Below, one piece after another: positions 1 to 64,000 of a stretch of 64,000 nucleotides of DNA. The stretch is from Diphasiastrum complanatum (taxonomy: Eukaryota > Streptophyta > Lycopodiopsida > Lycopodiales > Lycopodiaceae). Under the pieces are notes generated by a model. The model worked only from the letters and a program-made list of their open reading frames with translations, was not told where the DNA came from and made no database searches. The position numbers and the translations under genes were made by a program. Where the stretch lies: the NCBI GenBank assembly GCA_029204225.1, contig CM055113.1, forward strand, positions 26,031,462-26,095,461, read 5' to 3'. How positions within the stretch are numbered: position 1 is the first letter of the stretch; every line of letters starts with the position of its first letter.

Positions 1-531
<531 letters not shown>

Positions 532-731
532 CAAGTTACCAATCTATCTCTCCATATCATTCATATAAAGCACGATATGAAACACCAAGCATTTGAATAT
601 AGAAAGATGTTAACAACGTCAACAATACCATGGCCATGTGTATAAAACTCCAACCAAATTTCTAACTACATCATGTCTACTCCATCAATGAGAACATAAA
701 CATAATTTATACCAAACAAACAAAAAACTCT

Positions 732-1637
732 CTATGCATCCTTCATAAAACTACAAATAACATCTTTGAGCTCCTTCAAAAAATCCAGTCTAGCCTGTTC
801 AAATTCTCTTGCTACTTTTTCCTTCTCAATTTCATGTTTGGCCAAGTTGACTATTGCATCTTCGATATTCTCCAAGGAGCGTTTGTCCCTCATTTTTTCA
901 TTTGCTATTTTGCTCTTGTCCACCCGCCTCTCTATGCCCACAGGTTCATCACTTGGTTTCCCTGATGGAAGACCCTCATTATTGGTTTCCATTTCGACTT
1001 CTTCCTCCACATCAATAGAACTAACATGTGCATGGCACACGACATGTGCTCTGTAGTGTATATATTGATCAATTATGTCGAAGTGCTTTAATTTTGTGGA
1101 TCTTTTGTTTCCGGAAATACTATTAGCCAATTTGTCTTCCTTGTATTCTTTGTAAATCGTGTTCCATTTTTTTCGACAAGCTTCAACATCTTTATCAAAG
1201 TCGGGGCAAGTTGAGCAAAGTTGTACGAACAATTTGTGCCAAACATCAATGCCTTGTTTTGGTGGCTTCAGAAACTCTTCTTGCATTTGTCCCTGAACGT
1301 GAATGAGATTCACAACCCAGTGCTCCATCCACCTTTTCCCCTTCGACCTATTGGATACATGAGCAATGTCTTCAGAGGAAATCACCCTTCCCCTTTTCAT
1401 GTTTGATTGTGTTTCTGCTTGTGGCTCATTGCCCTGTTGCGAATTAAAATCTATATGTAGCCCTGGAAAAGTTCTTTTGGCATGTGGATGGAACATATTC
1501 CGAGTCATCCAAAGTATGTTGGCTCCATCTTGTTGCTCACTACAATCGTCAAAAGGCCTATACGGAACAAATCTAGATGCCATGTCCAACAAGTAGTCGT
1601 GTGAACCTACAAATGTCAACATCCATATTGTAAACAT
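732..1637 (-). CDS. Myb/SANT-like (trihelix-type) DNA-binding protein
   Basis: An open frame of 301 codons. Residues about 105-185 carry a Trp-rich helical domain: KRWMEHWVVNLIHVQ, then DVWHKLFVQL, then ACRKKWNTIYKEYKEDK. Spaced Trp and basic residues of this kind typify Myb/SANT-like trihelix domains. The last 60 residues are a charged Glu/Lys/Arg helix, probably a coiled coil. A start at 1583 (MASRFVPYRPF) is more natural than the first Met at 1637, because the 18 residues before it look like read-through of upstream sequence, perhaps an intron. Such proteins occur as plant transcription factors and as the accessory DNA-binding ORF of PIF/Harbinger transposons. No Harbinger nuclease is visible nearby, so either origin is possible. 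It is the least damaged gene-like ORF in the window. Confidence 0.6.
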   Translation of the reverse strand: MFTIWMLTFVGSHDYLLDMASRFVPYRPFDDCSEQQDGANILWMTRNMFHPHAKRTFPGLHIDFNSQQGNEPQAETQSNMKRGRVISSEDIAHVSNRSKGKRWMEHWVVNLIHVQGQMQEEFLKPPKQGIDVWHKLFVQLCSTCPDFDKDVEACRKKWNTIYKEYKEDKLANSISGNKRSTKLKHFDIIDQYIHYRAHVVCHAHVSSIDVEEEVEMETNNEGLPSGKPSDEPVGIERRVDKSKIANEKMRDKRSLENIEDAIVNLAKHEIEKEKVAREFEQARLDFLKELKDVICSFMKDA

Positions 1638-1639
1638 TG

Positions 1640-3425
1640 GGTATCAAGCACTCTTGAGCAAATACGGACATAAATTGTTGCTAATTAATGGTAGATTGTT
1701 TACAAATTTGTAACCCTAAACATCCACAATATTAAAAACCAAGACATGAAGTCCACCCAAGCAATAATTGTTTTCTTAGCACATACATGCGTGTAAGTCA
1801 TGACAACATAAACTTTGACGCACACAACATAAATGTCAGGCTGAGGGCAAGGGCATTGAAATTCAGAAAAGTTTGAGGGCTGAGATTTCTGACAATGCCT
1901 TCCCAGTTGTCGAGGGCATCACACTTGTGAAGCTCTCTTACATAATGTCTCTGGCAAAGGATGTTAATTATAACCCCAAGCTTATAGAATCAGCAAACGG
2001 CATTACATCAGCAATGGTTGTGCCTGCCTTATGTAGTTTATTGTATAGCTGCAACTCATTTTGGCGGGTCTCCTCTGGCAGCCACAGTCCTCCTTTCTAA
2101 GTTTAAATCTAGTCTTTCAATTCCACTGCCAAACTTAGCTGCCTTCTTTCTTGTCTGTCTCTTTGTCTATGTGTGTGTGTCTCCCAATCTCTACCGTGCT
2201 TGCACACGCAGACAACAAAAAAGAGCTGCAGAAGTAGTGTGCAGTGGCTGGGGAGGTCGTAGCAAGTACCAAGAGGTGATTGCTACAGTCGCAAGAGGTA
2301 GTAGCTTGTAGCAAGGGCTGGTTGCACTTGCTAGCTTCGATCCATAGATGGTAGGAGAAGCATAAGTTTCAGAGTACTAGCAGCTAGCAGCTGAAGGCCC
2401 ATCCTTGGACTGTTGCAGAACAAGACACTACCCAGTGATGTCCAGCATGGAAGCTGAACCTTTATGGAGCTCGCTTAACATGATGCCACAGTGCAAGTGT
2501 AAACTTGCATTGTCCCAAGCTCCAACAATCCAGGGCTTTTTTGTCCTCCAATATCTGGTTGAAATTGCCTCCTTTGTTGTTATTCATTTTCCTTCTGGAG
2601 ATTACAAATCATATTTGTGCACTGTCAACAGAGGAACGTGGATAAACAAAGTTGTTGGTCATCAAGTGTGCCACTGGTGTTTAATAGCAGAGAACCAGAG
2701 ATAAAAAAACAAGTAATTCAAGACTCTAACAAAGTAGAGAAGAGACAAGAAATAGTAATTGAGCTCAAGACACCCACAGTACACGAATTCTCAACAAATC
2801 CAAAAGATGGGTGACATCAAATGGAGTTAAACCAGCTAAGGAGAATGCCATCATTGTTTGATGCGGACAACAACTGCATGAGGGCGGCCAATTGTGCGTT
2901 GGAAAACTCTGCGCTGGAAATATTCGCAGCCATTCTCAATCCATGAAGCGCTGGGATTGGAACCATTCCCAATCCAGGAGTGTTGAAGTTGCAGAGGCAA
3001 GGACAACCAAAAAAACATGATTTGAAAAAGAGAATCAAGGATAGCTGTTGCCGCTGTTATTGGAGAAGATGATGATTCAATCGGCCAAGACGATGGAGAA
3101 GCAGCACCATGAGAGAACGGAGCAACCAACAATGTGCACAAAAAGCTTTTGGAAGTGGAAACGGGAATGCATTCGAAACTAGCGATGGCGGGAAGGCTGA
3201 TCATTGTGCAGTTGCAGAATAGGCCCTGGGCCTCCCGTTTTGGGCCTGCATATGCCCCTGGTATCTCCCAGGGCCTAAGATATCCCAAGGTCGCAGCCAC
3301 ATCAGCTGCCACATGGGGGCAACTATAAACCCATGTGGAATAGTCTCAGGCCCTTTGGAATGTCTCGACCAACCAGAATGCTAGAATAGAGGTGAAGGGA
3401 CTTACCCCCCATCCCATGTGAAACC
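1640..3425. other. No recognised gene
   Basis: About 1.8 kb with short ORFs on both strands (1873-2100, 2405-2704, 2851-3312) that show no family motif and no supporting codon pattern. I see no element ends. The stretch 3200-3420 is rich in GGGCCT-type words. Confidence 0.4.
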
Positions 3426-3430
3426 ACCCT

Positions 3431-3515
3431 TAGACGTCTGCAAGAGACTACCCTTGCTCTTTCCTTAACGCTGAAAAAATAGTCGCAAATGCAAATTCAT
3501 TCACGTAATGCCTTG
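3431..3515. repeat. Fragment of the GH18 upstream region (copy C, outer part)
   Basis: This stretch is the reverse complement of 58187-58262, in the region upstream of GH18 copy B. It shows that the truncated copy C once extended further. The matching piece is missing from copy A, where about 58 bp were lost near 14185. Confidence 0.75.
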
Positions 3516-3597
3516 TGCTCAGGTGTCCTTTGTATTTTGGGACCACCTCCAAGAGCATAATGTCCATCCAATTTTCTCTTTCTTAGGAATCTATCAT

Positions 3598-3736
3598 TCT
3601 CTCTCCTCTCTCCGGTGGAATTCACTTTCTCTCTCCTCTCTCCGGTGGAATGCACGTTCTCTCTCCTCTCTCCGGTGAAATGCACGTTCTCTCTCCGGTG
3701 GAATGCACGCTCTCTCTCCTCTCTCCGGTGGAATGT
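3598..3736. repeat. Minisatellite, about 30-bp unit, five copies
   Basis: Repeats of a CT-rich block ending in CTCCGGTGGAATGCACG start near 3598, 3629, 3659, 3689 (short) and 3711. They lie inside a roughly 480-bp insertion (3516-4000) that separates the two parts of copy C. Confidence 0.9.
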
Positions 3737-4127
3737 GCATGTGCTATGTGGCAGCCCATCATTCGTTGTCGACATGCACATTCCACCACAAACGTAAATA
3801 GAATTGCGAAAAAAAATTGGCAAAAAATCGAAAAAAAAAAAAAAACTGGTCCATGCGTACGGCCGTACGGCCAAAAAACGAAAAAATAAAAAATAAAAAA
3901 ATCTTAGCACAATGGCATTACCTAGGGGAAGGCCCGAAGGCCTGCCCTCGAGCTCCCGCCCTCGGGCAAGGGCCCTCCCAGCAAGGAAGGCCCTCAGGCA
4001 TATTTCTTTATGGGAATTTCAACACGCCCCCTATAATAATGGATAGACTAACTCAAGCAACTGTCTTAGTTGCTCTATTCCACAACATTAGACGCGAATT
4101 CCTCGGCCCCAAGTCTTCACGAGCCCA

Positions 4128-4135
4128 TATAAATA
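4128..4135 (+). promoter_or_regulatory. TATA box of GH18 copy C
   Basis: TATAAATA lies 178 bp before the ATG at 4313. The same box at the same relative place is kept in copies A (14024-14031, minus) and B (57910-57917, minus). The whole proximal promoter and 5-prime UTR are nearly identical in all three. Confidence 0.7.
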
Positions 4136-4312
4136 AAATGTGCTCTTCCCTACTGTCATTCACAAATTCCCAAGCATAATTGCACTGCACTGCTCTGCTC
4201 CATCTCATAATTCATATCTCCTCGTCGTCTCATCTGTGAGCCCACAATTCGTCAACATACCATATATACATACAGCACTACTCTAGTAAAGGCTGATTCA
4301 GAAATTATTCCA

Positions 4313-4619
4313 ATGGCGCAGAGGCGAGGAATTCAACTTCCCCGGGTTTCAGCTATGCAACCTGTGCTGCTGATGATACTATGTATGATGGCCATCAACG
4401 CGGCCTATGCGCTCAGACAGTTCCCTGGGGCAGGAGGTCGTGCACTCCTCCAATCCAGCCACGGCAACCTCATCGTAGATTACATTGGCGCCTCTGGAGC
4501 ATCAGACCTACAGTTCACGGATCTCCCTATCTCTGTCTCCCTACAATACATCTTACCGCTGTCCTTTGCCATCGATGCAGACGCATCGGGCAACACTCAG
4601 AATGGTAACTTCAATGCCT
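4313..4619 (+). pseudogene. Truncated GH18 chitinase-like gene, copy C
   Basis: This is the N-terminal third of the family described at 12886-13846. It starts MAQRRGIQLPRV and has a hydrophobic signal segment (LLMILCMMAINAAYA) followed by the first beta strand (NLIVDYIGASG). The frame runs without a break through LPISVSLQYILPLSFAIDAD, where copies A and B carry a 4-bp insertion, so copy C keeps the ancestral frame. At 4619 the coding sequence stops abruptly and antisense Ty3/gypsy integrase begins. The catalytic motif lay downstream and is missing. Confidence 0.85.
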
Positions 4620-5507
4620 CCTTGCCAATACAAATCAGTGATCGAGGTTGATAACCATACATAAGCATGAAAGGGCTGAATCCGGTCGCTGAATGTTATG
4701 CACTATTATATGCAAATTTCACCAGTGGAAGGTAATTTTTCCAATCAGACTGCCAATGGCCACATATGCTCACAACATATCCTCCATCGTGTGATTGGTC
4801 CTTTCCGTTTGACCTTCTGATTCCGAATGATTTGCATAATCAATAGTTAAAGTCCTTTCCATATTTTCAAATATCGCTTGACAAAAATTTTCAATTTTGG
4901 GCCATGGTCACTCACAATATTGGAAGGCACCCCGTACAGTCAAAAAAGCTTCTCCACAAACAATTGAGCTAGTTCTAGAGCTTTACTAGTAGTTTTTGTT
5001 GGGATAAATTGAGCAAACTTCATAAGTCTGTCAACAATGACCCAAATCAAATTCGTGGCCCTTCACGGTACGTGGAAGCCTGACCACAAAATCCATAGTT
5101 ATACTTTTCCACGTTCTGGTAGGAATATCTAAAGGATGTAATAGGCCACTAGCTTTTAGACTCTCTGCTTTATTTAACTGGCACTTAGCACATTTAAGTA
5201 CATAGGCCTTTGCTTGACTTTTCATCTTAGACCACCAAAATTGTTGTCAAACTAAGTCAAGTGTTCTTTGTATACCCAGATGTCCTATGCATGGACTATC
5301 ATGACACTCATGCAAGATTTGGGCCCTTATTATGTCATTCTCTGGTACACACACCTTGCCGTTACGAAACAAAATCTTGTTTTGAATTGCAAAATCCATT
5401 TCAGTCTTTCCCTGATTTGAGAAATCTTGCATACCTAAATTGACCCCAGACAGTACTTGTTGCCAATATTGAATTTGTTGGTATAAAAGCTCAACAGCTT
5501 GTGCCAC
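4620..5507 (-). pseudogene. Ty3/gypsy pol fragment: integrase zinc-binding and core domains
   Basis: Read from 5507 downwards, the minus strand encodes an H2C2-type zinc-binding domain. The His pair is in HECHDSPCIGHLG and the Cys pair in KCAKCQLNK. The integrase core follows (WKSITMDFVVRLP, then a decayed stretch resembling VIVDRLMKFAQFIP and SDHGPK), then a C-terminal part near FAYNSA...HSATGFSP. Stops and frameshifts break it, for example between 5247 and 5225. Its downstream end abuts GH18 copy C, so it marks an insertion or rearrangement that cut that gene. The 5352-5507 part recurs at 51597-51750. Confidence 0.85.
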
Positions 5508-5761
5508 ATTGGATGGGTTTATAGCTAAAATGATGAGTTTTCATTGGTTTGATCCATTGGAGTTGCTTGTCTGTTTTCCTATTATGCAAATACAACATGT
5601 GATTCTAATTAGAATGATAGAAATGCTTCAATTCTTACATAATCCAATGCAAATAAAAGCATTTACTTCTACTCATTCAATACTTATTGTTTGTAAGTTC
5701 AATCCAGGCCTACTTTTTGCAAGCTCAATCCAAGCTTAAGAGAAAACTACACCAAGCAATT

Positions 5762-6342
5762 TCATTAGGGGAAATTTAGGCCCAAAATGGGCCCTTTAAC
5801 AAATTTGGCTTTAGAGAGAGGTTACAGAGAGAGAGACTAGAAATCGGCACCATTTGGTTACCATTTTTCTAATTTCCAGTAATGCCTGCATTCTTAGAAC
5901 TAGCTCTAACTTCAGACATTAATTAGTTAAGTGTGTTTGTAATAACAACCATACATTTGTCATATAATCTGGGGCTATAAACGTCTACCAATAAATTACA
6001 ACATGGTACCTGCGCCTAAAAATAATGAATGGTCTATCATTAAAGCCTAATGTTCATCGAATTCCATACCTAGAGATATGATACATTCACGGAAACTCAT
6101 GAGGCTCCGCTCTACATAAGCGCAAACATGACAATAAAAAAAACTTTACGTTCGAATTTCACGTCCAATTATCGATTCAGCGCGTTCACAGATCATTCGG
6201 ATATCTTTCAGCCATGGCGGGTCACGTGGCGTGCACCTCGGCCTAGGAGGCGGAGGTGGTGGATTTCCTTGGTGGCCTCCTTGCATTGGGACACCTCCAA
6301 GATGAATTTGTGATGTTTGCTTTGTGCGAGCCATTTGCAAAT
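5762..6342 (-). mobile_element. Partial DNA-transposon-like element with CATTAGGGG terminus
   Basis: A terminus beginning CATTAGGGGAAATTT and containing CAAAATGGGCCCTTT starts near 5763. The same terminus is at 52004 and 8652 in this orientation, and inverted at 41529 and 54178. In copies with the internal ORF, an ORF starting MARTKQT points toward this terminus from about 460-570 bp inside. The far end is missing here: at 6342 sequence switches to copia gag. The superfamily is not identified. Confidence 0.5.
6146..6334 (-). CDS. Small ORF with a histone H3-like N-terminus (MARTKQTS)
   Basis: From the ATG at 6334 the ORF has 62 codons: MARTKQTSQIHLGG, a Gly/Gln segment, a run of six Pro, then PRCTPRDPPWLKDIRMICERAE. 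The first seven residues equal the start of histone H3, but nothing afterwards resembles a histone fold. A shorter copy is at 52442-52573. A divergent homologue at 41072-41206 shares the start and a P-x-x-x-DI-x-M block. An in-frame upstream Met at 6427 is not supported, because homology between copies ends within about six bases of the MARTKQT ATG. It may be a complete small protein or the first exon of a transposon gene. Confidence 0.5.
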   Translation of the reverse strand: MARTKQTSQIHLGGVPMQGGHQGNPPPPPPRPRCTPRDPPWLKDIRMICERAESIIGREIRT

Positions 6343-6813
6343 CTCTCCCCCTCCCTATGGGCACCCTCCTCCCCTCATATAGATGGCAAATGGCACCCTC
6401 CAATACACTATGGAGTTCCATGCACAACCAATGAGAAAGAGAGAGGCCTAGGGGAGTTAAAGAACCTTCATAGGCTTATGGAAGGTCAAGAGACTTCTTC
6501 CATAACCTATGACTCTTTGAATATCTTGCTTGTGGGAGTTGGGAACTCAATGGACACCTTGGAAGTGCGCCCTCCTACTAGGTCCCGTGGCCCAAGTTGT
6601 GCTTGTATACTTTGGTCCAAGAGCAATAAAGCTTCCATATCTCAAGTTGGAGAGCAGGAGGCTATGTTCTCAAAGGGCATGTTCAAGGGCAAGACCAAAG
6701 CCAAGTGGTGTAAAGGACAAGATCAAGGTGATCCCTCTACTTTTGTTGCGAAGAAGAAAGATAGATCTAAACTAAAATGTTTCTATTGTAGAATGAAAGG
6801 ACATTTTGAATCA
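6343..6813 (+). pseudogene. Ty1/copia-type gag fragment
   Basis: In one frame this reads through EKERGLGELKNLHRLMEGQE, SMDTLEVRPP and a Lys-rich stretch to KLKCFYCRMKGHFESH. The last segment is a CCHC zinc knuckle (C-x2-C-x4-H) that loses its final Cys because the tandem array at 6811 replaces the rest. The N-terminus is cut at 6342. Only gag remains. Confidence 0.6.
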
Positions 6814-7080
6814 CACGTGCACACGCACACTCTAAACTCTAAAATCACAATACACACGAGGATTAAAAAAAAAACATAGCAGAGTGCTAATCAAAACTCC
6901 CGAACCATACAGTTATATCCTATTCCAGAATGTCACCACATGCTCGCTCCCTATGATATTTGGGCTTTCTCATGGATGTTATTGTCCAACAAGAAACATT
7001 TGAACCACGCCTTTATCGGAAGAAAACAAGGGATACACACCTTCCTAGAATTGGGAGTGTTGGTTACCTTTAGCTCTTTC

Positions 7081-7142
<62 letters not shown>

Positions 7143-7614
7143 AATCTCTCGCTCTCTATTTCTAAGCATGAAAACATAACCAATACACAACACATAAATT
7201 ACGATCTTGTAAATTAAAATAACAGGACTAGGTTAAGATCCTACAAATCAGAGTAGCAAAAACAAGTAAGCATGAAACATAAATGAAGGTTCTGCAAATT
7301 AGGGTAGCATGAACTGGTAATCATGAAACATAAATGAATGGCATCACACATGCACACGCACATTCTAAACTCTAAAACCATAACACACACGAGGATAAAA
7401 AAAAAACATAGTAGAGTGCTAATCAAAACTCCCGAACCGTACGGTTATATCCTATTCTAGAATGTCACTACATGCTCCCTCCCTACGGTGTTTGGTCTTT
7501 CTTGTGGAACTTATCATCAAACAAGAAACATTTGAACCACACCTTTATCAGAAGAAAACAAGGGCTACACACCTTCCTAGAATTGGGAGTGTTGGTTAAC
7601 TTTAACTCTTTCAT

Positions 7615-7700
<86 letters not shown>

Positions 7701-8146
7701 AAAACATAACCAATACACAACACATAAACTAAGATCTTGTAAATTATAATAACAGGACTAGGTTAATATCCTACAAATCAGAGTAGCACAAACTAGTAAG
7801 CATGAAACATAAATCAAGGTTCTGCGAATTAGGCTAGCATGAACTGGTAATCATGAAACATAAACGAATGGCATCACACACGCACTTGCACACTTTAAAC
7901 TCTAAAACTATAACACACACGAGGATAAAAACAAAAGAACATAGTAGAGTGCTAATCAAAACTCCCGAACCATACGGTTATATCCTATTCCAGAATGTCA
8001 CCACATGCTCCCTCCCTAGGTGTTTGGGCTTCCTCATGGAAGTTATTGTCCAACAAAAAAAATTTGAACCATGCCTTTATTTGAAGAAAACAAGGGCTAC
8101 ACACCTTCCTAGAATTGGGAGTGTTGGTTTTCTTTAACTCTTTCAT

Positions 8147-8180
<34 letters not shown>

Positions 8181-8475
8181 AATCTCTTGCTCTCTATTTT
8201 TAGGCATGAAAACATAACCAATACACAACACATAAACTATGATCTCATAACTTAAAATAACAAGACTAGGTTATGATCCTACAAATCAGAGTAGCACAAA
8301 CTAGTAAGCATGAAACATAAATCAAGATTTTGCGAATTAGGGTAGCATGAAGAGGTAATCATGAAACATAAACGAATGGCATCACACATGCACACACACA
8401 TGCACACACACATAATAGAGTGCTAATCAAAACTCCCAAACCGTACAATTATATCCTATTCCAAAATGTCACCTA
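6811..8475. repeat. Tandem array, about 530-bp unit, three copies plus a partial fourth
   Basis: Units start at about 6811, 7344, 7874 and 8382 (spacings 533, 530 and 508 bp). Each complete unit has a CACACGCAC-rich head, a conserved block near CGTACGGTTATATCC, a block ending TGGGAGTGTTGGTT, then a CT tract (7085-7141, 7617-7695 and 8149-8179), then ATGAAAACATAACC. CT length differs between units while the flanks stay similar. The fourth unit stops about 90 bp in. ORFs across the units are not coding. Confidence 0.93.
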
Positions 8476-9110
8476 CGCACCAAGGGAGAAACTCTTCCTC
8501 ACATGGTTCTGGGGGAGGTTCTAATGGGAGCCATGATAATTTGACCGTATTCACTCCGATTTCGATCTCATCATCAAGGGTGACATGTTTTTGATTTGAA
8601 GTTCTCAATTCGGACTCTCGATTGGTTTCTCGAAGTAGGGAGATAGTTCCTCATTAGGGAAAATATGGGCTCAAAATGGGCGCTTTAAGAAATTTCACTT
8701 TCGAGAGAGGTTACGTAGAGAAAGAATGTGAACCGGAAACGTTTGGTCATCGTTTTCCGAGTTTTTGGCCTTGCCCGACGTGTAACTGGTATGGTTAACT
8801 TCAGACATTAGTTAGTTAATCTGGAGATGTAATAACTTCTCTACATGCTCGTTTCAAAATTTGGGGCTAGAGCTTTAAGATTGTAAAGCTTGGTGTGCTG
8901 ATTGCAAAAATTGAAGTGGGAGTGCAACGAGCACTTTTGAAATCTTTGTATGCTTATAGTGAAATATGAGGCCGAACGATTTTTCAGCGCAACATAGACA
9001 TTACAAAAGTAAGGTGTGCTAGATCTATTCAGTTTGACTTATTGTAGTTTGAAGCATTTGCGGATTGTAGCTTTCAACAATAAAAAGGTTCCATTTGCAT
9101 GTTGCACTTC
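8476..9110. mobile_element. Partial CATTAGGG-terminus element and flank
   Basis: The terminus at 8651 is a third copy of the CATTAGGG...CAAAATGGGC end. It is followed to about 8890 by sequence related to 5790-5990 (GAGAGAGGTTAC, AACTTCAGACATTA, TTGGGGCT). It is the most divergent copy and lacks the MARTKQT ORF. The remainder to 9110 is unassigned. Confidence 0.5.
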
Positions 9111-9116
9111 CTATGA

Positions 9117-10240
9117 TTCGAATGCACTCAAATTATTAAGAAAAATTTAAAAGCTGTAGAGAATGTTGCTGCTATAGTTAGAGAATTGAGAATGAATAAT
9201 CATAAGAATATAGATTTGTGGTTGGATGGATCAATTTGGCCTAATGGTCCAGCTACCAATTTGTGTCCAAATTTCAAGTCTGTAACTCATCTTCTCAGAT
9301 TTGTATGTGAAGAAAATAGCAGATTACTTGGATATTGTCAAAGGTTGTGTGATATTGGAATGCATAGTGTATCTTGTATTAATCAACAATAACAGTTTTC
9401 TAATCAACAATTTCTTCATTATGTGCAACACACTAGTGCTGAAAACAATGCACTCAAGCATGCTATATCAGAGTTGAATGCTACAGTCACTACTCTTCAG
9501 GGATCAGACCTAGAAATGTTAGAATTCATGGAGAAGTTGCGATCCGACAGTTTAAAATCTGTTGTTGATATAAAAGTTATCAAAAAGACAATGATGATAA
9601 GAAAAAGAAAGAGAGTACCGATGAAGAATGTTGATGACTTATCTACACACAACGGCAATCAGAAAAAAAAGATTTGAGCATTTAAGCATGTTTTCTTATA
9701 AACAGTTTATTTGATTTGTATTGGTCATACAAGTTTCATTTGCATTTGATACTATGCATTATCAATTTATTAAAGATAATTCGAGTTTTATATGTCTGTT
9801 GCAGATCATTTTTGGTGGCAAAGAACTATTTAACAGATCGTTCATGCATCGGATCTTCTTTAAGACTTGTTTTACCAAGAAAGTTAGCAAAGGCAATGAT
9901 GAAAAATGCTCGGCTTGAAAAAATAAAAAATGAAATTGCAGAGACTTTGAATGAGGTTCAAACTTACTTGGATGCAAACGTGATACTAGGGGCATGTGAT
10001 TCTACTTTTTTTAGAGTAGTTAAAGAAGCCTTTTCTCAAGTGATGGTGAAGAAAACATATCTTCCTTGTCCATATCAGGTAAGATTAGCAAGAAATTATT
10101 ATAATGACGGAATGTTCAAAGTAGTTGGCCAACCACTTCATATAACTCAATTATGTAAATCAGAATATGGTGAGTGCAATTACAATGATTGTAATAATAT
10201 TTTCCTTGATATTGAAAGTGTTCTAAAATACATTATTTGA
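9117..10240 (+). pseudogene. Unknown gene, decayed (two or more exons)
   Basis: One frame is open from about 9117 to 9677 except for a TAA at 9390, which would be Gln CAA before a C-to-T change. It contains the segment SELNATVTTLQGSDLEMLEF, likely a coiled coil, and a basic tail (MIRKRKRVP). A second part from about 9805 to 10240 follows a good splice acceptor (TGTCTGTTGCAG). It contains LPRKLAKAMMKNARLEKI and KTYLPCPYQVRLARNYYND and ends at a TGA. I recognise no family. Only the last 27 bp recur at 53565-53590, so the right-hand duplicate lost the gene. Transposon origin is likely given the surroundings, but unproven. Confidence 0.4.
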
Positions 10241-10787
10241 AAAACTTTCAACAATTTCTTGGTGGGATGTATTATGTGAATCATCATCATGCACAATCCA
10301 ATTGAATCCATAACATGAATTCACATTCTTGTGAGCACTCGCTTTCATCAAACTTATGTCATAATCTAGCACGCTAGCATGGATCTCGGTATATTTACTA
10401 TTCTTCTCAGTAAATGCTTTCAAGAAAACTGAGCCATAATCATTTAAGCCTTCTTGAATGTCAATCACGCATCCACAATTCAGTTTCTTTCTAGCATCCT
10501 TCTTGACAGCAAAAAAAATATGTCACATTTTCATCAAAGTCCATCACTTCGAAGCACCACTTATAATTATAGTCAATCTCAACAAAATTGTCCAATTCAC
10601 CAATTATAGTTCCTTCTCTATTGAGTTTATTTGCATTCCCTTTGACTCTACTACAAATATTTTCTCCCCAACACTTATAAAAATAAATTTCATCCAAAGA
10701 GATCAATGGAGCAAGACAGAACTCAACAATAATGGCAATGTGCCTTGATAAGTTAGTTTTTAGTTGATCGTAGTCTATTAGTATCAT
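10223..10787 (-). pseudogene. Unknown ORF pair split at a T-run, duplicon A
   Basis: Two minus-strand ORFs (10787-10491, then 10468-10223) read as one protein if the frame shifts once at a run of eight T near 10511-10518. The first contains HIAIIVEFCLAPLISLDEIY and a Cys/Trp patch. The second contains KLNCGCVIDIQEGLNDYG and YGFNWIVHDDDSHNTSHQE. The duplicate at 54508-55050 has the same total length through the T-run, so the frame offset is shared. Either the lesion predates the duplication or the run is a slippage site. No family is recognised. Confidence 0.4.
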
Positions 10788-10804
10788 TTATTTGTGATGT
10801 AATA

Positions 10805-11480
10805 TTAATCTCATGATATTATCAATCCAAGCATCATCCATAGCCGATCGATGTTTTCTTCTAGAGTGATTTATGAAAACATTGAAAGGCTTTGTAAGGC
10901 GAAGGGTAAGGCATAGGGCAGCATGGTGGAAGGGTGGCTAGTGCAAGAATTCATAGTCTCTACCGTGGAGGTCATTATATTCCTCATGTTTGGGAAAAGA
11001 AGAATTAAAAGAAGGATGATCTGTGTCTTTTTGGGAAAAGAAGGATGATTTGTGTTTTTGGGGATACTTTTATGTATTTTACATGTTCAACACATCTTGA
11101 CATATATTATCAATCAAAATTTATTTCACTGATACCTTTTGTTATTTTTTTTTTAGTACAAAAATACAATATGCATGGACGACATTTTCTTGTGGAGCAC
11201 ATTGATAAAAATAGAAACACATATGACTGTGGAGTCACGACAAATATTACTCAAGGGAGTTGACCAAGCACGATATTGTGGGATGGTCAATGATATCTTG
11301 GAAATTGGATTTAGGCAATTCAAACTTTTTAAATTTGATGTAATTAAAACTATTTAAGATTATTTGTAATGGTCCTGATGACATGCGGCGAAAGTTGAGA
11401 ACAACTATTTTGTTATTGACTCCACTAAGCTTTGGACATATTAGTCAAGTGATAAATTTGTAGTTCCTCAACAATGTGAG
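10805..11480 (+). pseudogene. CACTA TNP2-like transposase fragments, duplicon A
   Basis: Two decayed pieces parallel the better copy at 48985-50750. Near 10845-10925 is a match to FMKTLKGFVRRR. Near 11160-11480 is one to HIDKNRNTYDCGV and a DUF4216-like stretch. Frameshifts and stops are frequent. The intervening part (10930-11110) is shortened. Confidence 0.7.
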
Positions 11481-12885
11481 CAAGTACATAAATGTGTTCA
11501 ATTGCAAATAGTCCCAATTATTGCCCTTTTTGTGTTAATTAGTTAATCTTCTATATATAAATTGTATATGTATATATGTACTTGAGCTCAAGCAATTATA
11601 ACATGCACTACTTTATGGGATGTGTGCTTCTTTGTGGACTACAAGAGATAGTAGGCATGCAATTTAGTAGGTGCAAAAGTTGTGCATGTGATGATTTTCA
11701 TGGCAAGTAAAGAATGAAGTGCTGATTGCAAATACTTTGTTTGCAAAATTATTGCTCATGAATGCTTGAAAGATATTGTGATGTGAGAGCTTGATAGTAT
11801 AGTAAAGTGTGGTTTGAATGATACTCACATCTTTTCCTAACATTTTTATAACATGTTACAAGGAAGAGCAATTTTCCATACACTAATATAAATAAACTAA
11901 TGTGCACAAACTCCCATATTAATATGAACATAGATTATAGTTGCCCACACCTAAATTTGGGCATCCTTGGGCATTTCTTTCTCTAAAAACTCTATTTCCT
12001 AGTTGGCACTTGTTATAAGGTCTTTTTTGAATTGCAAACTATTCATGGGTTGGTTGATGAGGAGTCTTTTAAACTAGCTACCCAATGCTTTATAAGTTTA
12101 TTAGAAGCTCTCAAATATATGGACATCCAAGTCCTATCCTAACGCCTTCCAACATGGGACATATTGCTAGAATAGAAGTCAATTAGAAATTCATATATAA
12201 AATGCAGACTAGACAACTAAGATATGGACAACGTCATGACTTCTAATTATCAAATTACTTTATCAACATTTGGGGCTTGAACTTCAATCAAGCACAGTAG
12301 GAATGACTCTTTCAAATTTCCCGTCTGTAGAAGTATTTTTAATTTGTGGACTACAAAAGGATCATAGGTATACAATTGATTGCTAGTTGTACTGTATGTG
12401 ATGATTTTATGGCTTATTTTGTGTGTTAGCCATATATTATAAGATGTTGCATACAGTGTTTTCTGATCTGTAATGGTAATGCAACAAATCTATGTAGATG
12501 TAGATGAATTGGAATGTAATGTCCAAATTTTGTTATGTTTCGTAACACTATGTTGTTAATTTTTAGGAACGAAGATATAACAATAAAATCATGTGAGGGC
12601 ATGATTGCATAAACCTTCAATTGCCCCATATAAATTGTGAACGCGGAAAACCAACATGAAGTAGGAAATTCGAGCTTTTCAGGGTACGTTTCTGGGCGAC
12701 AAGCACGACTTATTTGGAAAAAAAATTTGTGAATGAATGAATGGATGCCGTATGAATCTTCTGATTGAGCAGGAGTACATATTGATGGCATTATCCAACA
12801 CCAAATTCCAATATGCGGAGCACGCATCGGTTAGTGTAAACGCATGGCAAGTGGCAATGTCATTCCGGCTCTTTCAATATTTAGC
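11481..12885. other. Downstream flank of GH18 copy A, no gene
   Basis: AT-rich sequence shared with 55490-56766. Short ORFs such as 12426-12827 (minus) are not preserved in the duplicate and carry no motif. It probably holds the 3-prime UTR and polyadenylation region of the GH18 copy next to 12886. Confidence 0.5.
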
Positions 12886-13846
12886 TTAGGTAGAGAGAAA
12901 AGAAGCCACGGCCTGCTCCGTGCTGAAGCCACTTCCTTTGTCATTGTCCACGTTGAAGATCATGATGCCTGGGATGGTCAACTGCTGGGCGGCTCCAATG
13001 AAGTCGGATCCCTGCAGTCCTCGGCCAGCCGCCTCCACGCTAGGTAGCAGCTTGCTAGCATCGAAGCTGCCAGCCACAGTGTTGTATCTGCTTATGCAGT
13101 CGGATTGCGATGCCAAGCCATCAGCATAGAACTGATAGTTCACGTAGTCTATGGAGGAGCCGAAGTTGGCAAAGAGGTCTGCGTAGATGGAGATAGTGGC
13201 TCCAAAAGGGGCAATGGAGGCTATGGAAATAGTTCCAGAGCTCTTGAGCTGGGAGATGAGACCACCGATGCACGTGGTGAAGGTGGCAGAGGTGGGGAAG
13301 TTCTCGTAGTCGACGTCGACGCCGTCCAGCGAGTACTGAGAGACGAGGTTGGAGATGGAGCTGACTGCATTGCTGATCCAAGTGTCGGTGCTGGGGGGGT
13401 CGTACCAGTCGACATTCCTGGTGGTGCCGTCTGAGAGGAATTGGGAGAAGCCTGCGAGGCTGACAAGAAGCTTGACGTTGGGATTGCTCTGTTTGAAGCT
13501 CTGTGCAGACTGAGGGGTGAGACTGGAAGCCCAAAAGGCATTGAAGTTACCATTCTGAGTGTTGCCCGATGCGTCTGCATCGATGGCGAAGGACAGCGGT
13601 AAGATGTATTGTAGGTAGGGAGGCAGAGATAGGGAGATCCGTGAACTGTAGGTCTGATGCTCCAGAGGCGCCAATGTAATCTACGATGAGGTTGCCGTGG
13701 CTGGATTGGAGGAGTGCACGACCTCCTGCCCCAGGGAACTGTCTGAGCGCATAGGCCGCGTTGATGGCCATCATACATAGTATCATCAGCAGCACAGGTT
13801 GCATAGCTGAAACCCGGGGAAGTTGAATTCCTCGCCTCTGTGCCAT
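12886..13846 (-). pseudogene. GH18 chitinase-like gene, copy A (frameshifted)
   Basis: Intronless gene of about 320 codons, the usual size for plant GH18 chitinase-2-like proteins that hydrolyse or bind chitin-type glycans. ATG at 13846 opens a secretory signal (LLMILCMMAINAAYA, residues about 19-33). Beta-strand 1 (NLIVDYIGA), VKLLVSLAG and the catalytic motif DGVDVDYE near 13303-13326 are all present, the last with all three Asp and the acid Glu. Later strands include ISIASIAPFG, VNYQFYADG and GIMIFNVDND. A 4-bp duplication (GTAGGTAG on plus, 13611-13618) shifts the frame after about 77 codons, so an ATG-started product would be short. The downstream frame has no ATG before its core (13674 is TTG). 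It differs from copy B by a Cys/Phe codon. The old lesion and two near-identical copies suggest duplication after inactivation. Confidence 0.88.
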
Positions 13847-14023
13847 CGGAATAATTTCTGAATCAGCCTTTACTAGAGTAGTGCTGTATGTATATATGGT
13901 ATGTTGACGAATTGTGGGCTCACAGATGAGACGACGAGGGGATATGAATTATGAGATGGAGCAGAGCAGTGCAGTGCAATTATGCTTGGGAATTTGTGAA
14001 TGACAGTAGGGAAGAGCACATTT

Positions 14024-14031
14024 TATTTATA
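14024..14031 (-). promoter_or_regulatory. TATA box of GH18 copy A
   Basis: TATAAATA on the minus strand, 178 bp before the ATG at 13846. Same spacing as copy C and close to copy B. Confidence 0.65.
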
Positions 14032-14540
14032 TGGGCTCGTGAAGACTTGGGGCAGAGAAATTCGCGTCTAATGTTGTGGAATAGAGCAACTAAGTCAGTT
14101 GCTTGACTTAGTGTATCCATTATTATAGGGGGCGTGTTGAAACTCCCATAAAGAAATATGCACCAAGTTCACCTTACATGTCTCTTGCAGGCGTCTAAGA
14201 ATAAAAACATATGTGCCTCAATTTTGTTTTTCCCCAATATGTTAAATGCTCGGTACCCAACTTGGGCAACATCACCTTTACCTCATTGTTTTTTGGCCTT
14301 GCCTTGCAAAGGCAATAATTACTATGTGTTGAGGTCGGTCAACCAGGGAGTTTGATACAAAGTCAATGTTAAAGGATATTAATATGTGGTAGTGGTCTTA
14401 ATTTTTAAGGCTAAACCATCATCAATTGAGGGCAACTAAAGTAACATGCATTGTTGCCATTTCAAAATTAGTATGTCAAAGTGCAAATTGCATGAGCAAA
14501 AAGCAAAAGCTATTTATTATCTTTTGCATGATCCTAAGCA
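14032..14540. other. Upstream flank of GH18 copy A
   Basis: The first 130 bp are the proximal promoter shared by all three copies. From about 14170 to 14540 the sequence matches only 58250-58610. No gene is evident. The ORFs at 14158-14355 and 14426-14635 lack motifs. Confidence 0.5.
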
Positions 14541-14652
14541 AAGGTATCCAAATTGTAGAGCTTGTATGCCTTGTGGTCTGGGGAATAGCCGATGAAGATC
14601 GTTTTCCTGCTCTTATCATCCAGCTTTCTTCTTAGATCTTCAGGGATCTGAA
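14541..14652 (-). pseudogene. Ty1/copia integrase C-terminal fragment
   Basis: The minus strand reads VQIPEDLRRKLDDKSRKTIF followed by IGYSPDHKAYKLYNLDT. This is the copia-type motif just before the reverse transcriptase. The aligned part of the copia copy at the right edge is near 62941-63050. Same strand as the copia gag-protease at 32537-33933, so it is probably the downstream remainder of that element, split by the LTR array between them. About 700 bp of integrase core are missing. Confidence 0.75.
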
Positions 14653-14655
14653 CGA

Positions 14656-15235
14656 TGAAACCCAGAAGGTAATCAGAGTCAGTTTGAGGAAAATCCCACT
14701 TTATTGATAAATCTGAGAAGGTTACATTTCAAGTGTGTGTCCGACCCTAGTCTCCGGGGCGCTAGCATGCCAAGGCGAGAGCCATGACAACATTCCAGCA
14801 AGGGAGGCTGAGACTTGGTTGGAGCTCGCCCTGAGTCGCAACCCGCACTCCCCTATAGTATTGGTGTAATTCGGCACCCCCCTCATACCAAGCAGTCTAT
14901 CCAAGCTGGTAAGGCACGTTTTTCTCTCTCTAGAATTTTCTCATTCTAGAAAGTCATTTTCTCTCTCTAGATTTTATTGATCCCCAGGCTTCCTTTAATC
15001 ATGCCTAGATCATGTGAGGTGATTGCACATCGATCTGAGCTCTCTGGACTCCGCTAGAACCGATCAAAGATTTTCAGCCATAGGAACTTGGCGCCGGCTG
15101 GATTCTGGTCACAGTGGCGCCGGGAGCGGCGCCGGCGCCTTTGGCGCCGGGAGCAGCAGGAGCGCTGCTGGCGCCGGGGACATAGCTGGCGCCGATGGCG
15201 CCGGAAGTAAAGCTTGTAAAGGTAGCTTTACAACA
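14656..15235 (-). mobile_element. LTR a of the non-coding LTR element (truncated)
   Basis: Matches the distal part of LTR b and LTR d. On the minus strand it starts TGTTGTAAAGCTACC (15235) and is cut at 14656. It serves as 3-prime LTR of internal region I: a purine tract (AAAGGTGGGGTGGA on minus, 15236-15249) abuts it. It carries the GGCGCC-rich block at about 15090-15205. Confidence 0.85.
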
Positions 15236-17945
15236 TCCACCCCACCTTTATAAAATCTGATGTCCTCATCAGATGTCAGATTAAAGTAAAGGTGTCTCCC
15301 AATTAAAATGACTATACATTTAAGCTACTTGGCACAGTACTCAATTTACTGGCCACTTTTTATTAACATTGAAGCTGGCACGCCACAAGTCGGAGGCTCA
15401 GCTCTTTGTACTGAAAAATTACATAACTTGAAAATATATCTTTCTCTGGGAAAAGCGTAGATTTGATATCGCTTTCGTAAAACCCGAGAACCTTATTAAC
15501 TGGTGACAGAGGCCTTTCTTTGAAATGTTCGCCCCTTTCGCTTTTGACTTTCGACTTTGGAACTCCTTTGAGCTCCTGATTTGTCCTTGATGCACTTTGT
15601 GTTGAGCTCCCTGAGCTCCAGATTTGTTCAGTTCCGCACAGGTATCAAGGCTCCCTGAGCCGAAGAATTTATCGTTTGATTACCCACTTTATGGTCCACT
15701 CCGTGCCTTGTTGCTTCTGCACCTTGATTTCTCTCCTTGTCCAAGCCTGATCTTGATACTTTTCCATCTTGGCTCTTTAAGGTAGGCAAAGATTGAGTAC
15801 TCCGCAATGCACCTCTCACTTAGCTTGAAATAGCTCTTTGAATCAGCCCAAATGTAACCATTGACCTCGTGGAAAGCCAAAGGGTCGCACCAGTTTGATC
15901 CGCATCCGAACTATCTCTTCGCGTTTGTTTGAAGCACCATGTCCGTCGCGCAAAACTTGACTTTCACAATTCCATCACTGGTTAGTTGCCTCACAGTCAA
16001 AACAAGAAGTGTACATCGAGCTTGGCTTCAAGTAGCTCTCTTTGAATCAGAAACATGCACCCAGAGTTTGCACTAATCCGATCTCAACGCGAACTGTCCC
16101 TTAGCGTCCGTTCGAAATACCAAGTCTCTCATGCAAGACTCAACTTTCACAGTTCCTTCATTAATCAGCTGCCTTACACGTAACACAAGCCAGCGTACTC
16201 ATATGTTTCCTCATCATTGCTGGTCCAGAGAAAGCTTATAACAAACTTTCCTTTCCACAACAAAAACTTGTCAACTTATTAGGTCCAAAGTTCGCCAGTC
16301 TCCTCGTGTGAGTATGGCTAGGTCACCTTGAATTTGCCCCCATTTTGATCAACTTTCATTCAAAATTTGCCCCAAGAGAGAGGTGTGTGTGATAGTTCCC
16401 CTCCACTTAATAAATCAACTGATCGGACTTAGAGTAGAGTTCTTTGGACAAAAAGCCTTTCAAACACTTTGCTTCCCATCTGCTAGGATTATGGCTCGAT
16501 CCAACTTGTTGCCAATCTCTGAAGAGGATCCTAGTCTTTTTCCCTTCGAGGAAAAACCCAACTGATACTAGATATCACCCATGCTCACTGAGTTTCAGTT
16601 CCGAAGGTGGTCGTCCCAAAATGAAGACCAACTGCTCCATAGAAGATCTCCCCTGAAATTGCCCTTTCCAACTTTTGACTTCCTGCTTGCGTCTGGTGGG
16701 CGTTGTCGCAAATGAAACTAACCCAAGAAACAGGCTAGCCATCCATCCTTTGCAAACATTGAGTCGTTTCGTTGTCCTTCACGTGTGAGTACTTGAACTG
16801 CAAATCCGCCTCACAGATTCTGTAGTCCTCTTTGTTTGATGGTATCAGCCTTCAAAAGAAAAGGTTCCTTCTCGAGCCATCAGCTCCTTGTATCACAAGC
16901 AATCATGCAAACCCGGCAAAGCACGAGTACTAAGACTCACCACGAATACATGCAAGTAAGACACTCAGGCAGGTTTACTAACAAGTAACAAAGACAAGGT
17001 CCCCCTTTGAGATGGTCCTGCCAACGGACCTTTGCATGGCCACGCCCATACAAATCGATCACAGAATCAGCCCACATAGGACACCCCTCCAACCATCCGT
17101 GCTTTCACCATTAAGCAGCACATTGCCTCAGTCACGCCCCACCACTTTTTGGTCGATAGCCCTTATAGCTAAACGATCGGCAGCTATCCTTGAATATACC
17201 ACCCCCGTGGACACACCCATGCTTTCACCGTCAGGCAGCACATTGCCTCAGTAACGCCCCCACCAAATCTAGTCGATAGCCCTTATAGCTAAACGATCGG
17301 CAACGTACCCCCCAATCGTGGACGCACCTGTGCTTTCACCGTTAGGCAGCACATTGCCTCAGTAACGCCCCCACCAAATTTGGTCGATAGCCCTTATAGC
17401 TAAACGAATGGCAGCTATCCTTGAATATACCACCCCCGTGGACGCACCCGTGCTTTCACCATTAGGCAGCACATTGCCTCAGTAACGCCCCCACCAAATT
17501 TAGTCGATAGCCCTTATAGCTAAACGATCGGCAGCATACCACCCAAATCGTGGACGCACCCGTGCTTTCACCGTTAGGCAGCACATTGCCTCAGTAACGC
17601 CCCCACCAAATTTGATCGATAGCCCTTATAGCTAAACGAACGGTGGCCATCGCGAATATGTCACCCCGCACCCCACAAGGCACAGACCGTGCTTACACCA
17701 TCCTAATGGCAGCACATTGCCTCATCTGTCCTACGTGCGGACGGCGCCAGGCCCGAACCGCGGAAACTGACCGTGCTTACACCTCAAGGGCAGCACTTTG
17801 ACTCATCAAGCCCCCGTCCTGCCAACCACCCCAACCGTGGACGCACCCGTGCTTACACTGTGGGCAGCACCTTGCACAACAGTTGTCTTGATGAACCCCA
17901 AACCGTGGCCATTTCCGTGAGATTCGCATAGCTGACCGGCTAGTC
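15236..17945 (-). mobile_element. Internal region I of the non-coding LTR element
   Basis: About 2.7 kb between LTR a and LTR b with no gag, protease, reverse transcriptase or integrase in any frame. It resembles a LARD (large retrotransposon derivative). Its leader end (17000-17945) is related to the leader of the gag-only element at 21044-21560, reverse complemented. Region II (28960-31286) is a second copy without the leader expansion. Confidence 0.8.
17099..17715 (-). repeat. Leader stem-loop array, 111-120-bp tandem units
   Basis: Tandem units of about 115 bp each contain a GTGCT...AGCAC stem with a loop of about 13 bases and then TTGCCTCAG. Stem-loops are at 17099-17121, 17219-17241 (stem variant ATGCT), 17330-17352, 17450-17472, 17562-17584 and 17689-17715. 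Two more outside the tandem part are at 17773-17796 and 17849-17870. Region II keeps about three of them, so the array expanded in this copy. Confidence 0.85.
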
Positions 17946-17958
17946 GGCTCTGATACCA
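17946..17958 (-). other. Primer-binding site (initiator tRNA-Met)
   Basis: GGCTCTGATACCA on plus is the complement of TGGTATCAGAGCC, the common plant retrotransposon site complementary to the tRNA-Met 3-prime end. It lies two bases inside LTR b and fixes the element orientation as minus. Confidence 0.9.
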
Positions 17959-17960
17959 CA

Positions 17961-19176
17961 TGTAGCGCAGGCATCTCAAAGGGAGCTGGGAACCACGACT
18001 TAGCTTCCCAGCCTTCAACTCTTGCCATCCAAACCCACTTGACATACAAGCAGCCAACTCGCCAACAACGATCAGACTTAACCAACTTGAAGTTCCAAAA
18101 ACCAACATTGAGATCCAACCTGGCGCCATGCCAGATCGAGGGTCCCAACATGGGTGACTTCCCTCCAAGCAAGCCGCCCGACATACATCAAACTTAACCA
18201 ACTCGAAGCTTCATTACAAATGAGTAACATCCATTCCAAGCAAGCGGTCTGACTTACATCAGACTTAACCAACTGAAAGCTTCGTCACGAGCGCTGGAAG
18301 CCATCCTGGCGCCACGCCAGACTGGACAGCCATAAAAAGGTAACATCCACCCAAGCAAGCCATCCAACTCAGCCGACAGGTTAGAGCCCGTTCCCAAGAG
18401 CTTAACCCATTCACGTTCATGCAAGGAACACTCAGAGCCACAAGCCGCGACAGATATGGAAACAACCAGTTCCTGGACCAAATGGTCCCGACAGCATACC
18501 GCTGGCGCCACGGACCGAATGGTCCCGACGGCATACCGCTGGCGTCCCGGGATACGACCCTCAGCTATGTGCCAAGTTAAAAATTTTGAAAGCGGCCTTA
18601 CAACTGGCGCTTTTACCGAACACTGAAACCCAGAAGGTAATCAGAGTCAGTTTGAGGAATATCCCACTTTATTGATAAATCTGAGAAGGTTACATTTCAA
18701 GTGTGTGTCCGACCCTAGTCTCCGGGGCGCTAGCATGCCCAGGCGAGAGCCATGACAACATTCCAGCAAGGGAGGCTGAGACTTGGTTGGACCTCGCCCT
18801 GAGTCGCAACCCGCACTCCCCTATAGTATTGGTGTGATTCGGCACCCCCCTCATACCAAGCACTCTACCCAAGCTGGTAAAGCACGTTTTTCTCTCTCTA
18901 GGATTTTCTCTTTCTAGAAAGTCATTTTCTCTCTCTAGATTTTATTGATCCCCAGGCTTCCTTTAATCATGCCTAGATCATGTGAGGTGATTGCACATCG
19001 ATCTGAGCTCTCTGGACTCCGCTAGAACCGATCAAAGATTTTCAGCCATAGCAACTTGGCGCCGGCTGGATTCTGGTCACAGTGGCGCCGAGAGCAGCAG
19101 GAGCGCTGCTGGCGCCGGGGACATAGCTGGCGCCGATGGCGCCGGAAGTAAAGCTTGTAAAGGTAGCTTTACAACA
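17961..19176 (-). mobile_element. LTR b of the non-coding LTR element
   Basis: About 1,216 bp, TG...CA ends on both strands (minus: TGTTGTAAAG to GCGCTACA). It is the 5-prime LTR of region I and, in the tandem arrangement, also borders the short region at 19177. It contains GGCGCC palindromes near 19059-19145. ORFs within it on minus (17777-18534) are conserved between LTRs only because the LTRs are similar. Confidence 0.88.
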
Positions 19177-19346
19177 TTACACCTCAAGGGCAGCACTTTG
19201 ACTCATCAAGTCCCCTGTTCTGCCGACCACCCCAACCGTGGACGCACCCGTGCTTACACTGTGGGCAGCACCTTGCACAACAGTTGTCTTGATGAACCCC
19301 AAACCGTGGCCATTTTTGTGAGATCCACATAGCTGACCAGCCAGTC
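19177..19346 (-). mobile_element. Deleted internal region of the LTR array
   Basis: Only the last 170 bp of leader before the primer site remain, containing two stem-loops. The join to LTR b replaces the normal purine tract (ACAACATCCACC becomes ACAACATTACACC), so about 2 kb or more were lost between two LTRs. With LTRs a, b, c and d this makes a tandem array sharing LTRs. Confidence 0.8.
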
Positions 19347-19359
19347 GGCTCTGATACCA
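19347..19359 (-). other. Primer-binding site of the deleted unit
   Basis: GGCTCTGATACCA on plus, adjoining LTR c at 19362, as for LTR b. Confidence 0.88.
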
Positions 19360-19361
19360 CA

Positions 19362-20110
19362 TGTAGTGCAGGCATCCCAAAGGGAGCCGGGAACCACGAC
19401 TTAGCTTCCCAGCCTTCAACTCTTGCCATCCAAACCCACTTGACATACAAGCAGCCAACTCGCCAACAACGATCAGACTTAACCAACTTGAAGTTCTGAA
19501 AACCAACATTGAGATCCAACCTGGCGCCATGCCAGATCGAGGGTCCCGATGTGGGTGACTTCCCTCCAAGCAAGCTGCCCGACATACATCAAACTTAACT
19601 AACTCGAAGCTCCGTTACAAACGAGTAACATCCATTCCAAGCAAGCGGTCTGACTTACATCAGACTTAACCAACTGAAAGCTTCGTCACGAGCGCTGGAA
19701 GCCAACCTGGCGCCACGCCAGACTGGACAGCCATAAATAGGTAACTTCCACCCAAGCAAGCCATCCAACTCAGCCGACGGGTTAGAGCCCGTTCCCCAAG
19801 AGCTTAACCCATTCATGTTCATGCAAGGAACACTCAGAACCACAAGCCGCGAGAGATATGGAAACAACCAGTTCCTAGACCAAATGGTCCCGACAGCATA
19901 CCGCTGGCGCCACAGACCGAATGGTCCCGACGGCATACCGCTGGCATCCCGGGATACGACCCTCAGCTATGTGCCAACTTAAAAATTTGGAAGCGGCCTT
20001 ACAATGGGCACTTTTATCGAACACTGAAACCCAGAAAGTAATCAGAGTCAGTTTGAGGAAAATCCCACTTTATTGATAAATCTGAGAAAATTACATTTCA
20101 AGTATGTGAC
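19362..20110 (-). mobile_element. LTR c, right part on minus (split)
   Basis: First 749 bp (plus coordinates) of an LTR homologous to LTR b. It is interrupted at GTATGTGAC by the gag-only element. The rest continues at 28510 after a duplicated GTGAC. Confidence 0.88.
20106..20110. other. Target-site duplication GTGAC, left copy
   Basis: GTGAC immediately before the 5-prime LTR, repeated at 28510-28514 after the 3-prime LTR. The intact LTR d reads GTATGTGACCGACCC at this place, confirming one target copy before insertion. Confidence 0.93.
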
Positions 20111-21028
20111 TGTTGTAAAGCCCGACTCGGGTGCACCCAGCGTGTCCTGTAAGACTCAAAGGGGTGACACTCTCTAAGGTCCCAGAGCAAATAGAACGTC
20201 AAGGACTGAGCCTCCGACCTGTGGTGAGCCAGTCAAGTAGTCACAAGTCATGAGCTAGCTTTGGAGCTCGAGTCATGGCCTAGTCAGGAAAGTAAGTTGA
20301 TTCGGCCGTCGGGACGGCTCCCGGGACCCATGTCCGGGAGCCAGACTGATTCTGCCAGGCTTGCCAGGCTTAATCAGCAAAATAAAAACTAAGTCCTAAA
20401 AGGCGTGCTTTACCAGAAAGCACTATGTTTCAAACTAGAGGGGGTGCGCCGAATCACAACAGAACTGTAGGGGGAGTCCAGCAGACAGAAACTTGGGCAG
20501 CTCAACCAGCGCCAGGAATCCAGTCGCCAGGTCTCAGCTCCCTCTACCAGCACGAGCCAGGCACAAGCCCAGCACGTGTTGGTGGCCCCGAGACCGGTCA
20601 GTCTATGTATGAATGTAACCTCTTTCAAATCTAATAAAGCTGATCCTTGGGGATGATTACCATTTCGGTTTCGCCTCCGGGACTGGTCCAAGTGGAAGGA
20701 CCCTTACTACAACCTTTTTGCATCGCTGGCGCCTAAGGGTCCCTGTCATCGACATGGGGCTTGCCGCTATGCCAATTGGTCAGTTTGGCGACCACTATGC
20801 CTTGGGTTTCATGTGTGGCTTGTCTTTGCCTTTGGTTACCTTTTGGGGACGGATTCTGAGTTGGCTTTCGGGTTGGTTGGGATTCCAGTTTTCTTAAGTC
20901 TGAATGGTTAAGCTTGTTACGTTTCTGAGTTGGCTTTTACGTAAGTGCATGATGGATGAATGCTAGACTTAAGCGCGTGTTGGGGAAACCACTCAAGTCC
21001 CAGCGCCCTTTGAGGCGCCGGCGCAACA
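20111..21028 (+). mobile_element. 5-prime LTR of the gag-only element
   Basis: Begins TGTTGTAAAGCCCGACTC and ends GGCGCAACA. It shares only the first 11 bases (TGTTGTAAAGC) with the LTRs of the surrounding non-coding element, plus GGCGCC words near its end. Confidence 0.9.
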
Positions 21029-21030
21029 TG

Positions 21031-21043
21031 TGGTATCAGAGCC
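21031..21043 (+). other. Primer-binding site of the gag-only element
   Basis: TGGTATCAGAGCC starts two bases after the LTR end. Same site as in the surrounding element. Confidence 0.93.
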
Positions 21044-21560
21044 GACTAGCCAGTCAGCTACGCAAGTCTCACAGGGATGGCCACGTTTTGGGATTTGTCA
21101 AGACAACCGTTGCGCAAGGTGCTGCCCACAGTGTAAGCACGGGTGCGTCCACGGTCGGGGTGGTCGGCAGAATGGGGGACTTGATGAGTCAAAGTGCTGC
21201 CCTCGAGGTGTAAGCACGGTCAGTTCTCGCGGTTCGGGGCTGGCGCTGTCTGCACGTAGGACGGATGAGGCAAAGTGCTGCCTAGGTAGGTGAAAGCACG
21301 GTCTGTACCTTGTGGGGTGCGGGGCGACATATTCAAACTGTACGGGTTAACCATTGATACAGAGATGATGCTCGAATTCGGGTGTAAAGCATGGGTGGTT
21401 AGCTGCCAGTGCGGGATAGTTGCCGATCGTTTAGCTATAAGGGCTATCGACCAAAAAGTGGTGGGGCGTGACTGAGGCAATGTGCTGCTTAATGGTGAAA
21501 GCATGTCTGGTTGGATGGATGTTTCCCCGTGGGCTAATTCTGTGATAGATTTGTGTGGGC
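21044..21560 (+). promoter_or_regulatory. Structured leader with four GTGCT...AGCAC stem-loops
   Basis: Stem-loops at 21119-21140, 21194-21217, 21275-21299 and 21482-21504 (last stem ends AGCAT). The leader is homologous to the reverse complement of 30740-31286 and 17000-17945 in the non-coding element, although the two LTRs are unrelated. A role in RNA packaging, dimerisation or translation is possible but not shown. Confidence 0.7.
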
Positions 21561-21858
21561 GCGGCTAGGCAAAGGTCCTACGTCCGGTCTCAGGGGGGTT
21601 TGTGGCATGAGAGGGATCCTTTGTGTTTGCTTGGTTGGTGTGTTCCGTTTGTTGTGTGCTTGCTTGGACACAAATGACCTGGTTCCTACTTGGCTCTCAG
21701 GTGATGTGGGCGTGCTAAGTTTGAAGAGGGGATATTTTCATTGAAGCTGATTTAATAAAGAAGAAAAGAGAGCTGTGGGGCCCGGCCGACAGAAGGGAGA
21801 GTTTCAAATATAAAAAGGATTGAGGCGATAATCTGGTGGAAGTACACCTCTGACTATA

Positions 21859-22236
21859 ATGGAGGACCATCTTGAAGAGTTACGAGCATTGACAGACGAA
21901 GAAAAGCTGGCTCTAGAATACAGCTCTCGCATGCATTGAGATGGCACCAGGTCCAAGTCGAGAAAGAAAGAGCGTATGCACTCCACAGTGGCGCCTCTCC
22001 AAGAAGAGATGGGTGGCCCTTCTGAACCTACACCAAGAGATGAACCCTTGCCAGAGGCTCAACAGGACCTCTTTGAAGTGAAGATGTAGCAATACTTATC
22101 GAGCACAATGACGGCTATGCTTAGCGAGGTGAAGAAGGACAGAGAAACAGAAAGGAAAGAATGGCAAACATCCTTGCGAACCATGAACCTTACTCAATTT
22201 AACCTTGCTAGAGAAATGAGAGACGGGCTAACACAA
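21859..22236 (+). pseudogene. gag of the gag-only element, 5-prime part
   Basis: ATG at 21859 opens MEDHLEELRALTDEEKLALE. One frame runs to the LINE at 22237 apart from TGA at 21937 and TAG at 22087. Each is one C-to-T change from CGA or CAG. The segment before the LINE (SEVKKDRETERKEWQTSLRT) is a probable coiled coil, as is common at gag N-termini. It resumes at 26249. Confidence 0.8.
22221..22236. other. LINE target-site duplication, left copy
   Basis: AGACGGGCTAACACAA, repeated at 26233-26248 directly after the LINE poly(A). It sits inside gag. Confidence 0.93.
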
Positions 22237-22692
22237 GGTGGGGTGGTGTCGTCAGGGGTGCATCCTGACGGCGCCTAGGGATTGCTGACCTCCTCGTGGT
22301 CCCACTGGTAGCACCTCCGGGTGGCTAATAGCAATCCTGGACCCTTGGTCGGTGACAAGCTGTCACCGCTGGGTGCTTTTTTGTCCCCTCCCTTGGATCT
22401 TTTGTCTGCTTCTGTGCACTTTTGCTTTTGGATTGGTTTTGGGTGAGCTCTTTCTTCTAATGCTACCTTGGTTGGTTTCTAACACTCAATTGGCCCCGTA
22501 CTCAATTCAGGTTAGTACCCGAGTGGGCTACTAAGGAGCGCTAAGGTGTGGGCTTGCGTTGAAAGGACCCTTGTCGTGGGTGGACCTCTGGTATGTATAT
22601 CTCGTGTGGCTAAGTTTCATTTGTCTGTCAGCTATTCTATTTCACTTAGTTGGCGTCGAAACGTTAGCATGTGAGGAGTTTCGGAGCCCTCT

Positions 22693-23080
22693 GTGCCCAT
22701 CATGGGATGGCCCCCTGCTCGCGTTTGCAAATTAGTTTCTGGGTCGGTGATTCGCCCCAGGGCAGCTAAAGCTTTCCAACATTTTGCTGGGGAACAGTTG
22801 GTTGATCCGCTTCGAAGATTGGTAGTTTGGGGGGCTGGGACCTTTTCTAGAAAAGCCTTTGGCGACCTCTTGAAACAGGTTCTGCCCCTCAGCTTGTTTA
22901 GGAGTGTGGTAGGATGTTACTCAGCCGGGTGGAACTAAGTTTCGTTGGTTTGATGTCTACGTTCGCAGCGATACCCATGACTTTCTTGAGGCGATCCGAT
23001 GCTATAGGAAGCTCCGCCTGTTTGCATGTGTTTATCGCAATTACCATGACCGAGGTGGACGATGTCGCCCAGTTCCTCCC
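22693..23080 (+). pseudogene. LINE region upstream of endonuclease, frameshifted
   Basis: A short ORF (22693-22938) starts MPIMGWPPARVCKLVSGSVI and continues, after a shift near 22930, as KFRWFDVYVRSDTHDFLEAI directly in frame with the endonuclease Met at 23081. So the ORF2 protein probably began upstream of 23081, or ORF1 and ORF2 were fused. No zinc knuckle is seen. Confidence 0.45.
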
Positions 23081-24348
23081 ATGCCAAAAGTGAGACTGGA
23101 GGTGAATGGATTGATGACCCTTAACATCAATGGTATCGCTGGTAGGCGGACGGAAGTGGCTTTACTACTTAGGAGGGAGCGCCTAGCTTGCCTCGCACTA
23201 CAGGATACTCGGGCCTACGCCGGGAGTTGGCCTCTAAATTTTCATGAGTACTTAGTGTTTGATCGCCCCGCCCGCAAGGGTGATACCGGAGAGCGGGGAG
23301 TGGCCCTAGCTATTCATAAGAGTTTGGCGGCCTTCCCGGTCGGGGTGGAGCACCCGAACTGGATCCTCGTGCAGGTATCTGGTGCGAGACTAGGAAGTAG
23401 GTCATGGATACTGGGCGGAGTATATGTACCACAAAAACAGCTAGGCCCCGCCAGGCGTAGCATGCTTTGTCAGCTCTCTAAAGCTCTTAAAGCGGCTGCT
23501 AACGGTGACCACCCGGTTGCCATCATGGGAGACTGGAACATGTCTTTGAAGGCAATCAACCTATGGGTGAAGAAATTCAATGGCCATCTGTTAATCTTTC
23601 AAGTGGCGGGATCCCCCTCCTTGCTACACACAAAAACGGGCAAGGGACGAATGGCAATGGTCAATTCATCTGCCCGTGATCTCCTTTCTCACCCCGTGGA
23701 CCAAAATTGTGACCTGAGTGACCACTGGCCGGTGTTGTCTCGAGTGCGCTCTAGCAAATCTTTTCCTAATCCTACCCCCCCGCAACCCTCTCCGCCGAGT
23801 TTCGACCGCTCTCGGCTTAAACTCATGCGTAGAGAGGTGTTGCTTCACCCAGGGTGGGGTGAGTTGGACCGGGTGATTTCTGATCCAACCTCTAAACTGC
23901 ATATGGAAACACTCTGCGGCATGTTCCATGAGACCTCCTTGAGAGTAGCCAAGGAATTAGGGGTCTTGACACCGCCGCTCCCTAAAAAGACGGTGGGGTT
24001 GGCCTCTAATGCCATTCGGCATGCTCTGAAGCGTCGTTCTCAAGCCTGGACTCAACTTCGCTTACATGGCAGTATTGAGAGCTGGAATAAATGGCAAGAA
24101 GAAGCGGCTAGGGTGAAGTTTCTCCTTCAAGTCGCCTCGATCAAGAATTTCGACAGAATAATTGAAAGAGGTAAAATGCTCGCGAGATCGGGGGATTATA
24201 AGCAGTTTTGGAGATGGCTCAAAAACCTCATGGGGAGGCGGAGCGGTGTTGGGAGCGGCCAACCAATGACGGATAAATCAGGACAGCTTCAAGCCTGTCT
24301 TGATCGCATCCTAAGTATTTGGCACGAACACTACTCCTCACTCTTGAA
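23081..24348 (+). pseudogene. LINE ORF2: APE-type endonuclease and linker
   Basis: The first 220 codons form an endonuclease/exonuclease/phosphatase domain. It nicks target DNA for target-primed reverse transcription. Motifs in order are TLNINGIAG (Asn), ALQDTRAYAG (Asp where Glu is usual), GERGVALAIHKSL, AIMGDWNM and SDHWPVLSRV (catalytic Asp-His). A basic linker follows, ending WHEHYSSLLK, where the inverted block begins. The frame is open throughout, but the ORF ends at a stop produced by the inversion junction. Confidence 0.88.
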
Positions 24349-25103
24349 AGGGTAGGCGAGGCTGGGCATCCCTGCCGAACTCCCCTTTGCACCGGAATTG
24401 GCTCCGACAATCTGCTACCAACTTTGACTCTCACGCTTGAGTGTGCATACAATCCCTTAAAATAATCCAACATCCTACCGCATACCCCCGCCGCTGCCAA
24501 TTTGTGGAGGAGAGCCCTGTGAGGGACCATGTCCTAAGCCTTACGGAAATCGATGAACACCGCAAAAGTAGGCAGGCCAATGTTTCTGCGTCGAAGGATG
24601 ATTTCCTGAAGCGAGACAACTTGGCCCGCGCACTCCTCCAGTTTTCTGAATCCCGCTTGGCCTCGGAGAAAAAACCCATCACTCTCAAGGGATCCCGCCA
24701 AGCGACCAATCAATATCGAAGTAAGGATTTTAAGTGCAACGGGAATCAGAGAAATGCTCCGATAGTTGTCCGCCCTTGAAAGATCACCTTTTTTCGGGAT
24801 CGAGAACAAGATCGAGGTATTCAGTGCTTCGGGGATCCGCCCTGTTTCCCACATTCTAGTCATCAACGTCATCAGGGCTCTGGTCATAGGGGTTTGGGGC
24901 CCCTCTGGATCTTCCAGTATACACTTAAACCACTCCGCCGGTAACAGGTCAACCCCTGGTGCCTTGTTCGACTTTGCCTTGCGGACAAATCGAATAACCT
25001 CATCCCACGAGAGTGCACCGTTGATCTCGTGGAGATGCCTACTCTGTGTAACCGAATGTTTACGCCAAAAGCCAGGGTCCAAACTGTGCCCCGAAGAATC
25101 CAC
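24349..25103 (-). pseudogene. LINE reverse transcriptase N-terminal half, inverted segment
   Basis: On the minus strand this reads LSWDEVIRFVRKAKSNKAPG, FSIPKKGDLSRADNYRSISL, FAVFIDFRKA and VQRGVRQGCPASPTL. These are the first reverse-transcriptase motifs up to the GCPASPTL block. Both junctions fall at places where the protein continues if the block is flipped: the upstream side joins the linker at 24348 and the downstream side joins FINDIIDEN at 25104. A TAG replaces the Tyr codon in the FRKA-x-DMVPH active-site block, so the enzyme was also inactivated by point mutation. Confidence 0.88.
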
Positions 25104-26216
25104 ATTTTTATTAATGATATCATTGACGAAAATGTGGCGCTTGGTGTTTTGGTGCCTGGCCTTGGTAATAAGGTGCAAGCCTTACTCTACGTGGATGATG
25201 TTGTGCTTTTGGCCGACAGCCCTCAGAAGCACCAGGAGGCACTGAATCGGATCTTTGCGTGGGCCACCAAGTGGGAGATGGACTTCGGTTATGACAAGTG
25301 CCAAGTTATGATCTGGAGTCCTAATAGGAACTTGGGGAGGGACTTTAGTTTTTTTCTTGGAACCACACAGTTGCAGCAGTGCCAAAGTTATAAATATTTG
25401 GGGGTCACATTGACCCCAGACTAGAACATTGGGGAGGCGATCAAAGATAGACACGCCTCTGGGTTGAAAGCACTGAATGGCATGAGACATCTCCTGGTCT
25501 CAAGAAAAGTCCCGATGAACTCAAGAATCCTCCTCATTAAGGTGGTGTTGGCTCCGGTTCTTGCTTTCAGTGCTGAGCTCTTTGAAATGCACGATCAGAA
25601 GTCTTTTAACTCCCTCCAAGGTATCATCAATACCGCTGTAAAGTGGACATTGGGGAAGGCCGGTAAATCCACGTCTGTGTGCTCCTCAGTCATTTGTCGT
25701 GAGTTCAATATCCCCCCTCTCGCGGCATCCTTTGCCTCACACTGCATCCGGATTCTGAATAAGTTACTTTTGCTTCATACTTGGGCGCCACTCCTAGTGG
25801 CTAGTTCCCCAAAAGTCGCTTTTAAGTCGGGGTTCAAATGGACCTGGTTCCAACGCACTAATAATTGGATGAACAAGCTTACCTCGAGGGGGCAAAGGAA
25901 CGAAAAGGGGGTAAAAACGAGCATGTGGGACCGATGGGACATACAATGCGGGAGCACCGGCCTCTCTAGCTACACCAAACACGGTTTTTTGGCCTCTAGG
26001 AAATACCTAGCCCGAGGGGGGTTGAAGGGGAACAAAGTTAACCGTGGCCTTAGACTGCTTGCGCTTCTAAGGATGGGAGGGCTGGTACTTAACCAACATG
26101 CCATCCGGTTCGGCATTGCTGACCCGTGCATCCGGGACACTTGCGTTATGTGAGGGGAAGATGGGAAGGGGGACAGTATAGGGCATCTGCTCTTTCCTTG
26201 CAACGTCTATGGAGGC
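25104..26216 (+). pseudogene. LINE reverse transcriptase C-terminal half and zinc tail
   Basis: Starts FINDIIDENVALG and carries the catalytic LLYVDDVVLLADS (YVDD). The thumb-like region follows (SYKYLGVTLTPD, with TAG at 25422 where Trp is likely, then RHASGLKALNGM). The end reads DPCIRDTCVM, then a stop, GEDGKGDSIGHLLFPCNVY, a zf-RVT-type Cys/His tail in which a Cys codon has become TGA. The A-run follows within 20 bases. Confidence 0.85.
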
Positions 26217-26248
26217 TTGCAAAAAAAAAAAAAGACGGGCTAACACAA

Positions 26249-27310
26249 CTCGAAGCCAGGTTTGAAGAGTTGGAAGCAACTAGGGGGAATGCAGTGGCGC
26301 CTCCTCCACAGATACCAAGAGAACCATGAGTGCGAAACATGGAAGGCCCAAGGGAGACTGCCAAAGTGAAAGCACCACCTACTTTCAAAGGAGAGCGTGA
26401 CATTCGAGTTGTGGAAGATTGGTTGTTTCACATGGACCATTACTTTCGTCTGATGAACACTCTTGAGGAAGAAAGAACTGACTTGGCATTAGCATATTTT
26501 GAGGGCTACACTACAAACTGGTACCGGATGGCAGGAATGCATGTTTAGACATGGGACGCATTCAAAGCTGCGTTACGAGAGGAGTTCATACCGAAGGATT
26601 CACACATGAGATTGAGGACAGAATTATCGGGGCTCAAACAGAAAGGGTCATTGTGAGAGTACCTAAATAAATTCAGACAGAGTGTATGGGTTATTGCAGA
26701 TATGTCCGAGGCGGACAAAACTCATTACCTATTGTCTGGAATGCAATCTTGGACCTGGCGTGCGATAGACAGCTACATGTCCCATGATTTCAATTCAACT
26801 ATTCGAGCGGCTGAAATGGTTTGTGATTGTGAGAGCACATTGGCACCAGCTGCTCCCGCAACCTCAACAAGAGTATTTAGTGGATCCAGACCGAGTTCGA
26901 GCTTCTTTTCAAGGGGGAACTCAGCTCCAAATGGCAACCAAGCCTCGAGTAGTGTGAACAAATTCCCAACAAAAACAGGGTTTGGCAACCAAGACAACAA
27001 TGGAGGGAACATATTCCAGAGAAGAAACAATGTTGGACCTTCAGCTAGTCACAGCAACAGCTCACCAACAGTGGGCAGTTCCATGCGTTGCTTCAATTGT
27101 CATCAGCAAGGTCACTCTTGGAGGTCATGCCCCAAACCATTGAATAAGTGAATCATGGCTGCCATTGAAGGATTTGATAGGATGGAGAGAGAGGCATTTG
27201 ATCAAGAAGATGGTGAACAGGATGACGAAGAGGACCCAGAAACGGATTTGACGGAGTCTGACCTGAATGCCTTACAACAGATACCTTTTTCTTTCATGTT
27301 AATAAAGTAA
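26249..27310 (+). pseudogene. gag of the gag-only element, 3-prime part with zinc knuckle
   Basis: Continues the gag frame after the LINE: LEARFEELEATRGN, then a Ty3-type capsid core (APPTFKGERDIRVVEDWLFH, YFEGYTTNWYRM, then EEFIPKDSHMRLRTELSGL and EYLNKFRQSV). The nucleocapsid knuckle CFNCHQQGHSWRSCP has C-x2-C-x4-H-x4-C intact. Stops at 26327, 26546, 26654 and 27149 are TGA or TAG, each one C-to-T step from CGA or CAG. After 27149 the frame stays open (IMAAIEGFDRMEREAFDQED, acidic) to TAA at 27308. The protein binds and packages RNA in related elements. Confidence 0.88.
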
Positions 27311-27577
27311 GCCGCATTTCTCATCGAGGAGTGAGCTTCAGTCTAATGTCTAAGTGCAACAACTTTACACAGGTTTTACGTAAGTGAACTAGATCCACAC
27401 TTTTCTTGTGCTGGGTGCAAAACACAATATCATTACTTCTCTTTACAGTTGGTTTCCTTTGGCTTGTGAATCAAGCCCGTGCCCTTGTATATGTGACTAA
27501 AGTCTGGCCGATGAATTAAGCTCGTGCCATGAGTCTTAGGTTCTAGTTTGGCCCTGATGAGGACATCAGGTTTCTCA

Positions 27578-27590
27578 AACGAGGGGAGGA
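27578..27590 (+). other. Polypurine tract of the gag-only element
   Basis: AACGAGGGGAGGA immediately before the 3-prime LTR; primer for plus-strand synthesis in LTR retroelements. Confidence 0.85.
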
Positions 27591-28509
27591 TGTTGTAAAG
27601 CTGACTCGGGTGCACCCAGCGTGCCCTGTAAGACTCAAAGGGGTGACACTCTCTAAGGTCCCAAAGCAAGTTAGAACGTCAAGGACTGAGCCTCCGACCT
27701 GTGGTGAGCCAGTCACGTAGTCACAAGTCATGAGCTAGCTCTGGAGCTCGAGTCATGGCCTAGTCAGGAAAGCAAGTTGATTCGGCTGCCGGGACGGCTC
27801 TCGGGACCCATGTCTGGGAGCCAGACTGATTCTGCCAGGCTTGCCAGGCTTAATCAGCAAAATAAAAACTAAGTCCTAAAAAGCGTGCTTTACCAGAAAG
27901 CACTATGTTTCAAACCAGAGGGGTTGCGCCGGATCACAGCAAAACTATAGGGGGAGTCCGGCAGACAGAAACTTGGGCAGCTCAACCAGCGCCAGGAATC
28001 CAGTCGCCAGGTCTCAGCTCCCTCTACCAGCACGAGCCAGGCACAATGCCCAGCACGTGTTGGTGGCCCCGAGACCGGTCAGTCTATGTATGAATGTAAC
28101 CTCTTCCAAATCTAATAAAGTTGATCCTTGGGGATGATTACCATTTCGGTTTCGCCTCCGGGACTGGTCCAAGTGGAAGGACCCTTACTACAACCTTTTT
28201 GTGTCGCTGGCGCCTAAGGGTCCTTGTCATCGACATGGGGCTTGCCGCTATGCAAATTGGTCAGTTTGGCGACCACTATGCCTTGGGTTTCATGTGTGGC
28301 TTGTCTTTGCCTTTGGTTACCTTTTGGGGACGGATTCTGAGTTGGCTTTCGGGTTGGTAGGGATTCCAGTTTTCTTAAGTCTGAATGGTTAAGCTTGTTA
28401 CGTTTCTGAGTTGGCTTTTACGTAAGTGCATGATGGATGAATGTTAGACTTAAGCGCGTGTTGGGGAAACCGCTCAAGTCCCAGCGTCCTTTGAGGCGCC
28501 GGCGCAACA
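27591..28509 (+). mobile_element. 3-prime LTR of the gag-only element
   Basis: About 919 bp, begins TGTTGTAAAGCTGACTC and ends GGCGCAACA, very similar to 20111-21028 with scattered substitutions and single-base indels. Confidence 0.9.
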
Positions 28510-28959
28510 GTGACCGACCCTAGTCTCCGGGGAGCTAGGATGCCAAGGCGAGAGCCATGACAACATTCCAGCAAGGGAGGTTGAGACTTGGTTGGAGCTC
28601 GCCCTGATTCGCAACTCGCACTCCCCTATAGTATTGGTGTGATTCAGCACCCCCCCTCATACCAAGCACTCTAACCAGCGGGTAAAGCACAATTTTCTCT
28701 CTCTAGGATTTTCTCTTTCTAGAAAGTCATTTTTTCTCTCTAGATTTTATTGATCCCCAGGCTTCCTTTAATCATGCCTAGATCGTGTGAGGTGATTGCA
28801 CATCGATCTGAGCTCTCTGGACTCAGCTAGAACCGATCAAAGATTTTTAGCCATAGGAACTTGGCGCCGGCTGGATTCTGGTCACAGTGGCGCCGGGAGC
28901 GACGTCAGCGCCGAGAGCAGCAGGGGCGCTGCTGGCGCCAGGGACATAGCTTTACAACA
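28510..28959 (-). mobile_element. LTR c, remaining part
   Basis: Starts with the duplicated GTGAC (28510-28514) and continues LTR c. It has lost about 40 bp of the GGCGCC block near 28950 compared with LTRs a, b and d. It acts as the 3-prime LTR of internal region II. Confidence 0.88.
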
Positions 28960-31286
28960 TCCACCCCACCTTTATGAAATCTGATGTCCTCATCAGATGT
29001 CAGATTAAAGTAAAGGTGACCCCAATTAAAATAACTATACATTTAAGCTACTTGGCACAGTACTCAATTTATTGGCCACTTTTTATTAACATTGAAGTTG
29101 GCACACCACAAGTCGGAGGCTCAGCTCTTTGTACTGAAAAATTACATAACTTGAAAATATATCTTTGTCTGGGAAAAGCGTAGATTTGATATCGCTTTCG
29201 TAAAACCCGAGAACCTTATTAACTGGTGACAGAGGCCTTTCTTTGAAATGTTCGCCCCTGTCGCTTCTGACTTTCGACTTTGGAACTCCTTTGAGCTCCT
29301 GATTTGTCCTTGATGCACTTTGTGTTGAGCTCCCTGAGTTCCATATTTGTTCAGTCCCGCACACATGTATCAAAGCTCCCTGAGTCGAAGGATTTATCGT
29401 TTGATTGCCCACTTTATGGTCCACTCCGTGCCTTGTTGCTTCTGCACCTTGATTTCTCTCCTTGTCCCAGCCTGATCTTGATACTTTTCCATCTTGGCTC
29501 TTTGAGGTAGGCAAAGATTGAGTACTCTGCAATGCACCTCTCACTTAGCTTGAAGTAGCTCTTTGAATCAGCCCAAATGTAACCATTGACCTCGTGGAAA
29601 GCCAAAGGGTCGCACCAGTTTGATCCGCATCCAAACTATCTCTTCGCGTTTGTTTGAAGCACCATGTCCGTCGCGCAAAACTTGACTTTCACAATTCCAT
29701 CACTGGTCAATTGCCTCACAGTCAAAACAAGAAGTGTACTCGAGCTTGGCTTCAAGTAGCTCTCTTTGAATCAGACACATGCACCCAGAGTCTGCACTAG
29801 TCCGAACTCAACACGAAATGTCCCTTAGCGTCCGTTCGAAATACCAAGTCTCTCATGCAAGACTCAACTTTCACAGTTCCTTCATTGATTAGCTGCCTTA
29901 CACGTAACACAAGCCAACGTACTCATATGTTTCCTCATCATTGCTGGTCCAGAGAAAGCCTATAACAAACTTTCCTTTCCACAACAAAAACTTGTCAACT
30001 TATTAGGTCCAAAGTTCGCCAGTCTCCTCGTGTGAGTATGGCTAGGTCACCTTGAATTTGCCCCCGTTTTGATCAACTTTCATTCAAAATTTGCCCCAAG
30101 AGAGAGGTGTATGTGTGATAGTTCCCCTCCACTTATAAAATCAGCTGATCGGACTTAGAGTAGAGTTCTTCGGACAAAAAGCCTTTCCAACACTTTGCTT
30201 CCCATCTGCTAGGATTACGGCTCGATCCAACTTGTTGCCAATCTCTGAAGAGGATCCTAGTCTTTCCCCTTTGAGGAAAAATCCAACTGATACTGGACAT
30301 CACCCATGCTCAGTGAGTTTTAGTTCCGAAGGTGGCCGTCCCAAAATGAAGACCAACTGCTTCATAGAAGATCTCCCCTGAAATTGCCTTTTCCAACTTT
30401 TGACTTCCTGCTTGCGTCTGGTGGGCGTTGTCGCAAATGAAACTAACCCAAGAAACAGGCTAGCCATCCATCCTTTGCAAACATTGAGTCGTTTCGTTGC
30501 CGTTCACATGCGAGCACTTGAACTGCAAATCCGCCCAACAGATTCTGTAGTCCTCTTTGTTTGATGGTATCAGCCTTCAAAAGAAAAGGTTCGTTCTCGA
30601 GCCATCAACTCCTTGTATCACAAGCAATCATGCAAACCAGACAAACCACGAGTACTAAGACTCACCACAAATACATACAAGTAAGACACTCAGGCAGGTT
30701 TACTAACAAGTAACAAAGACAAGGTCCCCCTTTGAGATGGTCCTGCCAACGGACCTTTGCCTGGCTGCGCCCATACAAATCGATCACGGAATCAGCCCAC
30801 ATAGGACACCCCTTCAGCTATCCGTGCTTTCACCATTAAGCAGCATATTTTCTCAGTCACGCCCCACCACTTTTTGGTCGATAGCCCTTATAGCTAAACG
30901 ATCGGCAGCTATCCCGCACCGGCATCTAACCACCCGTGCTTTACACCCGAATTCGAACAGCATCTCTGTATCAATGGTTAACCCATACAGTTCAAATATG
31001 TCGTCCCGCACCCCACAAAGCACAGACCCTGCTTACACCAACCTAGTGGCAACACACTGCCTCATCTGTCCTACGTGCAGACAGCGCCAGGCCCGAATCG
31101 CGAGAATTGACCGTGCTTACACCTCAAGGGCAGCACTTTGACTCATCAAGTCCCCCGTTCTGCCGACCACCCCAACCGTGGACGCACCCGTGCTTACACT
31201 ATGGGCAGCACCTTGCACAACAGTTGTCTTGATGAACCCCAAACCGTGGCCATTTCTGTGAGATCCGCATAGCTGACCAGCCAGTC
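28960..31286 (-). mobile_element. Internal region II of the non-coding LTR element
   Basis: About 2.3 kb, a copy of region I without coding capacity. The leader holds stem-loops at 31190-31211, 31113-31136 and 30824-30846 (last arm imperfect) and lacks the expanded 115-bp array. The purine tract beside LTR c is conserved. Confidence 0.82.
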
Positions 31287-31299
31287 GGCTCTGATACCA
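31287..31299 (-). other. Primer-binding site of region II
   Basis: GGCTCTGATACCA on plus, two bases inside LTR d. Confidence 0.9.
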
Positions 31300-31301
31300 C
31301 A

Positions 31302-32536
31302 TGTAGCGCAGGCATCCCAAAGGGAGGCGGGAACCACGACTTAGCTTCCCAGTCTTCAACTCTTGCCATCCAAACCCACTTGACATACAAGCAGCCAACT
31401 CGCCAACAACGATCAGACTTAACCAACTTGAAGTTCTGAAAACAAACATTGAGATCCAACCTGGCGCCATGCCAGATCTAGGGTCCCGATGTGGGTGACT
31501 TCCCTCCAAGCAAGCCGCCCGACATACATCAAACTTAACCAACTCGAAGCTCCGTTACAAATGAGTAACATCCATTCCAAGCAAGCGGTCTGACTTACAT
31601 CAGACTTAACCAACTTAAAGCTTCGTCACGAGCGCTGGAAGCCAACCTGGCGCCACGCCAGACTGGACAGCCATAAATAGGTAACTTCCACCCAAGCAAG
31701 CCATCCAACTCAGTCGACGGGTTAGAGCCCATTCTCCAAGAGCTTAACCCATTCACGTTCATGCAAGGAACACTCAGAACCACAAGCCGCGACAGATATG
31801 GAAACAACCAGTTCCTGGACCAAATGGTCCCGACAGCATACCGCTGGCGCCACGGACCGAATGGTCCCGACGGCATACCACTGGCATCCCAGGATACGAC
31901 CCTCAGCTATGTGCCAACTTAAAAATTTGGAAGCGGCCTTACAACTGACACTTTTATCGAACACTGAAACCCAGAAGGTAATCAGAGTCAGTTTGAGGAA
32001 AATCCCACTTTATTGATAAATCTGAGAAGGTTACATTTCAAGTATGTGACCGACCCTAGTCTCCGAGGCGCTAGCATGCCAAGGCGAGAGCCATGACAAC
32101 ATTCCAGCAAGGGAGGCTGAGACTTGGTTGGAGCTCGCCCTGAGTCGCAACCTGCACTCGCCTATAGTATTGGTGTGATTCGGCACCCCCCCTCATACCA
32201 AGCACTCTACCCAAGTTGGTAAAGCACATTTTTCTCTCTCTAGGATTTTCTCTTTCTAGAAAGTCATTTTCTCTCTCTAGATTTTATTGATCCCCAGGCT
32301 TCCTTTAATCATGCCTAGATCGTGTGAGGTGATTGCACATCGATCTGAGCTCTCTGGACTCAGCTAGAACCGATCAAAGATTTTTAGCCATAGGAACTTG
32401 GCGCCGGCTGGGTTCTGGTCACAGTGGCGCCGGGAGCGGCGTCGGCGCCGAGAGCAGCAGGGGCGCTGCTGGCGCCAAGGACATAGCTGGCATCGATGGC
32501 GCCGGAAGTAAAGCTTGTAAAGGTAGCTTTACAACA
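31302..32536 (-). mobile_element. LTR d of the non-coding LTR element
   Basis: About 1,235 bp, the most complete LTR, with an uninterrupted copy of the insertion site used by the gag-only element in LTR c. On the minus strand it begins TGTTGTAAAGCTACC at 32536. At this edge it abuts copia protease sequence with no visible direct repeat, because the opposite array edge (LTR a) is truncated. Confidence 0.88.
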
Positions 32537-33933
32537 ATATTGTTAGAAGAGTAGCAAAGATAGCCGCTTCTTCTTCCATAGGCTAGAACCTTCCGGGATT
32601 TGTCAAGAATTGTGCAGCCTTCTATATCGAATTCGACCCTCCGACCTGAATCGGTGATTCTACTAATTGAGAGCAGATTCTTGGTCAGATTTGGAATGTC
32701 GAGAATGTTGGACAACAACTTGACCTCACCTCTTTTGAACTCAACTCTGATTGTTCCTGCACCTTCGATTGAATGTGATGAGTTGTCTCCAAGTTGCACA
32801 ACTCGAGAGTGGGTGAATGAATTATAGTCTTTGAACCAATTGTGATGGTGAGTCATGTATTGAGTTGCTCTAGAATCTAAATACTAGGAATCGATATCCT
32901 GTTGTTCTCCGACTTTGGTCATGGAAGCTGCTTCATCTTCTTCTTGTTGCTGATTTGAGTGACTGGTTGTAGCACTATGTGCTTGTTGTTGGAACTGTTT
33001 CTTCTTTTTGTTGTTGTATTTGAAAGTTCGGCAGTCCTTGATTTCGTGGCCAGTCCTCTTACAGTATCTGCAGAAAAGTTTTTGAACTGTTTGGAATGAT
33101 GAAGAGCTTGAATTCGATCCTAAACCGGAATTCGGTCCAGACTGCATGCTGTTCTTCTTGCCAGTATAGCCTGACTTTGTAGATATCTTGGATTCAAACT
33201 TTTCATTTTTTGAATATAGGGCTTGAGGATCTGATCTTGAGCTTAAGGAGAATGCTGATCTTCTGATCTCCTCTTGTAGGAGTAGCAACATTACTCTTGA
33301 TAGAGTGAGGTGCTCCTGGGTAGAAATTGCCATTACCCAATTTTAGTAGGCTTCAGGTAGACTTGATAATAGAGTCATGAGTGCATCAGAATCTTCTATG
33401 ACTGAGCCAGTTGCAGTCAATTATTTCATAAGATTTTTGAAGGTGTTGAAATGACTCAAAACACTATCTGCATCAGACATTCTGAGGGTGAAGAATTTCT
33501 TCCTGAGATGAAGCTTGGAAGTAACGATGCTAGGATGTCCCATGCATTCTTAGCAGTTTGAGTAGTACGTATGTGGCTGATCTGAGTATCCTTGATGTTG
33601 AGGGTGATCATGGCAAATGCTTTGCCATCCCTCAGTCTCCACTTGGTGATGCTGGTTGCATCTCCTTCTGGTTTGAGCTCTGTGTCATCAACGATGTCCC
33701 ATAGTTCTTTGGCTAAAAGTATAACCTTCACTTTGAATTTCCCGAGCCATCAACTTTGTCAATGAGAGATGAACTAGATGATGGATCCATTCTGGTTGAA
33801 TGAGATCGTTGTTAGAAACAACGATTGTCAGAATACTGTTGGCTGTGCGTTTGCTAGAAAGATGTCTTGATAGAAATAAGACTAATAATCCACAGTAGAA
33901 ATGCATATTACTGAAATGCCTGCTCTGATACCA
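32537..33933 (-). pseudogene. Ty1/copia gag and protease, 5-prime part of a split element
   Basis: From the primer site downwards: a UBN2-type gag core (33731-33456: KELWDIVDDTELKPEGD, KNAWDILASLL), a linker (STQEHLTLSRVMLLLLQEEI) and a zinc knuckle CRYCKRTGHEIKDC with all ligands. The protease start follows (YLDSRATQYMTHHH), then GDNSSHSIEGAGTIRVEF and IPNLTKNLLSISRITDSG. The protease active site reads Asp-Ser-Arg instead of Asp-Ser/Thr-Gly, and TAG replaces the Trp before it. Frameshifts lie near 33440 and 33340. The coding sequence stops at 32537 where the LTR array begins; the likely remainder is at 14541-14652. Confidence 0.85.
33922..33933 (-). other. Primer-binding site of the copia element
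   Basis: GCTCTGATACCA on plus, directly beside the LTR end TGTCATAAAACG at 33934. Confidence 0.85.
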
Positions 33934-34370
33934 TGTCATAAAACGTGGGGATGACCGACAGTGGAAGCTCAAAGCCTTGAGCGTAGGCGTGTAGGAATGG
34001 AAACGCAACAGTCAGCAGCAGAAATATTCAAGAAGAATGATTCATACAAATTGCTCAAATGAACAATATAGTAGTGAGATAAAAATTGCACTCTGATTAA
34101 TATCAACAATGATTACAATGGCTTGAAGTAATAACTTCAGTTTGCTGAGCATGATAACGTTGACTACAAATAACTCTAATTGAAAAAGAACACTTACATG
34201 GCTTGATTCAGCTAGTATATATATTTACAAGTGTCGAGAGACAAATATCTTTTAAGCTTTAACTACCATTTACTCTAGTTTTGTATATGTACAAAGGTTG
34301 GTAACCGCCCTTAGGATATTTGTTTGTCTAGCTATTTTAGGGTTGATGATAAGTTGGCGACGTCGGTCTG
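33934..34370 (-). mobile_element. Copia 5-prime LTR, proximal part
   Basis: The LTR 3-prime end (minus ...ATGACA) abuts the primer site. The outer boundary is not clear, and the LTR may run on through the minisatellite to about 34,760. A TATATATAT stretch near 34216 could be a promoter. Confidence 0.5.
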
Positions 34371-34374
34371 CCAA

Positions 34375-34690
34375 TATAGCAAACACCCAAAAAACCCGAA
34401 GGTGCCCTTAGACTGAAGGCATGTAAATCCCGAAGGTGCCTCTAGAGCGAAGGCAGGAAAAAGGCGAAAAAGACGAAGGTGCCTTTAGAGCGAAGACAGG
34501 AAAAATGCAAAAAAGGCGAAGGTGCCTTTAGAGCGAAGGCAATGAAAATGCGAAAAAGATGAAGGTGGTCCTAAAATGGATTCCAAGGCATTCTGGCCAC
34601 TGTGTCGCATTTTTTGCGAAGGTGCGAAAAAGGCAAAAAAAACGAAGGTGTCTTAAAAACGTTTTAAGACACAAAAAAACTCAAAGGGAA
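34375..34690. repeat. Minisatellite, about 40-50-bp unit
   Basis: Repeats of CGAAGGTGCCTTTAGAGCGA followed by AGGCAGGAAAAAGGCGAAAA-type spacers, at least six imperfect copies. Related words (GCCTTTTTGCGACACCTTCG) are at 60590-60620 upstream of the other copia copy. Confidence 0.8.
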
Positions 34691-35405
34691 GAAATGTGAA
34701 GGCCCGCTATATATATAGTCGGCCTTCGGTTTTTCAGGATGCTCATTACTTGAACGATTTGTTTAAGACTGAGCATAAGAAATCTAACATATTCATGACA
34801 ATTTCCATTTTCGCTGAACTTTGAACTACATGGCTATTGTTTCAATGGTTTCACAAGATCAAAAAAAGGACTCATTTGAGGTGATTGTAATTCCAACGAG
34901 AAAGATATTAAAACTGATTTAAACTTCACTCTGTTTGATTTGTAGTTTTAGTCAGGGAGTCCAGAAGCATGGCTAAAGTTCAATAGAAATTCAATGGAAT
35001 GATTGATTCTTAAAGATGTGAAATTCAAATTTTGTTCATGGAGAATCAAATAAAAATATCAACTAGTTTAGTTTAGTCATGTTGAGTTCATTTGGCAATT
35101 TGAGGCCAATATGCATTTTTATTTTAAAGATAGACTTTATAAAGCTAATAAGGCCTAGGAATAGTGAGTTTATTATTTTTGAAAACTTAGGCATGTTGAC
35201 AAGGTCGCAGGTAGACCTCTTGATATTGGTTCATTACATACATTGAATCTATTATTGTTAGATCTAGGGTTTGGAAGAGCTCTAGAAACTTCCATAAGTT
35301 GATAAGCTTGTGTAAGAGGATCCAAATAGGGCAATAGGCTACAAGTGAGGGACGAACCCATCTCTCTCATTCTTCTCTCATTCATGTTTATGGAAGATAT
35401 CTCTC
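34691..35405. other. No recognised gene
   Basis: AT-rich sequence. ORF 35173-35385 (minus) has no motif. Confidence 0.4.
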
Positions 35406-35720
35406 ACTACAACATTCTGGAGGATTTTACCACCCTATTACCAAAACTTTTATGAAGATTTTTTTTTTGAGAAAACATCGTATGCCTCGGTATAGACCCT
35501 GAAATATGTCTCAGTACGAGATCCTCGATAATTGCCTCGGTAATCGAGGCTTCTTCACCTCATTTTTGTGTTGTTTATAGCATGCGTATACCGAGACATA
35601 CACCGAGGCCCCTCAGTATATCCCTCCCAACAAGCTATTGGTGACCCTCTCTATTCTGAGGATTATACCGAGGGGTATCCCTTGGTATTTCTCTATCAAA
35701 AGTCCATCCGACCCCGTGAG
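35406..35720. mobile_element. Possible CACTA transposon end with subterminal repeats
   Basis: CACTACAACATTCTGGAGG at 35406 resembles the CACTA terminal motif. It is followed by many direct and inverted copies of CCTCGGTATA/TATACCGAGG, as in CACTA subterminal regions. Similar but sparser words occur at 50985-51350 after the TNP2 pseudogene. No matching inverted terminus is found, so pairing is uncertain. Confidence 0.45.
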
Positions 35721-36350
35721 TCTTTTGCACCACTTCTTATGAAATTGGTAAGCAAAATCATATGTTCATTCATTATTGTTAATAAAAAAATTTGCAAAAT
35801 TTATTTGAGTTATATTATAAGCACTTAAAAATTGATGAAGGAAACTTAAATTCAACAAATATATATCCATACATAAATGTTCCAAGTACAGGGATATATT
35901 ACAAATTGGATTATTGAATTATACCTAATTATAATTAGATCCAGCTGAGTCATCCTCGTCCTGGCCATTGACGTCGCAATCATACTCGTGTGACTACGAT
36001 GCATGGGATTGAGACTATAATACCCGCATCCAATGAATATAATTTAGTTATCTGAGAAATGTGTTGAGAGTGAAAGTTAGACCACATGAATGTAGTGAAG
36101 TTAAAGTATATCTTGAAGCCATATATATCTCAAAATGAAAAAAACCATCTGAATCAAGGCACAAGGAAGACTTGAAGTTTGTGAAAAAAGGATTCCCGGA
36201 ACGGGAGGCCGCTAAGAAGCTACAGGAGACTTTAGGGACCTTCACACCTTGGGAGTGGTGGCCAAGGGTCTCCCATTTGACAAAATTTTCAGATTTCACA
36301 CATGCGGGGAATGCCCACAAGTATGATGCATCTGATGGATCTAATTAAGC
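35721..36350. other. No recognised gene; possible short coding remnant
   Basis: On the plus strand near 36150-36345 one frame reads GFPEREAAKKLQETLGTF then TPWEWWPRVSHLTKFSDF. It looks protein-like but matches no family I know. The rest is unassigned. Confidence 0.3.
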
Positions 36351-36351
36351 T

Positions 36352-37069
36352 TTGTGATTAGCACAATAACCTGATTCTAACAAGATCTAGTTCAGAAGAT
36401 ATGGCTTAATCACAATCTAGCATGATAAGCATCAGAATATGATAGCAATAAATCAATAATGAGCAAAAGTACAAGATATCAGTGTATTAGCATTATCCTC
36501 AACATGAGTTAGAGAGAGAAAGATAGAGAGATAACAAGCAAAAATTGTGTGGATCCAAAATGGCATGAGATAGTTACAAAGCTTTGGTTCTTCATCACAA
36601 AATATGAGGAGAGCTACACATATTTATGGAGTTTGAGGTAGCTCAAGGTAGAACCACATCCATCCATCATTTAATGACATCCAAAGTGAAAACTAGAGTC
36701 TATGTGACATTTGTCACTTCTCATGCATGAAACTCTACCAACTTTTTCCAAGTGTGCTAGTTCTAACTAGAAATGTACAAATAATCATGCATGTGTCCAT
36801 TACACTTTGTGCATGCCTTGCATGTCACTATGGATCGCTTACAATTAATGCATGTGAATTGCCACGAGTTTCTACAAGCATAATTTTGCTAATTCTATGT
36901 CTACAAACTATATGCAAGAAGTACTCATCAATCTAGATATGACATATCCATGTAGCTCGAGTTCTATCTAGGCCAGACTTGGCATTTTGCATTTATGAAC
37001 AACATACTTGCATGGTACAATATTTGTAGCAAGCCTAAAGTAAAGATGGATTATTTTTCCATTTCAACA
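36352..37069 (-). mobile_element. 3-prime LTR of a deleted copia element
   Basis: On the minus strand the LTR starts TGTTGAAATGG at 37069, right after a purine tract (GTTTTAGGAGGAG, 37070-37082). The other end is placed near 36352 by a TG and is approximate. Part of it (36389-36608) recurs at 37763-37979. Confidence 0.65.
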
Positions 37070-37085
37070 CTCCTCCTAAAACAAT

Positions 37086-37740
37086 CTATATTGACTTGAA
37101 CATGGATCTTGGTATTACTCCAAGATTGTCTCTATTCTTGATGAAGGAACTTTTGCTCAAAGATTTGGTGAGCATATCAGCAATACAAGATGATGTGTCG
37201 ATGTGCTCCAAGTAGATTTCCCCTCCAATGAGCTTCTCTCTCACGAAGTGATGTGCAACTTTGATGTGTTTGCTCCTTGCATGGAATATTGGGTTGTTGG
37301 CAAGGGCTTGGGCTGAAATGTTGTCACACATGATCATAGGTAGGTCCTCTTCCATGATTATCTTTAGCTCCACTAGTGACCTCCTGATTGAAAGCACTTC
37401 CTTTGTTGTTGCAGTAAGTGCCTTATACTCAGCTTCACACGATGAGAGTAACATAGTATCTTGATTTTTGGAAAGCCAAGATATCAAGTTTCCTCCAAGA
37501 TATATGCAATAAGCACTTGTAGATTTTCGATCTGCTCTATCACTTGCAAAATCCAAGTTTGAATAACCAACAATAGAAATATCTTCACTTTTATACAATA
37601 AATCACAATCAAAAGTTGAAGATATATATCTAAGTACTCTCTTGGCCATTTTCCAATGATAAATAGTAGGAATTTGCATAGCCTGACTCAACTTATGAAC
37701 ACTAAAGCTTATGCCAGGTCTAGTAATTGTGAGCCAAATT
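37086..37740 (-). pseudogene. Ty1/copia RNase H and reverse transcriptase end
   Basis: Upstream of the Met at 37691 the minus strand reads a decayed RSLIGSLIWLTITRPGISFS, the usual copia junction before RNase H. RNase H follows: VLRYISSTFDCDLLYKS, GYSNLDFASDRADRKSTSAY (first Asp replaced by Asn), LLSSCEAEYKALT (Glu) and MIMCDNISAQALANNPIFHA (Asp), ending SKHIKVAHHFVRE. It degrades RNA in the RNA/DNA hybrid. The ORF is otherwise open for 201 codons to the stop beside the purine tract. gag, integrase and most of the reverse transcriptase are missing. Confidence 0.88.
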
Positions 37741-37762
37741 AAGGAGCCTATAAGACTCCTAG

Positions 37763-37979
37763 TTCAAAAGATATGGCTTAATCACAATCTAGCATGCTAA
37801 GCATCAGAATATGATAGCAATAAATCAATAATGAGCAAAAGTACAAGGTATCAGTGTATTAACATTAGCCTCAACACGAGTTAGAGAGAGAAAGATAGAG
37901 AGATAACAAGCAAAAATTGTGTGGATCCAAAATGGCATGATATAGCTACAAAGCTTTGGTTCTTCATCACAAAATATGA
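37763..37979 (-). mobile_element. LTR remnant of the deleted copia element
   Basis: Matches 36389-36608 in the same orientation. It joins directly to the reverse-transcriptase end, so a deletion removed everything between the upstream LTR and the pol C-terminus. Confidence 0.8.
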
Positions 37980-38470
37980 GGAGACCCTGTCAAATGGCTC
38001 CATTCAATCCTAAAACTGGACGACTTGCAATTGAAGAGCCATGTAGAGGAGTTAACTTAAACAAATTATATATATTGATACATAAATGTGTAGGAATTCG
38101 GTGGGCCTTCAATGGATACAACTTAACCTTTCTGGTTCAGAGGTTGCACCGTGATGCAACTTAACCTTTCTGGTTTAGAGGTTGCACCAAAATCATGGAG
38201 CCTTTGGCTCCTTCCGTGAGCCGCGTTCCGTGATCCCGTCCCCAGATGCCCTGCCTAGCCGCCCACAAATCCAAGTGCTCCCCCTTGCCCGCAAAGGGGC
38301 TGGTACCAAGGGACATTAAACACTTAGACATTTACCACTTATATCCACTTTGAACAAAGTCCCACTTCTACTTATGGGATTTCTTTGAGTGTGGACTGTG
38401 GCTCCACTTTGCAATTAATAACACAGAATCAATTAATTTTGGACTTTGACAAAACAATTGGACATTTTTT
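37980..38470. other. No gene; short direct duplication
   Basis: Two copies of a 32-bp block beginning CAACTTAACCTTTCTGG at about 38120 and 38157. Otherwise unassigned. Confidence 0.5.
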
Positions 38471-38475
38471 AGGAT

Positions 38476-39370
<895 letters not shown>

Positions 39371-39377
39371 CTTCAAC

Positions 39378-39850
39378 CTAGTACTCATCAACATCAGCTG
39401 CACATGCACCAACCAATTTGTACAAATACTCCTTGATGTGTGCTCGAGAGATTTTTGGAATAGATATTGATCTTTCGACATCATATCCACATTTCTTTAC
39501 CATCTTTTTTGCCTTGGTTTTCCATGCATAAATCACAGCATTAATATCTACAACTTCTACACCTTAAATTGTTTGAAACCCAGTCTTTTGAAAGACAGTC
39601 TTCGTATAATTCCTTGTTGTCAATTGGATTGTTTCCACGTCTCCGAGTGGAGTTAGGTTCATACCATAATGCTTTGAGTGAAGTGGCCATACCATTAGCA
39701 TTGGTCCCTACTCCGACAACCTTTGCCATCCAGAATGAGGCTCATGCTACAACATCTTCATCTGGAGGTCGTCGTATTGCAACAAATTTGTTCATTGCAA
39801 ACTCTCTACTAAGTATGAATTCCGATAATGGTGCATCTCCTTTCCATACA
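39378..39850 (-). pseudogene. C-terminal remnant, probably of the DUF7869-like transposase gene
   Basis: Minus strand from about 39850: WKGDAPLSEFILSREFAMN, VAIRRPPDEDVVA, a TGA, ASFWMAKVVGVG, ATSLKALWYEPNSTRRRG and NPIDNKELYEDCLS. After one frameshift near 39568 come VDINAVIYAWKTKAKKM and IPKISRAHIKEYLYKLVG, ending at TAG. The FW-x-AKV...WYEP pattern recalls BAH-like modules, which is only a resemblance. It is on the same strand and downstream of the transposase pseudogene 41524-43670, and the foldback plus TIR element lies between. So it is plausibly the tail of one interrupted gene. Confidence 0.5.
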
Positions 39851-39851
39851 T

Positions 39852-40735
39852 CAGATAGAAAAGTCGGAAACTAGGCGATATCAGATGTTGCACGCGGGAG
39901 TCCGGAATACGAATATCACGATTGGGTCGGACACGCTGAACTGATATTGAAAACTCAAACTTTTGAAAGACAGCTCAAATTGAGACGATTACAATGCCAT
40001 TGGAAAGCCCTCGACAAGAGCTTTTCAACAACATCCAACATGACCCAATTTTGAGATACGGTTAATGAGATATTATCAGTCAAAGTTTTGGGCGATAAAT
40101 AGTCAAAGGTCAACATAATATCGGATCTGCGAGTGGTTGACCAGTTTGACCCGGTAAAATCCTAAGGGCACGCGTCGATCCGATATTAGAGTTTTCAACT
40201 TTTTTTTTTTTTAAAGAGCTTGACGAGAGCTTCGCAACGGCACCAGAATGACCTAATTTCGAGTTACAATTCAAAAGTTATAGGCAGTCAAAGTTTTGGG
40301 GCCTATAACTTTTGAACCGTAACTCAAAATTAGGTCATTCTAGTGCCGTTGCGAAGCTCTGATCGAGCTCTTTCCAAAAAAAAAATGAAAACCTTAATAT
40401 TGGATCTACGTGCGCCCTTAGGGTCTGACCGGGTCAACTGGTCAATCACGCGACATCCGATATTAGGTTGACCGTTGACTATTGACCGCCAATACTTTGA
40501 CTAAGAGTATCTCTTTAACCGTACCTCGGAACTGGATCATGTTGGGTGCCGTTGAAAAGCTCTCGTCGAGGGCTTTCTAATGGCGTTGTAATCGTCTCAA
40601 TCCAGGTTGTCCTTAAAAAGTTACCATTTTTTTTTAACAACAGGCAATATCGGTTTAGTGCGCCCGACCCAATCGTGATATTCTTATTCCAGACTCCCAC
40701 GTGCCCATCCGATATCGCCTAGTTTTCGAATTTTC
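39852..40735. repeat. Foldback: inverted repeat with arms of about 430 bp
   Basis: Left arm 39852-40284 and right arm 40302-40735 are imperfect reverse complements around a 17-base loop (40285-40301). Examples are GGCGATATC near 39893 against GATATCGCC near 40711, and CAAAAGTTATAGG against CCTATAACTTTTG at the centre. The arms are rich in the word GATCCGATATT. Related single or broken arms lie at 52580-52845 and 53820-54070. No ORF. Confidence 0.9.
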
Positions 40736-41071
40736 TGTCTGATATTGGTTCAACGCGTCCGACCTACATTCTATAGCTGCTGACTTTCTACGCGCGCGTT
40801 GATCCAATACTGGGTTTGCGAATGGCCTCTGGTACTAAATGAAAACCAAATGAAATATTCTAATTTTTAGAGGGGATATTCTAGATTTTTCCTTTGATGT
40901 GGAGGCAGCCGCTTCTAATCTACAAAGATTTCAAAGTGTGTGATCGTCCAAAAAACAAAGATCAGCATGGGAAAAGTATGAAGACTCGGGTTATCGATTC
41001 GGCGTGCGCCTCCTATACTGCCTCACTATTGATCTGTACACATGCGCGCTGATCCGATACTAGGACATCGC

Positions 41072-41206
41072 ATGGCCCGCACCAAACAAACTGCTCGTCT
41101 TCATCCTGGTCGGCATCAATGGTTCCTCTTGGTCTCCAATCGTGTGTCGCCATTAGTCCAAGATATCTCTATGAATGAGAACAAAGAGAATGAGAGGTAT
41201 ACGTAA
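41072..41206 (+). CDS. Small ORF with a histone H3-like N-terminus (MARTKQTAR)
   Basis: 44 codons: MARTKQTARLHPGRHQ, then a hydrophobic stretch and SPLVQDISMNENKENERYT. The first nine residues equal the histone H3 N-terminus including Lys4 and Arg8; the rest is unrelated to H3. It is homologous to the ORFs at 6146-6334 and 52442-52573 by position behind GATCCGATAT-type sequence and by the P-x-x-x-DI-x-M block. Compared with them the MARTKQT codons differ only at synonymous sites. Its downstream side leads to the TIR-like terminus at 41496-41531. Function unknown. Confidence 0.5.
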   Translation: MARTKQTARLHPGRHQWFLLVSNRVSPLVQDISMNENKENERYT

Positions 41207-41531
41207 GAATGACAAGAAGTTCCTAAACTACATGGATTAGTTAACTACAGTTTATAACTATTTACGTCAAATCAACCTCGAGTGTACAAATATGGGCAAC
41301 AAAAGAGTATTCGGGCAGTAATTGTGGTCCAATCACAATCGTTTGTATTGCCCGACAGGATTTTTGAAAATCACCAAAATTTGACCAGGATAGGCAAAAG
41401 CAATTTCCATCCGTCAACCACTGTTACAGTTCGTCACAGATGGACACCATTGATTTGGCCACTTAAGTGTTGAAAGCGTGCGAAGTTGAAAAAAACATCT
41501 TGACAAAGGGCCTATTTTGAGTTCTAATATC
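41207..41531. mobile_element. Outer part of a CATTAGGGG-terminus element
   Basis: Ends in the inverted terminus (plus GGGCCTATTTTGAGTTCTAA then ATCCCCTAAT), the same family as 5763, 8652, 52004 and 54178. The opposite end is not found. The element probably includes the ORF at 41072 and the foldback. Confidence 0.45.
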
Positions 41532-43670
41532 CCCTAATATATCCTGATAGTGGCAAATTCTTTTGTTTTGTGAGGTACTCAAGAAGTTTTGTGTTTTCAT
41601 CCACAGATGAGAAATTTTGATCTTTGTATTCTGGATACTTCTCGCACATATATTGTCCATATTTATGAAAGGATATCAATCCTTTCATCTCATCATTGTC
41701 CAGTTCATTTGTGGGTGCCAAAAAGATCACTTCCTCTTTTGAAGACCAAGAGTGCAACAATCTGAAAGGTTCACTCCATGTATCATCTCCATCAGTGCAA
41801 TAATACTTCCACTGCATGGTTGGTTCGCCATTCAACATTTGAAAATGAAAGTAGTGAGAGTTGGTGTGTCCTTCTAGACCATCATTTCTATGAACAATAA
41901 ATGGCTCTATGAATCCTTTCCAATCCACCATTCGTTCTAACAAGTCTACTTCAGTACTTTCAGTATGACCACCACCTATCTTTTGGCTAATTCGTCCTAA
42001 CATATCAGGCATAGTAAGAACGAATTTACATTTCAATGTCCTAGAGATTACACTAAAAACTTGATCGATTTCTTCATGCATGTGTTCGACCATCAAAAAT
42101 CCCATTTCAACAGTTTGAAATATGTTATGTGCCACAAGCATAGAACAAAGACCAGAGATGAACCTATTTTTATTTTCCCTCCAACAGTTGTCAGCTTGAA
42201 TATGTAAGATGGGAGGGAGATTGTCGCGTGCAAGTTGCACCTTTCGTATTGCTCGGATAATGGATGTGACACCTGATTGCTGTCATGCAGATGCAAGGTG
42301 TCTATCCACACATCACAGAGAAATTTGAATTCGTGAATTAGCACTCCACAAACATGTGTTTTCAAAAAATGGTTACCCTCCAATCTTGGAGGAGTCTTTT
42401 TGAAGTGGGGCAATGTTGTTGTATTTTGATCCATGCCATCAATAATAAGGCACAACGATTGCTCTGGATGTGATCTTGATTCTTCTTTCCAATATGTGTA
42501 TAGCTTTCTCGAGTCAAAAACATGCAATAAGTGTCGATTTCTCGTTGCAATATGGTGATCTTGCACCTTAATATCAGTAGAAGTTTTGATTGCATTTTTT
42601 AGCTCATCACAAATCTTGCATTTGGACATTCTTTTTTTTTGTTGGAGTCTTGACATATCAAAACTCATGTCTCCACAACCGATACAATGTATTTCTAGAG
42701 ATTGTGGACATGCTAGTTTCTTGAAGTTCTTTGTTGATGGAATTGAAGACATTACCTTTCGACATGCCAAGAGGGAGATGATGTTCACAATGAACTACTC
42801 CATGTAAGTGATTTTGCGTATACATAATTTCTTACAAAAAGGCTGCATCAAAATTCCTTTTATATGTTGTAGCGATATAATAAAATCTGTCTTCTTCAGA
42901 GTGACGAATGCAAGCACACGCTTTCTTTTGCAGTTTCGAGAAGCTCCAAAAGATTCGAAACTTGGATCATGTTGCATTGGACTCTCAAATCTTTTCTTGT
43001 GTGATTGACCAACTCTCGATACAGATTCTTTTAACATTGCATTCCAATTACCTATCTCGTCATCTTCATCAAAATCAAATATAGAAAAATCTGAATCATG
43101 TTGTCTAGAAGCTGTAGAAAGCAATGTTGCAGAGGATGCACCTGTTGTCTTTTTGGATTGTCTTGCCATTTGAGAAAGTCTATGACTGTGACTGTCGGTG
43201 ATAGCATTTGCTTGAGATGGATTGCAGTGTCCATTTTCCTCATTAACATTTCTCATATGCATGAATAAGTTTTAACTAGACCCATTTCGCCGAGATACAT
43301 TATTGTTAACCACATTGTCTATCCCAGTTAGGATTTTTGAGTTGTATGTCGATCGTGTCAGATCATAACCAGTTGCATCGTCCACGCCTGTCAAAACATC
43401 AGAGTTGTACAGAGCTGGTCTTGTAGCAGTGCTATCAGTCACATCATGAGCATTGATATCATCCACACCGGTGAGAACATCCGAACTATACCTAATCCGT
43501 TTGAAGTTTGCACTATTATTATGATTGACATCTTCCATGCCAGTGAAAAAATTAGAATTATATGTTGTTTTTGTTGATGTTCTCTTGTCGTGATTGAAGG
43601 TAGTTGTACATTGCATACGTGTTGATGATCTGTTGTAATTGCGATCATAATATGTGTAATACTCATTCAT
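41524..43670 (-). pseudogene. DUF7869-like putative DDE-type transposase
   Basis: Read from 43670: an N-terminal region with four copies of a Y-N-S-x-x-x-TG-x-(D/E) repeat (YNSNFFTGMED, YSSDVLTGVDD, YNSDVLTGVDD, YNSKILTGIDN), a Ser-rich basic linker, a Cys/His region (CIGCG, KCKICDEL), then the presumed catalytic core. Core blocks are LCLIIDGMDQNTT, LPPILHIQADNCWRENKNR and MVEHMHEEIDQVFS, with conserved acidic residues as in DUF7869-type proteins. The tail includes HYFHFQMLNGEPTMQWKYY. Stops at 43272 (TAA, likely Gln) and 42797 interrupt one frame, and a frameshift near 42265 separates the last part, so it is dead. The continuation may be at 39378-39850. Confidence 0.7.
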
Positions 43671-43829
43671 TGTCTCGTCAAACGATACGTGCCTAATCTG
43701 TCATCTACCATGGCATTTTGAATGGTTCATTCATTTGTAACCGATATTAACTTCACAGTGGCAAACAACTGATTTTTGTCAAAACTATAGTAAATAGTTT
43801 TATGTAATTTAAATATCTTTATAAAACAT

Positions 43830-44600
43830 TAGTGGATCTTCCTTAGCCTTTTGCCCTTGGTCCTTAAAGTTTGGCCCTTATCTCTTGCCACTTGGTCCTC
43901 AACCATTGGACTACAGTCCTTGGCCGTTAGCCCTTAGTCCTTAGATCTTGGCACTTAGCCCTTAGCAATTGGACCTAAGCCCTTATATCTCGGCCCTTAG
44001 CAAATTGGCCCTTAGTCTTAGCCCATAGACATTGGCCCTCGACCCTTGGCTAGTTGGCTCTCAGTCCTTGGACCTTGACCCTTAGCTGTTGGCCTTAATA
44101 TCTAGGCCCTTAGACCGTACCCCTCAGCTAGTTGGCTCTAGATCTTAGCCCTTAGATGTTGGCCCTCGACCCTTGGTCCTTAGCTAGTTGGCCCTCAGTC
44201 CTTAGCTAGTTGGCCCGAGTCAGTCTTTAGCTAGTTGGCCCCTCAGTCCTTAGCAAGTTAGCCCTTAGTCCTTAGCCCTTTACCCTTTGCCGCTGACAGT
44301 TAGCCCTCGGTAGTCGACAATTGGCCCTTAGCCCTTGCCTCTTGGCCTTTAGGTATCGACCCTCAGTCCTAAGCCAGTTGGCCCATGGTCCTTAGACCAT
44401 GACCCTTGACCAGGCTTACATGTTGGCCCGACATTGTCCCTAGACCTTGACCCTTAGTCGTTGGAGCTTAGTTCTTAGCTGTTGGCCCTTAGCCCTTGGT
44501 TGTCAACAATTAGCCCTTAGTCCTTGACTGTTTGCCCTTGGACCAATGCCATATCCGTAGGTGATTAGTCCTTAGCCCAAGGCCCTTGGTCCTTGACATT
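43830..44600. repeat. Degenerate CCTTAGCCCTTGG minisatellite, about 770 bp
   Basis: Dozens of imperfect 10-20-bp units built from CCCTTAG, GGTCCTTAG, AGTTGGCCC and CCCTTGG. Some higher-order order is visible (TTAGCTAGTTGGCCC repeats near 44190-44250). Not coding. Confidence 0.85.
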
Positions 44601-45060
44601 AAAGACTTTTTCTTCTTGTAACTTGTATTATTGTTTGTCATTATTCTTTTAAAGTTTTTGTTTTTTTCTTAGCTTTATAGATTTTATTTTTAATTATTTT
44701 TTAAAATAGTAACTTTTTTTTAATTAATGTTTTAATATTTTTTGTACTTTTTTATTCTCATTAATTCTTTTATTTTATTGTATTTGTTTATATTTTTTTA
44801 TGATTTTATTTTTAAATTATATTATTGATACATTTTATTTTGAGAGTTTATTTTGTTGTATTGCATTTTTATATATCTAATTTATTGTGTTATTTTGTAT
44901 TTTATTTATTTATAGTTTTATTTTAATATTTTAGTAAATAATCAATTTATTAATTTTTTATGATTTATTAGTAGATATATACAATTTTTTTGATGATTTG
45001 TTAATAGTTATACTAATTTTTTATTGATATATTTTTCTAGTTATTTTATAATTATTTTAA
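44600..45060. other. Extremely T-rich/AT-rich spacer
   Basis: Mostly T and A with homopolymer runs and no ORF. It separates two GC-richer minisatellites. Confidence 0.7.
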
Positions 45061-45063
45061 TAA

Positions 45064-45395
45064 CGTAGAGGGTCACAGAGGGACCGTAGAGGGTGGTCCG
45101 TAGAGGGTCGCAGAGGGACCGTAGAGGGTCGCAGAGGGCCGTAGAGGACCGCAGAGGTCGCAGAGGAGGACCGTAGAGAAGGATCGCAATTTTGGAAGCT
45201 GGAGGGTGGACCGTACAGGGTCGCAGAGGACCGTAGAGGACCACAGAGGATGAAGAGGAATGCAAAGGAGGACCATAGAGGCTCTACCCGTCGCGGCGGG
45301 TGGACCGTAAAGGGTCGCAGAGGGACGACAGAGGGTCGTAGAGGACCGTAGAGGCTCGTAGATACCGTAGAGGACCGTAGAGGGACTGCGACAAG
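45064..45395. repeat. GGACCGTAGAGGGTCGCAGA minisatellite
   Basis: Imperfect tandem units of about 10-20 bp (ACCGTAGAGG, GTCGCAGAGG) over about 330 bp, interrupted at 45180-45215 and 45280-45300. The minus ORFs across it read repetitive Pro/Leu/Tyr and are not genes. Confidence 0.85.
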
Positions 45396-45633
45396 AGGTT
45401 CTAAGTATTTTCTTTTTTATTGAAAAATATTCAGAACCTCCCACTAGAACTGCATGAACTACGGCTGTGGTTATCTACGGTCCAATGACCCGCTGGTCAT
45501 CGCAAGCTTGAAACTATATATGTATATGTATATATAGATATATATATATGCATATATACATATGTAATAAAAAAAATTCAGAATCTCCCGCCGTGGCGGG
45601 AAGTTCTAAAATACATTGTCAAATATATATGTA

Positions 45634-45702
<69 letters not shown>

Positions 45703-46985
45703 GCATATTGATGGGTATTACATTAATATATTTATATTTATATTTATATATACAACTGATATATATATGTAAATTTAATTTTAAAGTTACAATACATTAT
45801 TTTCTAAATACATGCATCTTATATAAATGTCTATTTGAATTGACTATTTCAAATACATTTCACATAAAGTATATATGTAATCTAACAGACATGATCTAGA
45901 TTATATCTAAAAGTAACTTACTTTAGTAATAGAGTATGAGCGACCAAACTGAGCTTACTTCTCAGTTGGAATGTGATTGACCATAGAGACCTGACTTTGA
46001 AAGACTTGAGTGTCCTTTGAAAGAACTTCTTTATATATACTATCGTCGAGCTTCGTCCATGTCATCAATCTGTGTGAAAATGTTTCTTTTCTCTTTTTTA
46101 AAGACACCTCAGCAATCCGCGTTTTCTCACATATTGTTTAGGCCAGTTACTGTCCCAAGTGTACTATCCAAACATGCTTCGTTTTTGAAACTCGTATTTG
46201 CCATGTCACTGATCCAAATCTTGTTATTATTTGAAACTGGATTTTTAGCAACATATTCACGGATTGATGACCTGGCATGGTTCTATATATATTTACTCCA
46301 ATCCTTTATCTCTTTCTTTGAGAGCAGAATAGAAGCGTCGCAGAACTATAGCAAGAAAATAATGAATTTTACTAGCTTCCTTATGAACTTGAGCTTGTTT
46401 AATGAGGTTGTTTCTTCAGCTCTTGAGCTTATTCCTTGTGATTCTTAGTATAATTCTTGAACTACGGTTGTGGTATTTTGCGGTCCAATGACTCGTGGGT
46501 CGTCGTAGGTTTGAACTCAAGGTTTTGAAGGTTGCGATTTCCTTCCTTTGAGACTAGCAATCATTATGAACCGCATACTGGCCCTTTGCGGTGCGGTGAG
46601 GTTGCGGTTGCGGCCCCCATGACCCAATAAAAACCCAGAACGGGCCTTTCCCGGCCCGTTATCTATTACATAAAAAATGTATGTTTTTGAATATATGAAA
46701 TGTTAAAATAGCTCTACGAGATAAGGTAGTGACACATGGCAAATGGTATATCCCATAAGTACCATATACATCTATCCATCAAAAAATGGTATAAGTAAAA
46801 GCCCTCTCCTCCTTAGACTTCACATTCTCATTTTAATTCTGAGTATTCTAAGCATACCTCCATAATCCAATTTTGAAAGCAGTGATTTACTTGCAAGGAA
46901 AATTCTAAATCAATGATACCTTTCGTCCCATTTTGCATTTTCTGAGTTTCCCATTTTCCATTAGTTGAGTTTAAAAAAACTAAAT
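45396..46985. other. AT-rich region with palindromes and a possible decayed coding stretch
   Basis: Contains a (TA)n tract (45641-45695) and a palindrome at 45579-45607. Between 46080 and 46440 the minus strand reads IREYVAKNPVSNNNKIWISD and MANTSFKNEACLDSTLGTV between several stops. That is more protein-like than the plus ORF at 46017-46448, but I cannot name it. Near 46440-46500 and 45450-45510 there are two related blocks (GAACTACGGCTGTGGT, TCCAATGACC). Confidence 0.4.
45641..45695. repeat. (TA)n microsatellite
   Basis: About 55 bp of uninterrupted TA repeats. Confidence 0.95.
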
Positions 46986-47015
46986 CAGAACCTCCCGCCA
47001 CGGCGGGAGGTTCTG
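46986..47015. repeat. Palindrome CTCCCGCCACGGCGGGAG family, copy 2
   Basis: A 30-bp near-perfect inverted repeat: CAGAACCTCCCGCCA followed by CGGCGGGAGGTTCTG. Relatives are at 45579-45607 and 47124-47157, with half-related words at 45285-45302. Confidence 0.85.
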
Positions 47016-47123
47016 AGTTCCCCATTTTCCATTTTCTGAGCTTCCCATTTTCCATTGGTTGAGTTAAAAAATATAAATCAGGGAGGTTCTGAGATCCCCA
47101 TTTTTTGAGTTTAGCAAAACAAA

Positions 47124-47157
47124 CTCAGAACCTCCCACCGCGGCGGGTGGTTCTGAG
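47124..47157. repeat. Palindrome family, copy 3
   Basis: 34-bp inverted repeat, CTCAGAACCTCCCACCG against CGGCGGGTGGTTCTGAG, with two mismatched pairs. Confidence 0.85.
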
Positions 47158-47164
47158 GATATAT

Positions 47165-47169
<5 letters not shown>

Positions 47170-47234
<65 letters not shown>
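47170..47234. repeat. Compound (GA)n(CA)n microsatellite
   Basis: GA repeats to about 47199 followed directly by CA repeats. Confidence 0.95.
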
Positions 47235-47237
<3 letters not shown>

Positions 47238-47329
47238 GTGATATATATATTTTGGAGGCTCCACCCGCAAAGTGACCGCATTAGGGACCTCAGAGGACTG
47301 CAAAGTGACCTCAAAGGACCACTTAACTA

Positions 47330-48997
47330 TGAGGGTTCTCTCTTTAATGGATTGATGGCCCTATGTAGCAAACATAAGCTATCGATGGAAGCTGAGGGAA
47401 TAGAAAGTGTTTTTTCTGATGTTGCAATTATTGGATCTGCTGCAGCTTCTATGATTGAAGATGTAATAGGAATGGAAATTGTTCCATGTATAGAAACAAA
47501 TCCCTCTCCTATAGAACCTGAAAAACAAGCTTTGAAAAGAAGGAGAAAAGTAACCACTACAGGACCTAGAAAACAAAGTTGAGGGGTTCAAATTGGAAGA
47601 GAGACTACAAACTATTGGGACCGCCGGGAAAAGACCTTCGGAGCCGAGAGTGGATCGATCGGGAATGCAATCCAGCTCTTATTGCAATGTATCAGAGGAT
47701 GAAGACCGTACGGTCGAGGTAGAGCAAAACCCTGATTTTGAGGATGATGCCAATGTCAATCTAGATAATTTTGTAATTGATGACATCGGGTACGTATGGG
47801 ATAAAACTACAATGTATCATATAGAAAGCAAAAATATCCAGCGTGCCTCACTTTTCATGAACCAACGAGCTTTGGATCACTCATTTGCTGAGAAGTTGTT
47901 TGCTGATTTGAGCAAGCCCAATAGTCTACCACCTGCATCAATCAGCATCACTTTAAGTCCAATTTCATTCAAGAAAAGTGATGAGAAAAAAATTATTTTT
48001 GAAGGCCCAATTATGTCTGAAAAGATGTATTGTGAATTCATGTGTGTTGATAGAGAGAGATTGAGCAGGTCTACAGAGACACTTACCCAAAGGAGATGGA
48101 TCTCAATCCAATTGGCAAAGGTTGCATTAACTTAAAATAGGATACATCCTCGGATATTTGATGCCACTTTTAGGTTTGTGCATGCCAAGATATGTATATT
48201 TAAGAATGCATCTCATTACATTCTTGAATCGGATACACTCAATCACGAGCCGGAAGAGAAAAGAAAAAAGAGCAGTCTGCTAGAAATCATGGAGTGTGCA
48301 CGTGATGTACGGATCTCATTGAGTTGACCACGCTTTGTTAAAGGATTGAAGCTAAATCCTGAGCAACTGAAACAGATGAGAGCATTTTATCTCGGTTTGT
48401 GCGGTGTCCTTGGCAGGAGTAATGTTGGATCTTTGTCAGGACAACACAGAATTACATCTTTGTATGAGAAATTTGAGTACACAATAATAATCTTTCGTTT
48501 AGATGAAACATTCAATAATTTTATGCAAGTCATGAAACTGTATGTAAATGATCAAATTTGCTATGATGAACCTGCATTGGGATTGAGAAAGACAAAAAAC
48601 AAACCGATATCTATTTGGTTGTTCAGATGTTTGAGGTATATGTCGGACGCCATGTGCGATCATATCTTGAAGAAGCTTGTAAATAGAGAATTGTATTTTG
48701 TAAGAAAAAACAGAGAAAAACACATTAATGACGGAGTTCTTCTTATGGTTTGTGAGATGGCTGCACTAAGTGTTGTACAATATTTTCTTACTACAAAAGA
48801 AGATTTGCCTTCAGATGTGGACTACAATAAAGAGAGCATAAAACAACTGTCAAAAATCATCGACCCGACTTTTTGTCGGAATTGGGTTAGAGCGCACTAT
48901 GGAAAAGACAATTCTTATGAAGATACATTTCATCCAAAGAGATACCATTGGCATCCATTGAGACGACAAGGCAAAGCTCCATCGAGACAGTGTGTTT
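47330..48997 (+). pseudogene. Unknown plant gene, interrupted by two stops
   Basis: From 47593 to 48997 one frame is open except TAA at 48133 and TGA at 48325, giving about 470 codons. An earlier ORF (47238-47582) in another frame, with SMEAEGIESVFSDVAIIGSA and a basic end (KRRRKVTTTGPRKQS), probably belongs to the same gene after a frameshift or intron. The body has an acidic segment (DFEDDANVNLDNF), then FDATFRFVHAKICIFKNASH, a Lys/Glu patch, and a helical part (QMRAFYLGLCGVLGRSN, CDHILKKLVNRELYFVRKN, DGVLLMVCEMAALSVVQYF). I recognise no family. The frame ends where the TNP2-like sequence begins, so it may be another CACTA gene or a captured host gene. Confidence 0.45.
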
Positions 48998-50750
48998 GAT
49001 CGGGAAGCACTTTCCCACATCCATTCTCACCATTCAAATGCATCTCATTTTGCATTTGGTAGATGAGGTGGCCATTCCAGGTACATCATCTACTTGCTTC
49101 AATTGCCTATTCTTAGTCCATCCTAGAATATTGCTATCATGGTAATTCCCATGTTCCCTCACTAACATTGATTTATTTTTTTTAATTCAAGCACCATCCA
49201 TAGTCGTTGGATGTTTTTCTTGGAACGATTCATGAAAACATTGAAGGGCTTCGTAAGACGAAGAGCAAGGCCTGAGGTAGCATGGTGAAAGGATGGCTAG
49301 TGCAAGAGTCCATGGTTTACATCACGGACTTCCTTGCTCATAGTGATCCTTCTATTCCTTGTCTTTGGGATAAGAAAGATGATGAGCATGTTGTTGGGGA
49401 GGTTCCTCAAGGAAAAGGAGCGATCATGAGAATGAGTGAGTCCTTCAGGGGGAAGTAAATAAGTTTTGCATTTTTAATAGCGAGGAAATACAAAAGTGGA
49501 TTTTGTTATATGAAGAGGCCAAGGCTTGTAAACAAACCGCTCGAGCCACTTTCAAGAGAGGGCATAGAAGACAATTGTACCCACATGACCTCGCCCTTCT
49601 ACCCAAGGACATGATGCTTGATTGGCTATGTGATGCACTTAGAGAAGCCTCGGCAAACAACCAGAAAGTAATAGAGAGAGAGCAGGAATATGCAAGGGGG
49701 GTGCGATTTACATGTAAGCTATGATGATTAACATTCACATGTTTATTAATACGTGCAATTTTATACATGTTTGTTGTATCCCTAACACATTTAGTTCTAT
49801 TTCATTCAGTACAAAAAATACAATGCACTATGGACACATGGACGACAGTTTCATACGGAGTGCATCGACAAAAATAGAAACACGTATGATTGTGGAGTCA
49901 TGGCAAATTTTACCCAACAAAGTCGAGTAAGCATGGCGGACACCAATTTACTCTTGTCTCAACTTGATTATTGTGGGACAATCAATGACATCCTCAAAGT
50001 TGGATTGAGAAAATTCAGCTTTTTCATATTTGATGTCAAATGGTTCAAAGTTATTTGCAATGGTCCCAATGCAACTGTCAGGAAAGATGAGAGTGGTTAT
50101 TTTGCCATTGACTCCACCAAGTTTTGGACAGATCAAAGTGACACATTTGTTTTTCCGCAACAATGTGAGCAGGTACATTTCTTCTATGTCTTCAAGATGT
50201 CTATGCTCTTTTGTTGTCAATCAATCGATTTTCAGTATACTGCAAAAAATGTATATTGTGAATAGTAATACGCAAGCAACTGTAACATAGCTATGGATAC
50301 TAACCATGAGTCAACGTTTATGGTAACATCGATCAATGTTTATGGGTCTTCTACCCCGATTGTTCAGATCCCAGATGGTGGTACGTGATTCAAGTCGCTC
50401 GTCGAAGTAAAAGAATTTTTGAAGATAGAGATGTTGTGGAGGACATGGCACTGCCAACTGATCGTGATGACGGATTCAATGACACAATTTTGGAGGATGA
50501 TCATGTGCAAGCTTCACAAGCTAATGATGATGTTGAGTGTGATGCATCATCGTCGGATGGTTCGACGACACACAACACACTTTCACGATCTCACTCGTCG
50601 TCACTGTCGCCATTAGTTTTTGAAAATCAGCTTACTAATGATAAAACTATAGGAGATATTTGGGTAGAATTAGAGATAAACTCATTTGGTTTGGCGGATT
50701 TGTCGCATGATGATGCAACAAATGATCACGATGAACCACCAGATGAATGA
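48985..50750 (+). pseudogene. CACTA TNP2-like transposase, C-terminal half with introns
   Basis: Starts GKHFPTSILTIQMHLILHLV, a DUF4218-like block. After a likely intron (about 49087-49189, GT...AG) come WMFFLERFMKTLKGFVRRR, one frameshift, then MVKGWLVQESMVYITDFLAH. A linker (LLYEEAKACKQTARATFKRG) and a second intron (about 49714-49809) lead to HGRQFHTECIDKNRNTYDCG and a DUF4216-like block (YCGTINDILKVGLRKFSFF, FAIDSTKFWTDQSDTFVF). A third intron ends near 50371 before PRWWYVIQVARRSKRIFED and an acidic C-terminus closing at 50748. The N-terminal transposase core is missing. It is the best of three copies in the window. Confidence 0.8.
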
Positions 50751-50984
50751 GAGACAATAGGATGTATTTCAATTCATTGCAATATTAATCATATTGCTCA
50801 CAGATACAATTACACTTTATTAATTGACTAATTGACATCGAACAAGAAGTCGATGCATGTGAGTACACAATTTGTGATTATCATTTTTTTGTGATACATA
50901 AATTTCTTTATTCACTTGTGCATATGGCAACCAAAGTTGATGTAAAATGGAATTCAATGTGTTGATAGGTAACAAATTCCAAAA

Positions 50985-51350
50985 GTGAAATTATATTCTG
51001 TTTTATACCGTGGTTTATATCGAGGGGCCTTTTTTTCATCAGTCTCAGTATTCCTCTCGGTTAGCAGAGTGTCCTGGAATGCCTCTGGCCACCTGGACCC
51101 TCTTTATAACCCTCTCTATAAATGTCTCAAAAACAAGTGCAAATTTGGTAGGCTTATACCAATGTCAACCTCGGTATACCCCTCAAATTAGCTTCAGTAT
51201 TCTGATGTATGGCCTTCTAGTGGATTTATAACCCTCTATATATCCATATATCCCTCTCTATAAATGTTTCAAAACCAAGTTCAAATTTTGTAGGCTCATT
51301 CTGAGGCCAAATACCGGACCTGAGGCTCGAGCATCATTTATGAATCTATG
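50985..51350. mobile_element. Possible CACTA subterminal region
   Basis: Contains TACCGTGGTTTATATCGAGG, CTCGGTATACCCCTC and related words similar to 35440-35700, plus a local duplication (AACCCTCTCTATAAATGT twice). No clear terminus. Confidence 0.4.
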
Positions 51351-51596
51351 GTTGAATAACAAGCATCAAGACATTGGATTATGTGTGCTACTTAGTACTA
51401 TTAGCGGTTGAAAATGGTGAAACATGCCTCAGGGGCATGCATATTGTAGAGGGAATGGTAGAGGGCATGTATTGTCAAAGGGTCTTTGATGAGGATGACA
51501 ATTAACTAAGCTTGACAACTGATTGTTATCAGGGGAAAAACTAGTACCTTAATCTCAAGGCACATATTCCTAATCCTAAGGGTATCCCTTACCCAC
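51351..51596. other. Unassigned spacer
   Basis: No gene or element end seen. The right duplicate begins at 51597. Confidence 0.4.
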
Positions 51597-52576
51597 CTTG
51601 CCGTTACGAAACAAAATCTTGTTTTGAATTGCAAAATCCATTTCAGTCTTTCCCTGATTTGAGAAACCTTGCATACCTAAATTGACCCCAGAAAGTACTT
51701 GTTGCCAATATTGAATTTGTTGGTATAAAAGTTCAAGAGCTTGTGCCACATTGGATGGGTTTGATAGCTAAAATGATGGTTTTCATTGGTTTGATCCATT
51801 GGAGCTGCTTGTCAATTTTCCTATTATGCAAATACAACAAGTAATTCTAATTAGAATGGCAGAAATGCTTCAATTCTTACATAATCCAATGCAAATAAAA
51901 GCATTTACTTCTACTCATTCAATACTTATTGTTTGTAAGATCAATCCAAGCCTACTTTTTGCAGGCTCAATCCAAGCTTAAGAGAAAACTACACCAAGCA
52001 ATTTCATTAGGGGGAATTTGGGCTCAAAATGGGCCCTTTAAGAAATTTGACTTTAGAGAGAGGATACAAAGAGAGAGACTGGAAACCAGTACCATTTGGG
52101 TATCGTTTTTCTAATTTCCAGTAATGTCCGCATTCTTAGAACTAGCTCTAACTTCAGACATTAATTAGTTAAGTGTGTTTGTAATAACAACCATGCATTT
52201 GTCATATAATCTGGGGCTGTAAACATCTACCAATAATAAATTACAATATGGTACCTGCGCCTAAAAGTAATGAATGGTCTATCATTAAAGCCTAATGGTC
52301 ATCGAATTCCGTACCTAGAGATATCATACGTTCACGGAAACTCATGAGGCTCCGATCTACATAAGCACAAACATGACAATAAAAGAAACTTTACGTTCGA
52401 ATTTCAAGCCCGAATATCGGTTCAGCATGCGCACAGATCATTCAGATATCCTTTAGCCATGGTGGGTCATGTGGCGTGCATCTTGGCCTAGGAGGCGGTG
52501 GATTTCCTTGGTGGCCTCCTTGCATTGGGACACCTCCAAGATGAATTTGTGATGTTTGCTTCGTGCGAGCCATTTG
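51597..52576. repeat. Segmental duplication, right unit part 1
   Basis: Matches 5352-6342 colinearly. The first 190 bp are antisense Ty3/gypsy pol (minus LLYQQIQYWQQVLSGVN region), the rest a CATTAGGGG-terminus element with the MARTKQTS ORF. At 52577 it continues into GATCCGATAT-type foldback sequence as expected for a fuller element. Confidence 0.88.
52442..52573 (-). CDS. Small ORF with a histone H3-like N-terminus, second MARTKQTS copy
   Basis: 43 codons: MARTKQTSQIHLGGVP, a Gly/Gln segment, a run of four Pro, RPRCTPHDPPWLKDI, then a TGA where the copy at 6146-6334 continues. Nearly identical to that copy through the duplication. It lies directly downstream (on minus) of foldback sequence, as does the ORF at 41072. 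Confidence 0.45.
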   Translation of the reverse strand: MARTKQTSQIHLGGVPMQGGHQGNPPPPRPRCTPHDPPWLKDI

Positions 52577-52845
52577 CAGACCCAATATCGGATTAGCGTG
52601 CACGTAGAAAGTCAGCAGCTATAGAAGGTAGGTTGGTCGCGCATTAGACAGAAAAGTCGGAAACTAGGCAATAGCGAATGGGTGTGCGGGAGTCTGGAAT
52701 AGGAATATCGTGATTGGGTTGGGCGCACTGAACCGATATGGCATGTTGTAAAAAAAAATTGGTAACTTTTGAAAGATAGCTTGAACTGAGACGACTACAA
52801 TGCCATCAGAAAACCCTCGACGAGAGCTTTTCAATGACATTGTTG

Positions 52846-53037
52846 TAAAACTACCTTTACAAGCCTTACTTTCGGCGCCACTGGCGCCAGCAGCGCCCCT
52901 GCTGCTCCCGGCGCCACTGTGACCAGAATCCAGCCGACGCCAACTCCCTATGGCTGAAAATCTTTGATTGGTTCTAGCGAAGTCCAGAGAGCTCAGGTCG
53001 ATGTGCAATCACCTCAGGCATGATTAAAGGAAGCCCA
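52846..53037 (+). mobile_element. LTR fragment of the non-coding element, plus orientation
   Basis: Starts TGTTGTAAAACTACC at the LTR 5-prime end and runs through the GGCGCC block to CAGGCATGATTAAAGG. It is inverted relative to the array at 14656-32536. Confidence 0.85.
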
Positions 53038-53040
53038 GGG

Positions 53041-53564
53041 ACGGTCTGACTTACATCAGACTTAACCAACTGAAAGCTTCGTCATGAGCACTGGAAGCCA
53101 ACCTGGCGCCACGCCAGACTGGACAGCCATAAATAGGTAATTTCCACCCAAGCAAGCCATCCAACTCAGCCGACAGGTTAGAGCCCGTTCCCCAAGAGCT
53201 TAACTCATTCACGTTCATGCAAGGAACACTCAGAACCACAAACCACAACAGATATGGAGACAACCAGTTCCTGAACCAAATGGTCCCGACAGCATACCGC
53301 TGGCACCACGGACCGAATGGTCTTGACGGCATATCGTTGGCGTCCCGAGATACGACGCTCAGCTATGTGCCAACTTAAAAATTTGAAAGCGGGCTTACAA
53401 CTGGCGCTTTTACCGAACACTGAAACCCAGAAGGTAATCAGAGTCAGTTTGAGGAAAATCCCACTTTATTGATAAATCTGGGAAGGTTACATTTCAAGCG
53501 TGTGACCGACCCTAGCTCCGGGGCGCTAGCATGCCAAGACGAGAGCCATGACAACATTCCAGGA
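53041..53564 (-). mobile_element. LTR fragment of the non-coding element, minus orientation
   Basis: Matches LTR b from about 18245 to 18760. It sits head-to-head with the fragment at 52846-53037, so an LTR was broken and partly inverted. It ends at CATTCCAGG where duplicon B begins. Confidence 0.85.
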
Positions 53565-54507
53565 AAGTGTTCTAAAATATATTATTTGATTCTATAAACT
53601 AGACGAACATAAAATAAATGGAAAGATCATTATTGTAATAAAATTGGATGAAACCAACATTAGAGAAAATTTGGCCTTGGAAAGGGCTTTATAAGGATTG
53701 CCACATAGGATGACAATTTTTTGGCAATGTAAAATACTAAAATAAAATCTTTTTTTTTGCCCGCAGTCCTGGCCACACAGTCTTTGATGATTAGCTATTA
53801 TGTGGGTAATATAGTCTGTGACTAAAAAAAATCATAAATTTTGAACGACAACTCGGATTGAGACAATTATGGTGCCATTAGAAAGCCCTCGACGAGAGCT
53901 TTTCAATGACATCCAAGATGACCCAGTCCGAGCTACGGTGAAGAAGTTATGGCCAGTCATAGTTTTGGTTGGTCAACACTTGGTCAACCCAATACCTCTT
54001 TCAAGCGTAGTTGACCGGTTTGTCACCGTAATCTAATGGCACCGTAATCGTCTCAATTTGAGTTGTGGTTCAAATTTGAGTGTTTTGATTGGACCATGTG
54101 AAAGAAACTTTTGAGAAAAAAAATAAAAGGTATCTTTTTGAAAGGCCCCTTTTGTGCTCAAATTTTCTCTAATGAATCATCAAAGGTTAAAAGTTGGAAC
54201 GAGTGAGTCTCACGTCGAGGACTTTTGAACAAGACACGCGTTGATTCGATATTCCGTTGGAAGAGGCTGATATCGCTTCAGCGCGCGTGAATGATTATGA
54301 TCAGGGTGTCAAAAACCAAGTGCGCATTGAATCGATATCGCATAAGAAGAGGATGATATCACATCAGTGCACGAGAGGAGATTGTCCTCTTGTGAAAGTA
54401 TCTGCTTGCAACTCTCCGTTCTGAGGTGCACACCTCTTTCTTAGCTGGGTTTTTTTCTTGGAAGTAAAGGTTGTATCGTTTCTAATTCGAAATTTGGCCT
54501 TTGTAAA

Positions 54508-55050
54508 ACTCTCAATGATTTCTTGGTGGGATGTATTATGTGAATCATCATCATGCACAATCCAATTGAATCCATAACATGAATTCACATTCTTGTGAGC
54601 ACTCGCTTTCATCAAACTTATATCATAATCTAGCACGCTAGCATCGATCTTGGTATTTTACTATTCTTCTCAGTAAACGCTTTCAAGAAAACTGAGCCAC
54701 AATCATTTAAGCCTTCTTGAATGTCAGTCACGCATCCACAATTCAGTTTCTTTCCAGCATCCTTCTTGACAACAAAAAAAAAATGTCACATTCTCATCAA
54801 AGTCCATCACTTCGAAGCTTCACTTATAATTATAGTCAATCTCAACAAAATTGTCCAATTCACCGATTATAGTTCCTTCTCTATTGAGTTTCTTTGCATT
54901 CCCTTTGACTCTACTACACATATTTTCTCCCCAACACTTATAAAAATAAATTTCATCCAAAGAGATCAATGGGGCAAGACAGAACTCAACAATAGTGGCA
55001 ATGTGCTTTGATAAGTTAGTTTTAAGTTGATCATAGTCTATTAGTATCAT
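54508..55050 (-). pseudogene. Unknown ORF pair split at a T-run, duplicon B
   Basis: Counterpart of 10223-10787 with the same frame change at a run of ten T (54776-54785 on plus as A). The upstream part keeps CLAPLISLDEIYFYKCWGEN and the downstream part NVNSCYGFNWIVHDDDSH. In this copy the upstream frame ends at a TGA where A has Trp (YNYKW). The downstream end of the ORF runs into foreign sequence at 54364-54505. Confidence 0.4.
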
Positions 55051-55084
55051 TTATTTGTGATGTAATATTGATCTCATGATATCA

Positions 55085-55270
55085 TCAATACAAGCATCAT
55101 CCACAACCGATCGATGTTTTCTTCTAGAGTGATTTATGAAAACATTGAAAGGCTTTGTAAGGCGAAGGGTAAGGCCTAGGGCAGCATCGTGGAAGGGTGG
55201 CTAGTGCAAGAATTCATAGTCTCTACCATGGAGGATCATCATATTCCTCATGGTTTGGGAGAAGAAGAAT
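55085..55270 (+). pseudogene. CACTA TNP2-like fragment, duplicon B
   Basis: Same FMKTLKGFVRRR-type block as 10845-10925. The DUF4216-like part seen in duplicon A has been deleted here. Confidence 0.65.
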
Positions 55271-55325
55271 GAAAAGAAGGATGATCTATGTCTTTTTGGG
55301 AAAAGAAGGATGATTTGTGTTTTTG

Positions 55326-55327
<2 letters not shown>

Positions 55328-55376
<49 letters not shown>
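55328..55376. repeat. (GA)n microsatellite
   Basis: About 49 bp of GA, inside a roughly 120-bp insertion that duplicon A lacks. Confidence 0.95.
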
Positions 55377-55380
<4 letters not shown>

Positions 55381-55489
55381 AATTTGTAAGGGGATGCCAT
55401 TTTAAAGTTAGCCATATCTAATAAACTACTGACATGCTCAACTAGTACTTTTATGTATTTTACATGTTCAACACATCTTGACATTTATT

Positions 55490-56766
55490 ATCAATCTAAT
55501 AATGATACTCACATCTTTCCTAACATTTTTATAACATGTTACAAGGAAGAGCAATTTGCCATACACTAACATAAATAACCTAATGTGTACAAACTCCCAT
55601 ATTAATATGAACATAGATTATAGTTGCCCACACCTAAATTTGGGCATCCTTGGGTATTTTTTTTTTTGAAAACTCTATTTCCTAGTTGGCACTTGTTATA
55701 AGGTCTTTTTTGAATTGAAAACTATTCATGGGTTGGTTGATGAGGAGTCTTTTGAACTAGCTACCCAATGCTCTATAAGTTTATTAGAAGCTCTCAAATA
55801 TATGGACATCCAAGTCCTATCCTAACGCCTTCCAACATGGGACTTATTGCTAGAATAGAAGTCAATTAGAAATTTATATATAAAATGCAGACTAGACAAC
55901 TAAGATATGGACAACGTCATGACTCCTAATTAGCTAATTACTTTATCAACATTTGGGGGGGCTTGAACTTCAATCAAGCACAGTAGGAATGACTCTTTCA
56001 AATTTCCCGTCTGCAGAAGTATTTTTAATTTGTGGACTACAAAAGGATCATAGGTATACAATTGATTGCTGGTTGTACTGTATGTGATGATTTTATGGCA
56101 AGAAAGAATGAACCGTGGATCGTGTAGTTCGTGGATGCTTCAGCAATTTGGCAATGATAGAAGTTGATAGCGATCAACGTCCTTTGAATGATACTGTTTT
56201 TCGGAATCAGATAAAATATTTGTAAGATTTTGAGCTTATTTTGTGTGTTAGCCATATATTATAAGATGTTGCATACAGTGTTTTCTGATCTGTAGTGGTA
56301 ATGCAACAAATCTATGTAGATGTAGATGAATTGGAATGTAATGTCATGTGCAAATTCTGTTATGTTTCCTAACACTATATTGTTAATGTTCTGGAACGAA
56401 GATATAACAATAAAATCATTTGAGGGCATGATTGCATAAACCTTCATATAAATTATGAACGTGGAAAACCAACATGAAGTAGGAAATTCGCCTCTAGCAT
56501 TGCTTATAGGTCGAGTCTGGGCGACAAGCACGACTTATTTGGAAAAAAAAATTGTGAGTGCGATGCACTCCAATGCCTTGAGGCCAACACTCTGGTGGAC
56601 ATCGTTGACAAGAATGAATGAATGGATGCCGTATGAATCTTCTGATTGAGCAGGAGTACATATTGATGGCATTATCCAACACCAAATTCCAATATGCAGA
56701 GCACGCATCGGTTAGTGTAAACGCATGGCAAGTGGCAATGTCATTCCGGCTCTTTCAATATTTAGC
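55490..56766. other. Downstream flank of GH18 copy B, no gene
   Basis: Counterpart of 11815-12885. It has about 120 bp near 56095-56230 absent from A, in which a piece reads antisense ILQIFYLIPKNSIIQRTLIA; no family recognised. Confidence 0.45.
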
Positions 56767-57727
56767 TTAGGTAGAGAGAAAAGAAGCCACGGCCTGCTCC
56801 GTGCTGAAGCCACTTCCTTTGTCATTGTCCACGTTGAAGATCATGATGCCTGGGATGGTCAACTGCTGGGCGGCTCCAATGAAGTCGGATCCCTGCAGTC
56901 CTCGGCCAGCCGCCTCCACGCTAGGTAGCAGCTTGCTAGCATCGAAGCTGCCAGCCACAGTGTTGTATCTGCTTATGAAGTCGGATTGCGATGCCAAGCC
57001 ATCAGCATAGAACTGATAGTTCACGTAGTCTATGGAGGAGCCGAAGTTGGCAAAGAGGTCTGCGTAGATGGAGATAGTGGCTCCAAAAGGGGCAATGGAG
57101 GCTATGGAAATAGTTCCAGAGCTCTTGAGCTGGGAGATGAGACCACCGATGCACGTGGTGAAGGTGGCAGAGGTGGGGAAGTTCTCGTAGTCGACGTCGA
57201 CGCCGTCCAGCGAGTACTGAGAGACGAGGTTGGAGATGGAGCTGACTGCATTGCTGATCCAAGTGTCGGTGCTGGGGGGGTCGTACCAGTCGACATTCCT
57301 GGTGGTGCCGTCTGAGAGGAATTGGGAGAAGCCTGCGAGGCTGACAAGAAGCTTGACGTTGGGATTGCTCTGTTTGAAGCTCTGTGCAGACTGAGGGGTG
57401 AGACTGGAAGCCCAAAAGGCATTGAAGTTACCATTCTGAGTGTTGCCCGATGCGTCTGCATCGATGGCGAAGGACAGCGGTAAGATGTATTGTAGGTAGG
57501 GAGGCAGAGATAGGGAGATCCGTGAACTGTAGGTCTGATGCTCCAGAGGCGCCAATGTAATCTACGATGAGGTTGCCGTGGCTGGATTGGAGGAGTGCAC
57601 GACCTCCTGCCCCAGGGAACTGTCTGAGCGCATAGGCCGCGTTGATGGCCATCATACATAGTATCATCAGCAGCACAGGTTGCATAGCTGAAACCCGGGG
57701 AAGTTGAATTCCTCGCCTCTGTGCCAT
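56767..57727 (-). pseudogene. GH18 chitinase-like gene, copy B (frameshifted)
   Basis: Nearly identical to copy A at 12886-13846 in coding sequence, 5-prime UTR and promoter. It has the same signal peptide, the same catalytic DGVDVDYE, and the same 4-bp duplication (57492-57499) that breaks the frame after about 77 codons. A Phe codon (SQSDFISRYN) stands where copy A has Cys. Apart from the shared lesion no other stop is present, so the lesion is either recent or the downstream frame is under some constraint. Secreted chitinase-like activity would be expected only from an unbroken relative elsewhere. Confidence 0.88.
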
Positions 57728-57909
57728 CGGAATAATTTCTGAATCAGCCTTTACTAGAGTAGTGCTGTATGTATATATGGTATGTTGACGAATTGTGGGC
57801 TCACAGATGAGACGACGAGGGGATATGAATTATGAGATGGAGCAGAGCAGTGCAGTGCAGTGCAATTATGCTTGGGAATTTGTGAATGACAGTAGGGAAG
57901 AGCACATTT

Positions 57910-57917
57910 TATTTATA
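57910..57917 (-). promoter_or_regulatory. TATA box of GH18 copy B
   Basis: TATAAATA on minus, 183 bp before the ATG at 57727. Spacing is 178 bp in copies A and C; the 5-bp difference is an extra GCAGT repeat in the UTR. Confidence 0.65.
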
Positions 57918-57996
57918 TGGGCTCGTGAAGACTTGGGGCAGCGGAATTCGCGTCTAATGTTGTGGAATAGAGCAACTAAGTCAGTTGCTTGACTTA

Positions 57997-58013
57997 GTCT
58001 ATCCATTATTATA
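57997..58013. other. SINE target-site duplication, left copy
   Basis: GTCTATCCATTATTATA, repeated at 58122-58138. Copy A has a single version (GTGTATCCATTATTATA). Confidence 0.88.
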
Positions 58014-58121
58014 GGGGGCCCAAAGGGGTTGGCCTAGTTGGTTAACTTGGCATCCAAAGTTTCTTTGGTCCCAAGTTCGAGCCTCCATTGGAAACTGTTG
58101 TAAAGCTACCTTTACAAGCTT
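58014..58121 (+). mobile_element. tRNA-derived SINE in the GH18 copy B promoter
   Basis: About 108 bp with a Pol III A box TGGCCTAGTTGG (58030-58041), a B-box-like AAGTTCGAGCCTCC (58073-58086), then CATTGGAAAC as in Au-type plant SINEs. Flanked by 17-bp direct repeats and absent from copies A and C. Its last 26 bases (58096-58121) match the 5-prime end of the non-coding element LTR and form a TTGTAAAG/CTTTACAA hairpin. Confidence 0.8.
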
Positions 58122-58139
58122 GTCTATCCATTATTATAC

Positions 58140-59100
58140 GGGGCGTGTTGAAACTCCCATAAAGAAATATGCACCAAGTTCACCTTACGTGAATGAATCT
58201 GCATTTGCGACTATTTTTTCAGCGTTAAGGAAAGAGCAAGGGTAGTCTCTTGCATGCGTCTAAGAATAAGAACATATGTGCCTCAATTTTGTTTTTTCCC
58301 AATTGGTTAAATGCTCGTTACCCAACTTGGGCAACATCACCTTTACCTCATTGCTTTTTGGCCTTGCCTTGCAAAAGGCAATAAATACTATGTGTTGAGG
58401 TCGGTCAACCACGGAGTTTGATACAAAGTCAACGTTAAAGGATATTAATATGTGGTAGTGGTCTTAATTTTTAAGGCTGAACCATCATCAATTGAGGGCT
58501 ACTAAAGAAACATCCATTGTTGCCATTTCAAAATTAGTATGTCGAAGTGCAAATTGCATGAGCAAAAAGCAAAAGCTATTTATTATCTTTTGCATGATCC
58601 TAAGCAAAGGCAAATTCCGAATGTGATCTGTTCATAAACTTTATAAGTATGTGTGTGTTGATCAGCCAGGTCTAGCATTCTATTGTAAAGGCAGTAGCTT
58701 TCGTGAATGGGCTACAACCACAACAAGTGGCTTTATGAGGTGTAAGAAGAGACAATTAGCGGAGTGTCGCCTGAGGTAGAGGTTGCAATTACTTGGCAGA
58801 CGAGTCTGATCAAATTTGAAGCCATTCATACAACTGTGAATCGTGCAGTACACCTGAAAAGTGGTCCATGTAGACGATCGTAATGGTGTCTCATGTAAGA
58901 GATCATGTAAGATGTGTTTTCTTTTGAGTCTATGCACTCATCTTTTTTACTCATGCAATCTGAACATGTAGTGTGGTTTAGAATTTTACCTTCTATACGT
59001 ATGTAGATGCCCAAAGCTTCCAGCTTCAGTATTTGAATGTACAGTGTGTTGTAGAAGATACCGCTTGCCCAAATAGAAAGAATTATCATGAAGCTCTTAG
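58140..59100. other. Upstream flank of duplicon B and unassigned sequence
   Basis: To 58610 it matches duplicon A. 58613-58690 recurs in part at 59506-59585 (TGAATGTGATC, ATAAACTTTATAA, GGTCTAGCATTCTAT). ORFs 58680-58937 and 58826-59341 (minus) have no motif. Confidence 0.45.
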
Positions 59101-59124
59101 GCAAAATCAAGGTATATTTTTTGA

Positions 59125-59512
59125 CAGATTTTGCCATGTGTGGCAATAAAAAAAGCCATCGCTCTGGAATTTTCTCTGGAGATTTGCCACGCATGGCAAA
59201 TCCCACAAAAACCATGTCACATGAAAATTGGTTAAATAACAACCGTACGTGGCACTTCCATGCGTGGCTGTGCCATGCCGACATATTTTGGCGCTCATAT
59301 TTCAAGTTGTAGTTTAAAAAAATTTTGCGTGGCAGTGCCACGCAAAATTAAAATTCTTTTGCCGGACCTCACCTCCAGCCTAGATTTCACCGGCAGGGTC
59401 CTCGGAAAAGTTTTGGTGTGGATATGCCATGCGTGGCAATGCACGCATAAGAAAAATGTCAAAATCTCGGCTAAGTATCGGGTTCGTGTGGCAGCGTCGC
59501 GTGGCAAATTTT
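59125..59512. repeat. Cluster of TGCCACGC/GCGTGGCA palindromes
   Basis: At least five inverted repeats on the same core: TTGCCATGTGTGGCAA (59131-59146), TTTGCCACGCATGGCAAA (59183-59200), a 29-bp palindrome AATTTTGCGTGGCA/TGCCACGCAAAATT (59321-59349), TGCCATGCGTGGCA (59424-59437), and half sites near 59248-59278 and 59490-59505. Confidence 0.85.
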
Positions 59513-59631
59513 GAATGTGATCCGTCCATAAACTTTATAAATATGTGTGTTGATTAGCTGCCGGGTCTAGCATTCTATCGTAAATCCTAAACCCAGAAAA
59601 TTGTATATTGAAGGAGAAAAATTGTCAAAGT

Positions 59632-59703
<72 letters not shown>
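59632..59703. repeat. (CT)n microsatellite
   Basis: About 72 bp of uninterrupted CT. Confidence 0.97.
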
Positions 59704-59707
<4 letters not shown>

Positions 59708-60490
59708 CATGATTTTCAGAAATTGAGCATCTGAAGCAGCATGCTCTTGGAGCTGATCTTACTTAAAAAATGAATCCCCACCTCTAGATGTCGTAGGGAT
59801 AATATTGAGTGATATATATCTTCAATAATCATATATGCAAAGATTACTGAAATATTTTGACCACTTAAGCCATGTGAAGGACGTACTTGTGAACATGCAT
59901 CAAAATCTCTTCTTGCTTTTTTTTATCCCTCTAGTTTTAACTAATGCATGAAAATGTTGAAGAGCACTGTTTAAATCGACTGTAGGTGGAGTTACCCTTG
60001 TTGCAAGGGCCTGTTGAGGGTATGCATGTCTTGTCGAACGAAGAAAATTGAAGCTAACCAATTATTTTGTGTTGAGATTTGTGTGTTGAATTTACAACTT
60101 CAAGAGTAGTTCACTCTTTGGTTGATGGAACCATCATCTAGATGCCACTTGTAGATAGTACCGCTTCTTCTGGAACATTGATCTTATAAGAGCCAAGTGA
60201 GTAGCTAGTACCCGACTAATGATTGAATATGATTATTAATAGGCCCTGGTATGGAGCAGAGCGTGTTATTCCCGTCTTGTATTTAGTTCAATATTCTGGT
60301 TGTACCAAGATTATAATGCGTAAACTGAAATGAAATTTGGGTGTACATTTCTAAGTAACTTGAAATACTGGCAACGTGGCCAGTGTTTTTACATAGTCTG
60401 CAGAAATACACGGAGTTTGACAACAATGTCATCTTTTTCACATTTTTCACCTATCGGGAATTGCGAGTAAATATGCAGAGTCGCATGTTT
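59704..60490. other. No recognised gene
   Basis: AT-rich sequence with no ORF above about 60 codons and no element end. Confidence 0.45.
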
Positions 60491-61440
60491 TGCATTTTCA
60501 AAGTGCCTCAAATGTTAAGGAAATGACTATGGAAAAGCGTGGGGCAACCCTAAATCAAATTTAAGGACACTGTCAGGTTTTTCGCAAAATGCTGACACTG
60601 TCGCCTTTTTGCGACACCTTCGCCTGTGGCAATTTTAGTTCATTTTTGCAGAGTGACAATTTTGGTTCATTTATGCAGACAGACTGTTTACGGCCAATTT
60701 CCACCACTTATCAGCAATCAATTTATCAGAAAAAACTGGATGGATGTCAGCGGACAATAGCCAACTGGCGATCGCATTTGACGACCTAATTTCTTAGTAT
60801 ATATAGCCTTTCATATTCATACATTATCAAAGAAACTCAGAAGAAGAATTTGAATAGTTAGCTCTCTCCTTCTCTCTCTCTCTCTCTCAAGTCTGCGAGC
60901 TTGAACACTCTTGAGCATTCTAGCTTACGTCTTAGAGTTGTTTTAGAGATTGCTATTGCGTTACTGCTTATTATCATTGCGCCTCTTTTAGACTTTCATT
61001 TTAGCTGCTAAGAGATAGCATAGAGTACGTGGCTTTGATCCGCAATTTATTGTACTCATTTACTTCTGTTTCATTTTCATACTAAATCAATACTATCTTT
61101 TATTGCGTTTAGCTTTGTCTCAGAATGTATGCGTTTCTATAGTTCTTTGCGACTAATTATTTGTCTAGTGATTCGCAACAAATCATTTGTCTGATAATTC
61201 AATGCATTATTGTTTGGCTATGTAATCACTGTAGTATTGATGATTTCAAGGTTAGTTACTATAAGATCAAACGTGATTTATATTACTATTGTTTTGTTTG
61301 AAATTGATAGGCGTAGTCATGCATAGAGAAAGAGAAAGATAGTTAATTCCGCTGCGCACGAAAAGATTTCTTTCTAGACATTCGAATTATTTTCATTCGA
61401 GTTCATTTCTTTTCGAGTTCGAACCATCCTTCACACACCT
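60491..61440 (+). mobile_element. Probable LTR/leader of the right-hand copia element
   Basis: Contains a TATA-like TATATATAG (60798-60806), a CT-rich leader (60860-60889) and GCCTTTTTGCGACACCTTCG words like those next to the other copia LTR. LTR ends and a primer site are not identifiable. The gag N-terminus expected after it is missing. Confidence 0.45.
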
Positions 61441-64000
61441 ATCTTTCACGCAATTATGACATTGCATTCAAGCTTGCCCTCTACATCTGAGAATTGGGTG
61501 ATGATCATATCGACACACTCAGATTTAACTCTTACTAGAGTTATCACTATGTTGCTGCAAGAAGACAATAGAAGAAGTCAAGACACTTTGTCTATTTCCT
61601 CCTCTCAGGCTCTATATGTCAACAAAGGCTTTAAGCGATAGAAACAGAAAAGCTTCAAGAAGGCTGCAATGAATCAGAAATAGACTCAAAGTCAAGAACA
61701 ATCATCAAATCCACAGTCGAAGAAGAAGATGTTTTGTAGGTATTGCAAGCGCACTAATCATGAAATCAAGGATTGCTGAATTCTCCAAGCGAATAATGCA
61801 GCCAAACAACTTGATCAACAAGGAAACGCAGTTTCATCATCTCCCCAGGTTGAAGTGGACGAAGGCGCATTCATGTTCAATGATCAAAGCACAAATTTGG
61901 ATGATTCATGGTTTCTGGATTCTAGAGCAACTCAACACATGACCAATCATCGTGAGATTTTCAACTCCTACATGCCTTACGACACGAAGAAATTTGTTCA
62001 TCTTGGTGACAATAGTACTCACACTACTGAAGGTGAAGGTATTGTAAGAATACAATTCCAGCATAATCAATTCAACTTACTATCAAAGGTCTTATATGTT
62101 CCGAAACTCTCTACAAATATGTTATTAGTAGGTAGAATTATAGATTTAGGTCATAAGGTAGAATTTGAATCTGATCAATGCAAAATTATTGATAGGAGTA
62201 ATAAGATCCTTGCACTCGGTAAGAGGCAGGATTACTTATATAGATTGGCACATTGTTATTTTGAGTCTAGTCAAGTCTTGAAAACCTTTGTTCTAGTCAA
62301 TAAAGCATTACTATGGCATCATCACTTAGGACACTTGAATTATGCATATGTGTTGAACATGTCCAGACAATCCATGGTTCTTGATCCCGACTATCCTTCT
62401 GGTAAGGTCGATCTCCCTGTCTATCATACCTGCATCTTTGGAAGGTAGGCTAAGATTCCTTTTAGATCAAACCACAGGCATGCAGCAAAAGATCTATTAG
62501 ATGTTGTTCATATAGATATATGTGGACCTATGCAAACTCCTTCATTTCTAGATGCAAAGTGTTTCATTACTTTTATTGATAAATTCTCTAGAAGAACAAC
62601 TGTTTATTTCATTAGACAGAAATGAGAGGCTTTCATCAAATTCAGACAATTCAAAGAGCATGCTAAGAATCAAACTGGAAAACGAATCAAAGCACTAAGT
62701 TCAGATAACGGGGGAGAATACATCTCCACCGAACTCAAGGAGTATTGCCTTAACAACGACATTGAGCAACAATACATTACCTCCTAATCGCCTCAATCAA
62801 ATGGTCTTGCTGAGAGAAAGAACAGAACCTTAGTTGAATCGGCAAAGTGCATGTTATCACATGCAACACCATTCGAAGTTTGGACAGGTTCCAGACCTTC
62901 TTTATCAAACTTACGAGTTTTTGGATGTACTGCTTTTGTGCAGATTCCTCGTGATCTCAGAAAGAAGCTCAACTTCCAGAGTATCAAATGTGTTTTCATC
63001 AACTACACTACGTCAGATCAAGCTACAACTTGTTTGATCCCATCGAGTTGAAGATATTCACTAGTCGGGATGTCATCTTCATTGAAGATCAGTTTCAAGA
63101 CCTCAAAGGAAAAGGAAGTCTCCATGTAGCCGACCTATCAGATTCTCTTGACACATTGAACTTTCCAGTTCCTCAGTTAACTATTCCCATTGAAAGTCCA
63201 AGCTCTTCTTCTTTTTACGAACAACAAATCAATGGTGAATTAGAAGTTGATGATGTTACAGATCAGCAACTACAGTATGATGGAAATGATCAACTTCCTC
63301 TATTACCCAGAAGATCATCAAGGACTAGCAGATCACATGTGAGGTATATCAACAAGTCTGCAGCCTATCTTGTTTAGGAACCGATGTCTGTCCAAGAGGC
63401 ACTCAGTTAGCTCGATTCAGATGTTTGGAAAGAAGCTATGGATTAAGAGCATTCATCTCTTATCAAGAACCAGACATGGACAATTGTCAAATTACCTGCT
63501 AGCAAAAATGTAGTTGATTACAAATGGATTTTCAAAGTCAAGTACAATGTAGATGGAAGCATCAACAGGAGAAAGACACGACTTGTTGTCAGAGGATTTT
63601 CTCAGGTATACAACGTCGATTACACTAAGACCTTCAGTGCAGTAGTCAAGGATTCTTCTATCTGACTTTTGCTATCATTTGCCGCTGCAACAGATTTGGA
63701 AATACATCAAATGGATGTACAGACAACATATCTTAATGGAGTTATCGAAGAAGACATTTACATGGTGCAATCATGTGTGTAAATTCCATAAGGCAATTAA
63801 TGGCTTGAAGCAATCTACTTGAGCATGGTTTCAAAGGATCAATACTTTTTTTATTGATCACGTCTACACACCTACCTCTTCAGATTCAAATGTTTATTTC
63901 AAAGCAGTGCAGTAGTCTTTTACCGTTATCACTTTATACGTGGATGATACATTGCTTTTCAACAATAGTATCGATCTGATAAAAGAGGAGAAGATGATGC
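61441..64000 (+). pseudogene. Ty1/copia polyprotein (gag end, protease, integrase, reverse transcriptase), runs off the window
   Basis: In order: gag linker (STHSDLTLTRVITMLLQEDN), zinc knuckle CRYCKRTNHEIKDC, protease start (WFLDSRATQHMT, again Asp-Ser-Arg for Asp-Ser-Gly), integrase zinc region (WHHHLGHLN, then VYHTCIFG with Tyr for the first Cys), the integrase core with its three acidic residues kept (VVHIDICGPM, SSDNGGEYIS, GLAERKNRTL), integrase C-terminus (FVQIPRDLRKKLN), an acidic linker (63060-63370), then reverse transcriptase (VVDYKWIFKVKYNVDGSI, EIHQMDVQTTYLNGVIEEDI, LYVDDTLLF at about 63934). Stops at 61638, 61681, 61777, 62446, 62623, 62785, 63376 and later, plus a frameshift near 63017, make it a relic. 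The gag N-terminal UBN2 core is deleted. Confidence 0.9.

Follow-up and report, generated by a model that had tools for sequence, protein, structure and literature searches.

The 64,000-nt stretch of the Diphasiastrum complanatum genome analysed here (the window) contains three open reading frames that begin MARTKQT, at 41072 on the forward strand and at 6334 and 52573 on the reverse strand, all with zero mismatches; 0 of 100 shuffled sequences held as many. A preliminary description of this DNA had pointed out these starts, the continuation of the one at 41072 to MARTKQTAR, and the fact that within MARTKQT the copies differ only synonymously (GCC/GCT, ACC/ACA, AAA/AAG and ACT/ACA), and each of these observations was borne out on the reading frames, with ACG as a further codon beside ACC/ACA. 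The blocks around 6334 and 52573 are a single duplicated unit with 92.9% identity over 995 nt, so the window carries two independent lineages rather than three. The starts and their neighbouring features are as follows.

41072..41206, forward strand: copy A, a short open frame (MARTKQTARLHPG...), presumed front end of an H3-like gene, A41/L002 type
6149..6334, reverse strand: copy B, a 62-aa open frame (MARTKQTSQIHLGG...PPWLKDIRMICERAESIIGREIRT), H3-like front end reaching the alphaN helix region
52394..52573, reverse strand: copy C, duplicate of copy B, with a stop after PPWLKDI
5763..5793, forward strand: TIR end (CATTAGGGGAAATTTAGGCCC...) adjoining copy B, motif match
52005..52035, forward strand: TIR end adjoining copy C, motif match
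41509..41539, reverse strand: TIR end (TATTAGGGG...) adjoining copy A, with 7/31 mismatches to the query motif
8652..8682, forward strand: TIR end of another element, followed by a transposase-like gene, motif match
9120..9362, forward strand: transposase-like gene, piece 1, 42% identical over 81 aa to the gene of the loc1 element (see below), E 4e-18
9812..10237, forward strand: transposase-like gene, piece 2, 35% identical over 152 aa to the same gene, E 3e-28
53658..54174, no strand assigned: short element with inverted ends at both sides (CATTAGAG...CTCTAATG), motif matches
39850..40743, no strand assigned: foldback (long inverted repeat) upstream of copy A
52575..52840, no strand assigned: foldback-type sequence immediately upstream of copy C, common to the copy A region

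Exact copies of the inverted-end motif CATTAGGGG occur twice in the window, at 5763 and 52005, a number that 12 of 100 shuffles also reached; when mismatches were allowed, further sites were found at 8652, at 41539 (reverse strand, TATTAGGGG) and at 54174 (reverse strand). The earlier statement that every start adjoins a terminus element is correct with the exact motif only beside copies B and C, at a count that chance can attain, and beside copy A when mismatches are admitted. It had also been stated that two of the starts lie directly behind foldback sequence. This is accurate for 52573, whereas at 41072 the long foldback ends at 40743, some 330 nt upstream, and it is a foldback-type unit (GATCCGATAC, at 41051) that sits just ahead of the ATG. 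The DNA adjoining the second transposase-like piece (10236-11064) is duplicated at 54500-55329, and the short element at 53658..54174 is probably a deletion derivative. Several stretches of 5349-14544 and 51591-58610 are collinear at about 93-96% identity, which points either to a duplication of some age or to a large element present twice. On the reverse strand, 41524-43670 is occupied by a disrupted gene that encodes a DUF7869 domain (Pfam E 6.7e-22) and whose final codons overlap the inverted end beside copy A. We considered this gene (41524-42752, reverse strand) as the carrier and rejected it, as it showed no match to the loci loc1, loc5, L040 or L056 described below; no paper on DUF7869 was found among the open-access papers searched.

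The search for further starts that the preliminary description had proposed returned 930 exact matches to ATGGCNMGNACNAARCARAC (MARTKQT) in the 1.74-Gb genome, against 0 for a reversed-pattern control. With up to one mismatch there were 982 plus at least 1000 matches (reversed control, 7), and the first 100 matches listed included at least 42 synonymous spellings of the start. Among the first eight genome matches by position, H3-fold sequence was present in five (L001, L003, L004, L005 and L006) and the tail plus first helix in L008, while the fold went undetected at L002 and L007. L003 is a 231-aa open frame composed of the tail start, a linker, an H3 fold and a basic proline-rich extension (Pfam Histone E 2.7e-22; best PDB matches to H3 variants, H3.3 and cnp1, E about 1e-18). 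L056, a 404-aa open frame with the start MVQTKQTAR, has the same layout with a longer C-terminal region, and it aligns with L003 plus the next open frame (368 aa, 27% identity), so the extension is probably one protein. In L023, a 412-aa open frame beginning MARTKQ, the H3 fold lies at the C-terminus, separated from the start by a Ser/Arg-, Gln- and Pro-rich tail of ~300 residues (L039/L023: Pfam Histone E 6.8e-29; PDB H3 E 4.7e-26). Across related loci the H3-like open frames range from 152 to 412 aa.

The proposal that a transposon protein mimics the H3 tail on a non-histone body was not supported, the fuller members carrying a histone fold; the remark that the rest of the protein is not histone applies to window fragments A and B, which matched no Pfam family when searched alone, and fails for the family. 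The silence of Pfam on these two fragments is what one would see if unrelated short frames had happened on a MARTKQT start, but the 930 matches against 0 reversed, the three window starts against 0/100 shuffles and the histone fold in the same frame led us to reject such a coincidence, whose probability we regard as negligible. A Pfam Histone search of the genome gave at least 153 matches, 13 of them canonical H3 and about 140 others, including a few partial host-type rows; 150 of 6325 first-look candidates were scored, so these counts are lower bounds. Protein queries of two types, L4 and L3, gave at least 150 scored matches (6014 candidates) and at least 151 (7118 candidates), respectively, and many of these copies contain stops or frameshifts. 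One scan of viral contigs found no relative.

Copies B and C connect the window to this family. Against the H3 fusion of L056, copy B shows 45% protein identity over 65 aa (E 3e-4) and copy C 49% over 51 aa (E 7.5e-6), the alignments stopping at the first helix, before the fold core; at the DNA level the identity is 78-79% across 56-68 nt (copy B: 78% over 68 nt, E 5e-9). For copy A no histone fold was detected in the downstream DNA, nor in L002, the sole other member of its type that was read. Its presumed membership thus depends on three features, namely its start of nine residues, its inverted end and the surrounding foldback sequence, which makes it the least secure link of the three window copies. 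Overall, the window copies very probably derive by truncation from an H3-like histone gene, of which they preserve the front part; the gene is carried by a family of large DNA elements that have a conserved transposase-like gene and, wherever both ends could be located, inverted ends of the CATTAG type.

The L003 locus (loc1, comprising L042 and L045) reveals the architecture of one such element. It is 9.1 kb long and runs from CATTAGAGG... to an inverted partner CATTACAGG..., with inverted ends at 1386 and 10499 whose alignment score of 18.5 exceeds the highest value reached by 200 shuffles (17.0). The element splits a copia gag gene, its ends lying at the two sides; for this one element, comparison with another gag copy showed no target site duplication. 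Its cargo includes a gene that we call X, the H3-like gene and further frames, with the transposase-like gene on the opposite strand. The look-up for a full-length element that had been suggested for this DNA thus produced one, with CATTAG-type inverted ends; it is the only histone-bearing element for which both inverted ends were found, and their score is modest. At loc5, an L023-type locus, the transposase-like gene is 37% identical to that of loc1 (E 2e-66), and at L040, also L023-type, gene X is 30% identical to its loc1 counterpart (E 1e-10). Two diverged element types therefore both carry the H3-like gene linked to the transposase-like gene, together with gene X. The transposase-like gene is common to loc1, loc5 and the window, and the inverted ends in the window are of the same kind as those of loc1.

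A Pfam search with gene X and the transposase-like pieces returned nothing above the cut-off (best sub-threshold E 0.0064 to 0.19, unrelated families). Clear inverted ends were not found at the L023-type locus, and the fetched stretches of five more L3-type loci contained no left ends; three of these five match loc1 in reverse order and two were unmatched. An identical copy of L003 on C1 was considered as a fresh transposition and rejected, since its flanks are duplicated along with the element. Two further observations concern organisation. At loc1 the H3-like module lies between inverted repeats of ~70 bp (2938-5112) and it apparently has the opposite orientation in the L3-type loci L008, L098, L099 and L102; perhaps it is an invertible segment. 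At L007 (C1:15042369, reverse strand) a MARTKQTACPQST start stands beside a gypsy-type integrase frame, in a spelling that recurs among the genome matches, and a comparable front end may have been acquired there by a retroelement.

The lysine at H3 position 4 is usually tied to active genes and that at position 9 to silencing. Six types of the H3-like gene use different codons at nearly every degenerate site and specify an identical peptide through T6. Four of the six (L3, L23, A41 and L026) share the peptide through R8; in L4 copies position 7 is T or A, mostly T, and copies B and C read ARTKQTSQ (S7, Q8). The shared part of the tail ends before K9: residue 9 across the six types is L, G, D, L, I and E, and not K. 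MARTKQTAR starts number 514 genome-wide, with K9 in 26, and 24 of these 26 are at canonical or presumed host H3 genes (13 canonical H3, three beside partial histone matches on C7 and, twice, C22, and eight on C11, C20, C21 and C22 that we presume to be host H3). The remaining two (C1:40570870 and C17:25721131) appear to resemble the L026 type. L026 itself (C13:7458104) is an H3-like gene of another type, MARTKQTAREPQ...KFMEEIKKYQKSTRLLLLRAPF..., and is possibly a host variant or a progenitor.

Further along, the family tails do not match H3 at K9, K14, K27 and K36. K4 is present in 48 of 48 L3 and L4 copies (18 L3, 30 L4) and is the sole lysine before alphaN in 34 of them (10/18 L3, 24/30 L4), in a sample picked for high score or lack of stops, which favours conservation. 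Some of the six types were found via the peptide itself, and 17 loci (L022-L038) were found via the fold. In 11 of these 17 the start was seen within the fetched DNA, as MARTKQTAR in eight and with a single change in three, not all still in frame with the fold; ten of the 11 belong to one closely related type and hence are not 11 independent cases. Known K4 readers need a free alanine at position 1. In the L23 type another ATG lies in frame four codons ahead of the start (MSEEMARTKQTAR, MSEEMARTKQT), so its N-terminus may not be free, and a free alanine end would require the second ATG.

The claim that selection acts on the peptide was supported between types and not within families. Between the six types, A1-T6 has a pS of 0.865 and a pN of 0.010, the two non-synonymous steps probably being an artefact of averaging paths between the arginine codons AGG and CGC; no stretch is better conserved between types than the tail start. 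Within families, pN/pS (pooled pairwise ratios, without a significance test) over the first nine codons is 0.71 in L3 and 0.65 in L4, against 0.30 (n=18) and 0.57 for the fold; the start is thus no better conserved than the rest, the comparison that had been proposed as a check. For L23 the fold value is 0.35 (n=12). Overall the outcome of the proposed checks was mixed. On the second of them, whether most members lack the start, exact MARTKQT is retained in 13/30 L4-type and 6/18 L3-type copies, many having lost it. In 21 of the 29 copies without it R2 is changed, mostly from CGG to CAG or TGG, which looks like a CpG pattern. A conserved fold with a decayed start is in line with constraint on the genes during their active life, followed by decay once they had inserted. 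By eye, TAG is apparently the commonest stop in decayed L3 and L4 copies, and such an excess would be expected if methylated CAG sites decay to TAG.

These values bear on whether the histone gene is simply a passenger, a host H3 captured long ago and amplified unused, with pseudogene copies and a tail kept by common descent. The many copies with stops or frameshifts and the tail pN/pS of 0.65-0.71 within families are in keeping with such a history, as is a fungus whose hAT-amplified H3 copies have all been inactivated, according to the available text of PMC6710886. Set against it are tail synonymous sites that vary freely between types around a fixed peptide (at least 42 spellings), a fold pN/pS of 0.30-0.35 in two types, and the persistence of the gene with its element partners across types whose transposase-like proteins are 37% identical. 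We consider a passenger gene unlikely, though it deserves to be weighed seriously.

Fold identity between the compared types is roughly 30-50%. Within the fold, R69, R72 or K72, R83, R116 and D123 are kept in all nine hand-picked rows from the transposable elements, and K115 and T118 in all except L086, where a deletion affects this part; R63 is absent from 9/9 rows and C110 from the three L4 rows. These kept and like positions we take, on H3 numbering, to be DNA- or H4/H3-contact sites. The conservation is relevant to a further possibility, close to the reader/writer idea of the preliminary description, namely that the protein is a decoy that never enters nucleosomes and whose ARTKQTAR end sequesters proteins that read, write or erase H3K4 marks, or the T3 kinase. 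Such proteins read the stretch that ends at T6 to R8, which is where constraint between types ends, the remaining tail being free to change. A decoy would have no need, however, of a conserved fold with many conserved DNA-contact and H3-H3 interface positions, and we judge this role to be quite unlikely.

In a tree of hand-picked rows, with plant CENH3 and human CENP-A rows as references, the nine element rows cluster together (support 90/91; recovered in 88% of bootstrap trees), apart from both H3 and CENH3; branches are long, so the exact place of the element histones is unsure. Loop 1 is longer in L3 and short in L4 and L23, and L3 and L4 resemble plant CENH3 in the LIP of helix 1 and the RW of loop 1. 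A search with rice CENH3 gave 150 scored matches, and in these no separate single-exon host CENH3 could be recognised; a spliced gene would escape such a search. None of the best 60 PDB matches listed names a plant CENH3.

One L3 spelling, followed as a 30-mer, is concentrated on C3, with 34 of its 53 exact matches at 18.53-21.66 Mb and seven at 29.94-30.15 Mb, so that 41/53 sit in two clusters. Of six copies retrieved from the first cluster, four have this spelling and two a closely similar one. In four of the six the frame is uninterrupted and specifies an H3-like protein of 152 aa, which terminates shortly past the fold; the other two have a TAG and a frameshift, respectively. Beyond the fold, homology to the element is lost and the DNA continues into satellite-like repeats. 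For this sub-type the fold pN/pS is 0.50, from five copies (L107 left out) whose first codons, free positions apart, are the same because the search pattern fixed them. Because the compact gene has no extra domain, tethering by such a domain would not be general.

This packing (C3:18.5-21.7 Mb and 29.9-30.2 Mb, 41/53), the LIP and RW features and the longer loop 1 of L3 are what might be expected if the elements encoded a CENH3-like histone that helps them to sit in or build centromeric chromatin. The element histones nevertheless group by themselves (90/91) and not with CENH3, the loop of L4 and L23 is short, and the starts on C1 and C2 are dispersed along the chromosome (KS p 0.50 and 0.06), and we therefore find a centromeric function improbable.

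Our preferred reading is that these are transposon-encoded H3 variants whose tail can carry the K4 mark and not the K9 or K27 marks, and which perhaps resist silencing; we hold this proposal in even balance. In this scheme the H3-like product would be expressed and would pair with H4, entering nucleosomes near its site of synthesis or where an extra domain tethers it. Its tail would be modified with, or display, a K4-type active mark, or would bind K4 readers and writers, and it could not receive the K9/K27 silencing marks. Lacking these, the element would gain chromatin that the host silences poorly. That the whole scheme operates as an anti-silencing histone is a tentative proposition, to which we give somewhat less than even credence. 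More speculative is the broadest form of the proposal, that a DNA transposon superfamily made an H3 variant one of its working genes, retaining the tail up to the K4 recognition motif and dropping the silencing lysines, and so makes its own anti-silencing nucleosome, open to active but not to silent marking, and that in one lineage a compact 152-aa form was released and amplified in a megabase-scale cluster on a single chromosome; we regard this as possible, on balance rather doubtful.

In the open-access papers searched for transposon-encoded H3 variants the nearest precedent is H3 amplification in fungi. Pseudocercospora fijiensis carries a hAT DNA transposon with an intron-less H3-derived sequence in hundreds of copies; according to the available part of that report (Dhillon et al. 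2019, PMC6710886) the element makes 8-bp target duplications, most H3 copies match exon 3 only, and all amplified copies have been inactivated by RIP. The same text describes tens of H3 copies in Pyrenophora tritici-repentis, with little RIP and many potentially active. These cases are precedents for amplification of H3 as a passenger (PMC6710886). The lycophyte family is like them in that H3-derived sequence is amplified by DNA elements. It differs from the P. fijiensis hAT, so far as that account goes, in having no hAT domain match and, at the one element loc1, no target duplication, in comprising a number of diverged H3-like types that retain open frames, bear added domains and have a fold pN/pS below 1, and in the shared A1-T6/R8 tail end with K9 lost; Pyrenophora is compared by description only.

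Other transposon genes act on host silencing by different means. VANC of VANDAL elements is a transposon-encoded DNA-binding counter-silencing protein (PMC10398659, available text), and DNA transposons carry TET/JBP enzymes and SET methyltransferases (PMC12730594, available text). In each case an element gene acts on host silencing marks, as the H3-like gene may do here; those products are DNA-binding proteins or enzymes, whereas this one is a histone. In a review of gene capture (PMC13317346), the word 'histone' occurs 0 times in the main text, as far as that text was available.

With canonical H3 and its variants the family shares the ARTKQTAR tail end, an H3-type fold and many contact residues; it departs from canonical H3 in the loss of K9 and the silencing lysines beyond, in extra N- or C-terminal regions and in being borne by mobile elements. 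Like CENH3/CENP-A it has a fast-changing tail and the LIP and RW features, but it forms a separate tree group and its loop 1 is inconsistently longer. Histone mimics such as EZHIP likewise display an H3 tail motif, as a short peptide on an unrelated protein, whereas here the motif sits on a histone-fold protein.

Transposon-borne counter-silencing genes that encode DNA-binding or enzymatic proteins are already known, as is transposon-amplified H3 in fungi. If the reading favoured here is true, an H3 variant that has long been maintained, and has diverged, as a transposon gene would give selfish elements a novel means of influencing host chromatin. Its tail amounts to a natural mutagenesis experiment in which the K4 motif was kept and K9 and the residues beyond were lost, and the family thereby allows a direct test of which segment of the H3 tail is required and which one draws in silencing.
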